From the NCBI GenBank assembly GCA_958496175.1, contig OY292278.1, positions 18,600,001 through 18,664,000 on the forward strand: a DNA stretch of 64,000 bases, in the 5' to 3' direction. Origin of the DNA: Sisyra terminalis (taxonomy: Eukaryota > Arthropoda > Insecta > Neuroptera > Sisyridae). Below are positions 1 to 64,000 of the stretch, piece after piece (position 1 is the first letter of the stretch; each line of letters starts with the position of its first letter). The notes under the pieces were generated by a model. The model made no database searches, was not told the origin of the DNA, and worked only from the letters and a program-made list of their open reading frames with translations. The position numbers and the translations under genes are program-made.

Positions 1-420
1 AAAATGTCCATGGGATCATGAAATTTTATATTTGGTCGTCATTTTGACAGTTTTTCACCATTGAAAACATTTTTTTGTCCAAAAAATTGCTATTAATTTT
101 TTTCTTGGGAATAGAGGTTGTGTTGATTGTAAACGGTTTAAATCATTAAAATAATATTAAAACAATTTAAACAATCATTCTCTTTGGGTTTAAGTATATT
201 GGTCATAGGAAAATATCCATGGGATTTTGAAGATTTGAATTGTGCGTTATTTAATGTCGGGCCAGTAGGAGCTCGTTTCAGGCATTTTGAATTTAACGTT
301 TTTTTATGTATTTTCCATTGAATATTTGATAAATTTTATCCAGAATAGTTAAAAACTAACAACGATATAATTTTCAACATTAATAAATATTATATTTATA
401 TTTTTAACGGACACAACAGC

Positions 421-804
421 TCAATCATTGACAAAATAATATCAAAATTTACTAAAATATTCATTCTTCCAACTCCACCAAAAGAAAACAAAAAATATAT
501 AAAATCAAACTTCAACAATATATTTAGTTTTACAATCGCCAACTTCCTGAAGAAAAATTACATCAATATCACATTTTCAACAAACAACATGAAGGAAATT
601 CTTAAAACATTGGAGAACAATCACATTACAACGAAAAATAAAACCGGAATATATAAAATTAATTGTGGTTCCTGCGAAAAATTCTATATTGGCCAAACTG
701 GTAGATCTTTCGGAACAAGAAACATACTTCCAAGAATCATGTCATTGGTTAAAATCTATAAAGTTTTAGTATCAAATTCACTGATTGGTCGAATTAAAGA
801 TTGA
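421..804 (+). pseudogene. Penelope-like element relic, GIY-YIG endonuclease region
   Basis: The open frame runs from 421 through the ATG at 589 to the stop at 804. It contains the start of a GIY-YIG nuclease: GIYKINC, then SCEKFYIGQTGRSFGTR. The upstream residues (KYIKSNFNNIFSF.. KKNYINITF) resemble the linker that joins reverse transcriptase to GIY-YIG in Penelope-like elements. After FGTR the sequence stops matching the family, so the nuclease lacks its C-terminal half and the reverse transcriptase is absent. It is a dead fragment. A hammerhead-like motif at 2252-2286 could belong to the same element, split by the Tc1 relic between them. Family assignment is by motif only. Confidence 0.65.
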
Positions 805-1547
805 GCTTTGTAGATTGGTCCATGCATCCTGCGCCATTCAAATAACTACAGTGCCTTGATTTGTACGAACTAGGCTTAGTATTTCTCGTTTAAAGTGGCT
901 TTTGAGTACAGAACATTTGAAACGATATTTCTTTCGATTTATAATTCATATATCGCAAAAAAATAATTGTTATTTAAATAATTTTTCTATATAACTCTTA
1001 ATAATCCGGAATTAATATTTTTCAATTTAAAATTTACTTTTGAGGATGAAAATCGTTGATTTTGTAAAGGTTATTTTTCTTCGCACAATTAAAACCATTC
1101 GTCTTAATAAAGATCCGGAAACTGGGAACCATAAAAAACAATTTCTTATCATATTTTGGCAACTTATTTTCTTATTATAATTTTCATTCGTTATCGCAAT
1201 CAACGATCATTGGTCTTATTGTTTTTAAAACGAAATTTTGACTTACGATTTGAAGTCTTCGAATGAAGTCCAATAAGTCTCTTTCACTGTTCGCATTTAT
1301 GATTGTATCGTATACGAATCGAAGGTTGGAAAATTGCTTTTCATCAATTTTAATTTCACTTTTGTACTCCTCCAAAGTGAGTTCCAGTATAATCTTTCCT
1401 ACAACAACTTCAAATTTTACAACGTTTAAGACGAAAATCATCAATGCTTAAATTTCAAACCAAATTTCAAGCCACTACAAAAAGAGGTATGAAAATGATT
1501 AGACTCAAAAGAAGATTTTTACTTTCTTCCAGCAATGTATCGCCAAG

Positions 1548-1925
1548 ACTGTGAAAGATCCAACATCAGTTATGGTTTGAAGCTGCATGTCAGCAAAAAG
1601 TACCGGTAGGATGTACATTGTGGAAGGTACTATGAGGCAAGACAATTATATATATGTCTTGGAAACGAGGTTATTGCCTCAAACTAAAGAGTGGTTTCCG
1701 GAAGAAAATTTTATCTTTATGCAGGATGTAGCTCCTTGCCTTAGAGTCAAAAAAGTTATGGATTTCCTTAAAAATTCTAACATTAATGTGCCTTCTTGAC
1801 CAGGAAAAAGTCCTGATGCTAATCCCATAGAAAATTTTTGGGTTATTGTGAAGAAAAAACTAAAAAAATAAACTATTACAACACGGGTGGATCTGATTAC
1901 CGAACTCATTAAAATTTGGCATCAT
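1548..1925 (+). pseudogene. Tc1/mariner transposase relic, C-terminal DDE domain
   Basis: The peptide around 1587-1799 reads GRMYIVEGTMRQ, then FIFMQDVAPC, and after an in-frame TGA continues PGKSPDANPIENFWVIVKKK. This is the Tc1/IS630 catalytic core: second Asp in MQD(N)AP and the last acidic residue in PIENFW. The frame has stops where Trp is expected (MVW and PSWPGKSP), plus a TAA near the end, so it cannot make a working transposase. The N-terminal DNA-binding half is not recognisable. I could not define terminal repeats. Confidence 0.85.
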
Positions 1926-2251
1926 AATAAAATATAAATAAAAAAAATAGTATAGAGCATGCCAGAATGAGAAAAATAAATTATAAACAATAAAGGATAT
2001 CACACAAAATATTAGATAAGTGAAATTATTGTAATTTAAAAACAAAAATGTGTTTTTTTTCTCTTGAATTGTCTTGGGTCTAATAATTTTCACACCTCTG
2101 CATTTGCAAGAAAGGATCACATATGAACACTCCAGAAAAATATTAAATATACAAAGCTCACAAACTAGATTCAAATAACATCCTTAACGACAAATTATTT
2201 AAAACAAACAACATATATGAAATTTGTTTATAATTGACAAAATAATCATTA

Positions 2252-2286
2252 CCTGATGATAACAGCCAAAAACTGTTGAAACGCGT
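2252..2286 (+). ncRNA. Hammerhead ribozyme-like core
   Basis: CTGATGA is followed by a 5-bp stem (AACAG/CTGTT) with an A-rich loop, then GAAACGCG. This matches the order of the hammerhead core: CUGANGA, stem II, GAAA, stem III. One unpaired base sits between CUGAUGA and stem II, as in the other copies here. Penelope-like elements are known to carry small hammerheads, and a GIY-YIG fragment lies upstream. Self-cleavage is inferred, not shown. Confidence 0.4.
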
Positions 2287-2364
2287 CGTAATAAAGAGGA
2301 AATTGAGTCATAGGTGATACATTATTATTCATTAATTTACGACATTATGTTTTGATGATAGTTT

Positions 2365-2575
2365 AGAGCAATGGTTCTTAACCTGGGTTCGATGGAGGTC
2401 AAAACACACCTTTGACTCATATGACCTATGTATAAATATATCTCTATATTTTTAATTTGAAAAAAGTATATTTTAATTTTCCAATTAAAAATGATCGATT
2501 AATACATATATGAAACTGATGGGGTTCAATACCTACAACAAGGTTATAAGAATTAAAAGTATTTTTCTATCATGG
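2365..2575 (+). mobile_element. hAT-like MITE, copy 1
   Basis: It begins with ATGGTTCTTAACCTGGG and contains a body with a TTTTCCAATTAAAAATG block and ACTGATGGGGTTCAATACC. The same modules occur at 4667-4908 and, inverted, at 38461-38625. The CAGTGGTTCTTAACC end resembles hAT termini. No coding capacity is seen. Confidence 0.55.
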
Positions 2576-2579
2576 GCAT

Positions 2580-4375
2580 TAGGTCTATTGTGAGTTGAAA
2601 AAGTGTATGAAAACAAAACAAATGTGATCATTGAATTCAAAAATTTTAATGAATGTTATACTTAATGAATAATTCCGCGTATGACAATAAAGCTTTGAAA
2701 TTTTCCCCGAAATGAATTGATGCTACGTTAGTTTAAATTACAAGAGATACAATTTCGAACAAAAAAGTTGATTTATGTCTTTATATGTTACACCAGCAGT
2801 AACGAGTAGTGAAACAATTCTAAATTCCATTGGCAAATATAGTGCTAGAGTATGTTTCTATGGCTTATATATTCGTATAAGACGGATGTTAGATGCACGT
2901 TTTTATTGTTGTTTCTGTGAAAAATCATTCAAATTGCATGTGAATGCAATAGATGTGACGTTCGCCGCCCACTTCCTTTTTAAAGCTTCTTTAATTTTTT
3001 TTTTCCAAGTTCACTGCCTTACTGCAATACCCTTCAACGTCTTACACTTCTATTTATTCTCATACACGTGTGTGTTTGGATGAATAACATTTTGAAAATT
3101 ATTTGTGTATATTCTCTGTTTGAATGGAGCTTCTAAGCTGAGACACTTAGGTTACTTTGTTCGGAGCTTTGATAGTCGGGAGCTTTTACCACCACAACTT
3201 CATTCTTGACTCCTCGAAGAAGAGAAATATTGAGACAGGTGTTCCGTGCCTCATGAAACGTACAAGTCTCAACGAATAAATCGTGTTAGAGGGAAAATAT
3301 TGTACTTGTTCGAACCAAGCATATATCTCCAGAAGCAATGAAGGGGTGAGTGAGACGTTGGGGGTTGAGGACTATGGTTGCAGGGTAAAACATTGAAATT
3401 GAAAGACGGAGAACTAACGAGATGTAGTTGGAAAGCCGTAAGAAAAATTGGTTAAATCGAACATGATTTTTTTGAAAGCACCAACAAATGAAAGGAAAGA
3501 ATTGCTTGAATTTTTCTTAAATTTTTTCCCCTTTGTCAAACCCAATTAGATTTATACTACACTACAAGCCATTTGCTATAACTGATATGAAGACAAAACC
3601 TAAACAAGTTTCTCGTTAAAACCGCATCTTCAACTTTTACAAAGATTTTCAATTAAAATTTAATGGAAAATTTTACAAGCATTCGCCGATAAACATAATT
3701 ATTTCCAACAAAAAAATCGTGTTTTTTTCATTAAAAAATTAGTTAAGACATTTCCCCTTGTCTGTCTATTTCGTTTTAATTAACGTAAATTTTAATTATG
3801 GTTGGTTACCTACATTCTGCAGCGATATAATGTATCGTAGATATACCTACATACCTACATGGGGGAGCTTTGTCTGTTATACATATATGCCAACCTCACA
3901 ATATTCGTCGAGAAATTTTCCTATTAAATTTTTAATGAAAATTAGTGGAAAAGAAGCAAACCAAAACTGTGGTTAGACTTAAAAGTTAAAAAGCACGCAA
4001 ATGTAAACAGGGGGGAAAGCGTTAAGAGAATTGGGATTTCAATGAGTGGAAACCACTGGGCTAAAAAGTTTATGGTTTTTTGAAATTGAATTAAATGTTT
4101 TATTTGATTTATGAGTTTTGTAAGATATTGAAAAAGGTTATAAAATTAAATTACATTTTATACCTATTTATGGTAGTTCTCTAGAGTAAAAAAATCGGGT
4201 AAAGGAGTACGCCATAGAAAAACAATTTATGCATCGTTTGTGGTTTAATTTTTTTTATAAATTACGTAAAGTTTTTATTCAAATTAATATTTAATAACTT
4301 TTGAAAGTGAAATTCGTACGAATCAAAACATTATATTTCTCAAATTCTTTTTTTTTTATTCATTTATTTTATTTA
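2580..4375. other. No gene recognised
   Basis: AT-rich DNA with an open frame of 102 codons at 2775-3083 and one of 72 at 3758-3976. Neither shows a known domain or splice context. It is treated as intron or intergenic DNA. Confidence 0.5.
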
Positions 4376-4380
4376 AACAA

Positions 4381-4628
4381 ATGAAGCTCATAATCGTACC
4401 GAATAGAGAGCTTTTAAGGCCCAAAATATTAATGATCGCGATTCCCAGTAATGAGAAAACGACAAAAGTTTTAAAAAATATATAATTTTAACCATTTTTT
4501 ACGACTATCATGACTTGAACCAACTTTAAACCAAACAATATACCATCATAAAATTAATAATAATTACACTGTAGTATTTTTATGATTTTATAATTATAGG
4601 TACAATTTACAAACAAGTGTTTGTTCTC
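4381..4628 (+). mobile_element. LINE 3' end, copy 1
   Basis: This stretch is closely similar to 6773-7025. In one frame it reads EAHNRTE..RAFKAQ..INDRDSQ, which resembles the C-terminus of craniofacial/RTE-type LINE reverse transcriptases, followed by a shared 3' UTR ending near ACAATTTACAAACAAGTG. It is a 5'-truncated, non-functional insertion. Confidence 0.6.
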
Positions 4629-4666
4629 TTCAGAATTGTCAAAGATTCTTGGGGAAAGTACCTAGA

Positions 4667-4908
4667 TCAGTGGTTCTTAATTAGGGTTCAATCGACCCCT
4701 AAAGGTTCGGTGAGTCAGTCTCGCGGACTCTTAATGGTTTTGTTTATTCTATGTACTTATGTATAAATATATGTATTTGTTTTGAATTTGAAAAACCATA
4801 TTTATTTTTTTCATTTAAGAAGAGTTTGGTGAATGTCTTTTCATATGAAACTAGTGGGGGTCAGCTTCATATGGTACCTCCAAAAAGATTAAGACCTACT
4901 AATCTATA
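4667..4908 (+). mobile_element. hAT-like MITE, copy 2
   Basis: The left end is CAGTGGTTCTTAATTAGGG and the right end is TTAAGACCTACTA, an imperfect inverted match. Between them lies a GGTTCGGTGAGTCAGTCTCGC segment also found (inverted) near 38560. Flanking target duplications are not clear. Confidence 0.55.
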
Positions 4909-5617
4909 TTTTTCATAAGTTACTTTTTTAAAAAGTATCTGTAATTTCTTTGGCATATAGTTACTCTTTAAAATTAGAACTTAAATGCTTATCTTTAGTT
5001 ATCTTAAGTTACGGTTTAAGATACTTAAAGAGATACTTTTTTGTTACTTTCTATATATGTGTACTAAATTTTGTAGCATATTAGGCAAAGTTGTTAAATT
5101 ATCAGATAATATATTTTTTATCTTTATTACTTAATAAAAGAAGAAAATATATAAGTCAAAAACCCTCTAAACATAACATATTTAAAAAAACGATCAAAGA
5201 TTATGGAATAAAATAAAATAAAATAAAACCTTGAATTTTATCTCTTGGCATCTCGGTATGTAAGGTACATTTTATGTTATATGATACAGATCCATTTAAA
5301 AAGTATCTAGTCTTTTATACATCAAAAAATTTAATTTAATTTTCCAATTAAGAATGGTAAATGTGCATATACAACTGATGGGGGTCAATATCTACAACAT
5401 AGGGAAGAACTATTGTCTTAGATACTTTTCGGTATCTTAGTTACTTTTCGGTATCTAAGATCGGTATTCGGTATCTATTTTTTAAGTTACGAGATACAGT
5501 TCTAATTCGGATACTTCTATCAAAGATACTAGTTTGTAATTGCAAAAAATCAAGGAACTTAGATAAAATAATTAAGACATATTAAAGTATCTAAGTTACT
5601 TTTTCTGACAGCTCTGG
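4909..5617. repeat. Degraded repeat rich in AAGTATCTTAGTTACTTTT modules
   Basis: Several direct and inverted copies of a GTATCT(T/A)AGTTACTTTT module occur. The right end reads CTGACAGCTCTGG, i.e. CCAGAGCTGTCAG inverted, a hAT-type terminus. Inside (about 5325-5405) is a fragment of the hAT-like MITE seen at 2365. The left end is truncated. There is no coding region. Confidence 0.45.
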
Positions 5618-6084
5618 CATAGGTATTCCATCTTTTGATATTTTTTCACAAAATTTTGCCAAAATTAGCCAGAATTTCTTCTGTAAGAAGTTTCTTTAGT
5701 ATGAATTATAATTTTATTGCTTTCCTATCAAACTTTTATAAAAGTAAAACGTATTTCAAAAGTAAAACGGGATTATTAATTTATATATCTTAAAAAGCAT
5801 TTCCAAAACACATAAGCAATCGTGAACGTTAACATCGCTACAATTTATGAATATTTGTTCGTTTGAAATTTCGTTCGTAAGTCATAAAAATCGTTATTGA
5901 AATTTAAATTTTGCAAATTAAATTTTAAACAAGGAAACATACATTTTAAAAGGTAAGAATGGAGAACCAACCTTTCTTTGCTTTTTAAATCCTGTAGAGG
6001 TATCCGCCTGGAATGCATTATTTCTTCTGATCTTTTCTATATCTATGAAGAATACATAATGAAGAAGGTTCCGAACGAATAGAA

Positions 6085-6840
6085 TGGCGAAATTTCAATT
6101 GCTGGCAAAAAAATGACAAACTTGAGATATGCAGACGATATACTGCTGATAGTTGCATCCGAAGAGGAAAACACTAATGTGAAAACCAAAATTATAATCC
6201 TTGATCCTAAAACCACTCTACAAATGGCAAGTATTCTCCACAGATTCCAAATTGTAGGCCATATGATGTATCTGGATTCGGTTATTAGGAACGCCGGTGC
6301 AAGTGGGACTGGTATCCGAAGAAAAGTACAAATGACTAAAAGTGCAATAAGTTGATTACCATAGATCCAGAAAGAACGCTCTTTAACAAAAAGACATCAA
6401 AATGGAGCTAATTAAGTCCTGATAATCTCCATTTTTGGATATTGGGCGAGACTTGAACAATTAAAGCAGCGAAGAGTAAAAGATTTGACTATTTACTTCG
6501 AATTCCGTGGACAGCATGCAGATTGAACAAGTCAATCCTTAGAGAATGAAAATCCGGAATGCCGGAAAATATGGAATCCGAATTCCTCTTCCATATGTTT
6601 TGCGAATATTCTAAGATTTTTCGGATATATTACACAAAGAAATAACGATTTGAAAAAAACAATACTCTTAGAAAATCCAGAGGGCCTCATCAATCCGATG
6701 AATTGTCCTCATCAATCCGATGATCAGATTCAGAAATTCACCGGAATTTCATTTTACAAATCTATAAATGAAGCCCATAATCGTACTAATAATAATGAAG
6801 AACTTTTAAGGCCCAAATTATTAATAATCGTGATTCTCTG
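6085..6840 (+). pseudogene. LINE reverse transcriptase relic (3' half)
   Basis: A frame at 6113-6355 begins ISIAGKKMTNLRYADDILL, with the YADD catalytic box of reverse transcriptase motif C, and ends near GIRRKVQMTKSAIS. Broken frames then resemble the downstream LINE region: RRVKDLTIYFEFRGQHAD, and at 6650-6830 a stretch with QIQKFTGISFYKSINEAHNR. The order matches craniofacial/RTE-like LINE C-termini. Stops and frameshifts after 6355 make it inactive. The 3' end (6773-7025) repeats the one at 4381-4628. Confidence 0.8.
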
Positions 6841-7025
6841 TAATGAAAGAACGATCTTAAGAAATATGTTTAGAAAATATATAATATTAACCTTTTTTAC
6901 GACTATCGTGACTAGAACTAACAATAAACCAAACAATACACCAGCAGAAAATTGACAATAATTTCACTATAGCTTTTTTATGATTTTATAATTATAGATA
7001 CAATTTACAAACAAGTGTTGGTTTT
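6773..7025 (+). repeat. LINE 3' end, copy 2
   Basis: A second copy of the 3' end at 4381-4628. Shared blocks include CTTTTAAGGCCCAAA, TTTTTTACGACTATC and ACAATTTACAAACAAGTG. Here it is continuous with recognisable reverse transcriptase sequence upstream, which identifies the shorter copy. Confidence 0.65.
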
Positions 7026-7029
7026 CTTT

Positions 7030-8870
7030 TCACACATTAGTAAAATAAAATAGTAATATTGTTATTATGATATAAAAATTTAAATTTGTAAAAATCATTA
7101 TAAAAATTTAAAATCCCTTCGATACCAAAATTGTTTACGTTATATATGGATGACTCTTAATGGAAAACTAGTACCAACTAATTCAATTATCATTTACAAA
7201 AGGTGAATTCTCTATAAACTAAGGCAAATCCAATAATCATAGTCATCAGATATTTACGCTATAAAATCTTTCGAACCTTTTTTTCCCCAAAATTATTTCC
7301 CTAGTTCTAAAAAGCAAACTTAGTAAGGTATTAATTTTTCACTTTCCATTTGCCGATCAAAAGTCATCAATCCCTTTTTCTTTAGTGACGAAATTATGAT
7401 GTAAATAATAAAACGTTATATTTCAATAGATTTTATTTGATAATTTCTCATTTAAGAGGAATTTTGGGGATTCAATAATAAAAGAAAGTTTATTCTCAGT
7501 GTTTTCGACACTCAATTACGCTTCATGGTTAATGAATTAATCAATCATTAGTCAAAGAAAGTTATTAAGACTTAATTAAACGTTCCTAATTAATTATAAT
7601 ACTATTAATCACTTTGAAAATATCATATATATTTTTTATTATCACTTGAGATTTAAACAAACAATTTTCTTTGGTATTAATGAAAATAATCCATTTTTAA
7701 ATTATTTCAAGTAAAACTTTTTTTTTCTGTCGTGAATACTTGATTCAATTTTCCATGTTTGTTGCGAAAATTTCAAATTGAAAAAGTTTTCTCTTTAAAC
7801 ATAAAAGGAAACGCAAATATTAGTTTAATATTTTTTTTAAAGTTTATTGATTGATAGTCAGTTGAGTTGGAGAATGTATAAGTTGTGTTAAGGTGAAAGT
7901 GAAAAGCTCTTTGGAAAAAAAATTAAGTTTGCACTTTCATGTTTTTTTTTTTAATTTACTAAAAGCTTTATCGAAGTTATTTCTTCTACACTTATTTCTT
8001 CGAAATTTATTTCGAAACGGAAATATCTATTTACCATTATTTCGGAATTGAACTAAAAATGTTTCACATTTTCTGTTCCGATTTTTTGTTGATTTTTTCA
8101 AATATTTATTCAAATCGTTTCTGTGATTTTTTTTCACTTCAAACTGCTTGTTTATCGTAACGAATTTTTTGTGAATATTTTTTTTTGTTTGAATGAAAAG
8201 TCAATGTGCGGAAAAGTTGTTTTAATATTTCTTCTGCCTATGGAGTACCATAGTATATAGCTGTATATGTAAAGCTCCGGCTATGTTGGCTTTTTTTACT
8301 TTACCGAAACCAAGAATTCGATATTTTATACACAGTTTTACACTTGGCAATTTTTTGTGTTTGTCCACTTTATTTATTCCAATGGAAAATGGGACTTAAA
8401 CGAATTTTTGCCATAGAACTTTTTGCTGTAACCTCAGAAGCTTGTATGCTGACTTTTTTGTTGCGTTATTTACATTGTGTGCTCGTTTGAAAAGGATTCG
8501 TTTCGGATTGGTGAAACGATTGATTTAATAAAAAAAAAATCTTTTATTCTATGCCAGAAATTTCAAATTCATTTTTGACAAAGCATTTGAAATAAGTACA
8601 TATTTTCTACGCATTTAACAAAACATCAAAGAAAATTTCAACTCAATCTATGAAAAATTGTATAAGAATATATTCCCTCAATTGTTTCGAAAAGGTTTTG
8701 CTATATTTCTTTATAAAATGGCGACACAATATTTGGAAATAATTTGAGTTTGAACTTTTTCCTACTTCTGTAAAATAACTTTCGTCCCATTTTTGTGCTT
8801 CTAAGTTAACATAACCTGAGGATAAAGAGGATTGCACACATATTGTTATTATTGAAAATAAATTTTTAAA
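7030..8870. other. No gene recognised
   Basis: Very AT-rich, with poly-T runs and no open frame with a known domain. Probably neuroligin intron or intergenic DNA. Confidence 0.5.
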
Positions 8871-8879
8871 ATTAGAGTA

Positions 8880-9728
8880 GAGTGGGGTTATAAGTCCAAT
8901 TTTTCTATTACGTATTATATTGTGGAAACCAACCCTATTAATTTGAAACGTATAATGCTAACCAAACCAAAAAATACTTGGCCATGTTTAATTTAATTTT
9001 TAATGAAATAATCCATATAGAAGTTTGTCATTTTACATTTTTTCTAGACCTTAGGTTTGTCTCTTTTTGCCCCTTAGTAGGGGCAAAAAGGGGCGGCTAA
9101 GGGCCAAAAAAATCCTGTATTTATTTTAAGTATTTAACAGGTGTTATGAATTAAATAACAGTATTTGAATCAATTAAATATTTCTGGATTTTCATTTGGA
9201 AAATGTTGTTTCATTTCCTGAATAACAATTATAGCAAATGAATTAAACGAATCTTCGAAAAGAAATATAGTTTTCATGGACCCATTGCTTGCAAAAATTG
9301 CGTTGAATCCAATCTTCACGTGGCTGGGTAAGGAAAAGGTCCACGTGGACCTTTTTATCCCAGTAACTTTCAAGTGTTTTTACTTGGTTATTACTAGTTT
9401 ACTGTTTAAATTAGCTAAAAACTAATAATAAATCCTGAAATACCAATAAATCTCATATACTATTCAATTATGTTATAGTCTAGTCAAAGCAATATTACTA
9501 CTGGAAATCGAAAAGAATAATAATTAAAAATTTTACTTTCGTAAAAATATCGAACTGCCGTCGTAAATATCCTATCTTTGATGTAGCTTAACTGCCAGAG
9601 TGGCCTCGAAATGCATCTTACACTTCCTTATTCCTACCATTATAGTTAAATAGAGCAATATGGCACTGTATTTTTAGATACTCATGGTGCACCTTTATAC
9701 CCACGGACCTTTAAACCCCACTCTTCCC
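8880..9728. mobile_element. TIR DNA element with AGAGTGGGGTT ends
   Basis: The left end AGAGTGGGGTTATAAGTCC and the right end GGACCTTTAAACCCCACTCT are imperfect inverted repeats about 830 bp apart. Inside is a G/C-rich stem, GCCCCTTAGTAGGGGC, at about 9069. A minus-strand frame of 67 codons at 9170-9373 lies within it and is not recognised. It could be the remains of a transposase or chance. Confidence 0.6.
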
Positions 9729-9994
9729 TACTACAGTTTTTTTTTTTAATAAAAAAAATGCATTAAAAATTGAGTAGCATAAACTTTTTTCAATATTTCT
9801 TAGGCATGATATTTGATGTCTTTATTTTTGGTTGTTTAACTCCGCTTTATAATAACCAAGGTTTTTAACGGTTCAAAGATTAATTATTATCTAAATCCAT
9901 AAACCTTTAATCGTACGATAGAATGCAGGTAAAAGTTTACGCTAAATTTTATCAACTTGTGTTGCATAATGTTCAATACTGTGAGCCTAACCGG

Positions 9995-10335
9995 TTGAAT
10001 TCCTAACAGGTTTGAAATTCCAAACTATTTTTCCTGCTCTCAACTGGTGATATAACAAATAATATAGAAATGCTTGATGGCCAAAATGTACGAGAAAAAA
10101 GCAAGTTCAAAGGTGTCATCTATGGATTCGGGAATAGTTGAAAATTTTAGTACAATTGACAACAAATAATAAATATCTAAAAACTGGTTCCAAATTCTTG
10201 AACTACATATTTAAATCTGCCATTCTCTCGTACACATTTTGTACTTCAAGCTCTTACTATGTTATTTCATATCACCAGTTGAAAGAACAATAATTTGCAT
10301 TCCACACTAGCTAACTAGTAAACTGGTTTTGCACT
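9995..10335. repeat. Foldback repeat
   Basis: The left segment about 10040-10100 (AACTGGTGATATAACAAATA ... CCAAAATGTACGAGA) is inverted at about 10212-10290 (CTCGTACACATTTTG ... ATATCACCAGTTG). The outer flanks (AACCGGTT.. and ..AACTGGTT) pair weakly. It is a small non-coding hairpin element. Confidence 0.55.
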
Positions 10336-10339
10336 TAAC

Positions 10340-12122
10340 GTGTGAAATCCGTGAAAGATCCTTCAATTTTCATTTTATTTCTTCTTATTGAGTAATCTAT
10401 TTAAAATAGTTATAATAAATTCAAATCTATATTTTGCTTATGCGTTTAAATTTAAATCTTCATAAGTCGTTAAGATTAAGTCAATTCATTTCAATTCGAT
10501 TATATTTCAGTGAACGCAGTTTTTAGTCAATAATCATTCAATTATCGAAGTGAATATATCAACAAAATATAGGATACAACTTTTATAGGCATATACTTGA
10601 TTTTTTCGTCTATATACAATTTAATAATATTTTTAATACTTGATTATGTTATATGCAAATATTTTTTTTATAAAATATCAGAGGACTCGATGAACTTCGT
10701 ACCACTTAAAATTGAATTGCGAAAATTAATTGATATCGGTAATATTGCTATATTATTAATTATTAAATTACAAACAATAATTATTAACAATTAAATTGAT
10801 ATTCATTGTATTTTACTTATTTAGATTTACACCTATAAAAACATTAAACATGTTAAAGCTCATATGCATACAAAATATCCTTAAATTCTCTCCTATTCAA
10901 GAATTTAAAGACTTACATAGATATTTCTAAACACATTATTGTTATTGAATATTTTGTGTCCTTTGAAATTGTATTATTTTTTTAGCCAATTCGATCCTAA
11001 AGTCACTATTAGTAAGGGACTGGAAGCTTACTGGGAATGTTCCTGTTTTTTTCAGTACTTCCTTAAACATAATATTTGTTTTATGCGCCAAACGACGTCA
11101 TTTGATATCAACTATTATATTTTTGAATATTGGCCAAGAAGTTTTTAGAATCATTTCCTATCCCATAAACTAATGACCATAATGGATCTGGTGGTGGGGC
11201 CAATGGTGGCAATTTTCCTTTTCCACCAGTACAACAAATCCCAGTAGATTTACTGCTGTATCTTAACACCTTACAATATTGACAAATGATTGTTATTTTC
11301 CCAATTGTTATATATCACAACAAATATTAAGTAAAATATGTAAATATAAGTAATTGGCAATACTTTTGTAAAGTCACAAAGGCAAGAAATGACATATTTG
11401 TGTGTTGTTAAATATTTACTGGTACCAGCGCCAGTTTTACTTATTTGACAGGTATTTAAAGTTTATAAGGGAAAAAAATTATTGGATTTTACTATTTTCT
11501 ATAAAACTTTTTCCTGTTTTCTCACCTTTTAATCCTCCCTTTGCCTATTACAAATATTTAAAGCCAAAAACGATTCAAATCAGTTCAGCCGTCGTAAAAT
11601 TTTTGCGAGACCTACATGTCTCAAGTCATTTTATATAATAGAGGTATTGAATTTCTTATTAAATCTGATCACCAAATAACAGTGATTTCCATTTATAAAA
11701 AATCATCCAGTCATAATTATAAATTATTAAAATTTGCATTTTGATTTAAACACAAAAGAAGCTCACCAACAAAAGCTTCTTCACAAGTGGGCAATTAAAT
11801 CACTCATTGCGACGGTAAAGCTCTCTCTTTTAAATAATTTATATTTAATTTTTCCCTCAATCAAACATTAAATACTATTCGCAATGGTCTGAAAGAAAGT
11901 TTAAAACTACAAAAACAACAAAATATCTGTGAATATTATAACAAAGTTGCAAGACTATTTCTTTTTGTAAAGCTTGCAAAAAAAGCGCACTTATTTCAAA
12001 GTAAAACCATTTATAATTCATCCAATATAAATTCTATTGTTGAAAGCTTGATTGTTTGGAATATGAAAATATGTTTGTTTTTGCAAAAGTTCAAACTTTT
12101 ATTTGTTTGTTTTTTTTTGCAG
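10340..12122. other. Intron upstream of neuroligin exon; one coding-like patch
   Basis: Mostly AT-rich. At about 11175-11290 a G/C-richer patch reads NGSGGGANGGNFPFPPVQQ in the + frame, with no splice context I can support. The stretch ends in a poly-T tract and the AG at 12121-12122 that opens the neuroligin exon. Confidence 0.4.
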
Positions 12123-13221
12123 CACTTAAACCGCGAATGAAGAGCCATTATCGAGGTCATAAGATGGCTGTTTGGCTCAATTTGATACCACAATTACATC
12201 AGCCGGGGGATGAAGATGTCAGCATGCGGCATCATCATTTCCATGAACGCGATCAACATTACTATGCCGGTTAGTTGTCGTAATTTGATTTGGGCTGCGT
12301 TTCATTTCCCATCGGTATTTTGTATTCATAACGTTCTGGATATTTTCTCACTCCTTAGTGTTATGGATACAAAGACATCATTCTTAACATCCCTGTTGCA
12401 TGGGTTACTATATTAAATATATAACTAACGTCTTTTTAACGTCCCAAATGTAACATATGGGTCCCTCGTTTTATTAACGGAAAAGTATATTATCCTTTGT
12501 AATGATTTCCTTATTTGTTTTCTGTTTTTAAGAAGTTCGGTTTGAAAATTACTTTTTTGTAGGAGCTGTTCGAGCTGAGTCGTTTACCAGACTACCACCG
12601 CCGTTACATCCTGCATCGATGGTTGATCCAAAGCATGCTGGAACCACGGAATGCTCTCCGGTTACAACCGAGGATGAATCTTTGCTGGATATCAATGAAG
12701 CTTTATCTCCCGGAAGTACGGATGAAAGCGACGATGATGCTCAACTCCTCGAACGATTAGCGACACGACATTATTATAGCTACAAAGCAGCTCTGGGCGT
12801 GACAATCGGAGTCGGGACCTTGCTTCTAGTTCTCAACATGTTGATTTTTGCTGGCATTTATTATCAACGTGGTCGGGAAAGGAAACGACAAAATCGAGGA
12901 ACCAACACAACTTCGTCATCTCCCAGTTCCGAATGCATTCCAATGTCCCAGCGACCAAACTGTTCTTCTCGAACGCAAAGTCCCACACCTCCAGGAGCCC
13001 ACGTAATCAAGGTGCACGAACCACCGCCATGTTACGCCACTGTAAATAAATCACCCTCGATTCCCGATCCACCACCGCCACCGAAAAAAAACAAACCCAA
13101 AAACGGAGACAAGCCAAAACCTCCCGTTCGCACCACCAGTAATTTAACGTCATCAAATCCCGACCAAAACGGTTCAAATACGATCAAAAAACGTGTTCAG
13201 ATACAAGAAATTTCCGTATAG
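12123..13221 (+). CDS. Neuroligin, last two exons (partial gene)
   Basis: Neuroligins are postsynaptic adhesion proteins that bind neurexin through a cholinesterase-like ectodomain. Exon A (12123-12269) encodes the end of that domain and the stalk: KPRMKSHYRGHKMAVWLNLI, a typical neuroligin block, then a His-rich DVSMRHHHFHERDQHYY. It follows a poly-T/AG acceptor and splices at CCG|GTTAGT to exon B (12563-13221), joining in phase. Exon B has the stalk, one transmembrane helix (about ALGVTIGVGTLLLVLNMLIF), a basic stop-transfer RGRERKR, a proline-rich tail (PPPPPKKNK) and the C-terminus QEISV. The last three residues fit a hydrophobic-x-hydrophobic (class II-like) PDZ ligand. Earlier exons lie beyond the window, implying an upstream intron of more than 12 kb. 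Which neuroligin paralogue this is cannot be decided. Confidence 0.9.
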
Positions 13222-14315
13222 CATATACTTTCCGAGTGATCCCCTTCACTCGACACCCCCCAATCGTAATATATTGTTTTACATTAAAACAAAAAAAAAA
13301 GGATTATTATAACAATTCCCTTTTAAAAAAAATCAAATCAATGTTTACATAAAAATTATCACATATTCTTAAAAAAAAACATAAATGAAAATTGAGTTTT
13401 TCTCAATATTGTAATCGAAATGTAAAGAAAAAGCTCAATACTAGTGAAAATCAATTTTTTCGATATTTTTTATGATAGACTGTTAATGATTTTGTCAAAC
13501 GTAATCTTTAAGAATATCGATATACTCAAACAGAAAAATATTATTGTTCTTTATTATATAATATTTTACAAAAAATGAATTTATTGTAAATAATAAAATT
13601 TAAGATAAAAAAAAAATGTAAATTTAAAGAAAAACTCTTACTCTTAGTGTTTATATAAATATATATAAAAATAAATGATGATTATAAAATGAAAACGTAA
13701 AATCCAAGGATTTATCTTTCAATTAGGATTTGGAAACGAGCAGTTTGTCCTTTTTGGTTTTTGTTTATGTTTTCAGCCCAAGCTCTACATTCAACGGTGA
13801 TTAAAATTCCTACTGTAAAAAAATCATCTTTTAATTCAGTTAATGATGCATTGAAGTGGGTTCATTAGCAATAAATGTAATAGATATAATATAAGCAATA
13901 GAATCTTAATAAAATCTTAATAAAACGCTAATCAGATTACAGTTATCAACATGTAATATTAGGCTGGTTCTTGCATTAATCCCGGATTGATTTGGAACTG
14001 GTTGCTAATACACAAACAGAAAATGATTGATTATTAGCTTTAAAAATTGAAAACTGAGATTTCAAATCCGTTTAAAGTTAGTAAGAGATTCTTGATGTTA
14101 ACATGATCACTTCAATGAAGCTTATCATTATAAAAGTTAAACCAGGCTACCACGGAATTATGTTGAAATGAAAACTGCCGTTTAAAAGCAAAAGCAGGTT
14201 ATATGGTTATCATGTTAAAACTTTTAAGGTAATGTAATAATCAAACATTTACAAACTATGCAGTCTATTTCCAAAACATCGTATATAGCTTCTAAAGTTA
14301 GATGATAGATATCCC
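13222..14315 (+). other. Neuroligin 3' UTR and downstream intergenic DNA
   Basis: After the stop at 13221 the DNA is AT-rich with several AATAAA-type signals (for example around 13591 and 13670). No coding feature is seen up to the MITE at 14324. Confidence 0.45.
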
Positions 14316-14323
14316 TTTCCTGT

Positions 14324-14641
14324 AGGGCCCGATCAAAACTAGTTTTTTCAGCCTTTTTCTGAATCGAAAATGATACTTCGACTTCTCACTACGAGCGCTG
14401 GTATCGTTTTATCTTCCGTTGATAAGAAAAACGAATCTATACGATGTTTATAAGTGAGAGCGAGATAATAGAAGTGATTGATGTTTTAAACTTCGTATCG
14501 GTTCGTTTCTCCTACCGACGGAAGATAAAACGACGCCAGCGCTCGTAGTGAAAGGTCCGGTCCTACCATTTTCGATACAGAAAGCTTGGTTGGCTTTGGA
14601 CGCCAAGTATCGGCCGAAAAAACTAGTTTCGATCGGACCCT
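14324..14641. mobile_element. MITE with GGCCGAAAAAACTAGTTT-type ends
   Basis: The left end AGGGCCCGATCAAAACTAGT and the right end ACTAGTTTCGATCGGACCCT are inverted. The arms continue inward (CTACGAGCGCTGG / CCAGCGCTCGTAG). An 8-bp direct repeat TTTCCTGT flanks it (14316-14323 and 14644-14651, the right copy two bases off), consistent with a hAT-type target duplication. A frame at 14486-14719 is only the palindrome read through. Confidence 0.65.
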
Positions 14642-14654
14642 ACTTTCCTGTAAC

Positions 14655-15185
14655 ATAGACACTACTGCATCCTCTCTAAATAGTGGTTTTACTAAGGCTT
14701 TAATCAATGATTTAGTCAAATATAACCCATGAAAATCAAAGATTTAGCTCTTCTTTCTCCACTTCATATGAAAGTTAAAACTAAAAGAATATAAAACCAC
14801 TCAAATTCTCAAAAGTTATAAGAAAAGTGTCCAAAAATACTCAAAGGTAAGAAAACATGGAAGGAAATGCTATTGTTTTTGAATTGTTCTGATATTTTGA
14901 ACTTGGGACCCTTGCAAGTTTGTAATAGTCCATAATTTTAACACAGTATTCAATCATTTTCTAAGATTTATTTGTTGTCTTTTAGAAGTAATCTAGAAGT
15001 AAAAGAAGTAATCTTTTAGAAGTCCCGGGGTAATTAACTCATTCTAGAGTTACCCCATAGTCTTTAGTCAAGTTAGCTGAAGGGTGCACGTTTTACCCAT
15101 GGCTACGTTGGGAATAACGGAGCTAGATGGTAAGGATGATCATTCAACTGGGTTAATTAACTTGCATTGAACTTGAACACCTCTT
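14655..15185. other. No gene recognised
   Basis: Non-coding by eye. It includes a short tandem of AGAAGTAATCT (about 14985-15022) and a CCCGGGG/CCCCAT patch. Nothing further is supported. Confidence 0.4.
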
Positions 15186-15186
15186 C

Positions 15187-15692
15187 CCTAACCCTAAGGA
15201 TCAATCGAAGTGTCTTTAACTAAAACCTTTGTATGATGTTAATATTGAAGCTGCCAGCATTTCCAACAGCCTTCCAAGGCCTTCCAACAGCCACCATAGA
15301 CTTCCCAGAATAGCCCCTAGTTGTTGTCATTTTGTGCCAATGCCTGGTGAAACGTCTGTTCGAATGAACTCCAAGGTGCTGACCTCATCCTTATTGGGAA
15401 CTACGAAGTTGTTTATGAATACCGAGGGGTATAGCTCTCTTCTAGTGGTAATGGTCACGTGGACAAACTTTGCTTCATTGGTTAAGATTTTTCATTTCTG
15501 GAACTATTCCTGTAGGTTAAGAAGACCAGTTTGTAACTCCTCCGACGCCGCATTAAGGTTGTCGTAAGCAAAGCGGTATCATCTGCGAATGTGGATGTCA
15601 TCACTTTTTCCATAATGGACATGTCGGATGTGAATAATAGATACCAGATTGGTCTTAAAATGCTTCCCTGTGGAACTCCTGCTCTAATTTAA
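15187..15692 (-). pseudogene. Jockey-type LINE reverse transcriptase relic
   Basis: On the minus strand the frame near 15690-15570 reads AGVPQGSILRPIWYLLFTSD and then TFADDTALL: reverse transcriptase motif B (GVPQGS) and catalytic box C (F/YADD). After frameshifts it continues KFVHVTITTRRELYPSVFIN and NKDEVSTLEFIRTDVSPGI, matching the region after the catalytic box in Jockey-like elements. Stops and missing ends show it is dead. The plus-strand frame at 15229-15567 is its shadow. Confidence 0.8.
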
Positions 15693-15886
15693 TGGAGGAC
15701 CTATGTATGTATGTTTTAAAGAAGTTATTTTCAGCGGCTAATTTTATTTGTGAGAAAAATATTTTCACTCACGACCACTTATCATTGATAGATTATAAGT
15801 TTTGAGAACTTTAATATATTATGAATAAAATAAGCCCGTTTTTGTGCAGTAGATGCATTGTTTTCTACTTAGCCAAATACCGAATA

Positions 15887-17060
15887 TTAAGAAATAGTAT
15901 CCGAAAAAATTGAGTATCGAACAGTCGCTAAATATTTGTTATCTTTTTCACCTCTACCACAATACCGTGACAGCCTTGCTTTAAAATTGAGGAAATATTT
16001 ACGAGACATATTTGCAAAACGGACTGCAACTAAAGGTGATTGATAAGCTTCATAATCTCCTTGATAGGGAAAAAACCGGGCTGAAAATCCCGGCAAAGGA
16101 TAGTAAGTAGCTGGACCCAAATGTTCTTGATCTGCAGGAGATAATCCATCACAGCTAACCCATACAAACGGTTCCTTAGATTTTTTATATTTTTCAATAA
16201 TTGTCTCCTGTAACTTTATAGGCATGGAATCTGGAACATCTTTTTTATAACATTGAGGTTTCCAATTCACAATCTACAAACTTTAACTCTTATGAACTAT
16301 TTTAATGAAAAAACAAGAAGTGAAAACCCACTTTATTTAGTTTTAAATAGACGCAAGGTGTTTTAGTGTCATATCCATAAGGTTCAACAGCGCAAGGTCC
16401 TAGATCAGAAATATTGAATGCACACTTCAATGTTCGAGAACAATTGGAAGGATAATCTAAAATTATAAGATGTTAACTAATAACAAGTGGAAATAATTGG
16501 GCAATTTATATTTACACTTACTATTTAAAAAATTTTCAATATCATTGGTATAATGTTGATATTCAGGATCATCCGTTTCATTACTGTGATGATCGTACAA
16601 AATTAAAGGTGATGCATATTTGGATGTTGGTTTGAACGATAGTCCTGATAAAAAACGAAAATAAATTTCGTACAAGTATATTTGCGACGTAATTTAGCTG
16701 ACCAGGATTTCCATTATTTTTCATAATTGTTGGCTTATGTTTGTCCAATAACAGCACAAACCCAAGTTTCAGTAGTAAAAGAAAAAACGAAAAAAGAGCT
16801 CCGAGAAATAAGGAATAAAATAGCAATAAGTTACCTAAAAGATCATAATTAATGTTACTGAGAATGAAAGAATTGTCATTGATTTAATCCTAACACCAAT
16901 TTTTGGGCGTCCGGAAACAACACGTTTTATCGGTACCATTCCAAATAGCAGATCTGACCCAAACATTTCTGGATCTTTCGGAAGTAACTGTAGAAATATC
17001 GTCTACCGAAACTTCTACTGATTTAGTAAATCCCTTTCTTGGAAATGTAGCCTTAGACAT
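15887..17060 (-). CDS. Na+/K+-ATPase beta subunit-like (nervana family), copy A
   Basis: Beta subunits are type II glycoproteins that fold and traffic the pump alpha subunit, and some insect forms act at septate junctions. Five minus-strand exons join in phase: 17060-16895, 16834-16703, 16644-16522, 16456-16332 and 16273-15887, giving 310 residues. They encode a cytosolic N-terminus, one transmembrane helix around residues 57-80 (LFYSLFLGALFSFFLLLLKL), NPGLSFKP, the ectodomain block LGPC..PCVYLKLNK, then NWKPQC and a GPATYYPLPGFSARFFPY region. N-glycosylation sequons include NET, NIS and NMS. Seven ectodomain cysteines are seen; six is usual. The last exon is single where copy B has three. 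Start chosen at MSKATF, typical for the family. The N-terminus is very divergent. Confidence 0.85.
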
Positions 17061-17190
17061 TTTTTGAAAAATTTAATAAAATAATAAATTGACATTTTGA
17101 TTCCATATGATTTTTAATATTTTTAGTTGTCATGCCACTATAAACACAATCACTACAGTTGACTACAGTATTATTTCATAAAATTAGGTT

Positions 17191-18448
17191 CTAAATTTTG
17201 TTTTTCGCATTAAAATATACTTGCAATAACAATTCTTGGTCCATGTCCATATTTTTTGCCCACACATGGCATTTAATTGATATTAAAGTACGTCCTACAT
17301 CGAAAAATAATTCAATGATTAAAAATTAATGGCTGCTGAGGTTTAAAATTACTTGCTACTTCTGGCACAAATAGACCCACAATAGGTTGTAGATAATTTT
17401 CGTTTCCATTGAAGGGAAAATATTTTGCCTCCCAACCTGGAATTGGATAATATTGGAACCGGCCCAAATGTTCAACATCTGAAGGATTATAGCCTTGACA
17501 ATCCAGCCAAACTGCTTCCTTAAAAGAAAAAATAAGTCATTCAATAAAGCCTAAAATTTTCTTTAAAAATGCTTGTATAAAATACAAACCATAGGTTGAT
17601 TTTTTTCTGAAATCTTCTCCGTATATGGTTGAATTTTTTTTAAGATTTCTTCAGGTAATTCTGATACATCAAAACACTCTGGACTCCAATTCAAATACTG
17701 AAACAAAGTTCTGTAAGAATGAAGATTGAAAAATTTGTTAACTCAACTTTATTCAGAGTTAAGTAAATGCAAGAGTTCGAACGAGAACAAGGCCCAAGTG
17801 AGTTCCAGTCGAATCGGCAAGAATAACTTTTATTATAATTATCTTTGAAACAAGATCCAGAATCATTGGACAAAATATTTCCTAAGTCAAGAAGATATAA
17901 AATCATGGAATCACTAAAAAGTTGTAATACATTTGTTAGTATAAGTTAAATAGTTACCGTTTAATGTTTTCAAAGAATCCGATATACGCATAACCGAAGA
18001 ATCACGACTGACATCTGAGTCATTTGATAGTGCCGTTATAGCTACAAAAGACAATATAAGAAAAACTCATTTCAAACTACCATACTTGTAACAAACTTGG
18101 CGACTTTATTCCTAGATTTTCTTTGCCTGAATATCCAATAAATTTGCCTCCAAATACATATGTGCCAATACAAATGCTACTGACTATACCAAGAAAAACA
18201 CTGTAGAGAAAAATGATTCGAGCTAAATTTTTAACTAAGCAAACTGTTTTTTTTTAATCAAAATTGGTTAGTTGTGTACCCCAATCATATGGCGTGATTT
18301 CACATAGTCGCTTTTCTTTTGAATCCCAGCCAAACTTTGAACACTTTTGCCATCGAGTTTCGCCAGGAGATTCCGGCCGATTGGATTCACGAAACTGGTC
18401 ATTGTGAACCTCTACAACGCTAGCAGCACTTAACGCACGACTTACCAT
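17191..18448 (-). CDS. Na+/K+-ATPase beta subunit-like (nervana family), copy B
   Basis: A tandem paralogue ending 130 bp upstream of copy A's start. Seven minus-strand exons join in phase: 18448-18280, 18222-18097, 18041-17958, 17881-17748, 17697-17590, 17518-17353 and 17294-17191, giving 296 residues from MVSRAL (an in-frame ATG at 18541 would add 31). Features: cytosolic tail ending TPYDW, transmembrane helix IIFLYSVFLGIVSSICIGTY, ectodomain LGPCSRSNSCIYLTLNK, NWSPECF, VEHLGRFQYYPIPGWEAKYF, and the family's C-terminal KCHVWAKN. Seven ectodomain cysteines match copy A's pattern, including the extra one after NW.P. The donor A|GTTTGT at 18097 and the acceptor at 17881 were chosen to keep phase. 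Expression and partner subunit are unknown. Confidence 0.85.
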
Positions 18449-18835
18449 TATTTTTTTTACAGATATTGAGACTTTTATGCCTCCCAAATTTGACAAACTG
18501 TTACCAAGGAATTGGTACGATTGAGAAACAAAAACAATCAACTGCTTTGATTAAAAACATGTTATCTTATAGTCCTACTATTTATTTATAATCCTAGAAT
18601 CCACGATCATCCACGACGGTCAGACCTTTGTTATTTTATAAAAGCTAAAAATTTCTTCGCGCAAATCCCCAGCACAGATAAGAACGATCAGCGACTATGG
18701 ATTTTAGATGGTAGTTATTTTGGTAGATAACAAAGTAACAAAAGGTAACACGTAATAAAGATGTTTAAACTAGCTCACTTTCGTCCAAGTATAATAAGTA
18801 TGATATAATATAAAGGACAGTTTTTAGCCAGATAC

Positions 18836-19078
18836 TTAGCACGGTTTCAGCCCCCTGTCAGACACACCTAAGCATAAATAAATTATAGTTTAACAATTGA
18901 TATAGAATAAATGCTGAATTTTGGCAAGATTAAAAAACTATCAAAACTATCCGGCTACTGAGATAACATCTTTTAATAGTTGCCCAAGTAACATTAATAA
19001 AATTCAGCTTTTATGCTAAAATTAGGATTAAAATGTATGGATGTCTGGCAGGGGGTTGAAATCATGCTAAGTTTCTAA
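18836..19078. repeat. Foldback repeat
   Basis: CTTAGCACGGTTTCAGCCCC with TGTCAGACA at about 18835-18866 is inverted at about 19039-19076 (TGTCTGGCAGGGGGTTGAAA then CATGCTAAG). The interior (about AATTCAGC / GCTGAATT) also pairs partly. Non-coding. Confidence 0.5.
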
Positions 19079-19079
19079 C

Positions 19080-19600
19080 AATGAAGGATGTGATTTCTAA
19101 TACATTATTCCGAAGGAAATATAAAAAATTGGCGTTTATACTTTGACGAAAATGAGCTTTTATTTTATACAAATTTGCTACCTATTACCTGCCAGAGTAT
19201 CCTGATCTTTTTTACCTATGTTGAGGACTTGCGCAGATATTTTTTTAACTTTTGTAAAGTAATGAAGGCCTTGCCGTTGCAGGCTTTTGCTTTATTCGGC
19301 ATAAACCAAATAATTACTTCTAAATTTAAATTTAAATTCATTGTTGTCGCATCATATCCGTTACAAATCAAACACCACACGACATCCGTGATACAGTTTT
19401 TCATCTTAATTTACTCCACAAAAGAAGAATCGCAAGGAGCAGATGGCAAAGAACTAGTTATCTTTCAGATAAAGCTATGTATAATAAATTGTCTTCCCTC
19501 TTAAAATCTCAGCTTATTTCCCATAGACCTAATCAATACTCCAAACATCTTGAATTTCTTGCATCTCTGTCAAGTTAGCACCCGAATTTTACAAATTAAA
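19080..19600. other. Unrecognised stretch with overlapping open frames
   Basis: An open frame of 109 codons on + (19175-19504) overlaps a 62-codon one on - (19216-19404). Neither shows a known domain. I cannot call a gene. Confidence 0.35.
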
Positions 19601-19744
19601 AGTTTAAATATATTTTTAGATTGCCTTTGGTTTGTATTTGATTGTACCGAAAAAATTTATTAAAAAAAGGTATTAAATTTTTAAAAATTGATAGCCCCCC
19701 ATTGTTAGATTTTTCAATAAAATTAACGGCCGTAGATAGGCCTT

Positions 19745-20552
19745 GACACGTAGAGGATTGTACCGAAAAAAATTTGTTTCTAATTTTAACCCAAAAAAAG
19801 TTATGAGCGATTTTGTGAATGCACTTATTCCATTGAATATAGAGTTTTCCGGTTACTACGGATTTTCCTTGAGAGATTTTCCAAACCCAAGAGCGGTTCA
19901 ATCTAGCTACTGTGCCGCTGAGGATTGTACCGAAAAAAGGATTCTTCTAACTCTATTCCAACGGTTGTTATAAAGGATTTTGTATGAGTAATTAGACTCT
20001 AATTACTCTATTGTTGAAACAGTAAAAACGGCCATAACTTTGAATCTATTGAGGTACTTACTAATCTTTTTGCGGATTCTCCCGGGTGCTGGTCTCTAGT
20101 CGATGAAACCAGTTGAATTTTAGTTTCTACCTCAACCGGAAAGAAAATAGAGTTTTTCGGCTAGTACGGATTTTCCTTCAGAGATTTTCCAAATCCAAGA
20201 GCGGTACAATCTAGCTACTGTGCTGCTGAGGATTGTAGCTAGATTGTACCGCTCTTGGATTTGAAAAATCTCTGAAGGAAAATCCGTAGTAGCCGTAAAA
20301 CTCTATTTTCTTTCCGGTTGAGGTACAAACGAAAATTCAACTCGTTTCATCAACTAGAGACCAGCACCTGGGAGAATCCGCAAAAAGATTAGTTTGTACC
20401 TCAATAGATTCAAAGTTATGGCCGTTTTTGCTGTTTCAACAATAGAGTAATTAGAGTCTAATTACTCATACAAAATCCTTTATAACTACCGTTGGAATAT
20501 AGTTAGAAGAATACTTTTTTTGGTACAATCCTCAGCGGCACAGTGGCTAGAT
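19745..20552. repeat. Palindromic element with GATTGTACCGAAAAAA units
   Basis: The left arm (about 19904-20219) and right arm (20235-20552) are long inverted copies separated by about 15 bp, each about 315 bp and highly similar. Upstream, 19755-19915 is a diverged direct copy of the left-arm module: it starts GATTGTACCGAAAAAA and ends in a CAATCTAGCTACTGTGCCGC block. It is a foldback-type element; small open frames inside it are not genes. Confidence 0.75.
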
Positions 20553-20689
20553 CATCAGTTTCATGCACGGTTTTAAAAACGTATGTTTTTAAAATGTAAG
20601 TTTTATTACTATTATTATTATTACTACTACTACTATTACTTTTTTTCTATTTACAACAATTTTGTACAAACAAAAATAAAAAAAAAATA

Positions 20690-21225
20690 CTGTAAGATTC
20701 AAACCCGCGTCTTAATAATTAGGAGTATCTGAATGTCCGATACATAAGCAATTACGCTATTAACATCAGCTATGTGTTTTATTTATATAAAGGTTTATAT
20801 TTCAAAGAGGTAATTTTTTTAAATTTAAATTGAATTGACTGTGCCTTTTATCAGTTCAACTAAAAATATTATTACAGATTATTTTCTTACTTTAAATTAC
20901 CTTTCCAATGATATATAACTCACCTGTCTAGTGTAAAAATTTCTGTTTTCATCCCTAGGGAAAACCTTCCCTTATTATTTTTTTGAAATGATAAGTAGCC
21001 TATAGTCTGTGGGAAATTATGTTGTATCTTAATACCAAATTTCATTAAATTCGGTTGTTCCGTTCTTTAGTTTAATCGGGACACACAGACAGACAGACAA
21101 AAATTTTAAAAATATTAAATTTGGAATAAGGGCCTCTTGAAACAAATATTTACCCTAAAATTGGGTTCAAAATCGAAATGTAAAGATAGACGTAAGAGTT
21201 TTATATATTAGTATAGACTGGTGCC
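20690..21225. repeat. tRNA-like segment plus LINE/SINE tail
   Basis: On the minus strand 20775-20698 looks tRNA-like, with a box B-like GGGTTTGAATCT near 20700. On the plus strand 20930-21200 resembles an RTE-type LINE 3' end: CCAAATTTCATTAAATTCGG followed by GGGACACACAGACAGACAGA. Whether this is one SINE or two insertions is not clear. Confidence 0.45.
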
Positions 21226-21384
21226 AGAAATGGAAAGTAAAAATTATCAAAAATAAATGTGTCAATGTAACATTTACCTTAAATAAATAACGATGTCCAC
21301 CGCTAGTATAAGACAATGAATTATTACCAATATCCACAGAAATTCGCCATCCAGGGTTTTACTAAAATAGTCATCTTAGGTGGA

Positions 21385-21795
21385 ATCCACACACAAGACT
21401 GAAACGACAAGACCTCAACAGACGCTTTGGACTCCTACAAAAACTTTTAAGACATCAATCTTCCATAAACGTGCAGACTAAATTATTAATTTACAAAACT
21501 CTTGTTAGACCTATTTTAACTTATGGAATAGAACTATGGGGCTCCACAAAACTCTCTAATACTAAGCGTATTCCTGCTTTTCAGTTAAAAGTTCTTCGAA
21601 AAATTCACAATAGTCCATGTCACAAATGAAGTAATTCACAAAGATCTTAATGTTCTTTATATTTCCGAACTGATCTCTGATAGATTCTCCCATTCTAATC
21701 CAGAAGTTCAAATTCTTTCCTCTACTCAACACCCGAAAAATCCTCCTCGTCGCTTAAAGCGTCGGTGGCCAAGAGATCATCTTCCAAATTCCTAG
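21385..21795 (+). pseudogene. Jockey-type LINE reverse transcriptase relic, C-terminus
   Basis: The + frame reads WNPHTRLKRQDLNRRFGLLQ, then KLLIYKTLVRPILTYGIELW, then KVLRKIHNSPCHK. After a frameshift it reads VTNEVIHKDLN. This is the distal part of Jockey-like ORF2 (YK..VRPILTYG..LWG followed by ..VTNEVIHRDL). It is 5'-truncated and frameshifted, so inactive. Confidence 0.85.
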
Positions 21796-21903
21796 AGAGT
21801 ACCAGTGTTGGCTGGAGCCTCTCATCAATATGTGTTATTTGGCTCATGAATTGTCTCAATTCAAGAGTCTTATATTATTTGAACTAATAACTCATTTGCT
21901 TAA

Positions 21904-22652
21904 GGGGTTAGAGGTAGTCAGAGACACGAAAAAATGAGAATTTTCAGTAATTTTTTTGCTATTAAATCATGTTATTTTACAAAAGTAATAATATGGCATT
22001 ATTATACAATGTTTTGACTTAAAGTCACGAAAATTTGAAAAAAAAATTATAATTTCCAAAGTTATAGCTGTCTGTGTTGACCCAGTTTCAAAAAATGGTC
22101 CTTGCGGTGACAATCATAAGTCCTTGCAGATTCATCTAAAATCAATCGGATGAAAAAAAATAGTTTTATAAATAGATAATCCTGGGCCTGATCGAAGCTT
22201 TTTTTTTCAAAAATTAACAAAATGGTGGCCTCAGGAAATTTTTTTCTAGATTTTCGGGAAAAAATCAACAGTTAATTGGTCTTAAAAAATCGAAATTTTT
22301 GAAAAAAAAAAAATCCTTCGATCAGGCCTGAGTTTATAATGTATTCTAAAAGCTGTATGAATTTCATTAAAATCTACTGAGCGGTTATCAAGTTACAGTT
22401 GTCACCAGTTCAAAAAACATAGTTTTGAGATAAACGCATTCAAAGTTTCACACTAAATTTACATACAGAAATACTAATTATTTAATCACTTACACGGAGA
22501 CATCTATTCCTGGGCCATATAATAGTTCTTCAGCCATTATTACAGTTATTATCGGATCAACTTGAAATTTTCAGAGAATATTTTTAAGATATTACACTTA
22601 ACGAAAATGCAAAAAAATTGATTTTTTGAAAATCCTGACTACCCCTAACCCC
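21904..22652. mobile_element. Non-autonomous TIR element in a TTAA target
   Basis: The ends are GGGGTTAGAGGTAGTCAG and CTGACTACCCCTAACCCC, inverted, directly flanked by TTAA on both sides (21900-21903 and 22653-22656). TTAA duplication suggests piggyBac-type mobilisation, but the terminal bases are not the usual piggyBac CCY. No transposase frame is present. Confidence 0.7.
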
Positions 22653-22659
22653 TTAATGT

Positions 22660-23320
22660 ATTATATGTGTATACAGATTGCAAATAAAATTTAATAAAAA
22701 AAAATACTCAACCATTCGCCTAGTCTCTCTATGATACTGAATATTATAGTACCTATTTTTTGGATTATAAATGTTCAACTTATTCTATTGATTAGGGAAA
22801 TATTTTGAAAATTTGTACGATTGATGAAATGTTCACAAAAAATGAGTTTTTATCTTCGTCTTTACGTAGAAAATTAGTACCCTACTCACAAGTTAAGTAG
22901 CGAACCTTGCATTTCATTCCAATAAAGACACCGGGATTATCTTCTTAAATTTTTCAAATTTAATTTTAGTTGTAAGTTAAAATTAAAAATGTCGTTAAAA
23001 AATCGCATATTATACTTATAAAAATTAAGTTTTTATGAATAATTATTATATATTATCAAATAATTATTAAAGTTTTATAATTTTTCGTCTATAGGTTTGA
23101 CTATTACGACTGTCATTTTCCTATTTTATATATTTTAACGACGATTTTATAATACTAATTAAACAACTAATTTTAGTGCTACAAGTTTTGATAACATCGT
23201 AAAACTATAATAACTGTCCTATATCTAGGTATGCTTATTCTGAAAGTAATAAATTTTTTTTTCGTTGTATTTAAACAGAGCTTTTTTTTTAAATATTGTA
23301 ATTTATTAATAAATAAAAGA
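22660..23320. other. Intergenic, no gene recognised
   Basis: AT-rich DNA downstream of the LRR gene. A minus-strand AATAAA near 23308 just beyond the stop codon could be its poly(A) signal. Confidence 0.4.
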
Positions 23321-23324
23321 ACAT

Positions 23325-24320
23325 TCACAGAATTACAACTGAAATAGATGATACCTTTGCATTTTCTTCCTCAAGTTTCCTAAGGGGTCACTAATTATTT
23401 AATTTACGATTATTCTTTTTCGAAATCTGCATAACTCTAGAAATATAAAATTAGTCATATGAATGTGCAAAGCTTTTATTCAAACTATCAATTGTTAACT
23501 AATTTAGTACAAAAGAAATTCAAAATGACTTCATAGATCTTAGTTAATTAACGAAAGTGAATATAAGATAATTTATTTTTCAATACTAAGAGCAACAATA
23601 AGACAAGCCTACAGTTTGAATGATTCCCATACTGTATAACTAACTACAGTACAGGTGAAGCCGAACCACATTAGGTAGTTTCAATGTCAAATGATAGTTC
23701 AAATAAACTTATGTTAATAATGTTTTAGAAATAAACTTACTTTGCTTTTGTTTTCGTTGTTTTTTTAACAACGCAATCCTCCTTGTCTTCTTTGTCAATT
23801 GGAATTCGGCGAAAATGTTCTGTTAAATGATAATAATCAGCTTTAAGATATTGAAGGATTTTTTTCGCCCCTTGCCTCAAAATATCGGGACTAGGATAAA
23901 TAATTGGATTACCAGAAAGCTCCAAGATTTTCATTTTTGTTAACAATCCTGTAAAAAACAATTCTAGTTCTTCCAGATTTTTTAAATAGTTGGAAAATTA
24001 CCAAGTTTCATGGGAAGCTGCTGAAGACAGTTGTTCTGTAGATTCAGAACAGCTAGTTCGGAACAATGAACGATTTTCGAGGATATAATTTTTATTTGGT
24101 TATTTCGTACGTCAAGCCACATTAGGTGGGGTAAGTGGGTGAATAATTCCCCTGGCAAACTGTCGAGCAAATTGCCTTCTAAGCTTAACATGCACAAGTG
24201 CTGCAAACTAAATAAAGGAATCGGTAAACGTTTTAATTTTTTTCTGGACAAATCCAAATATATAGCTCTCGAGTTTCTTGCGACGCTTAAATCCAACAAT
24301 TTTATTTCTTGTTTTAACAT
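23325..24320 (-). CDS. Short leucine-rich repeat protein (LRRC27-like)
   Basis: Three minus-strand exons join in phase: 24320-24002, 23948-23741 and 23379-23325, giving about 193 residues. The protein has four to five LRRs: AIYLDLSRKKLKRLP, LCMLSLEGNLLDSLP, LMWLDVRNNQIKIIS, LAVLNLQNNCLQQLP and MKILELSGNPIIYPS. A cap with ILRQGAKKILQYLKADYYHL and a Lys-rich tail ending in KLEEENAKVSSISVVIL follow. Exon 2 appears to stop at TAA 23737, but that codon lies in a near-perfect donor (GCAAA|GTAAGT). Splicing to the AG at 23380 restores phase and adds 18 residues, so I prefer the longer form. LRR spacing and cap resemble LRRC27. Likely an intracellular scaffold; no signal peptide or membrane segment. 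Role unknown. Confidence 0.75.
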
Positions 24321-24329
24321 TTTCTTGAG

Positions 24330-27300
24330 TTACATTTAATTTTGAAGTATATTAGTTGTGTCATCAGTTCAAAATAAAGAACTTTGACCAATTTTGACAC
24401 ATTCTATTTTCAGGAATCGGAAACCAGAAATCACTAGATTTTATTATGAAAATTGGTAAAATATATCAAAATACAAAATCCCACAAACGAGATGTAAATT
24501 TCAAACTCACATTTGGGAATGGTTTTAAATTTTGTGTTAGTTAGTATGAGGCACATGTCTGCTCTATCTCTATTTTCTCTGTGGAATTCACATGTTGAAA
24601 TAAGATATTGATACTTAAAACCAATTATTACAATATAAATCTGGGTGGGCAAAAATAAATATCGATAAATTCATTATTGAATAATATCTTCTTCTCGCCA
24701 CGTTAAAAATTTAGTATCGATTGAATTCATACTCTTATCTGTATGATCAATAAATTAAACATTTTCCATCAAAATTCTTTGTTTTCTTCTCAAATGAACC
24801 AAAATTTCAGTAATTGTAATTTTAATTTTCACTTAAAGCTTTTTCCTTTCATAAAATACGATGCAGAAAAAATTAAAATTAACCAACTGATCTTTGTTTT
24901 TATTTTCTTAATGAATTTTGTGACAGTATTATAAGCCTTCTTTCAGCTTTGCTGAAGTTAAATTTGTATTGTAAAAAACACTTTATTTTTTTAATTGATT
25001 TATTAATACATTAATTTGATTGTTTATAGTTGAATTAATTGTGTTGCCAATAATTATGGCACAAAGAAGGCTCGTCATATGCTCCAAACAATGGTTCATC
25101 AATAGGTACTAATGGTTCATATATTTGAATGGTAGTTCAGTGATATTGAGGATGAATGTGAACGATTTTTGGGTTCCAAAGGACATAAAGCAACACTATT
25201 GTTACCCGTTACCGAAAATGCGATAGATAATTCGGAACGAAAACAATCATCCTTTATACAAACGCTGAAAAAATGGTTATCTGCAACATAACCACATCTC
25301 AAAAGTATGGATCAAAGTCTAATCAATGAATATTGAAAATATGAATGAACTTTAAATCAAAGAAAATATCAAAAATTTTGTTGAGCCACCTCCACCGATG
25401 CATTGAGGTAATGTTGGTTGCCTAACATCGTTTTTAATTTACGTATTCAAACCGAAAAGAAATTCTGATGCAAATAATTGTGATAGACAAAATTTTATTT
25501 GAGTGAGAGAGAAGACGAAATTTCCCTCTATCAGTAAAAATTTATGTTTTTATGTTGAATGTATGTATATGAAAATATGATAGATGCAAATAAAAAGTAT
25601 GGACTTATTAATTAGGTATGAAATACCTCAGTTGAAATGTAAAAATATTTCCAACACTCTAAACAACTTGTGTTCTCTGAACACTTTTTCAGAGAAATAT
25701 TTCCACCAAACAGGTACTTTTTCGAAGAATCTCGAAAGTTAATATCGCAATGTTCAGATTGAGAAGTGTATTTTTTTTATAAATAATTTTGTAAGGATGC
25801 AAATTATTGCGTTTCTTTGCATATCTTCAAGCGTCTATAATTATCCCCCGTGAATGGGAAAAACAATTCAAATAGCACTCGAATTTGAAAACTATGATGT
25901 ATTTTGGATAAAACACAAGTAAAATCAAAATTAAATAATATAAACTGAAAAGTTTTAGTTTATTCTGTGTTTTGTCATACAACTTTTTAGCATATAAAGA
26001 TTAAATATATAAGGAATTCCAATTTTTATTATTTATAACAGGTATCTATAACTAAATTTACGATTTACGAATTAAAAGATTTATGAATATAAACTACTAC
26101 TTCATTAAATCTTAGTTCACCTATGTATGTTGATCGTTTTTTTAACTCTCAGTAAAAAAATTCAACTAAAATAGCACCATGGAAAAAAGGGGTAAGGACA
26201 TACTATAAATACATTCTTAAGTTTTGAGAAGAAACAATTCAATTGGATCGTTAGTTAATACATATTTTTTGCATTAAATTACGAATTGTATTTGTATAGC
26301 AGTTAAATTTAATATTTAAAGGATTTTTAAACAAATTTCTCATCAAATAACGCAATTGTATAATCGACTAAAAATATTACATGGTTGAAAAGAGCTCAGA
26401 TCACATTTAAATAGTATTTACCGACCTTTTGATTTTGACTTAGTGTCGGCCAAAAAACGAGTTTCGGTTTAGTTTCGGTTTCGGTTGTCATCAAGCCGAA
26501 ACTACATCCGAAACCAAAACTAAATTCGTGAGATAAAAAAGTTAAAAAAAAATTATTGTTTTCCACTTATTATTTGATTCTTCAATTATGAATACTATGA
26601 TAACTATCAGTTTATTAATATTTTGTTTAATTTTATCTTTAATACATTTTTCACTTCGAAAGAAAACTGATCAAAATTTAGAAGACATTATTTTGTTTTT
26701 ATGATATAAAAAGAGCACTTTCTATTTTGTGTACCTAAACATATTAGGTAAAAAGTTATGTTATTCGTAACTAACATTAAGAATAATTGTTAGGTGCGTT
26801 TCTTTAAAATTAACCCCTTATTTTAGTATAAATACTTTATTTGAAATAAAAAGTGATAATAATATATTATGTTAATGATAAGCTCAAATATTAGGGACTA
26901 AATGATTAGTGAATACCTATAGAATTTAAAAATAAAGACTGAATAATTATAATTAACCTTTTTTCCTACAAAATATGACCTTATACCAAAGCTTCGGTTT
27001 CGATTTTGGCCGAAACTGAGACTAACGCTGAAATTTGGTTTCGGCCGTAAAAACTAGTTTCGGCCAGACTCTACATTTAAATTTGTGAGGTTCACGGGGT
27101 TCACTAATGGAAAGATACAAGGATAAAATCAAAATTGGCCTAAAATCAGCTTTAATGAACCATTAAAACCTTTTTAACATTAACCAAATAATAAATAGGA
27201 TTTTAATTTTTATCAACTATCGGTGCTGAATTTTAGAAAAAAAAAATAAATAAACAACGATCAATTTCTAAGTAAAATCTAAATCTAAATATTTTTCTAT

Positions 27301-27900
27301 GTACGAATAAGTATATATTTTTTGCGAAATCATCAAATAAATCTCATGACTGAAAAAAAAAATCCCAAAGAAAATAGTAAAATGATCAAAAATAATACAA
27401 ATATTACCATTTTGTTTGAATCTATACCATTTTATTTATTTAATTTTTTATATTATATTATTTAATACAACGATAATAATTAGGTGTAAAAAATAAAATC
27501 ATTTTACGATTTTTTTCCTTAATAGCTTTTAATGTATTTTTTTTTCACATTCTATGCAGACTCTAAAGCATTGCCGGCATTTCCTATCTGCTTATATAGA
27601 AAATGCGGCCATGATAAAGCTCTGATTTTACTAGGACCACTGGGGCACTAATATTACCAATGGTACTTAGTCACTTATACCAAAGTTTCGTTAATTAAAG
27701 CTTGTTAAAAGTGATACACCTGTTACTCATTCATAACGCTATCTCCTTTCATATCATAAACAACACTACAACTCATTCTCTCTCTTTTACGTGTAGGCAA
27801 CCATTGTCAACAACAACTAATGGGTGTGTTACGTTGGATTGTTTTGTCGTAATTCAAAAATGTTTCAGTGCAATTTACTATTAAATTAAAGTCTTTTTTT
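24330..27900. other. Intergenic DNA between LRR gene and Tsf2
   Basis: AT-rich with small open frames lacking domains. A patch at about 25136-25290 reads in + frame as a possible C-terminal coding piece (FSDIEDECERFLGSKGHKAT and on to KWLSAT, stop). I cannot connect it to an upstream exon. A hAT-like MITE occupies 26450-27072. Confidence 0.4.
26450..27072. mobile_element. hAT-like MITE with GGCCGAAACTAGTTTTT ends
   Basis: The left end AGTGTCGGCCAAAAAACGAG and the right end AAACTAGTTTCGGCCAGACT are inverted, with tandem GGTTTCGGTTTCGG-type steps inside the termini. The ends are related to the MITE at 14324-14641. ACATTTAAAT occurs near both sides (26404 and about 27070) but not flush with the left end. 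Confidence 0.55.
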
Positions 27901-27925
27901 TAATTTCAAAAACTATATCCAAAAA

Positions 27926-30900
27926 ATGGATAAACTCTTTCCCCTATTATCTATATTACTTTGTTTTAGTTTCCTATTATTAAAAACCAAAGGTAAGTTT
28001 TGTAGTGAAATTTTAGGTTATAAAACTTGGGCGTTACTTAATTTAACAGAAGTTTAAAATATAAAACAATAAATCACCTTGGTGAATGATTTTACGATAA
28101 ATACTGAAGTTTTTATTTATTTTTTTGTTCTTTTTTGTTTAGGGGATGTTGCTGTGATAGACGAAGATGATAGCAAGAAATTGATTTGGTGTACGACAAA
28201 CCCAGAGGAAACTAAAAAATGTGAAAACTTCGCCCATGCTGCTGCCCGGGATAAACAATCATTTAAGAAAAATTACTTAGAATTACATTGCAAACAAGTA
28301 AATCGAATGAAAATATATACTTCTAGAAGTTTGGACAATTGTTTAGAATTGAGATTTCATAACAAAATCGCTTCAAAAGATGTTTTATCCAAATAGGAAA
28401 CCTCTCCTCGTAGGGGGACATCGACTAGGGATTGCAATAGTAATTTCAAGATATAATACATAGTTTTACTGCAATAGTTGGATACTTGGAGGATCCTTAC
28501 AATGTGGTATTTAGGAAATGATTAAACCCTTAATGTTTTAAGACTAAAGTTCCCAGTATTTATTGATGAAATAACAAGGAGAATGCCGAGGTCTTCGGAT
28601 CACGGATTTAGTTTAGATTTTTTTTCCTGGATGAAGAAAATATATGGTTATAGAGGCCACTACTCAATATTTTTTTTTTATATATTTACAATTGAACCTA
28701 CAATTCACTCATTGAATTCAATTCTATAGCAATAACGTTTCTAGTCATTTAAGACATTTCAGCTCATGTCCCTTTTAGGTCGGTCAATCCGGCGACGTTG
28801 TTTTGTCTACTATATATTGTATTCGTGATTTTTTTGCTAATTGAATTCAAATTTTGTATAATTTTCTGTTTTGTGTCTAAACTGAATTAAATCCCTTTTG
28901 GAACAGCCAAATCTGGCAACGATACATTTTCTACTTTGTTTTTTATTCTATTCGTGATTTGTTAGTTCAGTTCTTATATGTTATAATTTTCTCTTAACCT
29001 AAATTTTCATTAGGAATCGGTTTATTCGCGAATTAAATAAAACAAAGTAGAAAATGCAATGTCGCTAGATTTGACTGTTTTAAAAGGACTTAAATCGCTA
29101 AATTTTCAGTTCAAGTCCTTTTAGGTCGGGCAATATCCGGCAACGTTTCATTTTCTTCTTTGTTTTTTATTCTATTCGTGATTTCTTGTTAATTCAGTTC
29201 TAAGATGGTATATTTTTCTCTTTTGCCTTTATTCGCGATTTAAATTAAAAACAAAGTAGAAAAGGCAATCGGTTATTTACCGATCCAAAAGAAACTTAAG
29301 CCAAATCTTCATTATGGGCTGATTTAATCGCGAATTAAGTAAAAAGCAAAGTAAAAAACGTAACGTTGTCATATATTGACCGACCTGAAAGGGACCTAAG
29401 CCAACATTTCATTTCCAATTTATTTAAGTTCCTATGTATCTTTATATGTAAAAATAGTCATAAAATAAATAAAAAGTTAATCATACTCCACGGATTCGAA
29501 CCTGGTTCTTAACGACGAAGAACAGGTCGGTTGCTACAGAACTGAATTTAACGTGTAAATTGCATCTTCAATAGCAAATATCTAAAAAAATATTGAGTAG
29601 TGGCCCCTATAACCATATATTTTCTTCATCAGGAAATCAAAATTACCATCCTACAAAATTTGAACTAAATCCGTGTCCCCGAGAACTTGAACTCTCCCTG
29701 TAAGTCTAATTCTCATAAAATGCAAAATATTCAACATAGATCGATACATAGGCAGAATAAATTAATGTTTTCTTGTATTTCATTCAACAGTCTGTATTTT
29801 GAATGGCCTTAAAAATTACGTACATTAGCCTTAATGTATTACAATATGTAGTACAATCATATATGTAATCCCATATAAGATTACTTATAAAAATCGGAAC
29901 AAAGTGAATCTAGACCTTTGCTCAAGACTCAATATTAAGAAAAATTATTGGAACAAAGCACTATAAAGATATTCGGCTGCAGCCTTTTTGCTTGAAGCTT
30001 TGATCTCTTTACTTTAAATGGGTTCAAATCCCGTATCGACCAAATTTTCGATATTATCTCTATATATATATTTGATATATCTTGATAAACGGATTTTTAT
30101 TTACCCTAGTCGGTTAAGATCTTAGTTATTATAAAGCGACGGTAAATAGCAATAAAAAAAATCTGTACTTTAGGAAATGAATCCAGTAAATTAATGCAAA
30201 GGGGGCATCCATTAATTACGTGAGGCATTTAGGGGTGAGTAAAATCTCACGTGGGCGAGAGGATGGCAAATATCACGTAATTTTTAAAATAAATTTAATG
30301 TAATCACAGATTAATTCATTTATATTGCAAATACGCATTTTGAAAAATCTCACGTGATATTGGAGGGTGAGTTAAGCTAAACCTCACGAAATCTTACCAA
30401 GGGGGAGGATGGGTCGAAAAATAGCTAAAATTGTGTCACGTAATTAATGGATGCCCCCAAATAATGCAAGAAATTGCTTATGTTTCCTGGGTTAAATATT
30501 TTAAAATTTGCGGGACTTTGTTTAATTTTCGATGTTTAATTTCGTTCATGCTTCTTGTGAACGACATATAAGCAACCATGACTTCATACCCTTTTCTGAA
30601 AAATTGATCAAGTTTTATATTAAGGGGTTTTCGAATTGAAAGCTACAACTTCAATAAAGAATGTTATAATTACTAAGTCTTGATTACTACTTCTACTCGT
30701 AGTTTTGGTAAATATTCTCTCGAAACCCAAACTGTAATTTAGCGTTCAAATTTTCTGAAACAGAAAGTTAGATCAAATTCTACTCCAAAATTTCACGGTT
30801 GCCTTCTATGTCAATAAATGAAGTACAACATTGTACACAATATTTCATACTTTGAAATTACTATTGAAGTACTTAAAAATTATGTGACAAACTTTAAAAA

Positions 30901-33900
30901 GTTAGGCAATTTTGATTTAATTCTCATTTCCAAATAATTACCATCTTTCTTTTTATAAATTTCAATAATAAATTTGTTTCTTAGGCTTTTGATCGAGAAG
31001 AATGTATGACCTGGTTGGACGAAGGACGAGCCCATATTACGAGTTTAGATACGGGTGAAGTTTTCGTTGGAGGTCGATACCACAGTTTAGTGCCTATAGT
31101 TCAGGAAATTTACGAAGGAGGCTTTAAGTACTACTATGCAGTTGCTGCCGTCAAAAAAGGCACATTGCCAGAAGTTCGAAGTTTAGAAGATCTTCGAGGC
31201 AAAAAAGGATGTTTTGCAGAAGTTGGAACATTAGCCGGTTGGGTTTTACCCATATATACTGTAAGAAACGCCAATTGATTTTTTTAAATATATTTTTGAA
31301 TACAAATTTCTTTTCAGTTAATGAAACGAGGAGGACTGGATATTATTGATTGCAACAACCATGTGAAATCAGCAATAAAATTCTTTGGTCCTTCATGTGC
31401 TGTTAATTCTCTCATTAACAAATATAATCCAATTGGAGATAACTCAGATAAACTTTGCCAGTTATGTACAGGAAAAGTACCGGGAGGAAAATGTACAAGA
31501 GCCGACCCTTACGCTGGATATCAAGGAGCATTCCGATGCTTATTAGAAGCGGGAGATATCGCTTTTATTAAACATTCCACCATCAATCAAATGATTTCTA
31601 GAGGGGAAGAATTCAGTTCGGTTTCAGCATCTAATTTTGAATTATTGTGTTTGGATGGTTCGAGGCGTCCTGTTGATGAGTACCGATCTTGCAATTGGGG
31701 TACAGTACCTTCACATGCTGTCGTCACTACTTCCGCAATCAAATTGGAACAACGACAAAAATATCAAGCTTTCATCACAACAGCCGTTCGATTGTATTCG
31801 CGTAAAGATCCGAGTACTTTAGTTTATAATTCCACTAACTCAAACAACCCTTACGATAATCGATTTGGAAATCGAAACGATTTGTACAATCGAGATTATT
31901 CTCCATATACAACGACTACAACCAATCGATATGAGAGTCGCAACTTCGATTACAATCGACGTGGGAATCTTGAAGAATTGGATCAAAGAAACGAAACACA
32001 ATTTTATGAAATTTTTAACATTTTTGAATCAGCCCCAAAGTATGGAATCTTATTTAATCTTATGTTTCAAGTAAGTTTTTATTTTATGAGATTCTTATGC
32101 TTTATTCCGCTAAAATACAAAACTGTACAAATAGTTTCTGCTCTTATATTTTAATTTTCAAGTAACCAATTATGTTTTTCACAGGATAACACAATAGATT
32201 TAGTTGCTCTTGATGAACAACAGCAAAATTATATGAATTATCTCGGCAAGTCTTTAGATTTGATTTTGGGTATTCGAGATTGTCCCATAAATCGCATGAC
32301 TTTATGTGTCACGTCTGATCCAGAACTTGAAAAATGCATCAAAATGAGAGTAAGTAATAGGAATAATGGTTTTTTAGATAGTCTATATTAATTTTTATGT
32401 TCAATTATAACTTTCCATTTCTTTCACAGACTGCGTTGAAAGCTCAACTATTGAAACCAGAAATGATTTGCTATAAAGGTCACTCCCATATTCATTGTAT
32501 GCAAGCTATCAAATCAGGCACTGCTGATGTAACTATGCTAGACGCTAGTGACGTGTATACTGCAGGATTACGTTACGACTTGGTTCCATTCATTAGTGAA
32601 GTATACAATTTAGGTTCTGACGATTATTATGTAGTTGCCGTGGCAAAAGAACAAGACCCCAGCACTGAATTGACGTATTTAAAAGGTTTGAACTAATATA
32701 TCATCTTTACTGTACCAATAATATTTAATTTATATTTTAGGAAAATATACTTGTCATACTGGAATTAATATGGCAGCAGGATGGGTTTATCCATTAGCTT
32801 ATTTAATAAGCAATGGTTGGATTCGTCCGTATGGATGTAACAGTATCAGAGCGGCAGCTGAATATTTCACTAAATCTTGTATTCCTGGCGCCACTTCTGC
32901 GGAATATAACACAGATGTACCTTATGACAATATGTGTGATCTTTGTCATGGAGCTAGCTACAGGTATATTAATTAAATCACGAAAATTAGGAAAACTGTT
33001 AGTATTAAAAAAAACAAACAATCTTCAATTTCTATTTTACGGTGATAATCGATGAGTACCAAGACTCACAAGCTTATAACACTTTTATTTTGAAGAAGTT
33101 ATCAGATTTGATGAAGAACCAACTCCTTAAATTTAATATATAAGCCTTAGATCTTGGTCAAAAAATTATCCTTGGTTGATTCAGAGAAGAATTCCATGAT
33201 ACAAAATTCATGACTCTTAAGTGGTGTCATGCAATTTTTCTTTGAAACGACTAAGTCACCTTTTTTAACCAAAATGTAGAGTTTGTAAAGTTATGACTTA
33301 GGGAATCATGCAATTAGAAATTAATTAACATGGTTATAAGTCTTCCTAACTTATTTTACACGAAATATTTTTGGTGTTATAATGTTTAACATGTATTTAA
33401 TACATGATATAATACACTAAAGCAGGGGTTTCCACCCTTAACTTATCAGAATTTTTCCACGACATCCTATATAAAATTTCAGGGTAAACCATTACATAAA
33501 AGAAACATGAGCTCACAAAAATCCGATTTGTAACTGTACCACATACTAAATAGTAGCGACAACTTCACGCTTAGGCTCTATGGTATTCTGTAAAGCGCGG
33601 TTAATAAGTCATTTAGTCTTCAGTACCTTGTATCGGGTTGGGAATCTTCAAAATTTTAGGGAGCCAAATTTTAAAACTTTTTTTGGAAAAAGTGAGCCTG
33701 TTTAAAGTTAAATCTTTGCTATTGGTGGAAGTTGGCAAAAATCAGGTAGATTGATCGAGTTGGTATCGATGCTTATGAGGCAAAATCCATCCCTATTTAT
33801 ACAAAATTTGGTCCAATAAAGTTTTTGAATTATTGGATGATATTCCTTCGATCCTAGCAGATCCTAGTGTGTTTTTGTTTTATACAAATTGGGATAGATG

Positions 33901-35136
33901 TTTTATTTTGTTCGAAACCCAGTCAAAATCAAGAAAGCTAGTTTAAATTTGATTACATACATTACGCCTATTGATAGGCAATTGTTGGTACAAGGCTGCT
34001 AAAACTATAGTATAACTTTTAAGAGAACCTTATGTTTATTACCACTAAAATTGAAGAAGAAAAAGTAATTTCTAGTACGTATTTATTGCAATTTATGAAA
34101 TCGGTTCGTTTATTTTTATTTTTTTGAATAGTTGAAACTTTGAAACTGAATTTGACACTTAAAAAGCCATAATTTAGATCCAAAGAGCCGTGTGAGATTC
34201 ACAAAGTGCAGTTTCCCGACCTCTGGCCAACATGAACGTACTGGTCGAATTTACGTTAGTATGAGTAACATTTTACATAGTAAAAATATTATAATTAATA
34301 TAGCTAAATTTTCACGACGCCTCAATAGAAGAGCCACGGCGCCCTAGGGCGCTGCGGCGAACAGTTTGGGAAAGACTTCCCTAAAGATCAAATCCCCAAT
34401 TTTAATAGTTTGAATTTTTAATTTCTAGATATTGTCACCGAGATGCATCTGAAGACTACTACGGTCATACAGGAGCACTTCGATGTTTAGTCGAAGGAGG
34501 TGGCGATGTAGCTTTTGTGAAACACACAACAGTCATGGAAAACACGGATAGTAAACGCAGAGAATGGTGGGCTCGGGATACCCTTAACGGAGATTTTGAG
34601 CTTTTATGTCCTGATGGTATTATTTTTTTCTTTTTTTTATTTGAACCCAAAAATTAAACTATTCTTTTTCAGGAACACGAGCGGAAGTGATGGAATTTAA
34701 AAAATGTAATTTGGGTAAAGTTAAAGCTAATGCTCTTGTTACACGTGGCGGTTACGGATATAATGAAACCGAAATAAATACATATATCAATTTATTCATT
34801 TACTCGCAACAATTCTATGGTCGCAAGGAAGCGGATGAATTTAGGTTTTAATATTGGCACTGATTTAGGGATGAAATATTAAATGTTTTTTTTAGTTTTA
34901 GCATGTTTTACTCGCAACCACCCTATAGCGATTTAATTTTCCAGGACGCAGCTCAACAACTTCGAATAATCGATCCACATAAACGTGAATTTTCTGAATA
35001 TCTAGGAAAAGATTTTATGCGGGCGAGACGGATAGTTGATTGTCATGCCGGAGCTCCAATTTCTATGACATTTTCACTAATTGGAACCTTATGTTCCGCC
35101 TTATTAACTTTACTGATCACTCGAGGATATTTTTAA
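27926..35136 (+). CDS. Tsf2: Transferrin 2 (melanotransferrin-like, membrane-anchored)
   Basis: Insect Tsf2 is a two-lobed, GPI-anchored transferrin, needed for septate junctions in Drosophila. Ten exons join in phase: 27926-27992, 28143-28297, 30985-31260, 31318-32070, 32185-32349, 32430-32685, 32741-32963, 34429-34616, 34673-34844 and 34896-35136, giving 831 residues. Exon 1 is a signal peptide ([19 protein letters not shown]). N-lobe iron ligands are present: Asp in SLDTGE, Tyr in KYYYAV, Tyr in [10 protein letters not shown], His in VPSHAVV. The N-lobe anion site is altered: [12 protein letters not shown] lacks the usual Thr and Arg. In the C-lobe, LDASD, DDYYVV and [10 protein letters not shown] are kept, but [10 protein letters not shown] lacks Arg and the His position reads KANALV. 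The tail [18 protein letters not shown] fits a GPI signal. Iron binding, if any, is likely limited to the N-lobe. Confidence 0.93.
28605..29680. repeat. Foldback array in Tsf2 intron 2
   Basis: The outer ends are inverted: GAAGAAAATATATGGTTATA with CCACTACTCAATATTTTT at 28633-28675, and its complement at 29590-29632. Between them lie at least five alternating direct and inverted copies of a module reading about CCTTTTAGGTCGG, CAAT, GGCAACGTT, then TTCTACTTTGTTTTTTATTC and TATTCGTGATT. No coding frame. Confidence 0.7.
29487..29560 (-). repeat. tRNA-derived segment inside the array
   Basis: On the minus strand this ends CCAGGTTCGAATCCGTGG, a good box B and T-arm, preceded by GTAGCAACCGACCTGTTCTTCG. 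It looks like a decayed tRNA-derived SINE head; the acceptor stem is not convincing, so it is not called a tRNA gene. Confidence 0.45.
29970..30165 (+). repeat. tRNA-derived SINE, copy 1
   Basis: Head with box B-like GGGTTCAAATCCCGTATCGA near 30024. The tail is shared with two other copies here: ACGGATTTTTATTTACCCTA, AGTCGGTTAAGATCTTAG and TTATAAAGCGACGGTAAATA, then an A-rich end. The box A end is eroded. Confidence 0.7.
30201..30458. mobile_element. MITE with GGGGGCATCCATTAATTACG ends
   Basis: Near-perfect inverted termini, GGGGGCATCCATTAATTACG at 30201 and CGTAATTAATGGATGCCCCC ending at 30458, with several internal CACGTGA/TCACGT blocks. Size 258 bp, no coding capacity. It lies in Tsf2 intron 2. 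The GGGG..ATCCAT..TACGT terminus type is widespread among animal MITEs. Confidence 0.8.
33423..34378. mobile_element. Non-autonomous hAT-like element in Tsf2 intron 7
   Basis: The left end CAGGGGTTTCCACCC and the right end CAGTTTGGGAAAGACTT are imperfect inverted termini of hAT type. 8-bp flanks CACTAAAG (33415-33422) and CCCTAAAG (34379-34386) differ at one base. About 33700-34025 inside it resembles the outer end of the 54.4-60.2 kb palindrome (see findings). No transposase frame. Confidence 0.6.
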
Positions 35137-35935
35137 AGAATCTCATCTTTATATTTGAATAGAATAGTTTTTTTATAGGTAATTTTAATATTTTTAGATT
35201 GTACAAATTTAGTGCCTTTGAAATGAGCCTTCGACACTGCGCGTTAAGATCTGTCTTTTCTTTTTATTAATATTTTAATATAAGTTCTATTAAGTTATAT
35301 TACAACCTGAAAGTAACATATCATTATTTAGAATTTCTTTTAGCGAATTGTTGCTATTTTTTTTATAAGAAATTAGTGGCAATTTTAAATTGCTAGAAAT
35401 TCTGTAGCTTTTTTTATATTCTTTTTAAGATTTTTATTATTTTATTTGGTACATACTTTTGTTTAGTTTTATCATATTTAGGATTTTTGCCGTCCATTTC
35501 TAATTTAACCGTCCATTTTGTACGTTGAAATGTAAATGTTTTAAGTAGGAAGTAAGAAATTAAGGAAAAATATTATAAGTATTTCTGATTTTTATGAAAT
35601 AAAGAGAAAGTATGTTCGATATGAAAATTATTGTAACTTTTAGAAGGAAACGAACAAAAGTAAGAGTGGAAGATTTGATAAAAGAAGAGAAGAATATGAG
35701 AGTAAAGGGCAAATGAGTTCTTCTCTCTCTTTTCCTTATCTGGTTTCATGGTCAATGACATCACCATACGTTCGTAATGATCAGACAGTGTTGAGTCAAA
35801 GACCATCTCCCAATTAAACTCAATTAACACTCGGATTAGACCCACACTAAGGGGCTTTTGAGTCATCGATCGATTTCAATTGAATTCAAAATTTATTAGT
35901 TTAATTAAATTAAAGTATCAATTGTGTTGGAAAAA
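35137..35935 (+). other. Tsf2 3' UTR and PGM3 upstream region
   Basis: About 800 bp separate the Tsf2 stop from the PGM3 start on the same strand. An ATGAAATAAAGAG stretch near 35594 is a candidate poly(A) signal. The PGM3 promoter must lie here, but I see no clear TATA or initiator. Confidence 0.45.
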
Positions 35936-38900
35936 ATGGCAGGACTTTATCGTACAGTCTATGCATTCGCTCGGGAAATGCACCCAAAAACCGTCAAAAC
36001 CCCAATTGAATATGGAACAGCTGGATTTCGTGCCAGGTATTTACAATTGTTTAATCTTATCGTTAAATTTTTATCATTTCCAATTGGAAATTTGCTTAAA
36101 TCTGTAATTAGGTTGCCCCTGTTTCGAGGTTAGGTTTGCAATCTGAACTTTATAGAAGCTTATCTACCTTATCTTAAATAGTTTTATTAAAGTTTTTTTC
36201 AAATAATTTTCCGGAAGAAAATCATTCAAATTCGCCAATAAAAATTAAGGAAAAAATGAATGTTTTATCAATCAAATTCATTGACCAACATTATAAATTA
36301 CAGATGGAGAGAATATCAATAACTAATTGGGATATATAACAAAGGTTTTTAAGACTTTTAGGCTTATTTCAATTGCAAATTTTTTCATACTGATGAAATA
36401 AACATATTTCATCAACTAATTTAACAAACTATATTTGTTTTTCAACAAGTTTCTTTCATTATAATAATTTTATTTCAGTCTAAATATGTTTGCATACTTT
36501 ATGATCGTAGTATGAATAATGGGAAATTTGATAAAATTGATTATTTCTCAGAAAGTTCGCGAAATGCTCTTTATTATCAAATTTGTCATAAAAATTTATA
36601 TAGGAATTGTAATAGTTATCATTTTTCTTTACATATCAATGTTTTGTTAAAGCAATTAAAATCAAAAGAAAAAAATATTACTATTAATCTTCAATAAGCC
36701 TACTGGTGGTCGAGTGGTCTAGGTGACCGCTCCAAAACTGGTAGATAGTAAAACTTGAGTTCGATTCTTGTATCGAGCAAATTTTCAATATTTCTCGATT
36801 ACGGATTTTTATTAACTCTAAAGTCGCTCAAGACCTTAGTAGTTATACAGCGACGGTAAATAAAAATTAATAAAAAAAATTTCAATCTATAACTGAATGT
36901 TAATGAAAAAATTTAAAGAAAAATATTATTACAAAAAAAGGGTTGGTATTTTTAAATAGCTAAAGCAATTCTCCCCTTAATAATTTCACCCTATTCATAT
37001 TTTGAGTGCCATAAAGTATAGTACAGTTATATCTTTTTTTAAATATATATATAAAAGTACAGTCAAATTGAAGAACAAGTTTTTCTACTTATATGTGGTA
37101 TTTTTTTTTTGTGAATTTTAAATTAATAAACCTTTACATTCCAGTTATCTTTCTTTAGTTATAATCAAATAAATCTTACAGACATGCATTTTTTTTATTT
37201 TCATAAAAAATTTAAAAAAACAGTTTTTCTATAATAATCCTTGAATAGTTCTTACTTTTTAACACTAAATTGAAAGGAAATATAAAATCAAAATTTATAC
37301 TTTTTACAATATGATTGTGCTTTTTTGAATTGCTTAGGATATATTTTTCCTGTTTTTTCCCTAAAGACAGCTTATGTTTCCCGTGTGGGTGAACTCATGG
37401 TCGAATTTACAGACTTGGTTGTATAGACTACAGCTAACATGCTCCCCTCAACAAACATGCATTTTTTCGACTTTCATAAATAATTTAAAGAAAAAAAATT
37501 CTATAATAAACCTTTAAATTTTTTTACTAACACTAAATTGAAAGGCAATGTAAAATTTAAATGTCCTTTTTTAATTGTTTAGGACGTATTTCATTCCCCT
37601 AACGACAGCTTAAAATTCCCGTGCGGGTGAACTTATTTACAGACTTAGTTGTATAGGCTGTAGTTTAAAGGTTCCTTTCAAATTTAAATCACCTTTTTTG
37701 TGGGTCAATATTTTTTTTTAGAAAACCCCTGTAGGCCCTGCATTATTAAATCCACCCCTAATTGAAATCACCTGCGCTTTCTGTCCTTGATGAGATGTTT
37801 TAGATCGGGGTTGTTCATTCCCCTTTGTAAATGATCCAGGATTTGATTTTTCTTAGTCCTCTTGAGTCCTACAAAAACTGAAGTGGGTCCTTCTCCTTTG
37901 AAAATGTGGTTTAACCAGTTAGCTTTTGTTGCTATCCCTTGATCGACAATTTTTTTTTTAATAGTTCTACGATATTGATTTGATTCGTCCATTTGATTTT
38001 TTCTATTACTTTCCAGTAATACATTTCAAAATTCTTTAAATACTTCCTTTCACGTTTAAATTCCACGCAATGCAACAATCCGTTCATAGAATTTTAGCAA
38101 TTATTTATAAAATTTTGTTCCTTTATATAATTTCTAGTTTCCAATTTAATTATTTTCTTAATTTAATGTGAAAATCACTATTGTACGACCATAATTCCAC
38201 TAGTGATTGTATGTCTTCGGTGATGATGCTCTCCAAATATTGAAAAATAATTTACTCTTACACCAAATAGTTTTCAATAACTGAAAACTTTTCTTTTCAG
38301 TTACTCTATTACTGCATCCTAAAAGGACCATGGTGTCTCAGTAGTATTCCTTATTTTAAACAGACAAACTAATTGCGTCCCTATGTTGGAGGTACTAATC
38401 GCCACCTATTTCATATTCGCATTCAACGAACCCTTTTTAATTGGGCAAATAAAATAAGATTTTTTTTCAAACTCAAAATATATGTTTATATTTATATATA
38501 GGTCATATGAGCCGGAGGTATGTCTTGACCTCCGCCGAACCCTCGAGACTGACTCGCCGAACCCGCGAGACTGACTCACCGAACCCTTGGGGTTCGATCG
38601 AACCCAGGGTAAGAACCAATGTTTTAAAGTACTAGGATAATTCTGAGTTAGAAAGGAATAGCCAATTTGAAATTTACAAGGAGTTTCCTCTACCTAATCA
38701 CATTTCCTGAATTTGGCATTAATCCCAACAGTGGGAAGATGTGAATGACGTCATATCGTGGCGATTCAATCCGAAGATTTCCAATCCCGATCAGCGGTTT
38801 AAGGGATTTAAATTATAACTTTTTTATAAATAAGACGACAATTCAGGTTGTTGAAGATCGGTTTTTTATTTAATATTTTTATTATTCAATTAGCTACGTT

Positions 38901-41900
38901 TCGTTACGTATCGTAACTTCATCAGCCTGATAAAGTTACGATACGTAACGAAACGTAGCTAATTGAATAATAAAAATATTGAATTAAAAACCGATCTTAA
39001 ACAACCTGAATTTATTTATTTAAAAAAATTATTTAATAAAATAAAAGCTGAGATCTGAATTTTATCATCTATTTTTTATAAATGTTAATATAAGGGAATT
39101 TGCTTCTTCCAAAATGATACAATATTTCTTGAAAAATCATTGGAAATAGGAAATAATATACTATATTCGTCAGTAACATTCTTTTCTTGTTATGCTTAAT
39201 TTACAAATTTCAAGGAATAAATCTCAACTTTTTATATAAAATGTAGATTTTTAAAATCAGGTAAAATGATAAAAATAACATTTATAAACACTTGATCCAA
39301 CTCCACAAATTAAATGTGTCTTATTTCTTCTACGATGACAGTTTTATTTAGCTCTGGTTTTATTTTTAAAAAAAATTACCTCAAGATTTCGAAAAAAAAA
39401 TATCAGAAATTCCCTGCGGTATTTTGAAGTTAATTGTATGATAAATAAAGAACATAGTAATAGATCTGGTAACCAAGTTTAAAGCTATGATTTTTGATAA
39501 TTTATCGATTTTCAGAATATAATAATTGTTACCAATTTTACACATAGGTAGTCTGTAAATTGTTTTTGTAAAAATGAACGAATTAATTTTAAAATATGAC
39601 TAACGTATGAAAACTTTTAAAAATACCGTCTTCATTTTTCGTTAACATACCTAAAAGTTTATATTTGGAACAAACAAGTGAATCTTAATGGTGTGGGAAT
39701 TAGCTGAAATTCCTCAGCATTGAAAATGAACGGAAAACAAAAGTTCTGAAAATCATTATTTTTTTCAAGTAAAAAATAAATTATGTAGACGAGTCGATTT
39801 ATTATGATATCGAAATATTATTCTCACATACCAGGGAAACAATTATTTTACTACAGGAAAATGACCTTATATTGGATTGTACAGCAATAATATTTGGAAA
39901 GAATTCATAAGTTTTCTACTAGAGCAAAAATAAAACTATATTTTTATGCATTTTTATTAAAAGCATTAAGCAAAAAAAGCTGTAAATCTTTAAATGCGAT
40001 GTTGTAAACTTAAATTAAAAAAACACCGTTTTTCCGTTTTCCACCGAAGGGATTTATATTGTCAAAGATTTTTCTGTCTGTTAAAATTATTGAAAAATAT
40101 AATTAACTTTGCTGAAAAAACTACCATTTCATTTTTGTCTGTACCATCGTATTTTTAGACTAATATATGTTTTCCTCATTTTTTGCTAAATTTTCCCAGT
40201 AAATGCATACATACGAGTATGCCAATTTTTTTCGTTTTAGTAGAAACTTATACATATTTCCGACACATGTTGACTAGTTTTAAAGGTTTTTCAATTTTCA
40301 TAACAAAGTTTTCTTGTTAAATTGCAAATTTCTGAACCCTATACTTTTGTTATACATACATAGATGATAAAATTCAGATCTCAGCTTTTATTTTTTTAAA
40401 TAAGAAGACAATTAAGGTTGTTTAAGATCGTTTTTTTATTTAATATTTTTATTATTCAATTAGCTACGTTTCGTTACTTATCGTAACTTCATCAGGCTTC
40501 TTGATTCACAAAAATAAAATATTTTCAATTTAAATTCAATAAAAAAATTAATAATAAAAATTTTGTAATACCTTTGATTTTCATCGCTAATTTTGGTAAA
40601 TATGCAAACATACGTGAACTTTCTCTGTTGGTAATTATATTAAGCTTTTTTATCCTATTACATTTCTTTTTGAAAATTTTTGGATTTTTAATAGTTTTAA
40701 AGCATCATAAACTTATAAGTCCCATTAAGCCAGAAAATTGGACTTTTTCTTGTTCTTAAAAGTATATGAAAAATATTATTTAGGATTAATACAAATTCTC
40801 AGAGGACTAAGATCAAAAATAAGCAGTTAAAAGTTGATTTTTACTCGCAACGTTTCGGCCCCTTTATTGAGCCTTCCTCAGGCATTCATAAACAATCGTT
40901 TTAACTTTATTAATAATAATCCATATCATGTTTCATTTTTAGAGATACGGTACAGTAGATAAAATCAATAATAAAACTTCCGAGAAACATAAAATTTCAA
41001 TAAAAAAATAAATAAAGAACCAATAAAACATAATTCAAAATTAGTTAAAAATGACACTATTTTAACTAATTTTAATTATTTTTTTTTTAAATTTTATGTA
41101 TCTTAGAAGTTTTATTATTAATTGTATCAACTGTAGCGTATCTATAAAAATGAATCATGACAAGATTTATTGTTAACAAAGTTAAAGCGATTGTTTATGA
41201 ATGCCTGAGGAAGGCTCAATAAAGGAGCCGAAACGTCGCGAGTAAAAATCAAGTTTTAACTGCTTACTTTTGATTATAGTCCTCTGAGAATTTGTATTAA
41301 TCTGATATCACCAAGGATCTGAAATTTTACCATAATTATGTAGGATGACGAAAAACAAAAATTGTGAAATTTTGGGCTTTCAATATTGATATTATTAAGT
41401 TTATCATCACAATTTTTGATTTTTCGATTCAAAACGTTTTTTTCCCCAGAAACTTTTGAACTATCAAACTAAAAGTCTTAAAAAATATCAAATTGTAAGT
41501 TTTTCTTAGAATAATCGTTTTTTTTTTTTTATAATCAAGTCTTAAACATTGATCTGTTTTTACGATTTGATTTTTTTTTCTTTAGAATTGTGTTACTAAT
41601 GAACAAATTGATATTGAAAAAAAAATATTTTTAAAGGAAATTTAATGCTCTACAAAAAAGGTCTCGTAGCATTTTTCGATAAATACACTTCATTCAAAGT
41701 TGTTCAAGATCAAAGTTGAATAATAAACCATGAATAACTTTGAATGAAGTGTATTTATCAAAAAATGCTACGAGACCTTTTTTGTAGAGCAATAAATTTC
41801 TTTTATGAATATATTTAAAAAAACTTTGAATATCAATTTATTCATTAATAACAAAATTCTAAAGAAAAAAAAAACAAATCGTAAAAACAGATCAATGTTT

Positions 41901-44900
41901 AAGACTTGATTATGCAAAAAACGATTAGTCTGAGAAAAACTTACAATTTGCTCTTTTTTGTAGAACATTCAATTTCCTCTAAGAATATATGTTGTTTAAG
42001 ACTTGATAGTTCAAAAGTTTATGGAAAAAAATCACTTTGAATCAAAAAATCAAAAATTACGATGATAAACTTGATAATATAAATATTGAAAGCTCAAAAT
42101 TTCAGAATATTTTTTTATCTTCCTGAATAATAATTTTTCATAGGAAGCTAAGTATATCTTTAAAAAAAATAATCAATTTTTTGACGCTGCCTAATATATA
42201 CATACACAAATTTTTCCACATTGGCAGAAAAAAGATTTTAAACTTGTCGGTTAAAATTACCAAAGGGTTTTCTTAAGAACTTATATATTGAAAACCTCTA
42301 ACTTCCGTATTTTTTGTCGCACTTTTTGTGGTTTTTGGTTAGTCTAAGCTTTATTTGGCTGGGGGTTTTCCGCTTTAGCAAAAAAAATAATTTTTAAATG
42401 AATCTAGACTAACTTATTTCAATGGTCTTTCCATTTTGCTAATGTTTTATTCAAGTCTTAATTTCTTGAATCAATGGAGCAAAAGTTTCTTAAGAATTTT
42501 GCTCGAATTTCCCAAATATTTCATTTCCCAATATATATATATATATATATATACATATATATAATATATATATATATATATGTATACATATATAATATAA
42601 ATATATATACATATAAATAGTTTTAACTGGATTAAAAATCAAAAACCACCCCTAAAGATGAAATCAAATCAAGAATAGGCCTTGGTGCAAAAAAAATAAC
42701 TTATAGATAAAATTATGACTGTACTACTATTAATAAAAAAAAAATTCTGATCAAGAAAAATGTTAATTATACATAAATATTTTTCTCTTGTTATGAGAAA
42801 GTATGATCAAATAAAAAAATCCTATTAATAAGAAAATGATTTTTCGTCTTATCAAAGAAGCAGAATGACTAATTTCGTAAGCGATTGTCTGATTTTTTTT
42901 ATTTAACTATTCATAATTATATATACTTATAAACAATTGGATTATATTATATTTTATTTCTATAATCTTTTAAACTTTCTCATTATCAGAATCTTTGTAG
43001 TTTTATCTACACGGGTGTTGCTTAATAAAAAACCACATGAGCAATTTTTAAGATTCAAATCTACTTATGAATCATAGTTTTCTATTGAAACTATAAAGCA
43101 TATAAATTTCTGTAAATTTCATTCTATTATATTATACATACATCTGGTTAGATATAAAAAGAAATTATTAATTTGAATAATCGGAAATATTGTCATAAGA
43201 ATTCTGTTGGAAGAATTTATTACAAATTGAACCATTACATTGTTTTAATTAATAGTAATTAGATTTACAGAAGAATCTTATACAAATAATGTCTTAGGTG
43301 TTTTTTTATTATTTTTATTATAACGCTTTATTAATGAACTGCACCAATAAAAGTGCGATTTTCATAATGTTTACAATATTAAATAATAGTCAACTTTAAA
43401 CATACAAATAAAGGCAATATTGAAAACAAGAAATACCTAAAGTAATTAGTACATAATTATTTGCATATTTTTGAAATGCACCAAAGAGGTCAACCTTGAA
43501 AAATTAATTATTCAAACAGATCAGTTTATATTAGAATTTCAAGTCGGAAGTATCAATCGCCATACAAGCAACCATGAAAACTGATTTACCTTTTTTCTTG
43601 TTTTATTCACCTTCGGATAATTTCTTTTTATGATACTACGTAAGAAAATTACATTTTTCTTTGTTTATGTACGTAGATTTGTTTTTTTTTCTTTTGTTCT
43701 ATAGTTTTAAGTGTAATCTACGAAACATAATTACATATGTGACGTAGGATGACAAAGGCTATCACATCATTTAGAATTTGATTTCCGAAAGAAAATTATG
43801 TTTTTCCGTTTTACTTCAGCATAGTTTTTTCTTTCATGTTTATAATTGTCTAAACAAATGCAAGTTTTCAGTGCTTGTAAAATAGATTCATAGCAATTCT
43901 TGTCATTTAATAAAGTATCCTTCCCTCAAAGTTATTATTATTTTTCCCCCAGTTTCATGTTCAATACTTCTGTGATCTGTCTTTTTGAAGACTCTTTTTT
44001 GCAATGCTTTCGTGAATGTAGTTGTTGCAATTGTTCTCCACTTTGAAGGAATTACCCCCTTGTACCTCAAAAGTTATTTTTCAAATACAGTAAGATCCCG
44101 TTTTCCGCGGAGGATACTTCCCAATAAGTTCCAGCGCTAAACGAAACAGCGTTAAACTAGGCAACTTCATACGTACATAAATATGTGATTAGCATCAGTG
44201 AAAACTTTTTTTTTGTTTCATTTATTTTGTAACATTTGTTGTTATATCCTTCTGAATACATCGACTATTGAATTATTTATTCCTAATATGGAATTGTATT
44301 CATAAAACATTCATGAAGATAAAAAAAGTTCGAATAAGGATCTAATGATTACGACAAAGAAGTGTCTTCTTTATTTTATATTCTTAATTTTTAATTTTCT
44401 AGTGGATACTGGATACCATCTAAGGTTGTCTGTCTTTTCCTATTTCGTTCAGCAAGTAGTTGTCGATAACAAGATACCGCATCATTGATCTTGCCTTTGA
44501 ACTTCTATAAAAATTTAAATTCTTTTGTTCAAATTGATCCATAATTTCCATTATAGTAGATATTTTTTTTTTTTGAAAATCCGTCGAAAGTTCCCTTTGC
44601 TTTCTCGTCTTCAGAAACACTAACTTCGTCATCTTCGTGTACTTGTTCTCAACAAGGTACGAAATAAATTATAAGCAATTCTATTTAAAGATAATCATTT
44701 TTTTGTCTATCAAAGATAGTGGACTTTAGAAATAAGGAAAATTTCTTCGGTTTGAAAGTGGTTAGGTTGTATTGATTTAATCATCAAAGAAAAAGGGATA
44801 ATTTTTTGTTAATTTATAATATTAGTTTTGATATCCATAAAATACAACTTGGCAGAATATTATTGTTAAATTTGTATGTAATTCCCTTGGCAATGTAGGC

Positions 44901-47900
44901 AATTATTATTACAATATTATCAACAATTTCATCGATACAATCGGTACAATTTCATCGATTTGATAGAAAAAAAAACAACTCCTTATTCACAAGTATCTAA
45001 ACTTTTCGAACTCGTTAAGTAGTTTATAATTTTTACAGCAATAAAAATTCAATAGTAATAACAAAGGAAATAGAACCTTTGTATGTACTTAACAATGGTT
45101 CCAATATTAAAATTTAATAAAAGTAATATCATTTGATCTAATTGCCCAATTTCAATGATATAAATAATAAAAGTTTTTGTCTTTGAAGGATAATATCTGT
45201 GAAAATTAAGTTTTTAAGGTTGGTATTTTCACATCTAGATAGTGACATTGTTCTTTAAGATAATATTTTATACGGAGGATTAAGAAAACATACGTATTTT
45301 CACCTAAGAATCGTGATTTGTGTAGGATAAATATGTATGTAATATTGCTGGCCGAGTGGTCACGGTGGCCATCCCAAAATTTGATATTTCTGGATTTACC
45401 GATTTTCTTTAACCCTAGAGTTGCTAAAAACCTTGGTAATTATAAAGCGACGAAAAATAATAAAACAAATATGTAAGATTCATATAACAGTTTTTTTTTC
45501 TATTTGTATTTTCACTTATGGATAGATAGACCATATCTTTAAGATAGGTAATTGACAGATAACATTTTATCTGTTAGATAAATCCTACACATATCACTAT
45601 TCTTAGATAAAAATACTTTTCCGGATAAAATTTAATCTGAAAGATAAATGTCACTATCTCGATGTAAAAATACCGGCCCGAAATTGTTAAAATATTCAGT
45701 ATGCCCTACGGTATTAAATTTCTAAGAAATAAATAAAAATTTATTACCTTCACGTCTTTTTTCTTCCCCATTTTTATAAATCCTAATTTTTGGAGACTCA
45801 AAAGGCTTTCGATTTTATTTTATGTATAGATATAACAGTATATAGCATATATTAACAATAAATTTCTGAATCACTTCTTAGTTATCATTCTTGTAATATT
45901 GAGTATAAATATAATATCTTATTATTAAATTATCCGGAAAATTCGTGCCGATTTTGATTGAAAATCAAAACTAATCACATTTAAAGTTTAGTATATATTT
46001 ATTATTTTATATAAGCCATTCTGTGGCATTCTAAAATCTTTTCCATCTTTCAGGTAACTTAAGGTCTTCCCAGAACTTCTCAAGTTCTTCAACGGAAAAT
46101 TAAGGTCACTTGTCTTTATGCCACCTTATGAAAATTGGCACTAACTTTCCTGACAATCTTAAATTAAGTAGTGTAAACTGAAGATAAAGTAAATATGTAT
46201 ACCTAATTCTTTCAACTGAAAACTTCCCAATTAAAAATAAAATAATCCCAATTAGTTCCTAACATTAATTATAATTGAAATCCGTGTTGTATGTAGAAAA
46301 AAAAAACTTCTTATTTTTCTAAAATTATAATAATTATCTTAATTCATGAATTTCTTGAAACAATACAGAAATTGTATTGAAATATGGCACTAAATATTAT
46401 TCTTTTGCATTATAATTCAAATATATTTTTCAAAATAGCGATAAAAGAGTACATAAAATGTGGTCACACTTTAATTTTTTTCAAAAAAATAAAAATATCG
46501 GTTGGAATGTCTGTTTCAGTAAGGTGCTTTTTTGTGATATAATTGAAAACAGATTTTACTTATTTTGAGTGTTAAATATGTTTGATGTATGGGTAACGTA
46601 AAAATACAACATACAAATTACATTCCAATGTAAAATTTGGCAAGTGCAAGTACCTATGACGTATCATATATGCTTTTAGTTCATTGAAAATTTAAAACTG
46701 TTTAACTAATACTTCACAGTAAAATGACTAATATAAGATTCACTTTTAATATTTAAGCAAAACTTAAGTACAGAAACAGTGGGTTAGGTGCAAATATACG
46801 AAAAAGTAAAATTTATAAATCTATTTATCAATTATTTTTCCAAAATTATTACTTAATAGTATCGATAGTTACGATATCGATGTAATAATTGATTAAAAAC
46901 ATGATGTTACTTTATTAGCGTGCTATAAGCGAAAATGAAAATTGTACAGGAAAATACAAAAAATGTATACATTCCAATGATTCTTACTTTCTACCATTTG
47001 CTTTCATTACATTTTTTCCTACAATAATTTATCTTTTTTTTTTTCAGAGGCTCAGATTTAAATTATGTCTTATTTCGTATGGGATTATTGGCTGTTTTAC
47101 GTGCCCGTTACAAAAAAGGTAAGAAGAAAAACTCCCAAACCATTAGTGCGGATGTTTCACTTCCGTCTTATCTTTACTACAAACAACCAGCCATGACCTT
47201 TTAAGGTCATTTTTTTTTTATTGTTTCTCAGTAAAACTGAAATAAATGTTAACGAATAAAATAAATATTTGTTTCAGCAACAATCGGATTGATGATAACA
47301 GCGTCTCATAACCCCGAACCCGATAATGGCGTGAAATTGGTCGATCCGGACGGTGAAATGTTAGAGCAAAGTTGGGAGATTTTAGCTACAAAATTAGCAA
47401 ATGTTACGTAAGTGTCTTTAGGAGAAACAATCAAAAAGGGTTTTTATGGCTTTTCATTGTATATGTGGTAAAATTTCGGTTTTACGAATATATCAATCAA
47501 AGACTAGCGTCTTGATCAGGAGCAAATTAGGAAAACTTAATACTGGCATGATTGACAATAACTTTTCTTATTAATTCACGATCGACTTCAAAAATGGGTT
47601 AAATTAAAACAAATACAAATTTGAAAAGAGAATGAGTAGAAAGAAGTATTAGAAGCACTGTTTAAGAATCAGTAATATCCGTTGAAGAATAAATTTGTGT
47701 TTAATTTTAAATTCAAGATTAATTTTCTGCTAAATTTTCAGTAAACATTTTCAATTGAAGTTCAAATCTTTTAATTGAAAATGTGTACTAATTTACCTAA
47801 CAAATTATTTAAAATGCCTGCGATCGATTGTCGACCTGTTCGTGATCGACCGTTTGCCTACCGCTGTTTTAGATCATGACAAAATGTTATATTGCAAAAT

Positions 47901-50900
47901 GTTTTATGTTTATATGCCTTTTCTTTTTTTACATGATAAATCCAAAATAGAAAGTAGGAGAAAAGTTCCCTTAGATCGATTGATATTTTATTGTATTCCT
48001 TTTGTCAATAAAAATAGCAAAACGTGATTTTAAGGTGAAACGATCCACTCTTCAAGGGGGTACATGGGTTTCACGGTTTCGAAGAATCGTTTTTTATTGT
48101 CTCATTAATTTTTACAGCATTTTTAAAATATTTTCCTTAATTTTCAAGTTGATCCGAGTAATAATTTCAGAGATACAGCCTTGGAAATATATCAATGTAG
48201 CTGTTCGTCTATTTTCGCGTTTTTCTCGAAACTATGTTTTCAAAGTCGGTTGTCAAGATTTCCCGAGAACTACTCAACCGATTTTGATAAAATTTTACGC
48301 AGGTCTTTGAGATACAATTCACAAGGACTTGGACGAAGGATTTTTGTTGTTTTTTTTTTTACAGTTACAGTTATTTAAAAAACAAAAAATGTATAGTAAA
48401 TTTCACCAAAATTTGCATATTTTTGTAAAAAGGTTTACCAAAAATCCAATTATCACTTGTTTTTCCTTCGTCTAAGTTCTAGTTTAGGGTCTTATCTAAA
48501 ACACGTATTTTTTTCACTTTGGATGATCCTATCAATAGTTCTGCTGTCAATGCGAACACACCTTTTTTCCGGAGAATCATCGGAAATAACACCGCATTGG
48601 CGAAATTTTAAACATTTTTCTACGAAAATTTCAGAAATTCTTTATCAAATGTGTATCTTTAAGAAAGTAAAAGTTTAAATAAAATAATTCCTGTTTTATA
48701 TGGAAAAAATTGATGAAAATTGGCCGTTTTTCCTCCGATTACACCCATATAACTCCTTAAGTCTATCTTCACTAATCGGGTTGAATTTCTTTAAACCTTA
48801 ACTGGTTATAGCCAATCGAAAATCCAGAACAATTTGAACTAGCAATCTTAGGAAAATTAGTCAAAACTAAGTTACGGGAACCTTTGGAAAACCCAGTTTG
48901 AAATTTTCCTAAAACGAGTGGCGTATCAAGATTTCGAGCTTATTTCAAGCAATTCGACGATAATTCAAAATATACTGTAATACATTTTTCAATCATCGAA
49001 AAATTGAAATAAATGTTTTGTTCGAAAAATCATAAATAACGTTTTTTTTAACTAGCGGATGTGCTCAATTTAAGAGGGTTCTCCCGTGTGATATGTTTAT
49101 AAAGTCGATTTTTTTTACATAAATTACTTCCTTAACATGTCTTGATTATGGAGGTAGAGGGATTTTTTTTTTTAAATTTATAGTCATTTGAATGATACAG
49201 TCATTACAAAGATACCAAAGTAGTTATAATATTAATCCTACTTGAAACTTTAAACGTGGATTTCCCTAACTACGTTTTTCTAACTTGTTTCCATGATACC
49301 TCGAAAACGGTTATACCGACGGACTTCTAATTTATAGGGTAGATTAAGCACATGTAGATACTTGGAATGATCTAAAATCGGTGAATAATTCTATCGAATG
49401 TTTCAATTTTTTTCTATTATAAAAACATAGAAAAAAACCATTAAATTGCAACTTTGTCTTCAGAAATCTTCCAAAAATTCAATTTTCCTTATTTTCAATT
49501 GATTCTAGTTCATTCCGGTCTTTTAAACTTGTAGATGAACTTGTAGATTAAAACGTCGGTTTTTTTTTACTTGAGATTAGACAATAATCACCCAAAATCG
49601 TAAAGACAGAAGGAAGTTCATTTTTTCGGAACGGGTGTTTTTGGAGCCTTATAACTCTCATTTTACAGGAGATTTTAGGCTAAAAAATTATATAAATACA
49701 CTTTAAATAAATATATAAAATGATATATAAATATATACAAATGATGAAAAACTCCTTAAAAAGCAGGCCATCACACGGGAGAAACCCTTTAAACTTCATT
49801 GTAGAAAACTCGATTAAGATTTACCGAACTCAATTGAGTTTATCAAAAATTGTGATGAAACATATATTAAAATGCACAAAAATTATATAGATTCTTGGTA
49901 GTAAATCTCAGTTTCTAAAAATTTAAACTTTTTAACAGAAAAGTGAAACCTGTTACCATAATTGAACTGACGAAATAAGTAACTGATGAGTGTAAAATAA
50001 GAAAACAAAAATAATCTTAATAACTAATATTACCAATGATGCTTAATTATTTAAGTCGGCACCAAGAAATAATTAAGATATTTAAAAAAATGTTGAGTAT
50101 TCTCAATTTCTTTCTCAATTTTCATCATTCTGTACTTCAAGTAATTGAATTATTTGCTTCATTTTTGGGTCTCCGCTTAAAATTTATTAGTTTTATTGAT
50201 TTGAAACTTGGGTGCTTTATTATCAAAATAAAAAATAATTTTTAGTTAAAAAGTTTTTCTATTTTGTTCTTAATTTAATTCACAAATGAATCGACCATAA
50301 TGAAAATTTAGCAACAGAACAGAAAATTATACGATGTCAGAATTGAATTAATAATAAAATCGTGAAGTGAATTATAAACAAAATAGAAAATGAAACTTTA
50401 CCAGATAGTTCAAAAGTGTCAGTGTCATTTTTTGATTAAAAAAGTTTCAGCAGAAAAAAGAAATATTTCTTAGATATATATGAAATGTTATATCGTCATA
50501 AATCGTTATATCGTCGGCCTGCTAAATCCATTTTTAATCACTTTTTTTTTAGTTTTTTGTTCCATTTGGTAGGGAATACATAATTCTATCGAGTGATAAA
50601 CTAATAAATCAATTTGCAAATAAAAATTTCAAAATATAACATGAAACGAAAATCTGTTTTATGTACTAACTTATGTAGCCTGTATTCCCTTTTTTCGTTC
50701 TCCTATAAAATTTGTTATAATGGACTTAGCAGGTTAACACTTTTGGCTGATAATATCTTAAATTCCAAAAGAAAATATTTTTTCTAAATGTTGTTTTTTA
50801 TTGTTTAGAGATGACAAACTAGAAGAAGCAATAGCCAATATAGTGGACGCATATAGTATTGATATGAATCTACATGCCAGCGTTTACCTCGGAAAAGACA

Positions 50901-53375
50901 CACGACCCAGCAGTGTAAAATTAAGTAAGGCTGCGATAGATGGAATATTAGCATTAAAAGGCAAACCATTAGACTTTGGCATCGTCACAACTCCAATGTT
51001 ACACTATTTCGTAAAGTGTCGAAACACGGAAGGTGACTATGGTGATCCCACTGAAGAAGGCTACTTTTACAAGTTGATAACAGCCTTCAAGAATATTCGA
51101 GGTAATGACTACAATCGTGAAAAATACGTAGCACGGTTACTTTACGACGGTGCCAATGGAGTAGGAGCGAAAAAAATCAAAACATTCCAAGAAAGACTTG
51201 GAGACTGTTTACGAATTGAAGCTTATAATGACGCGATAATTGGTAGTGGAAAATTAAATCATCATGTATGTTGTCTTCATGATTAAATTTTTCAAAGTAA
51301 CTAAAGATTAATTAATGTTTTAGTGTGGAGCAGATTTTGTGAAGACTCAACAAAAGAATCCGGAAGGTCTCCCAATCGAGGCTTTTGCGCGTTGCGTTTC
51401 CGTCGATGGGGATGCTGATCGAGTTGTGTATTTTTATACCGACGCCGATGGAAAGTTTCATTTACTTGATGGAGATCGTATCGCAACTTTGATTGCCGAC
51501 TATATTCAGGAGCTACTGAAAGTTACCAAATTAGATCTAACGTTAAGTTTGATTCAAACCGCGTACGCCAATGGGGGATCTACTGATTATATCATAAACG
51601 AATTGGTTTGTACAATTACATTCCATCCTTAATCTATTTACTATCTGTTATTGTTTTGATAGAATATTCCAGTCGCATGTGTTCCTACAGGAGTGAAGCA
51701 TTTACACCGCAAAGCGCAAGAGTCTGATATTGGGATTTACTTTGAAGCCAATGGTCATGGAACGGTCATTTTTAGCGATAATGCACGATCGCAAATTAGT
51801 GTCGCTGCTCGAGATGAGAGGTAATAAAAGTAGTTATTACGAAATAATTTTCTATGACCCCAATAAAAACTTTAACTTAAACAAGTCGTTAGTTCATTGA
51901 TTATTCATAACTTAGCAAGTATGAGCTATTGTTTGATTTTTAACTGATGATTTCGTTCGTATTCCAAAACTGAACTCATACTTTTACATCTGAGTCGAAA
52001 TATTCAAGGATTATATTAGACGTTTGCGCTACGTTTGCAGCAGTTATGCAAAATGAAAAAATGCGTTAGTAGCACATTTGCAACAGATCTATACAAAAAT
52101 GCGTCCGCATGTTGTTATTATCGGTTATTGGGAGATATCTCATCTTTTTGTGTTATTAAAAATATGAAATTAAAATTATTTTTATCCGTTTGCAACATGT
52201 TTGTACAGGTATTGTTACAATTTTACGACAACTGCCACTTTTTTATATTTTTTGTCGACCTGCTGCAAACGCAGTAGAAACTAACGTAAATTTCATAGAC
52301 CTGCTGCAAGGCTAAACTGTGCCTTAAAGAGTATAATTATACAGTGCGAAGGTACGTGATATTTTCATAATTGTGTCTACAAATCCGCTGCAAACGTAGT
52401 GCAAATTTCAAAATTTCAACTTGGGTCCGAATGAATACATTTAAAAATTCTTATTTATTCTTTTACAACGGGTTTCTATAGGTATTGTTGCAATTTTGTG
52501 ACCTTTTTCTATATTTTGTCGGCCTGCTGCCAACGCAGTCCAAACGAACGTAAATTTCATAGATCTGCTTCAATCCTATAAATATACCAAGTATAAATAT
52601 AATAGTATAAAAAATATGTATATACCAAGCCTTAAATAATATAACTATACTGTGCAAACGTGGTGTTAACACAATTGTGTCTGTAAAACCGGTGCAAACG
52701 TGGTGCAGACTTCAAAATATTTTCTTTACGAATTCATTCGTCCTAATTTTATATTCGATTTATAGACCACTTTTACGAAAAACTAACACATCTTTGGTTT
52801 ATAAAAGTAACAATAGTTTTAAAATTCGATATTTTCACTATTTTTTTCTTCATTCTAGCGTCAATGATACTGAACAAAAAGCAGCACAGCAACTATTATC
52901 GTTAATGGATGTAATTAATGAAACTGTAGGTGATGCAATTTCCGACATGTTACTAGTCGAAACTATCCTTCATGCCAAAGGATGGGATTTACGTCAATGG
53001 GAAGCAATGTATGTCGATCTTCCAAACCGTCAACTGAAAGTTGTTGTCAAAGTAATCATCCTTAATTGCATAAATAGAAAAATCATTGACTTATTTAACT
53101 TAATTACTGTTTCCTAGGATCGAAATGCAATTGTAACCCGAGACGCCAATCCAAAAGTAGTGAGTCCCAGTGGATTACAAGACGCAATTGATGCTCTCGT
53201 CGAGCAGTATCCCAGAGGCCGAGCCTTCGTACGTCCCTCAGGAACGGAGGAAATTGTTCGCGTTTATGCTGAAGCCGAAACTCAAAAGGATTGTGATGCT
53301 CTTGCAGCGAAAATTGCCTTGAAAGTGTATGAAATGGGTGGCGGTATCGGTGCACCTCCCGAAGTTCCAAATTAG
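35936..53375 (+). CDS. PGM3: Phosphoacetylglucosamine mutase (PGM3/AGM1)
   Basis: This cytosolic alpha-D-phosphohexomutase interconverts GlcNAc-6-P and GlcNAc-1-P on the route to UDP-GlcNAc, which feeds chitin, glycans and GPI anchors. Eight exons join in phase: 35936-36036, 47048-47118, 47278-47407, 50809-51265, 51324-51605, 51663-51820, 52859-53051 and 53118-53375, giving 549 residues, close to the human length of about 542. Key sites are intact: substrate entry YGTAGFRA, active-site phosphoserine loop [12 protein letters not shown], metal loop [11 protein letters not shown], sugar-binding [11 protein letters not shown], and phosphate-binding [16 protein letters not shown]. The start is MAGLYRTV, the first Met before the conserved region. 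Intron 1 is 11 kb and repeat-laden, intron 3 is 3.4 kb; the others are short except for 1 kb in intron 6. Confidence 0.95.
36704..36880 (+). repeat. tRNA-derived SINE, copy 2 (best preserved)
   Basis: The head has box A TGGTCGAGTGG and box B GAGTTCGATTC, as in a Ser/Leu-type tRNA, then a non-tRNA tail with CGATTACGGATTTTTATTAA, CTCAAGACCTTAGTAGTTAT and ACAGCGACGGTAAATA and an A-rich end. The tail matches 29970-30165 and 45345-45470. Confidence 0.8.
37180..37676 (+). repeat. Imperfect tandem duplication in PGM3 intron 1
   Basis: Two units (about 37180-37437 and 37457-37676) share ACATGCATTTTTT, CACTAAATTGAAAGG, TTCCCGTG(T/C)GGGTGAACT and TTTACAGACTT(G/A)GTTGTATA. The second is shorter. Non-coding. 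Confidence 0.65.
37768..37992 (-). CDS. Small unrecognised ORF, antisense in PGM3 intron 1
   Basis: A 74-codon minus-strand frame starts [20 protein letters not shown] and ends [10 protein letters not shown]. It is Lys/Arg rich, has no signal peptide or membrane segment, and its composition looks more protein-like than nearby chance frames. It may be a fragment of a transposon-encoded protein. I recognise no family and see no splice partner. Confidence 0.25.
   Translation of the reverse strand: MDESNQYRRTIKKKIVDQGIATKANWLNHIFKGEGPTSVFVGLKRTKKNQILDHLQRGMNNPDLKHLIKDRKRR
38461..38625 (-). mobile_element. hAT-like MITE, copy 3 (inverted)
   Basis: Read on the minus strand it starts ATTGGTTCTTACCCTGGGTT and continues through CGAACCCCAAGGGTTCGG with duplicated GGTTCGG(C)GAGTCAGTCTCG steps. 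It matches the modules at 2365 and 4667. Truncated. Confidence 0.55.
38838..39070. repeat. Inverted repeat with hammerhead-like cores on both strands
   Basis: Arms 38850-38925 and 38926-39003 are near-perfect inverted copies (ending in ATTCAATTAGCTACGTTTCG and complement). Reading minus from about 38925, CTGATGA, GTTACG/CGTAAC stem and GAAACG form a hammerhead-like core; the plus copy has CTGATAA, a core mutation. The outer part (39045-39070, GCTGAGATCTGAATTTTATC) recurs inverted at 40370-40395, so 38838-40500 is a larger inverted structure. Confidence 0.6.
40462..40496 (-). ncRNA. Hammerhead ribozyme-like core
   Basis: On the minus strand CCTGATGAAGTTAC, loop, GTAACGAAACGTAGC. CUGAUGA and GAAAC flank a GUUAC/GUAAC stem II. 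One extra A sits before the stem. Same family as 38893-38960. Confidence 0.4.
40793..41312. repeat. Inverted repeat pair with CCTGAGGAAGGCTC cores
   Basis: The left arm (about 40793-40910) and right arm (about 41185-41312) are inverted copies: each has an ACAAATTCTCAGAGGACT end and a GAGCCTTCCTCAGGCATTCA block. Each arm carries CTGAGGA, a GGCTC/GAGCC stem and GAAACG(T), at 40846-40882 (-) and 41204-41240 (+): a hammerhead-like core. Confidence 0.65.
41345..42125. repeat. Long palindrome in PGM3 intron 1
   Basis: The inner arms are almost identical: GCTCTACAAAAAAGGTCTCG with TAGCATTTTTCGATAAATAC and CACTTCATTCAAAG (41649-41700) are inverted at about 41725-41792. Outward pairing continues with more mismatches to about 41345 and 42125. 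The 66-codon frame at 41768-41968 lies in one arm and is not a gene. Confidence 0.75.
42528..42618. repeat. AT dinucleotide microsatellite
   Basis: Runs of TA interrupted by TACATA and TGTATAC, about 90 bp. Confidence 0.9.
42620..44085. other. PGM3 intron 1, nothing recognised
   Basis: AT-rich intronic sequence without a recognisable element or frame. Confidence 0.4.
44088..44665 (-). pseudogene. pogo/Tigger-like transposon relic, 3' end
   Basis: On the minus strand, broken frames around 44660-44400 read [19 protein letters not shown] and [17 protein letters not shown], and near the end [11 protein letters not shown], resembling the C-terminal part of Tigger/pogo transposases, which often ends in a ..QT(S/T)LD.. 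motif. At 44088-44130 the sequence ACAGTAAGATCCCGTTTTCC with GCGGAGGATACTTCCC and GCGTTAAACTAGG looks like a Tigger-type terminus. The catalytic core is absent. Confidence 0.45.
45345..45470 (+). repeat. tRNA-derived SINE, copy 3 (internally deleted)
   Basis: Box A CTGGCCGAGTGGTCACGG is clear, box B is missing, and the tail (GAGTTGCTAAAAACCTTGGT, TTATAAAGCGACG, A-rich end) matches the other two copies. This copy keeps the better box A. Confidence 0.7.
45480..47040. other. PGM3 intron 1, nothing recognised
   Basis: AT-rich. Near 45520-45660 there is a weak inverted arrangement of AAGATA.. /..TATCTT blocks. It ends at a polypyrimidine tract and the exon 2 acceptor at 47046-47047. Confidence 0.4.
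47408..49068. other. PGM3 intron 3, proximal part
   Basis: No gene recognised. Several open frames (48002-48310, 48457-48678) lack domains. A degenerate CTGATCAAGACGCTAGTCTT motif on the minus strand near 47515 vaguely resembles the hammerhead-like family but lacks GAAAC. Confidence 0.4.
49069..49792. mobile_element. Non-autonomous TIR element in PGM3 intron 3
   Basis: The left end TTTAAGAGGGTTCTCCCGTG (then TGAT) and the right end ATCACACGGGAGAAACCCTT (then TAA) are imperfect inverted repeats of about 24 bp. The element is 724 bp with no coding frame. Confidence 0.65.
49793..50808. other. PGM3 intron 3, distal part
   Basis: AT-rich with no element recognised; it ends at the acceptor before exon 4. 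Confidence 0.4.
52015..52715 (+). repeat. Tandem duplication in PGM3 intron 6
   Basis: Two diverged units, about 280-290 bp apart, share GGTATTGTT(A/G)CAATTTT, TCG(A/G)CCTGCTGC(A/C)AACGCAG, CGTAAATTTCATAGA and AATTGTGTCT(A/G)(C/T)AAA. A GCTGCAAACG/GGTGCAAACGTGGTG word is repeated several more times. Non-coding. Confidence 0.65.
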
Positions 53376-54404
53376 TCATATATTTTCAATATCTTAAAGG
53401 AATTGCTTTTAAGGGTGGATTTGATTTACGCATGCGATTTGAAAGAAATTACTACTTTAAATGGTGCAATTTAGATTTAATTTTTTTTTATCCTAGAATT
53501 TTACTTAAATGAACGTAAACTGCCAATCAGGGAACCAAAAATCGATCTTTTATCTATTCCTAATACAATACATTTCACATTTTAAAAAATACATTCCAAT
53601 AGACCGGACAAGACAAAAAATTATATGTTTTACTTTCCATTTACAATTTTTTACATTCCGTTCGCATCACCACAAAGCTTCACCCCAATTGTTTGGAACT
53701 GGAAGATCGATTTTATAAATTTGTATTAACTTTTTTTAATGCTCAACAATTTTTTTTACAATTTATTTAAATTTATTTTATTTTGCTCAATTTTGTATAG
53801 AATAGCCTTTTCTTAATTTAAGAATGCTTGACACGTTTTAAATGAAGAAAGTTAATTGCTTAATTAATTAGATTTTAATGAATGCACAAATTGATTTGTC
53901 GTTGAACATATTCGAATTTGTTGTGGCAAATGATTGTTATGCAAATTATGTGTGTACACAATCCCAAATTGTAAGCTTATTGTGAGCTTATGTAGACCTT
54001 TAAGATTAAGGATTTCATTTGAAAATTCTTTATAAAATTATATTTAACTACGTTGTAAATACTTGATGTAAGTAAAAACGTATCGAAAATTATGAAAAAA
54101 AGCATTGACTTTCTGAAATAAATTGTGCGACCACTACCATTTTAACTAAATTTAACAGGCAGCATTTAATAAATCTGAATCAAGCCCTTTTTAAAAAATC
54201 ATATATCATTTTATAACAAAATAATTAATATATATGTATAATATATGAATTTACTTTCTAATAAATATATTTTAAAGTCTGTTTTTCAATTAAATGTTTT
54301 AATTTTATTTATTTTTTTTTACTGAAAAAAAGGAAAGAAATTTGGCGAGAAAAACCGTCCATGATACTGTTTTTTTTCCTAGAAAATTGGTGTATTCGAA
54401 GTTT
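53376..54404 (+). other. PGM3 3' UTR and downstream DNA
   Basis: AT-rich. CTGAAATAAATTG near 54115 is a candidate poly(A) signal; other AATAAA-like words follow at about 54260. No gene. Confidence 0.4.
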
Positions 54405-56285
54405 GGGAGCTGTTAAAAGTTATACTATACTTTTAACCGCCATGTATCAAAAAAGCCTATCTATAGGCGTAATATACCAAAGCCACCCATCTTAAACTAG
54501 TTACTACTATTTCGACCAGGTCTTGAACAAAACATACTCCTATTGGACCAAATTTGGTGTAAAAGGGATGATTTCGCATCACAATCATCGATTTAAACTC
54601 AATCAATTCACCAATACCATTGAGAACGACTGAATAAGAAACCCCCTTTCTTTTAGGGACGCTTTAATAGTAATTATTTTGTTCAGTTTCAGCGAAAGAA
54701 CCATCCCTTATATCCTTTTTATGCATTTGAAAATTGTCTTCTTTGTCTTCTTCTTCTTTTTTATATACCAACGTAAAAAATTTACCCTTAAAAGGAAATG
54801 ACATCGTTGCAATTACGGTAGTGGTTAGACAACCCTTTAGCCATCTCGTTTTATTTTTTCAAGGGTTTAGCCATTAAATGCAAATAAATTTTTGACATTT
54901 CGGTTAAGGACAATTAATTTTATGATATTCATTTCAATTTTGGCAAAAAACTATCCCTTATATCCTTTTTATTCACTTGAAAATAATCTTCTTTGAAACC
55001 TTCAAACGATATTGTGGGTGTCCTTTTGCACACAGGACAACCTTTTTTTTCATATTTTAAATCACGAATGGGTCTTATTTTATAAATCATCGAGAAAACT
55101 CACCTTAATCAGGAAAACTCATCCTTGCAATTATCCGTATTCTTACAAATTGTAGAAATTAGGCAACCCTTTATTCATATTTGTAATTGGGCTGCGGCAT
55201 AAGTTCCCTTATTTACAACGTAATGTAAATAGGACGTACGATTTGTTATTAAATCAATTTATTTTTATACATTCAACTAACCCGAAAATTGAGGATAAGA
55301 GCTGTTATTGGGGTTGAAGAAAGTATTATCCTGTTGGGTGATAATTGTTTAGTAAGTGCTAGTGTTATAAACACTTGTAAATATTGTTCTGATTAAATTT
55401 TTCATTACAGATGAAGTTGACTGAGGAAATTAGAGATTAATTCAATGGATTTGAATTGTTCATCATTTCCAAATGGACGTTTGAAGAATGGATGTGGATC
55501 ATTCGAGAATCCTCAGTCAAATTCCTCAAGGATATCATTTCTACAATTGGCAGCTACTGAGAAGAATTCGAATGGATTTACTACAATAGTTAGTGGTGTT
55601 AATTGTGTTTCAATAAATCAGTGAACGTGAAGTGATAAAGTGATTCAAGTGATAAATAATCAAAATATCAGAAAAAACAAAAGCTTTTCATTAACTTAAT
55701 ATTTCTATAAGATTATAACACTTACTACTTTCACATAGTTTATATAAACAATTGTAAATATGGAAAGAGCTGTTATTGTATTATTGTAGATATTTAATTG
55801 ATATTAAACGTTAATAAATTTATGTTAATAGAATACATTGTTTCAATTCGATTTTCCGCATCCATCTCCTTGAATTTTATATTTCAGAATTTTTCTTTTA
55901 TAGTAAGAATACATATAAGAGTTAAATTAATACAACGATTAAGGTAAGTAAGGGAGGTACAATAGGTTTCTCGTTAGATTATTGAATATTACGGTAAAAG
56001 CCAATATCGAACAATATCTTAAGCTTTCGTCCTTAATCGTCCTTATTTTACGTTTTATTTTATATATTAAAAAATTTTATTTTATGAAGAAATTCTATTG
56101 AAATACAAATTTGTTTTACGAAAAAAAAAGAATCAAGGACTTTAAAATGTTGCAATGTTTTTCGACAACTTTTCCAACTTTATGGTCAGGAAATTCTAAT
56201 CATTTCGATTGAAAAATTTTTCAATTTTCTACAAATCTCTTAAGAATTGTTTATATATGAGTTTTAACGTCAATTACATATATCA

Positions 56286-56356
56286 TATGATAGCCACATC
56301 GCTAAGGTCGCCGCCACTATCGGAGCTGAGATCCCTGGTTCGCATCCCGAAGGGGT
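56286..56356 (+). repeat. tRNA-like pol III promoter segment, left arm
   Basis: It reads GATAGCCACATCGCTAAGG, then GCCGCCACTATCGGAGCTGA, then CCCTGGTTCGCATCCCGAAG. GGTTCGCATCC is a good box B, TAGCCACATCG a weak box A, and spacing is tRNA-like. The acceptor stem does not pair well, so it is a tRNA-derived relic. Confidence 0.5.
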
Positions 56357-56552
56357 AAGTGTTTTTTCTTAAATATAATAATTGATTTCTATTCCTTACA
56401 GCTTACCATATCACTAATTAACATTAATAATTGTTACCAGACATTGTATCATCGAAATATTCGATCGAACAGTAGTTCCAACCTTTCGGGGTTGGAAATG
56501 ATCGATCGATGATGCAATATATTTTTCAATTTATTTTTGCTCTTTGGTTTTG

Positions 56553-56714
56553 TGACGTCACTCATTTTCATATATATGACGTCACACATACGTCGCCATC
56601 CAAAATGATGCCTTTCGAGGTTGGAAATGGATCGATCGAGCGATCGCTGAGTTATAAATTTTTTTTTAATACCGCATATGTGACGTCACTCAATGACGTC
56701 ATCAAATGACGTCA
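56553..56714. promoter_or_regulatory. Cluster of five CRE octamers (TGACGTCA)
   Basis: Exact TGACGTCA occurs at 56553-56560, 56577-56584, 56681-56688, 56694-56701 and 56707-56714. This octamer is the CREB/ATF full site. The matching part of the right arm (about 58083-58137) keeps only one exact copy, with several near-copies. Confidence 0.5.
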
Positions 56715-58347
56715 TTCCCCAAAAATGAGGGGGAGGATATCGAATTTTCGATTTTAGTAAAATAGGATTTGGTGTATGGCATAAGGATGATGCGGGAGGC
56801 TTATAAATCATATCCTTTTTTTGAATTTTTCATTTTTTTGGGGAAAATTTTTCGGCCAAATCCGAAAAAATCTGAAAAATTGGCCAAAATTGACACTTTT
56901 TTGCACTTTTTTCAACTTTAACGTCAATTTGAGCGAAAACTAACGATCGTAGGTTATCGATAGATAGCTTATTCTACAGCGCTTGAATTACTCTATCGAT
57001 GGTATAAATTTGGTCCCGGAAAAGCTTAAGGGGAAAAACTTTTTTTTTCAACGTTTCAGAAATTTCATTTCGTCGACCCGATGCACGTCGATTTTATAAA
57101 AAAAAAAAATCGAATATTTTTTAATCGAATTTTCCGATGAAATTCGCACCATAGCTACAGAATGTTACGAACAAAAACCCTATACCAAAAAATCTCAACT
57201 TTTCGATCTCTTTAATCGTTTTTTTAGATATTAAATATTAAAATGTTGTGACGTAACTTCATTTAATACATTTATGTTTTATGGTAAAAAAGGATCAAGG
57301 ACATTAAAAGTATGCAATGTGATTCAACATCTTTTCCGGTCTTAACATGGAGAACCTATGGTTTAAATTTTTCCGGAAAATTCCATGAAAATCGATCTGG
57401 TGAAACAGATTTGACCAAAAGGTTTTCTTGAAATTTTCCGGAAGTATTTTCACCAAAGCAGCTCCGTATGACGTTTGGAAAAGTTGTAGAATAAAATTGT
57501 GACATTTTAAGGTCCTTGATCCTTTTTCAAACAAAACAAATTTGTATTTAAAAAGTATTAGCTTGCATAATAGGTAAAATTTAAATATTGAAGAAACCAT
57601 AAACGATATCGAAAAGTAGAGATTTTTTTATGTAATGAACGTAACGTAATGCAGCTATGGTGTGAATTTCATTGGAAAATTTGACAAAAAATAATTTATA
57701 AAATCGACGTGCATTCGGTCGACGTTTTGAAATTTCTGAAAAATTAAAAAAAAAAGTTTTTTTCCTTAAGGTTTTCCGTGACCAAATTTACACCATCGAT
57801 AGAGTAATTTAAGCGCTATCGAATGAGCCTACAATCGTTAACCTACGATTGATAGTTTTCGCTACAAACGGCGTTAAAGTTTAAAAAAGTGAAAAAAATC
57901 TCGAAATATGGCAAATTTTTGGGATTTTTCAAAATTTTGGTCGAAAAATTTCAAAAAAAACCGAAAAAAATTGGCTATAGGATATGTTTTTTAGGCCTCC
58001 CGTTACGTAACTAAGCCATTCACAGAATCCTATTTAACGAAAATTGAAAATTCGCTCATTTTTCGAATTTTTTCGGGAATAACGTCATTGGATGGCGACG
58101 TATGTGCGACGTCATATATATGAAATTGAGTGACGTCACAAAACCAATGAGCCAAAATAAAATGAAAAATATATTGCATCATCGATCGATCGATCATTTC
58201 CAACCCCGAAAGGTTGGAACTACTGTTCGATCGAATATTTCGATGATACTCTGGTAACTCTGGTAACAATTATTAATGTTAATTAGTGATATGGTAAGCT
58301 GTAAGGAATAGAAATCAATTATTATATTTAAGAAAAAACACTTACCC

Positions 58348-58418
58348 CTTCGGGATGCGAACCAGGGATCTCAGCTCCGATAGTGGCGGCGACCTTAGCG
58401 ATGTGGCTATCATATGAT
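58348..58418 (-). repeat. tRNA-like pol III promoter segment, right arm
   Basis: The inverted counterpart of 56286-56356, with the same GGTTCGCATCCCGAAGGGG box B and TAGCCACATCG box A on the minus strand. Confidence 0.5.
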
Positions 58419-58791
58419 ATATGTAATTGACGTTAAAACTCATATATAAACAATTCTTAAGAGATTTGTAGAAAATTGAAAAAAAAAATCGATCGAAATG
58501 ATTAGAAATTCCTGACCATAAAGTTGGAAAAGTTGTCGAAAAACATTGCAACATTTTAAAGTCCTTGATCCTTTTTTTTCGTAAAACAAATTTGTATTTC
58601 AATAGAATTTCTTCATAAAATATTTTTTTTTAATATATAAAATACAACGTAAAATAAAGATGATTAAGGACGAAAGCTTAAGATATTGTTCGATATTGGC
58701 TTTTACCGTAATATTCAATAATCTATTATCTATTATTTATATCTATTATATTCAATAATCTATAATAAACGAGAAACCTATAGTGTCAATA

Positions 58792-59268
58792 ACACTAGCA
58801 CTTACTAAACAATTATCACCCAACAGGATAATACTTTCTTCAACCCCAATAAAACAGCTCTTGTCCTCAATTTCGGGTTAGTTGAATGTATAAAAATAAA
58901 TTGATTTAATAACAAATCGTACGTCCTATTTATATTACGTTGTAAATAAGGGAACTTATGCCGCAGCCCAATTACAAATATGAATAAAGGGTTGCTTAGT
59001 TTCTACAATTTGTAAAAAAACGGATAATTGCAAGGATGACTTTTCCTGATTAAGGTGAGTTTTCTCGATGATTTATAAAATAAGACCCATTCGTGATTTA
59101 AAATATGAAAAAAAAGGTTGTCCTGTGTGCAAAAGGACACCCACTATATCGTTTGAAAGTTTCAAAGAAGATAATTTTCAAGTGAATAAAAAGGATATAA
59201 GGGATGGTTTTTTTGCCGAAATTGAAATGAATATTAAAAAATTAATTGTCCTTAACCGAAATGTTTAA
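58792..59268 (+). pseudogene. Coding-like unit R1 in right arm
   Basis: From 58792 one frame reads TLALTKQLSPNRIILSSTPI. After broken frames (IARMTFP) an ATG-started frame at 59068-59268 reads KKGCPVCKRTPTISFESFKE, then DNFQVNKKDIRDGFFAEIE. Unit R2 (59420-59977) encodes the same order of peptides. A CxxC (CPVC) could bind metal. The full unit is not open: stops and shifts separate the blocks. I recognise no family. A GTGAGT donor-like site at about 59053 lies just before the 59068 frame. Confidence 0.45.
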
Positions 59269-59419
59269 AAATTATTTGCATTTAATGGCTAAACACTTGA
59301 GAAATTAAAACGGGAAGTTACGGAGGTGAAAATGCGTGCACTAAAGTACGCCTTAAAATTGGTCGTTTTCGAAGGGTGACTTTTCCTTACAAGGACATAT
59401 TTTATAAACGGATTATAAA

Positions 59420-59977
59420 ACAATGTCCTTACGTGAATTGGAAATGATGAACAATTCAGAAACAATGATTAATTTTCGGTTGTCTTCGGTCAGCATCCTA
59501 TGTAGTGAAAAATTCATTAGAACAATATTTACAAATTCCAAAAACACTAGCACTTTCTAAACATTTATCTCCTAAAAGGATGATATTTTCATCAACTCCA
59601 ACATAATTATTCTAGACATAATTTTCCAAGTAAGTTAAAACTGTAAAAATGTAAAGATTATAAACAATAAAACAATTCATACGTCCAAGGTATATTTAAA
59701 TGAAAACAAGAAAATTTGGAGCGCAACCAAATTACATAGATGGCTAAATGGTTGTCTACCACTACGGTAATTGCAAGGATGTCATTTCCTTTTAAGGGTA
59801 AATTTTTACGTCGACATATAAAAAAGGACCCATTCGTGGACTGTATATGAAATTTTTTTTTCCTGTGTGCAAAAAGACACCCGCAATATCATATCAAAGT
59901 TTCAAAGAAGACAATTTTCAAATGCATAAAAAGGATATAAGGAATGGTTATTTCGCTGAAACTGAACAAAATATTTA
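59420..59977 (+). pseudogene. Coding-like unit R2 in right arm
   Basis: Blocks in order: IGNDEQF; then at 59505-59603 an open stretch with LEQYLQIPKTLALSKHLSPK and RMIFSSTPT; then VIARMSFPFKGKFLRRHIKK with DPFVD; then 59856-59977 with FPVCKKTPAISYQSFKEDNF and QMHKKDIRNGYFAETEQNI, stop. Compared with R1 most changes are conservative or synonymous (S/T, R/K, E/Q, F/Y, N/D), suggesting past selection on protein. Frames are broken between blocks. Confidence 0.45.
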
Positions 59978-60189
59978 ATATTAAAGCATCCCTAAAAGAA
60001 AGGGGGTTTCTTATTCAGTCGTTCTCAGTGGTGTTGGTGAATTGATTGAGTTGAAATCGATGATTGTGATGCGAAATCATCCCTTTTATACCAAATTTGG
60101 TCCAATAGGAGTATGCTTTGTTCAAGACCTGATCGAAATAATAGTAACTAGTTTAAGGTTTTGGTATATTACGCCTATAGATTTTATTT

Positions 60190-60980
60190 TCTAAAAAGGG
60201 TGAAATCAAGGACAGGAAAAGTGATTGATACAGGACACACTTCAAGTAAAGAAAATGAATACTAAATAAGAATTGGTTATGAAAAAACAAACACATATTT
60301 CTTTACTGATATTCTATTGACTATAATAAATGATTTTTACAAATAAATGTTACTTTATGGTCATTGTTTGTTATTATAGCAAAATGTCTGAAATTATATA
60401 GTTCTCGATTGTACCATTATTTAACAACAGTGCCGTTTTCTTTTGAAAATTCGACAATGATTGTAGAAAAAAATTCCGATTGATTTTCTTTAAATTTTCC
60501 AATAATATTCGAACAACAGCGGTTTAATCAGGATTTTCAATCAAGAAAAATAAGACCTACCTATTGTGATTGTACTAACTACCCTTCTATGTATTTGAAT
60601 AGTAAAAAACTTCTGAAATAAAATTTCCAAGATTGTGGGATTCAAATTGAATTAAAACAAAGTATTCTATAAAAACAAACAATTTATTGATGTTGATGAT
60701 CAATAATTTTTAAATATACAAAACAATGTATACATGGATTCTTTGAATATTTACAATAGTTTTTATAACTATCTGTATTTAATTATTAACTGTTAAGCTT
60801 ATATAAAATAAATACATTTAAATTTAATAATGGATTTTTTTTTATACTTTATTCACTTATCACTAGATTCACTTAAACACTTAATGTTCATTGATTTACA
60901 GAAGCACTAATTTATATCACTGATTTTAGTAGTTAATCCTTGCAGGTCCTTTTCGGTATCATTTCTGCTAGTTATAATCT
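60190..60980. other. No gene recognised
   Basis: AT-rich flank of the palindrome. The part next to 60985 may belong to the neighbouring coding-like relic. Confidence 0.4.
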
Positions 60981-60984
60981 TAGT

Positions 60985-61104
60985 GAATTTGATTGTTGAT
61001 TTCCACTTGAGTTCCACAAAAATCCATTTGGAGACGATGAACTATCTGAATTGATTGAATTATTTTCTGAAGTCTTCTTGATCGACCACTTCCATTTGTT
61101 CTAA
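60985..61104 (+). pseudogene. Diverged relic of the palindrome's coding family
   Basis: The + frame reads EFDC, stop, FPLEFHKNPFGDDELSELIE then LFSEVFLIDHFHLF, stop. It aligns with the minus strand of about 55425-55530 in the left arm (EFD, stop, GFSNDPHPFFKRPFGNDEQF, KSIELISNFL). PFG(D/N)DE and IEL.S are shared. It lies outside the palindrome, so the family has at least one dispersed member. Confidence 0.4.
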
Positions 61105-61109
61105 AAAAT

Positions 61110-64000
61110 TCAATTAGAAAAATTTAGATGCATTGGAAATCTAAATAACAAGTACACTGACCAGTTAACTAGTCATCCAAAATGATGATAATTTTTTCAA
61201 CGCACAAAAGTTGTCCTTTTCGAAGTACTGATAATTAATATATCTGCAAATAAATTTATTTTAATTATTATAAACCATTATGTAATAGGGATGAATACAT
61301 TATGAAAACTTACTTGAAATTATTTATTAATTCCATCTTCCAGGTCAAACAGCATTACAAAGGATAGAAAAAATAACTGTTGAAGAAAAATCTTTTGAAT
61401 AAATATTCAGTTTCCGTATCCCTAAGAAACACTTAGGGTTAACAACTATTTCGATATAAGCTCGATCAGCTATTAAAAATAAGTGCAAAAATAAATTACT
61501 TTTCACATTTGTGCATCATTTCTTATGGTATTTTTCAGCAGCTTAGTTGCCATTGTTGATCTTTCGACATTGTTAATGTTTTTATCTATATGCAACCCGT
61601 TGAGCTTAAATAACAAAACTTAAGCAAAAGAGCTTTTGACCGCATTAATTTTAACCACACTCGAAAGTGGTTAGATCGATTAGACAATGAAAACGCCAAT
61701 GATGTCAAACTCTACTTTTTTGGACCACTTGATACGACAGGAAAAAATTAATGAGGCCCATTTCCCGTTTTGAGCATATACTCTTTTTTTTTGTACTCAA
61801 AAACCAAAGAATGATATTAAAAAATTATTCCCAGTAGAGTAATTTTTGCAATTGTTTGTAAAATTTTCAACTCCTCAAATTTGCAAAGTACCTACTTACG
61901 TATAATAACAAGTCTGGTAAGGCGTAAAAACATTGAACTTTGGACGCAACTGCCACAAATGAATACATTACTGTTGTAAAACAGTATAATTCAATTAAAT
62001 TTAACGGACATTTTTCGGAAATGTTTTTTCGTTGTATAGGTTATTAGTTCAGATATTATCAAAATATGATGATAGTTTTTCTCACCATTTGCCAAAAATT
62101 ATCGTTGAATAAAAGGTCCTCAACTCCCAACGTAACTGTTGTAACAGCTTTTTGAACCAAGAAATAATTCCTTGGGAATAAAAAATTAAAAATTCATCAA
62201 TTTCAAAAAAAATATAGGCTTGTATTGCGTTATTTTTCCTTATAAGAGTAACTTATTTGGACAGTGGATGATGGAAAATCCTGCGGAAAAGATTTTGATC
62301 TCTGGGTAGGAGATTGATCACCATTCCTCTCCATACTTCGAAAACACCAATTTTCAGGATAAGAAAGACATTATAAGCGGGTTTTTCTCGCCAATTTTCG
62401 AATAATTTTATTTTCAATAAAAGCTTATATCTGAAAATAATAATTACAAGGAAAAAAAGTATTAGAAAAACAGGCAACAAGCATTTGATTTACAATTTTT
62501 GTAAGGGAAAATGAATAATACAAATATGATACACAGCAAAAAATTTTCACATTTTTCTTTATTTTTTCTTGAAATTTTACATATGCCGCACCATTAAGAC
62601 CATAAGTAAATAAATGAAAAGTAATTGCAGCATGAGTAGTTGGTCTTAAAATTTCAATAATATTCTACCACTAATAATTATAATAAAACATTAAATGAAA
62701 TTACAAAATATGTTTGTTAATATATATTTTAATAATAAGGTAATTAATAATATAATGAGTAATATAAACGAAAAGAAACTCCATTTTTCCAATCACATGG
62801 AAAATCGATCAATATTTTCTATCGGAAAAAATAGCATTTTTTTTTTTTTTTTTTGTTAAATATACGACCAAATATAATATAGAATAGAATATTTATATGT
62901 GAATAATAGCGTACTATATCCTTATTTTTACTCGTTTTTTATGAATAATTATTTAGAAGAAAAAAATATCAAATTTTTCTTAATGAACTTGTAATTATTC
63001 TGGATGATAACGAGTTTTCCACAATTTAATTAATTAATTAATAACTACGAACGAAATTAAAACACATAGTTAAACAATGAAAGACAAAGGCAAAATTATT
63101 GTGAAAAATACTATTTATTTTTTTATAAAGTGAAACTTCTTAAATTATTTAAGTTCAACATTTTTTATTAATCAATTTCTTTGAAATCAAAAAAATAAAA
63201 ATATAATACAATTCTTGACCGCACTATGTGCACAAATGAGGCCATCATCTCAAGTTTTAAATAATTTCCTTTGACTATATTATAATTAGTTCATTTAGCA
63301 TATTGTCTAAAACATTCTGGCATTTGAATTTTCAGAAGAAAATATTTGTCTCTATTTGTGTATTGAAATCATAAGAAGTTTCACTCTCTAAAATGGATCA
63401 TCAATTCATAAATCATAACATACTAATTATATTTTGCTTCTCTAATAAATTTGAATTATTAATTAATGGACATATTTGTTAATTCCTTTGAATAAGTATT
63501 TTTACATTATTTTTAATGTAATTTTCACTTTAGTGACTTATCAATTCAATTGTAATAGTTACCTAAATTTTATTTCTAGTCGTTAAGTTCGGTCGTTTTA
63601 TTACACATTCATTGTCTTGCAGTGTCTCTGATACAATCAAAAAATATTATTAGCCACTTAGTTAAACGGCTAGTCATTACATTAAAGGCAAAATAAAAAT
63701 TATTTAATTTAACTGTTTTTTGTATTTTTTAAAAGTAGATTAACAAAATTTTTCAAGTAAATTGATTCCAAAAAGTACTATTTCCTCTTTTTCATTTAAC
63801 TATGTATATAGTTTTACCGAAAAATTTGAACAAGTTATTTGAGAAACTTGCTAATAAAAATAAATTCTAGATTTTTAGAGCTATATTTGTTGCCTATGTT
63901 TAAATGATTACATTTGTTTTAGTTTGAATAATTCTAGCCGTTCAACTAAATAACTAGCCATCCGATTAAATTCTGCAAGATCATGACAGAAATGAAAGTT
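61110..64000. other. No gene recognised
   Basis: AT-rich DNA with poly-T (62838-62855) and no frame with a known domain. A minus-strand frame at 62253-62480 is not recognised. Confidence 0.45.

What the first reader, a model, noticed from the sequence alone, without database searches (positions are those of the whole stretch)
54405..60181. 5.7-kb near-palindrome of unknown class
Two arms of about 2.8 kb are inverted around 57407. Each carries a terminal module, two tandem coding-like units, a tRNA-like pol III promoter and, in the left arm, a CRE cluster. No transposase, reverse transcriptase or known terminal motif is visible. It could be a new foldback/Polinton-like derivative, an inverted duplication of a gene fragment array, or a hairpin RNA source (siRNA/piRNA).
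Basis: partly seen in the sequence, partly recalled or inferred. Interest (0 to 1): 0.75.

Follow-up and report, generated by a model that had tools for sequence, protein, structure and literature searches.

The report
Decayed palindrome from a satellite-armed family
This beetle sequence is a worn-out, internally shortened copy of a family of large mirror-image DNA loci, flanked by tandem repeats that run in opposite directions and strung at even distances along parts of a few chromosomes; what the even spacing is for is unknown.

Summary
The near-palindrome is real (window 54459-60182, axis about 57407). It is neither a lone foldback nor a gene-fragment array, but a degenerate member of a noncoding family with at least 69 loci in this 377-Mb beetle genome. 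Twenty fetched relatives share one anatomy: tandem satellite or linker on the outside, then a palindrome (best arm alignment 88-99.8%) whose halves each hold an older 2.2-kb hairpin (arms L and R, 30-31-nt loop). In 16 of 20 the two halves are sisters in a tree, which points to arm-to-arm gene conversion. The window copy fits one internal deletion of about 2.7 kb, leaving one hairpin (73%) between the main arms (91-95%, 225 bp at 100%). The hairpin's inner side is conserved: L is 93% identical between C4 and C5, R 80-82%; pol III A box, B box and T-run in 39 of 40 copies, CRE sites in 42 of 42. On C4 the loci are evenly spaced (mean 0.45 Mb; 0 of 20,000 random placements as even), from an incomplete list. 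Nearest known: macro-dyad satellite arrays of Tribolium, and the Tetris foldback. No transposon ends appeared at four array edges. Function is unproven.

The parts
54459..60182 (.). the whole near-palindrome as aligned between the arms
   Evidence: self-blast and arm alignment
54411..54535 (+). outer module: a dispersed repeat found on several chromosomes away from this family; only part of it (from about 54459) is mirrored in the right arm
54860..55126 (+). remnant of the 340-bp satellite monomer, left arm
   Evidence: about 70-72% to the arrays of L019; also matched by the array samples L045, L046
59032..59454 (-). satellite remnant, right arm (more than one monomer)
   Evidence: 74-77% to L019 arrays
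59775..59991 (-). second satellite remnant, right arm
   Evidence: 75% to L019 arrays
55127..55950 (+). linker between satellite and hairpin, left arm (its mirror in the right arm is cut down to about 58782-59031)
   Evidence: 68-83% to the linkers of relatives where a hit was found
55978..56603 (+). Co, outer hairpin flank, left; holds a degenerate tRNA-like promoter (B-box-like motif 56337-56347) and CREs at 56553 and 56577
   Evidence: 66-93% to the outer Co of relatives, 69-72% to their inner C'; motifs
58088..58725 (-). Co, right copy (B-box-like motif 58353-58363, CRE 58131)
   Evidence: 95.1% to the left Co; motifs
56603..56610 (+). join of Co to the tail of C': proposed deletion junction
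   Evidence: relatives read Co-R here; window left reads Co-C' tail-L
56610..57391 (+). C' tail plus hairpin arm L; CRE triple at 56681, 56694, 56707
   Evidence: 91-94% to L of all 21 fetched relatives
57392..57422 (.). hairpin loop, 31 nt
   Evidence: 30-31 nt between R and L in the fetched relatives
57423..58080 (-). hairpin arm R
   Evidence: 75-90% to R of relatives, 74% to L
60555..61261 (-). a further, older copy of the linker outside the palindrome, right-arm orientation
   Evidence: 64.6% to 55251-55949; 67% to the linker of L019 over 60581-60958

Best explanation
The feature is a decayed, internally deleted member of a family of noncoding satellite-armed palindromes. SHOWN: a full-size locus reads satellite> linker> Co> R> loop L< C'< spacer C'> L> loop R< Co< linker< satellite<. 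The two halves of a locus are mostly far closer to each other than to other loci. The window copy has one hairpin and a join that fits one deletion from the end of the left Co to inside the right C'. The inner side (C' plus L) is conserved and carries a pol III-type promoter and CREs. The loci known so far are evenly spaced in three chromosome territories. INFERRED: arm identity is kept by gene conversion between the inverted arms of a locus; satellite arrays expand outward on both sides and so keep opposite orientation; new loci arise by recombination or copying of a locus rather than by a transposase acting on fixed ends; the window copy lost its spacer and its pol III promoter, and its arms have drifted apart by 5-9%.
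For: Anatomy in 20 of 20 double-hairpin loci; nested palindromes; opposite satellite orientation on both sides in 17 of 21 fetched relatives; halves of one locus are sisters in 16 of 20; Co/C' join in the window against Co/R in relatives; the left and right Co of the window are 95% alike although Co and C' are 69-72% alike; L conserved, R not; pol III boxes 39 of 40 inner copies against 0 of 44 exact A boxes in outer copies; CREs 42 of 42; copy number and spacing; R of the window groups with C4 loci although it lies on C5, so loci or pieces do move between chromosomes.
Against: Four of 20 loci (L010, L011, L021, L027) do not pair their halves; L021 arms are only 88% and the outer arms of L013 only 82% alike. 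The other single-hairpin locus, L049, is not explained by the same deletion: both its arms join C', an order absent from the 20. No reads, no transcripts, no second species. The outer module at 54411-54535 is not part of the family elsewhere.
Confidence: 0.68

Rival explanations
1. A non-autonomous foldback DNA transposon of the Tetris kind: long terminal inverted repeats that contain tandem repeats, moved by a transposase encoded elsewhere; the satellite is an internal expansion.
For: Discrete loci in ordinary DNA; inverted arms with internal tandem repeats and a variable middle, as described for Tetris (PMC4079207: abstract and section 10 read); copies on six contigs.
Against: Four array edges of two loci stop at monomer positions 85, 44 or 137, 178 and 92 (85 and 92 are close, but belong to different loci) in flanks without shared sequence beyond short A+T-rich matches; the arm ends printed for 12 loci show no common terminus that I could see; spacing is far more even than random.
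Confidence: 0.17
2. The single-hairpin form is the older one, and double-hairpin loci arose later by inverted duplication; the window is an ancestral-type copy.
For: Simpler form; a second single-hairpin locus exists (L049) with its own arrangement; foldback priming is known to make inverted duplications (PMC10622511, seen in the search listing only).
Against: In the window L is joined to an outer-type Co that is 95% like the other Co, although Co and C' are 69-72% alike in relatives, with a sharp join at 56603. Neither of the two single-hairpin loci has flanks and arms as diverged as L and R.
Confidence: 0.12
3. Assembly artefact: inverted chimera.
For: Palindromes are prone to misassembly; no reads were available.
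Against: Arms differ by 5-9% in the window with private indels; 21 other loci have their own arm differences.
Confidence: 0.03

Closest known systems
Macro-dyad symmetries of TmSat1/TmSat2 satellites in Tribolium madens (PMC13081366; read: abstract, Results section 7, first part of the Discussion)
   Same: Beetle satellite arrays that reverse orientation around conserved inversion sites, giving palindrome-like structures of kilobases to tens of kilobases.
   Different: There the inversion site is a modified satellite subunit inside multi-megabase arrays; here it is a separate 6-8-kb nested palindrome with pol III boxes and CREs, and the arrays are short and sit at discrete loci in ordinary DNA.
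Tetris, foldback transposon of Drosophila virilis (PMC4079207; read: abstract and section 10)
   Same: Long inverted repeats with internal tandem repeats that grow into satellite arrays, variable middle, no coding capacity.
   Different: Tetris has flanking terminal domains and 8-10-bp target duplications; none were found here. Tetris has no nested hairpins or even spacing described in what I read.
Tyba centromere units of Rhynchospora (PMC10954556; passages only)
   Same: Discrete satellite loci (median 17.4 kb) at even distances (median 355 kb).
   Different: Those bind CENH3 along whole chromosomes in a plant; here there is no CenH3 data, and the loci known so far fill parts of a few contigs.
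Palindromes of mammalian sex chromosomes with arm-to-arm gene conversion (PMC8981503, search listing only)
   Same: Arms of one palindrome more alike than the divergence between loci would allow.
   Different: Those carry genes (recalled); these are noncoding and occur at many loci.

Membership tests
Macro-dyad satellite arrays | satellite arrays in opposite orientation on the two sides of a turning point | tested here: met
   17 of 21 fetched relatives; in the other 4 the stretch shows an array on one side or none. Window: degenerate remnants only.
Macro-dyad satellite arrays | conserved inversion-site sequence | tested here: met
   same order of hairpin pieces in 20 of 20; centre spacer found at 40 loci, all 40 scored candidates
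Macro-dyad satellite arrays | embedded in megabase satellite regions | tested here: not met
   17 of 20 samples along C4:42.70-43.27 Mb lack satellite; the 3 that match lie beside loci
Foldback transposon (Tetris-like) | inverted repeats with internal tandem repeats and a noncoding middle | tested here: met
   (window region)
Foldback transposon (Tetris-like) | fixed terminal domains and 8-10-bp target duplications | tested here: inconclusive
   not found at 4 array edges of 2 loci nor by eye at arm ends of 12 loci; outer ends of the other loci were not reached
Polinton/Maverick | DNA polymerase B and integrase genes | tested here: not met
   no Pfam match at E<=1 in six frames of window 54301-62402
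Repeat-based polycentromere/holocentromere unit | discrete satellite loci at regular distances | tested here: met
   three territories, from an incomplete list and with territories chosen after seeing it
Repeat-based polycentromere/holocentromere unit | binds CenH3 | not testable with these tools
   no chromatin data
tRNA gene or tRNA-derived SINE | pol III A box, B box and terminator | tested here: met
   inner C' copies of relatives: 39 of 40, one A-box mismatch allowed (34 of 40 exact). Not met in the window's own Co copies: no A box
tRNA gene or tRNA-derived SINE | tRNA fold recognised by standard models | tested here: not met
   ARAGORN 0 in 21 loci; no Rfam tRNA at E<=1 in the 6 of 21 loci scanned

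The most novel reading that the evidence does not exclude
The full-size loci are discrete, evenly spaced chromosomal units of a new kind: satellite-armed nested palindromes whose conserved inner side (pol III unit, CRE array, L arm) marks each one for a chromosome-scale job, such as seeding CenH3 domains of an extended (metapolycentric) centromere, meiotic pairing sites or domain boundaries, in territories of C4, C5, C6 and C3. The window copy would be a dead unit left outside such a series.
Probability: 0.13. Interest if true: 0.9.

Novelty: new variant of a known kind. Interest (0 to 1): 0.62.

Why it matters
Inverted satellite arrays with conserved turning points have been described in Tribolium beetles, and their purpose is open. 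This family gives about 70 turning points in one assembled genome that are discrete, alignable and set in ordinary DNA, with a conserved arm and a drifting arm only 31 bp apart, so a function for the turning point can be tested directly. The even spacing, if it holds on a complete list, is unexpected for a transposon and resembles the centromere units of a holocentric plant. The window copy itself is only the relic that led there.

Tried and rejected
Transposon or virus genes inside: no Pfam, Rfam or tRNA match in the window region; no protein homologue for one coding-like stretch; 11 pattern stretches in viral contigs, none confirmed; no phage DNA match for 56200-56620. The coding hypothesis rested on two blocks with p=0.003 and on peptides read by eye; it was dropped once the units proved to be satellite and linker. 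MIR774 and mir-1012 matches in L049 lie far below their gathering scores and sit on the hairpin axis: rejected.

My first idea, one-step foldback copying of the left arm, was replaced by the deletion account after the relatives were seen. My second, megabase satellite blocks flipping at each locus, was rejected by sampling.

The pair counter (12 of 20 for L, 8 of 20 for R) returns nothing for pairs without a support value, such as L026, which is drawn as a pair; I use instead. The first A-box expression was wrong and gave 0; corrected. Species not identified: transferrin 2 is closest to non-beetles (50-52%) while a PGM3 exon is closest to fireflies and a click beetle (63-65%); I follow the second because its best named rows are beetles.
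Full report
THE OBSERVATION. The inverted structure is there. Blast of the region against itself gives arm pairs 54459-54745/60182-59903 (93.0%), 54756-54846/59826-59738 (91.2%), 54844-55375/59315-58782 (95.0%), 55975-56603/58725-58088 (95.1%) and a self-inverse core 56676-58119 (73.5%). A base-by-base alignment shows the step in identity at 56603/58088 and private indels in both arms. The window holds at least five other self-inverse stretches of 0.2-0.8 kb, so hairpin-shaped repeats are common here; none of them matches this one in the window-against-window blast.

FIRST DEAD ENDS. No Pfam family at E<=1 in six frames of the region, no Rfam or tRNA match in the window, no homologue in the protein, viral or phage searches that I made. 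The genome search was busy for a long time.

THE FAMILY. When the genome search answered, the window proved to be C5:18,600,001-18,664,000 of a 376.6-Mb assembly in 11 contigs, and the left arm had 205 matches (24 of 1839 candidates scored, so a lower bound). I fetched twenty 10-kb stretches (L009-L028) and later a twenty-first (L049, C6:37.91 Mb). The best self-inverse alignment of each of the first twenty is 88.1-99.8% identical (L021 lowest; in L013 the outer arms are only 82% alike), and each half contains an older inverted repeat of about 2.2 kb at 69-78% identity. Mapping the window's pieces on them gives one order in 20 of 20: R> L< ... L> R<, with outer flanks Co, inner flanks C' and 30-31 nt between R and L. 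Outside lies a linker (no linker hit over half length in L011, L020 and L023) and then a tandem array of a 340-bp satellite, or in five loci a second satellite, in opposite orientation on the two sides in 17 of 21 relatives; in L011, L022, L023 and L024 the stretch shows an array on one side or none. Window 54860-55126, 59032-59454 and 59775-59991 are remnants of the 340-bp monomer, and 55127-55950 is the linker.

HOW THE WINDOW COPY AROSE. In the C4 relatives that I printed, the end of Co (ACGTCGCCATCCAA) runs into R, and L is flanked by C'. In the window the left Co runs at 56603 into the tail of C' and L, while the right side reads L, loop, R, Co as usual. One deletion from the end of the left Co to inside the right C' (2917 to 5592 on L019, about 2.7 kb) turns a double-hairpin locus into the window form. 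It explains why the outer arms, Co included, are 91-95% alike (225 bp at 100%) while the core is 73%: the outer arms are the main palindrome, the core is one ancient hairpin. L049 is also single-hairpin, but both of its arms join C' rather than Co, and Co follows a piece of C' on one side only; the same deletion in the same kind of parent does not explain it.

CONCERTED ARMS. In a tree of L+loop+R from 42 hairpins the two halves of one locus are sisters in 16 of 20; L010, L011, L021 and L027 are the exceptions. The centre spacer matches at 40 loci, 72-98% in the best match of each apart from the query itself (40 candidates scored). So the palindrome probably formed once, and the arms have been homogenised within loci since. 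Gene conversion between arms is the natural reading; it is inferred.

ONE SIDE IS CONSERVED. L is 93% identical between C4 and C5 loci (94.7% within C4); R, 31 bp away, is 80-82% (92% within C4). Of 782 L columns 469 are invariant in 42 copies, with no codon period (28, 32 and 36 variable columns by phase). Total tree length is 0.78 for L and 1.74 for R; C4 loci group together in the L tree with support 0.835, which speaks for constraint more than for exchange between chromosomes, but weakly. C', next to L, carries an A box (exact TGGCNNAGTGG in 34 of 40), a B box 33 nt downstream and a T-run: 39 of 40 with all three in order if one A-box mismatch is allowed. The outer Co copies have an exact A box in 0 of 44 and a B box in 18 of 44. 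At least two TGACGTCA sites sit in the first 140 bp of L in 42 of 42 hairpins, three or more in 35. The window has lost C' apart from its tail, so its 'tRNA-like promoter' is the degenerate outer version; its CRE triple is intact. As single-stranded DNA the window core folds into one long hairpin (-353 kcal/mol; no shuffles are made at that length).

NUMBER AND SPACING. A 25-base L pattern with up to 2 mismatches occurs at 67 forward and 67 reverse places, reversed-pattern control 0 and 0. Of the 100 places listed 44 form (-,+) pairs within 7 kb, 1 is a (-,-) pair, and 10 stand alone in the list. With the other searches this makes at least 69 loci: C5 32, C4 21, C6 7, C3 7, C1 1, C2 1; some, among them most of those on C3, rest on a spacer match only. 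Gaps are even: C4 42.79-51.36 Mb, 20 loci, mean 0.451 Mb, CV 0.34, 0 of 20,000 random placements as even; C5 4.74-12.23 Mb, 13 loci, CV 0.49, 99 of 20,000; C5 44.73-51.62 Mb, 12 loci, CV 0.43, 60 of 20,000. The territories were chosen after seeing the list, and the list is incomplete. Loss of close neighbours by recombination could also space them out. Between loci lies ordinary DNA: of two samples searched, one is unique but for a 38-bp match and one is a common foldback repeat seen on C1-C7. Of 20 samples along C4:42.70-43.27 Mb, 3 match the satellite, all beside a locus.

IS IT A TRANSPOSON. Four array edges of two loci (about 15 and 26 kb in all) stop at monomer positions 85, 44 or 137, 178 and 92, in flanks that share nothing beyond short A+T-rich matches. 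The arm ends printed for 12 loci show no common terminus that I could see. The window's own outer module (54411-54535) is another dispersed repeat. So the layout is Tetris-like, but a defining feature of that class was looked for and not found in the few places that I could reach.

COMPARISON. Macro-dyad satellite arrays with conserved inversion sites are described in Tribolium madens (PMC13081366: abstract, section 7, first part of the Discussion). Tetris is the nearest transposon that I found (PMC4079207: abstract and section 10). Evenly spaced satellite loci of about 17-20 kb at about 0.36-0.40 Mb are the centromere units of Rhynchospora breviuscula (PMC10954556: passages). A review of metapolycentromeres names Tribolium castaneum (PMC11492452: passages). 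Six literature searches listed no description of a nested palindrome of this kind by title or abstract start; I cannot name the species, and most subscription papers are not held. Host: a beetle by PGM3; transferrin 2 is less clear.

VERDICT. Observation confirmed; identity settled with fair confidence as a relic of a family of satellite-armed palindromes; maintenance by arm conversion likely; function open. The family deserves more interest than the copy in the window.

Noticed in passing
window 19901-20552, 40784-41302, 41347-42122, 38815-39032, 14356-14583: Five other self-inverse stretches (73-94%), 0.2-0.8 kb, probably ordinary foldback MITEs; no match to the 57-kb palindrome in the window self-blast and no shared ends with it in the printed flanks.
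   Followed up: partly
window 33745-34094: A second copy of the outer module of the palindrome (matches 54338-54612, reverse) between transferrin exons; the module recurs on C1-C7, in L052 (C2:1.68 Mb) as several copies in both orientations.
   Followed up: partly
window 54300-54406 and 62331-62439: A 72% inverted repeat outside the palindrome, with an old linker copy at 60555-61261 between; may be the trace of an older, wider inverted layout.
   Followed up: partly
L041 (C4:43020000-43020799): A foldback repeat with arms of about 0.27 kb in very many copies (2075 first-look candidates, 40 scored) on C1-C7, showing no restriction to territories.
   Followed up: no
C5:4738689 and C5:4742138: The only (-,-) neighbour pair of L arms in the 100 listed places; a rearranged locus.
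   Followed up: no
L049:3603-6216 (C6:37.91 Mb): Single-hairpin relative whose arms join C' on both sides, an order not seen in the 20 double-hairpin loci; one side holds a C' fragment followed by Co.
   Followed up: partly
L010, L014, L016, L018, L020: The same palindrome is flanked by a different tandem repeat (unit about 186 bp and multiples), also inverted on the two sides: two satellites use one turning point.
   Followed up: partly
window 12532-13218, 30985-34654, 50762-53372: Host genes: a neuroligin-like exon (recalled from its look, not searched), transferrin 2 exons and phosphoacetylglucosamine mutase; the palindrome begins about 1 kb past the last of these exons.
   Followed up: partly
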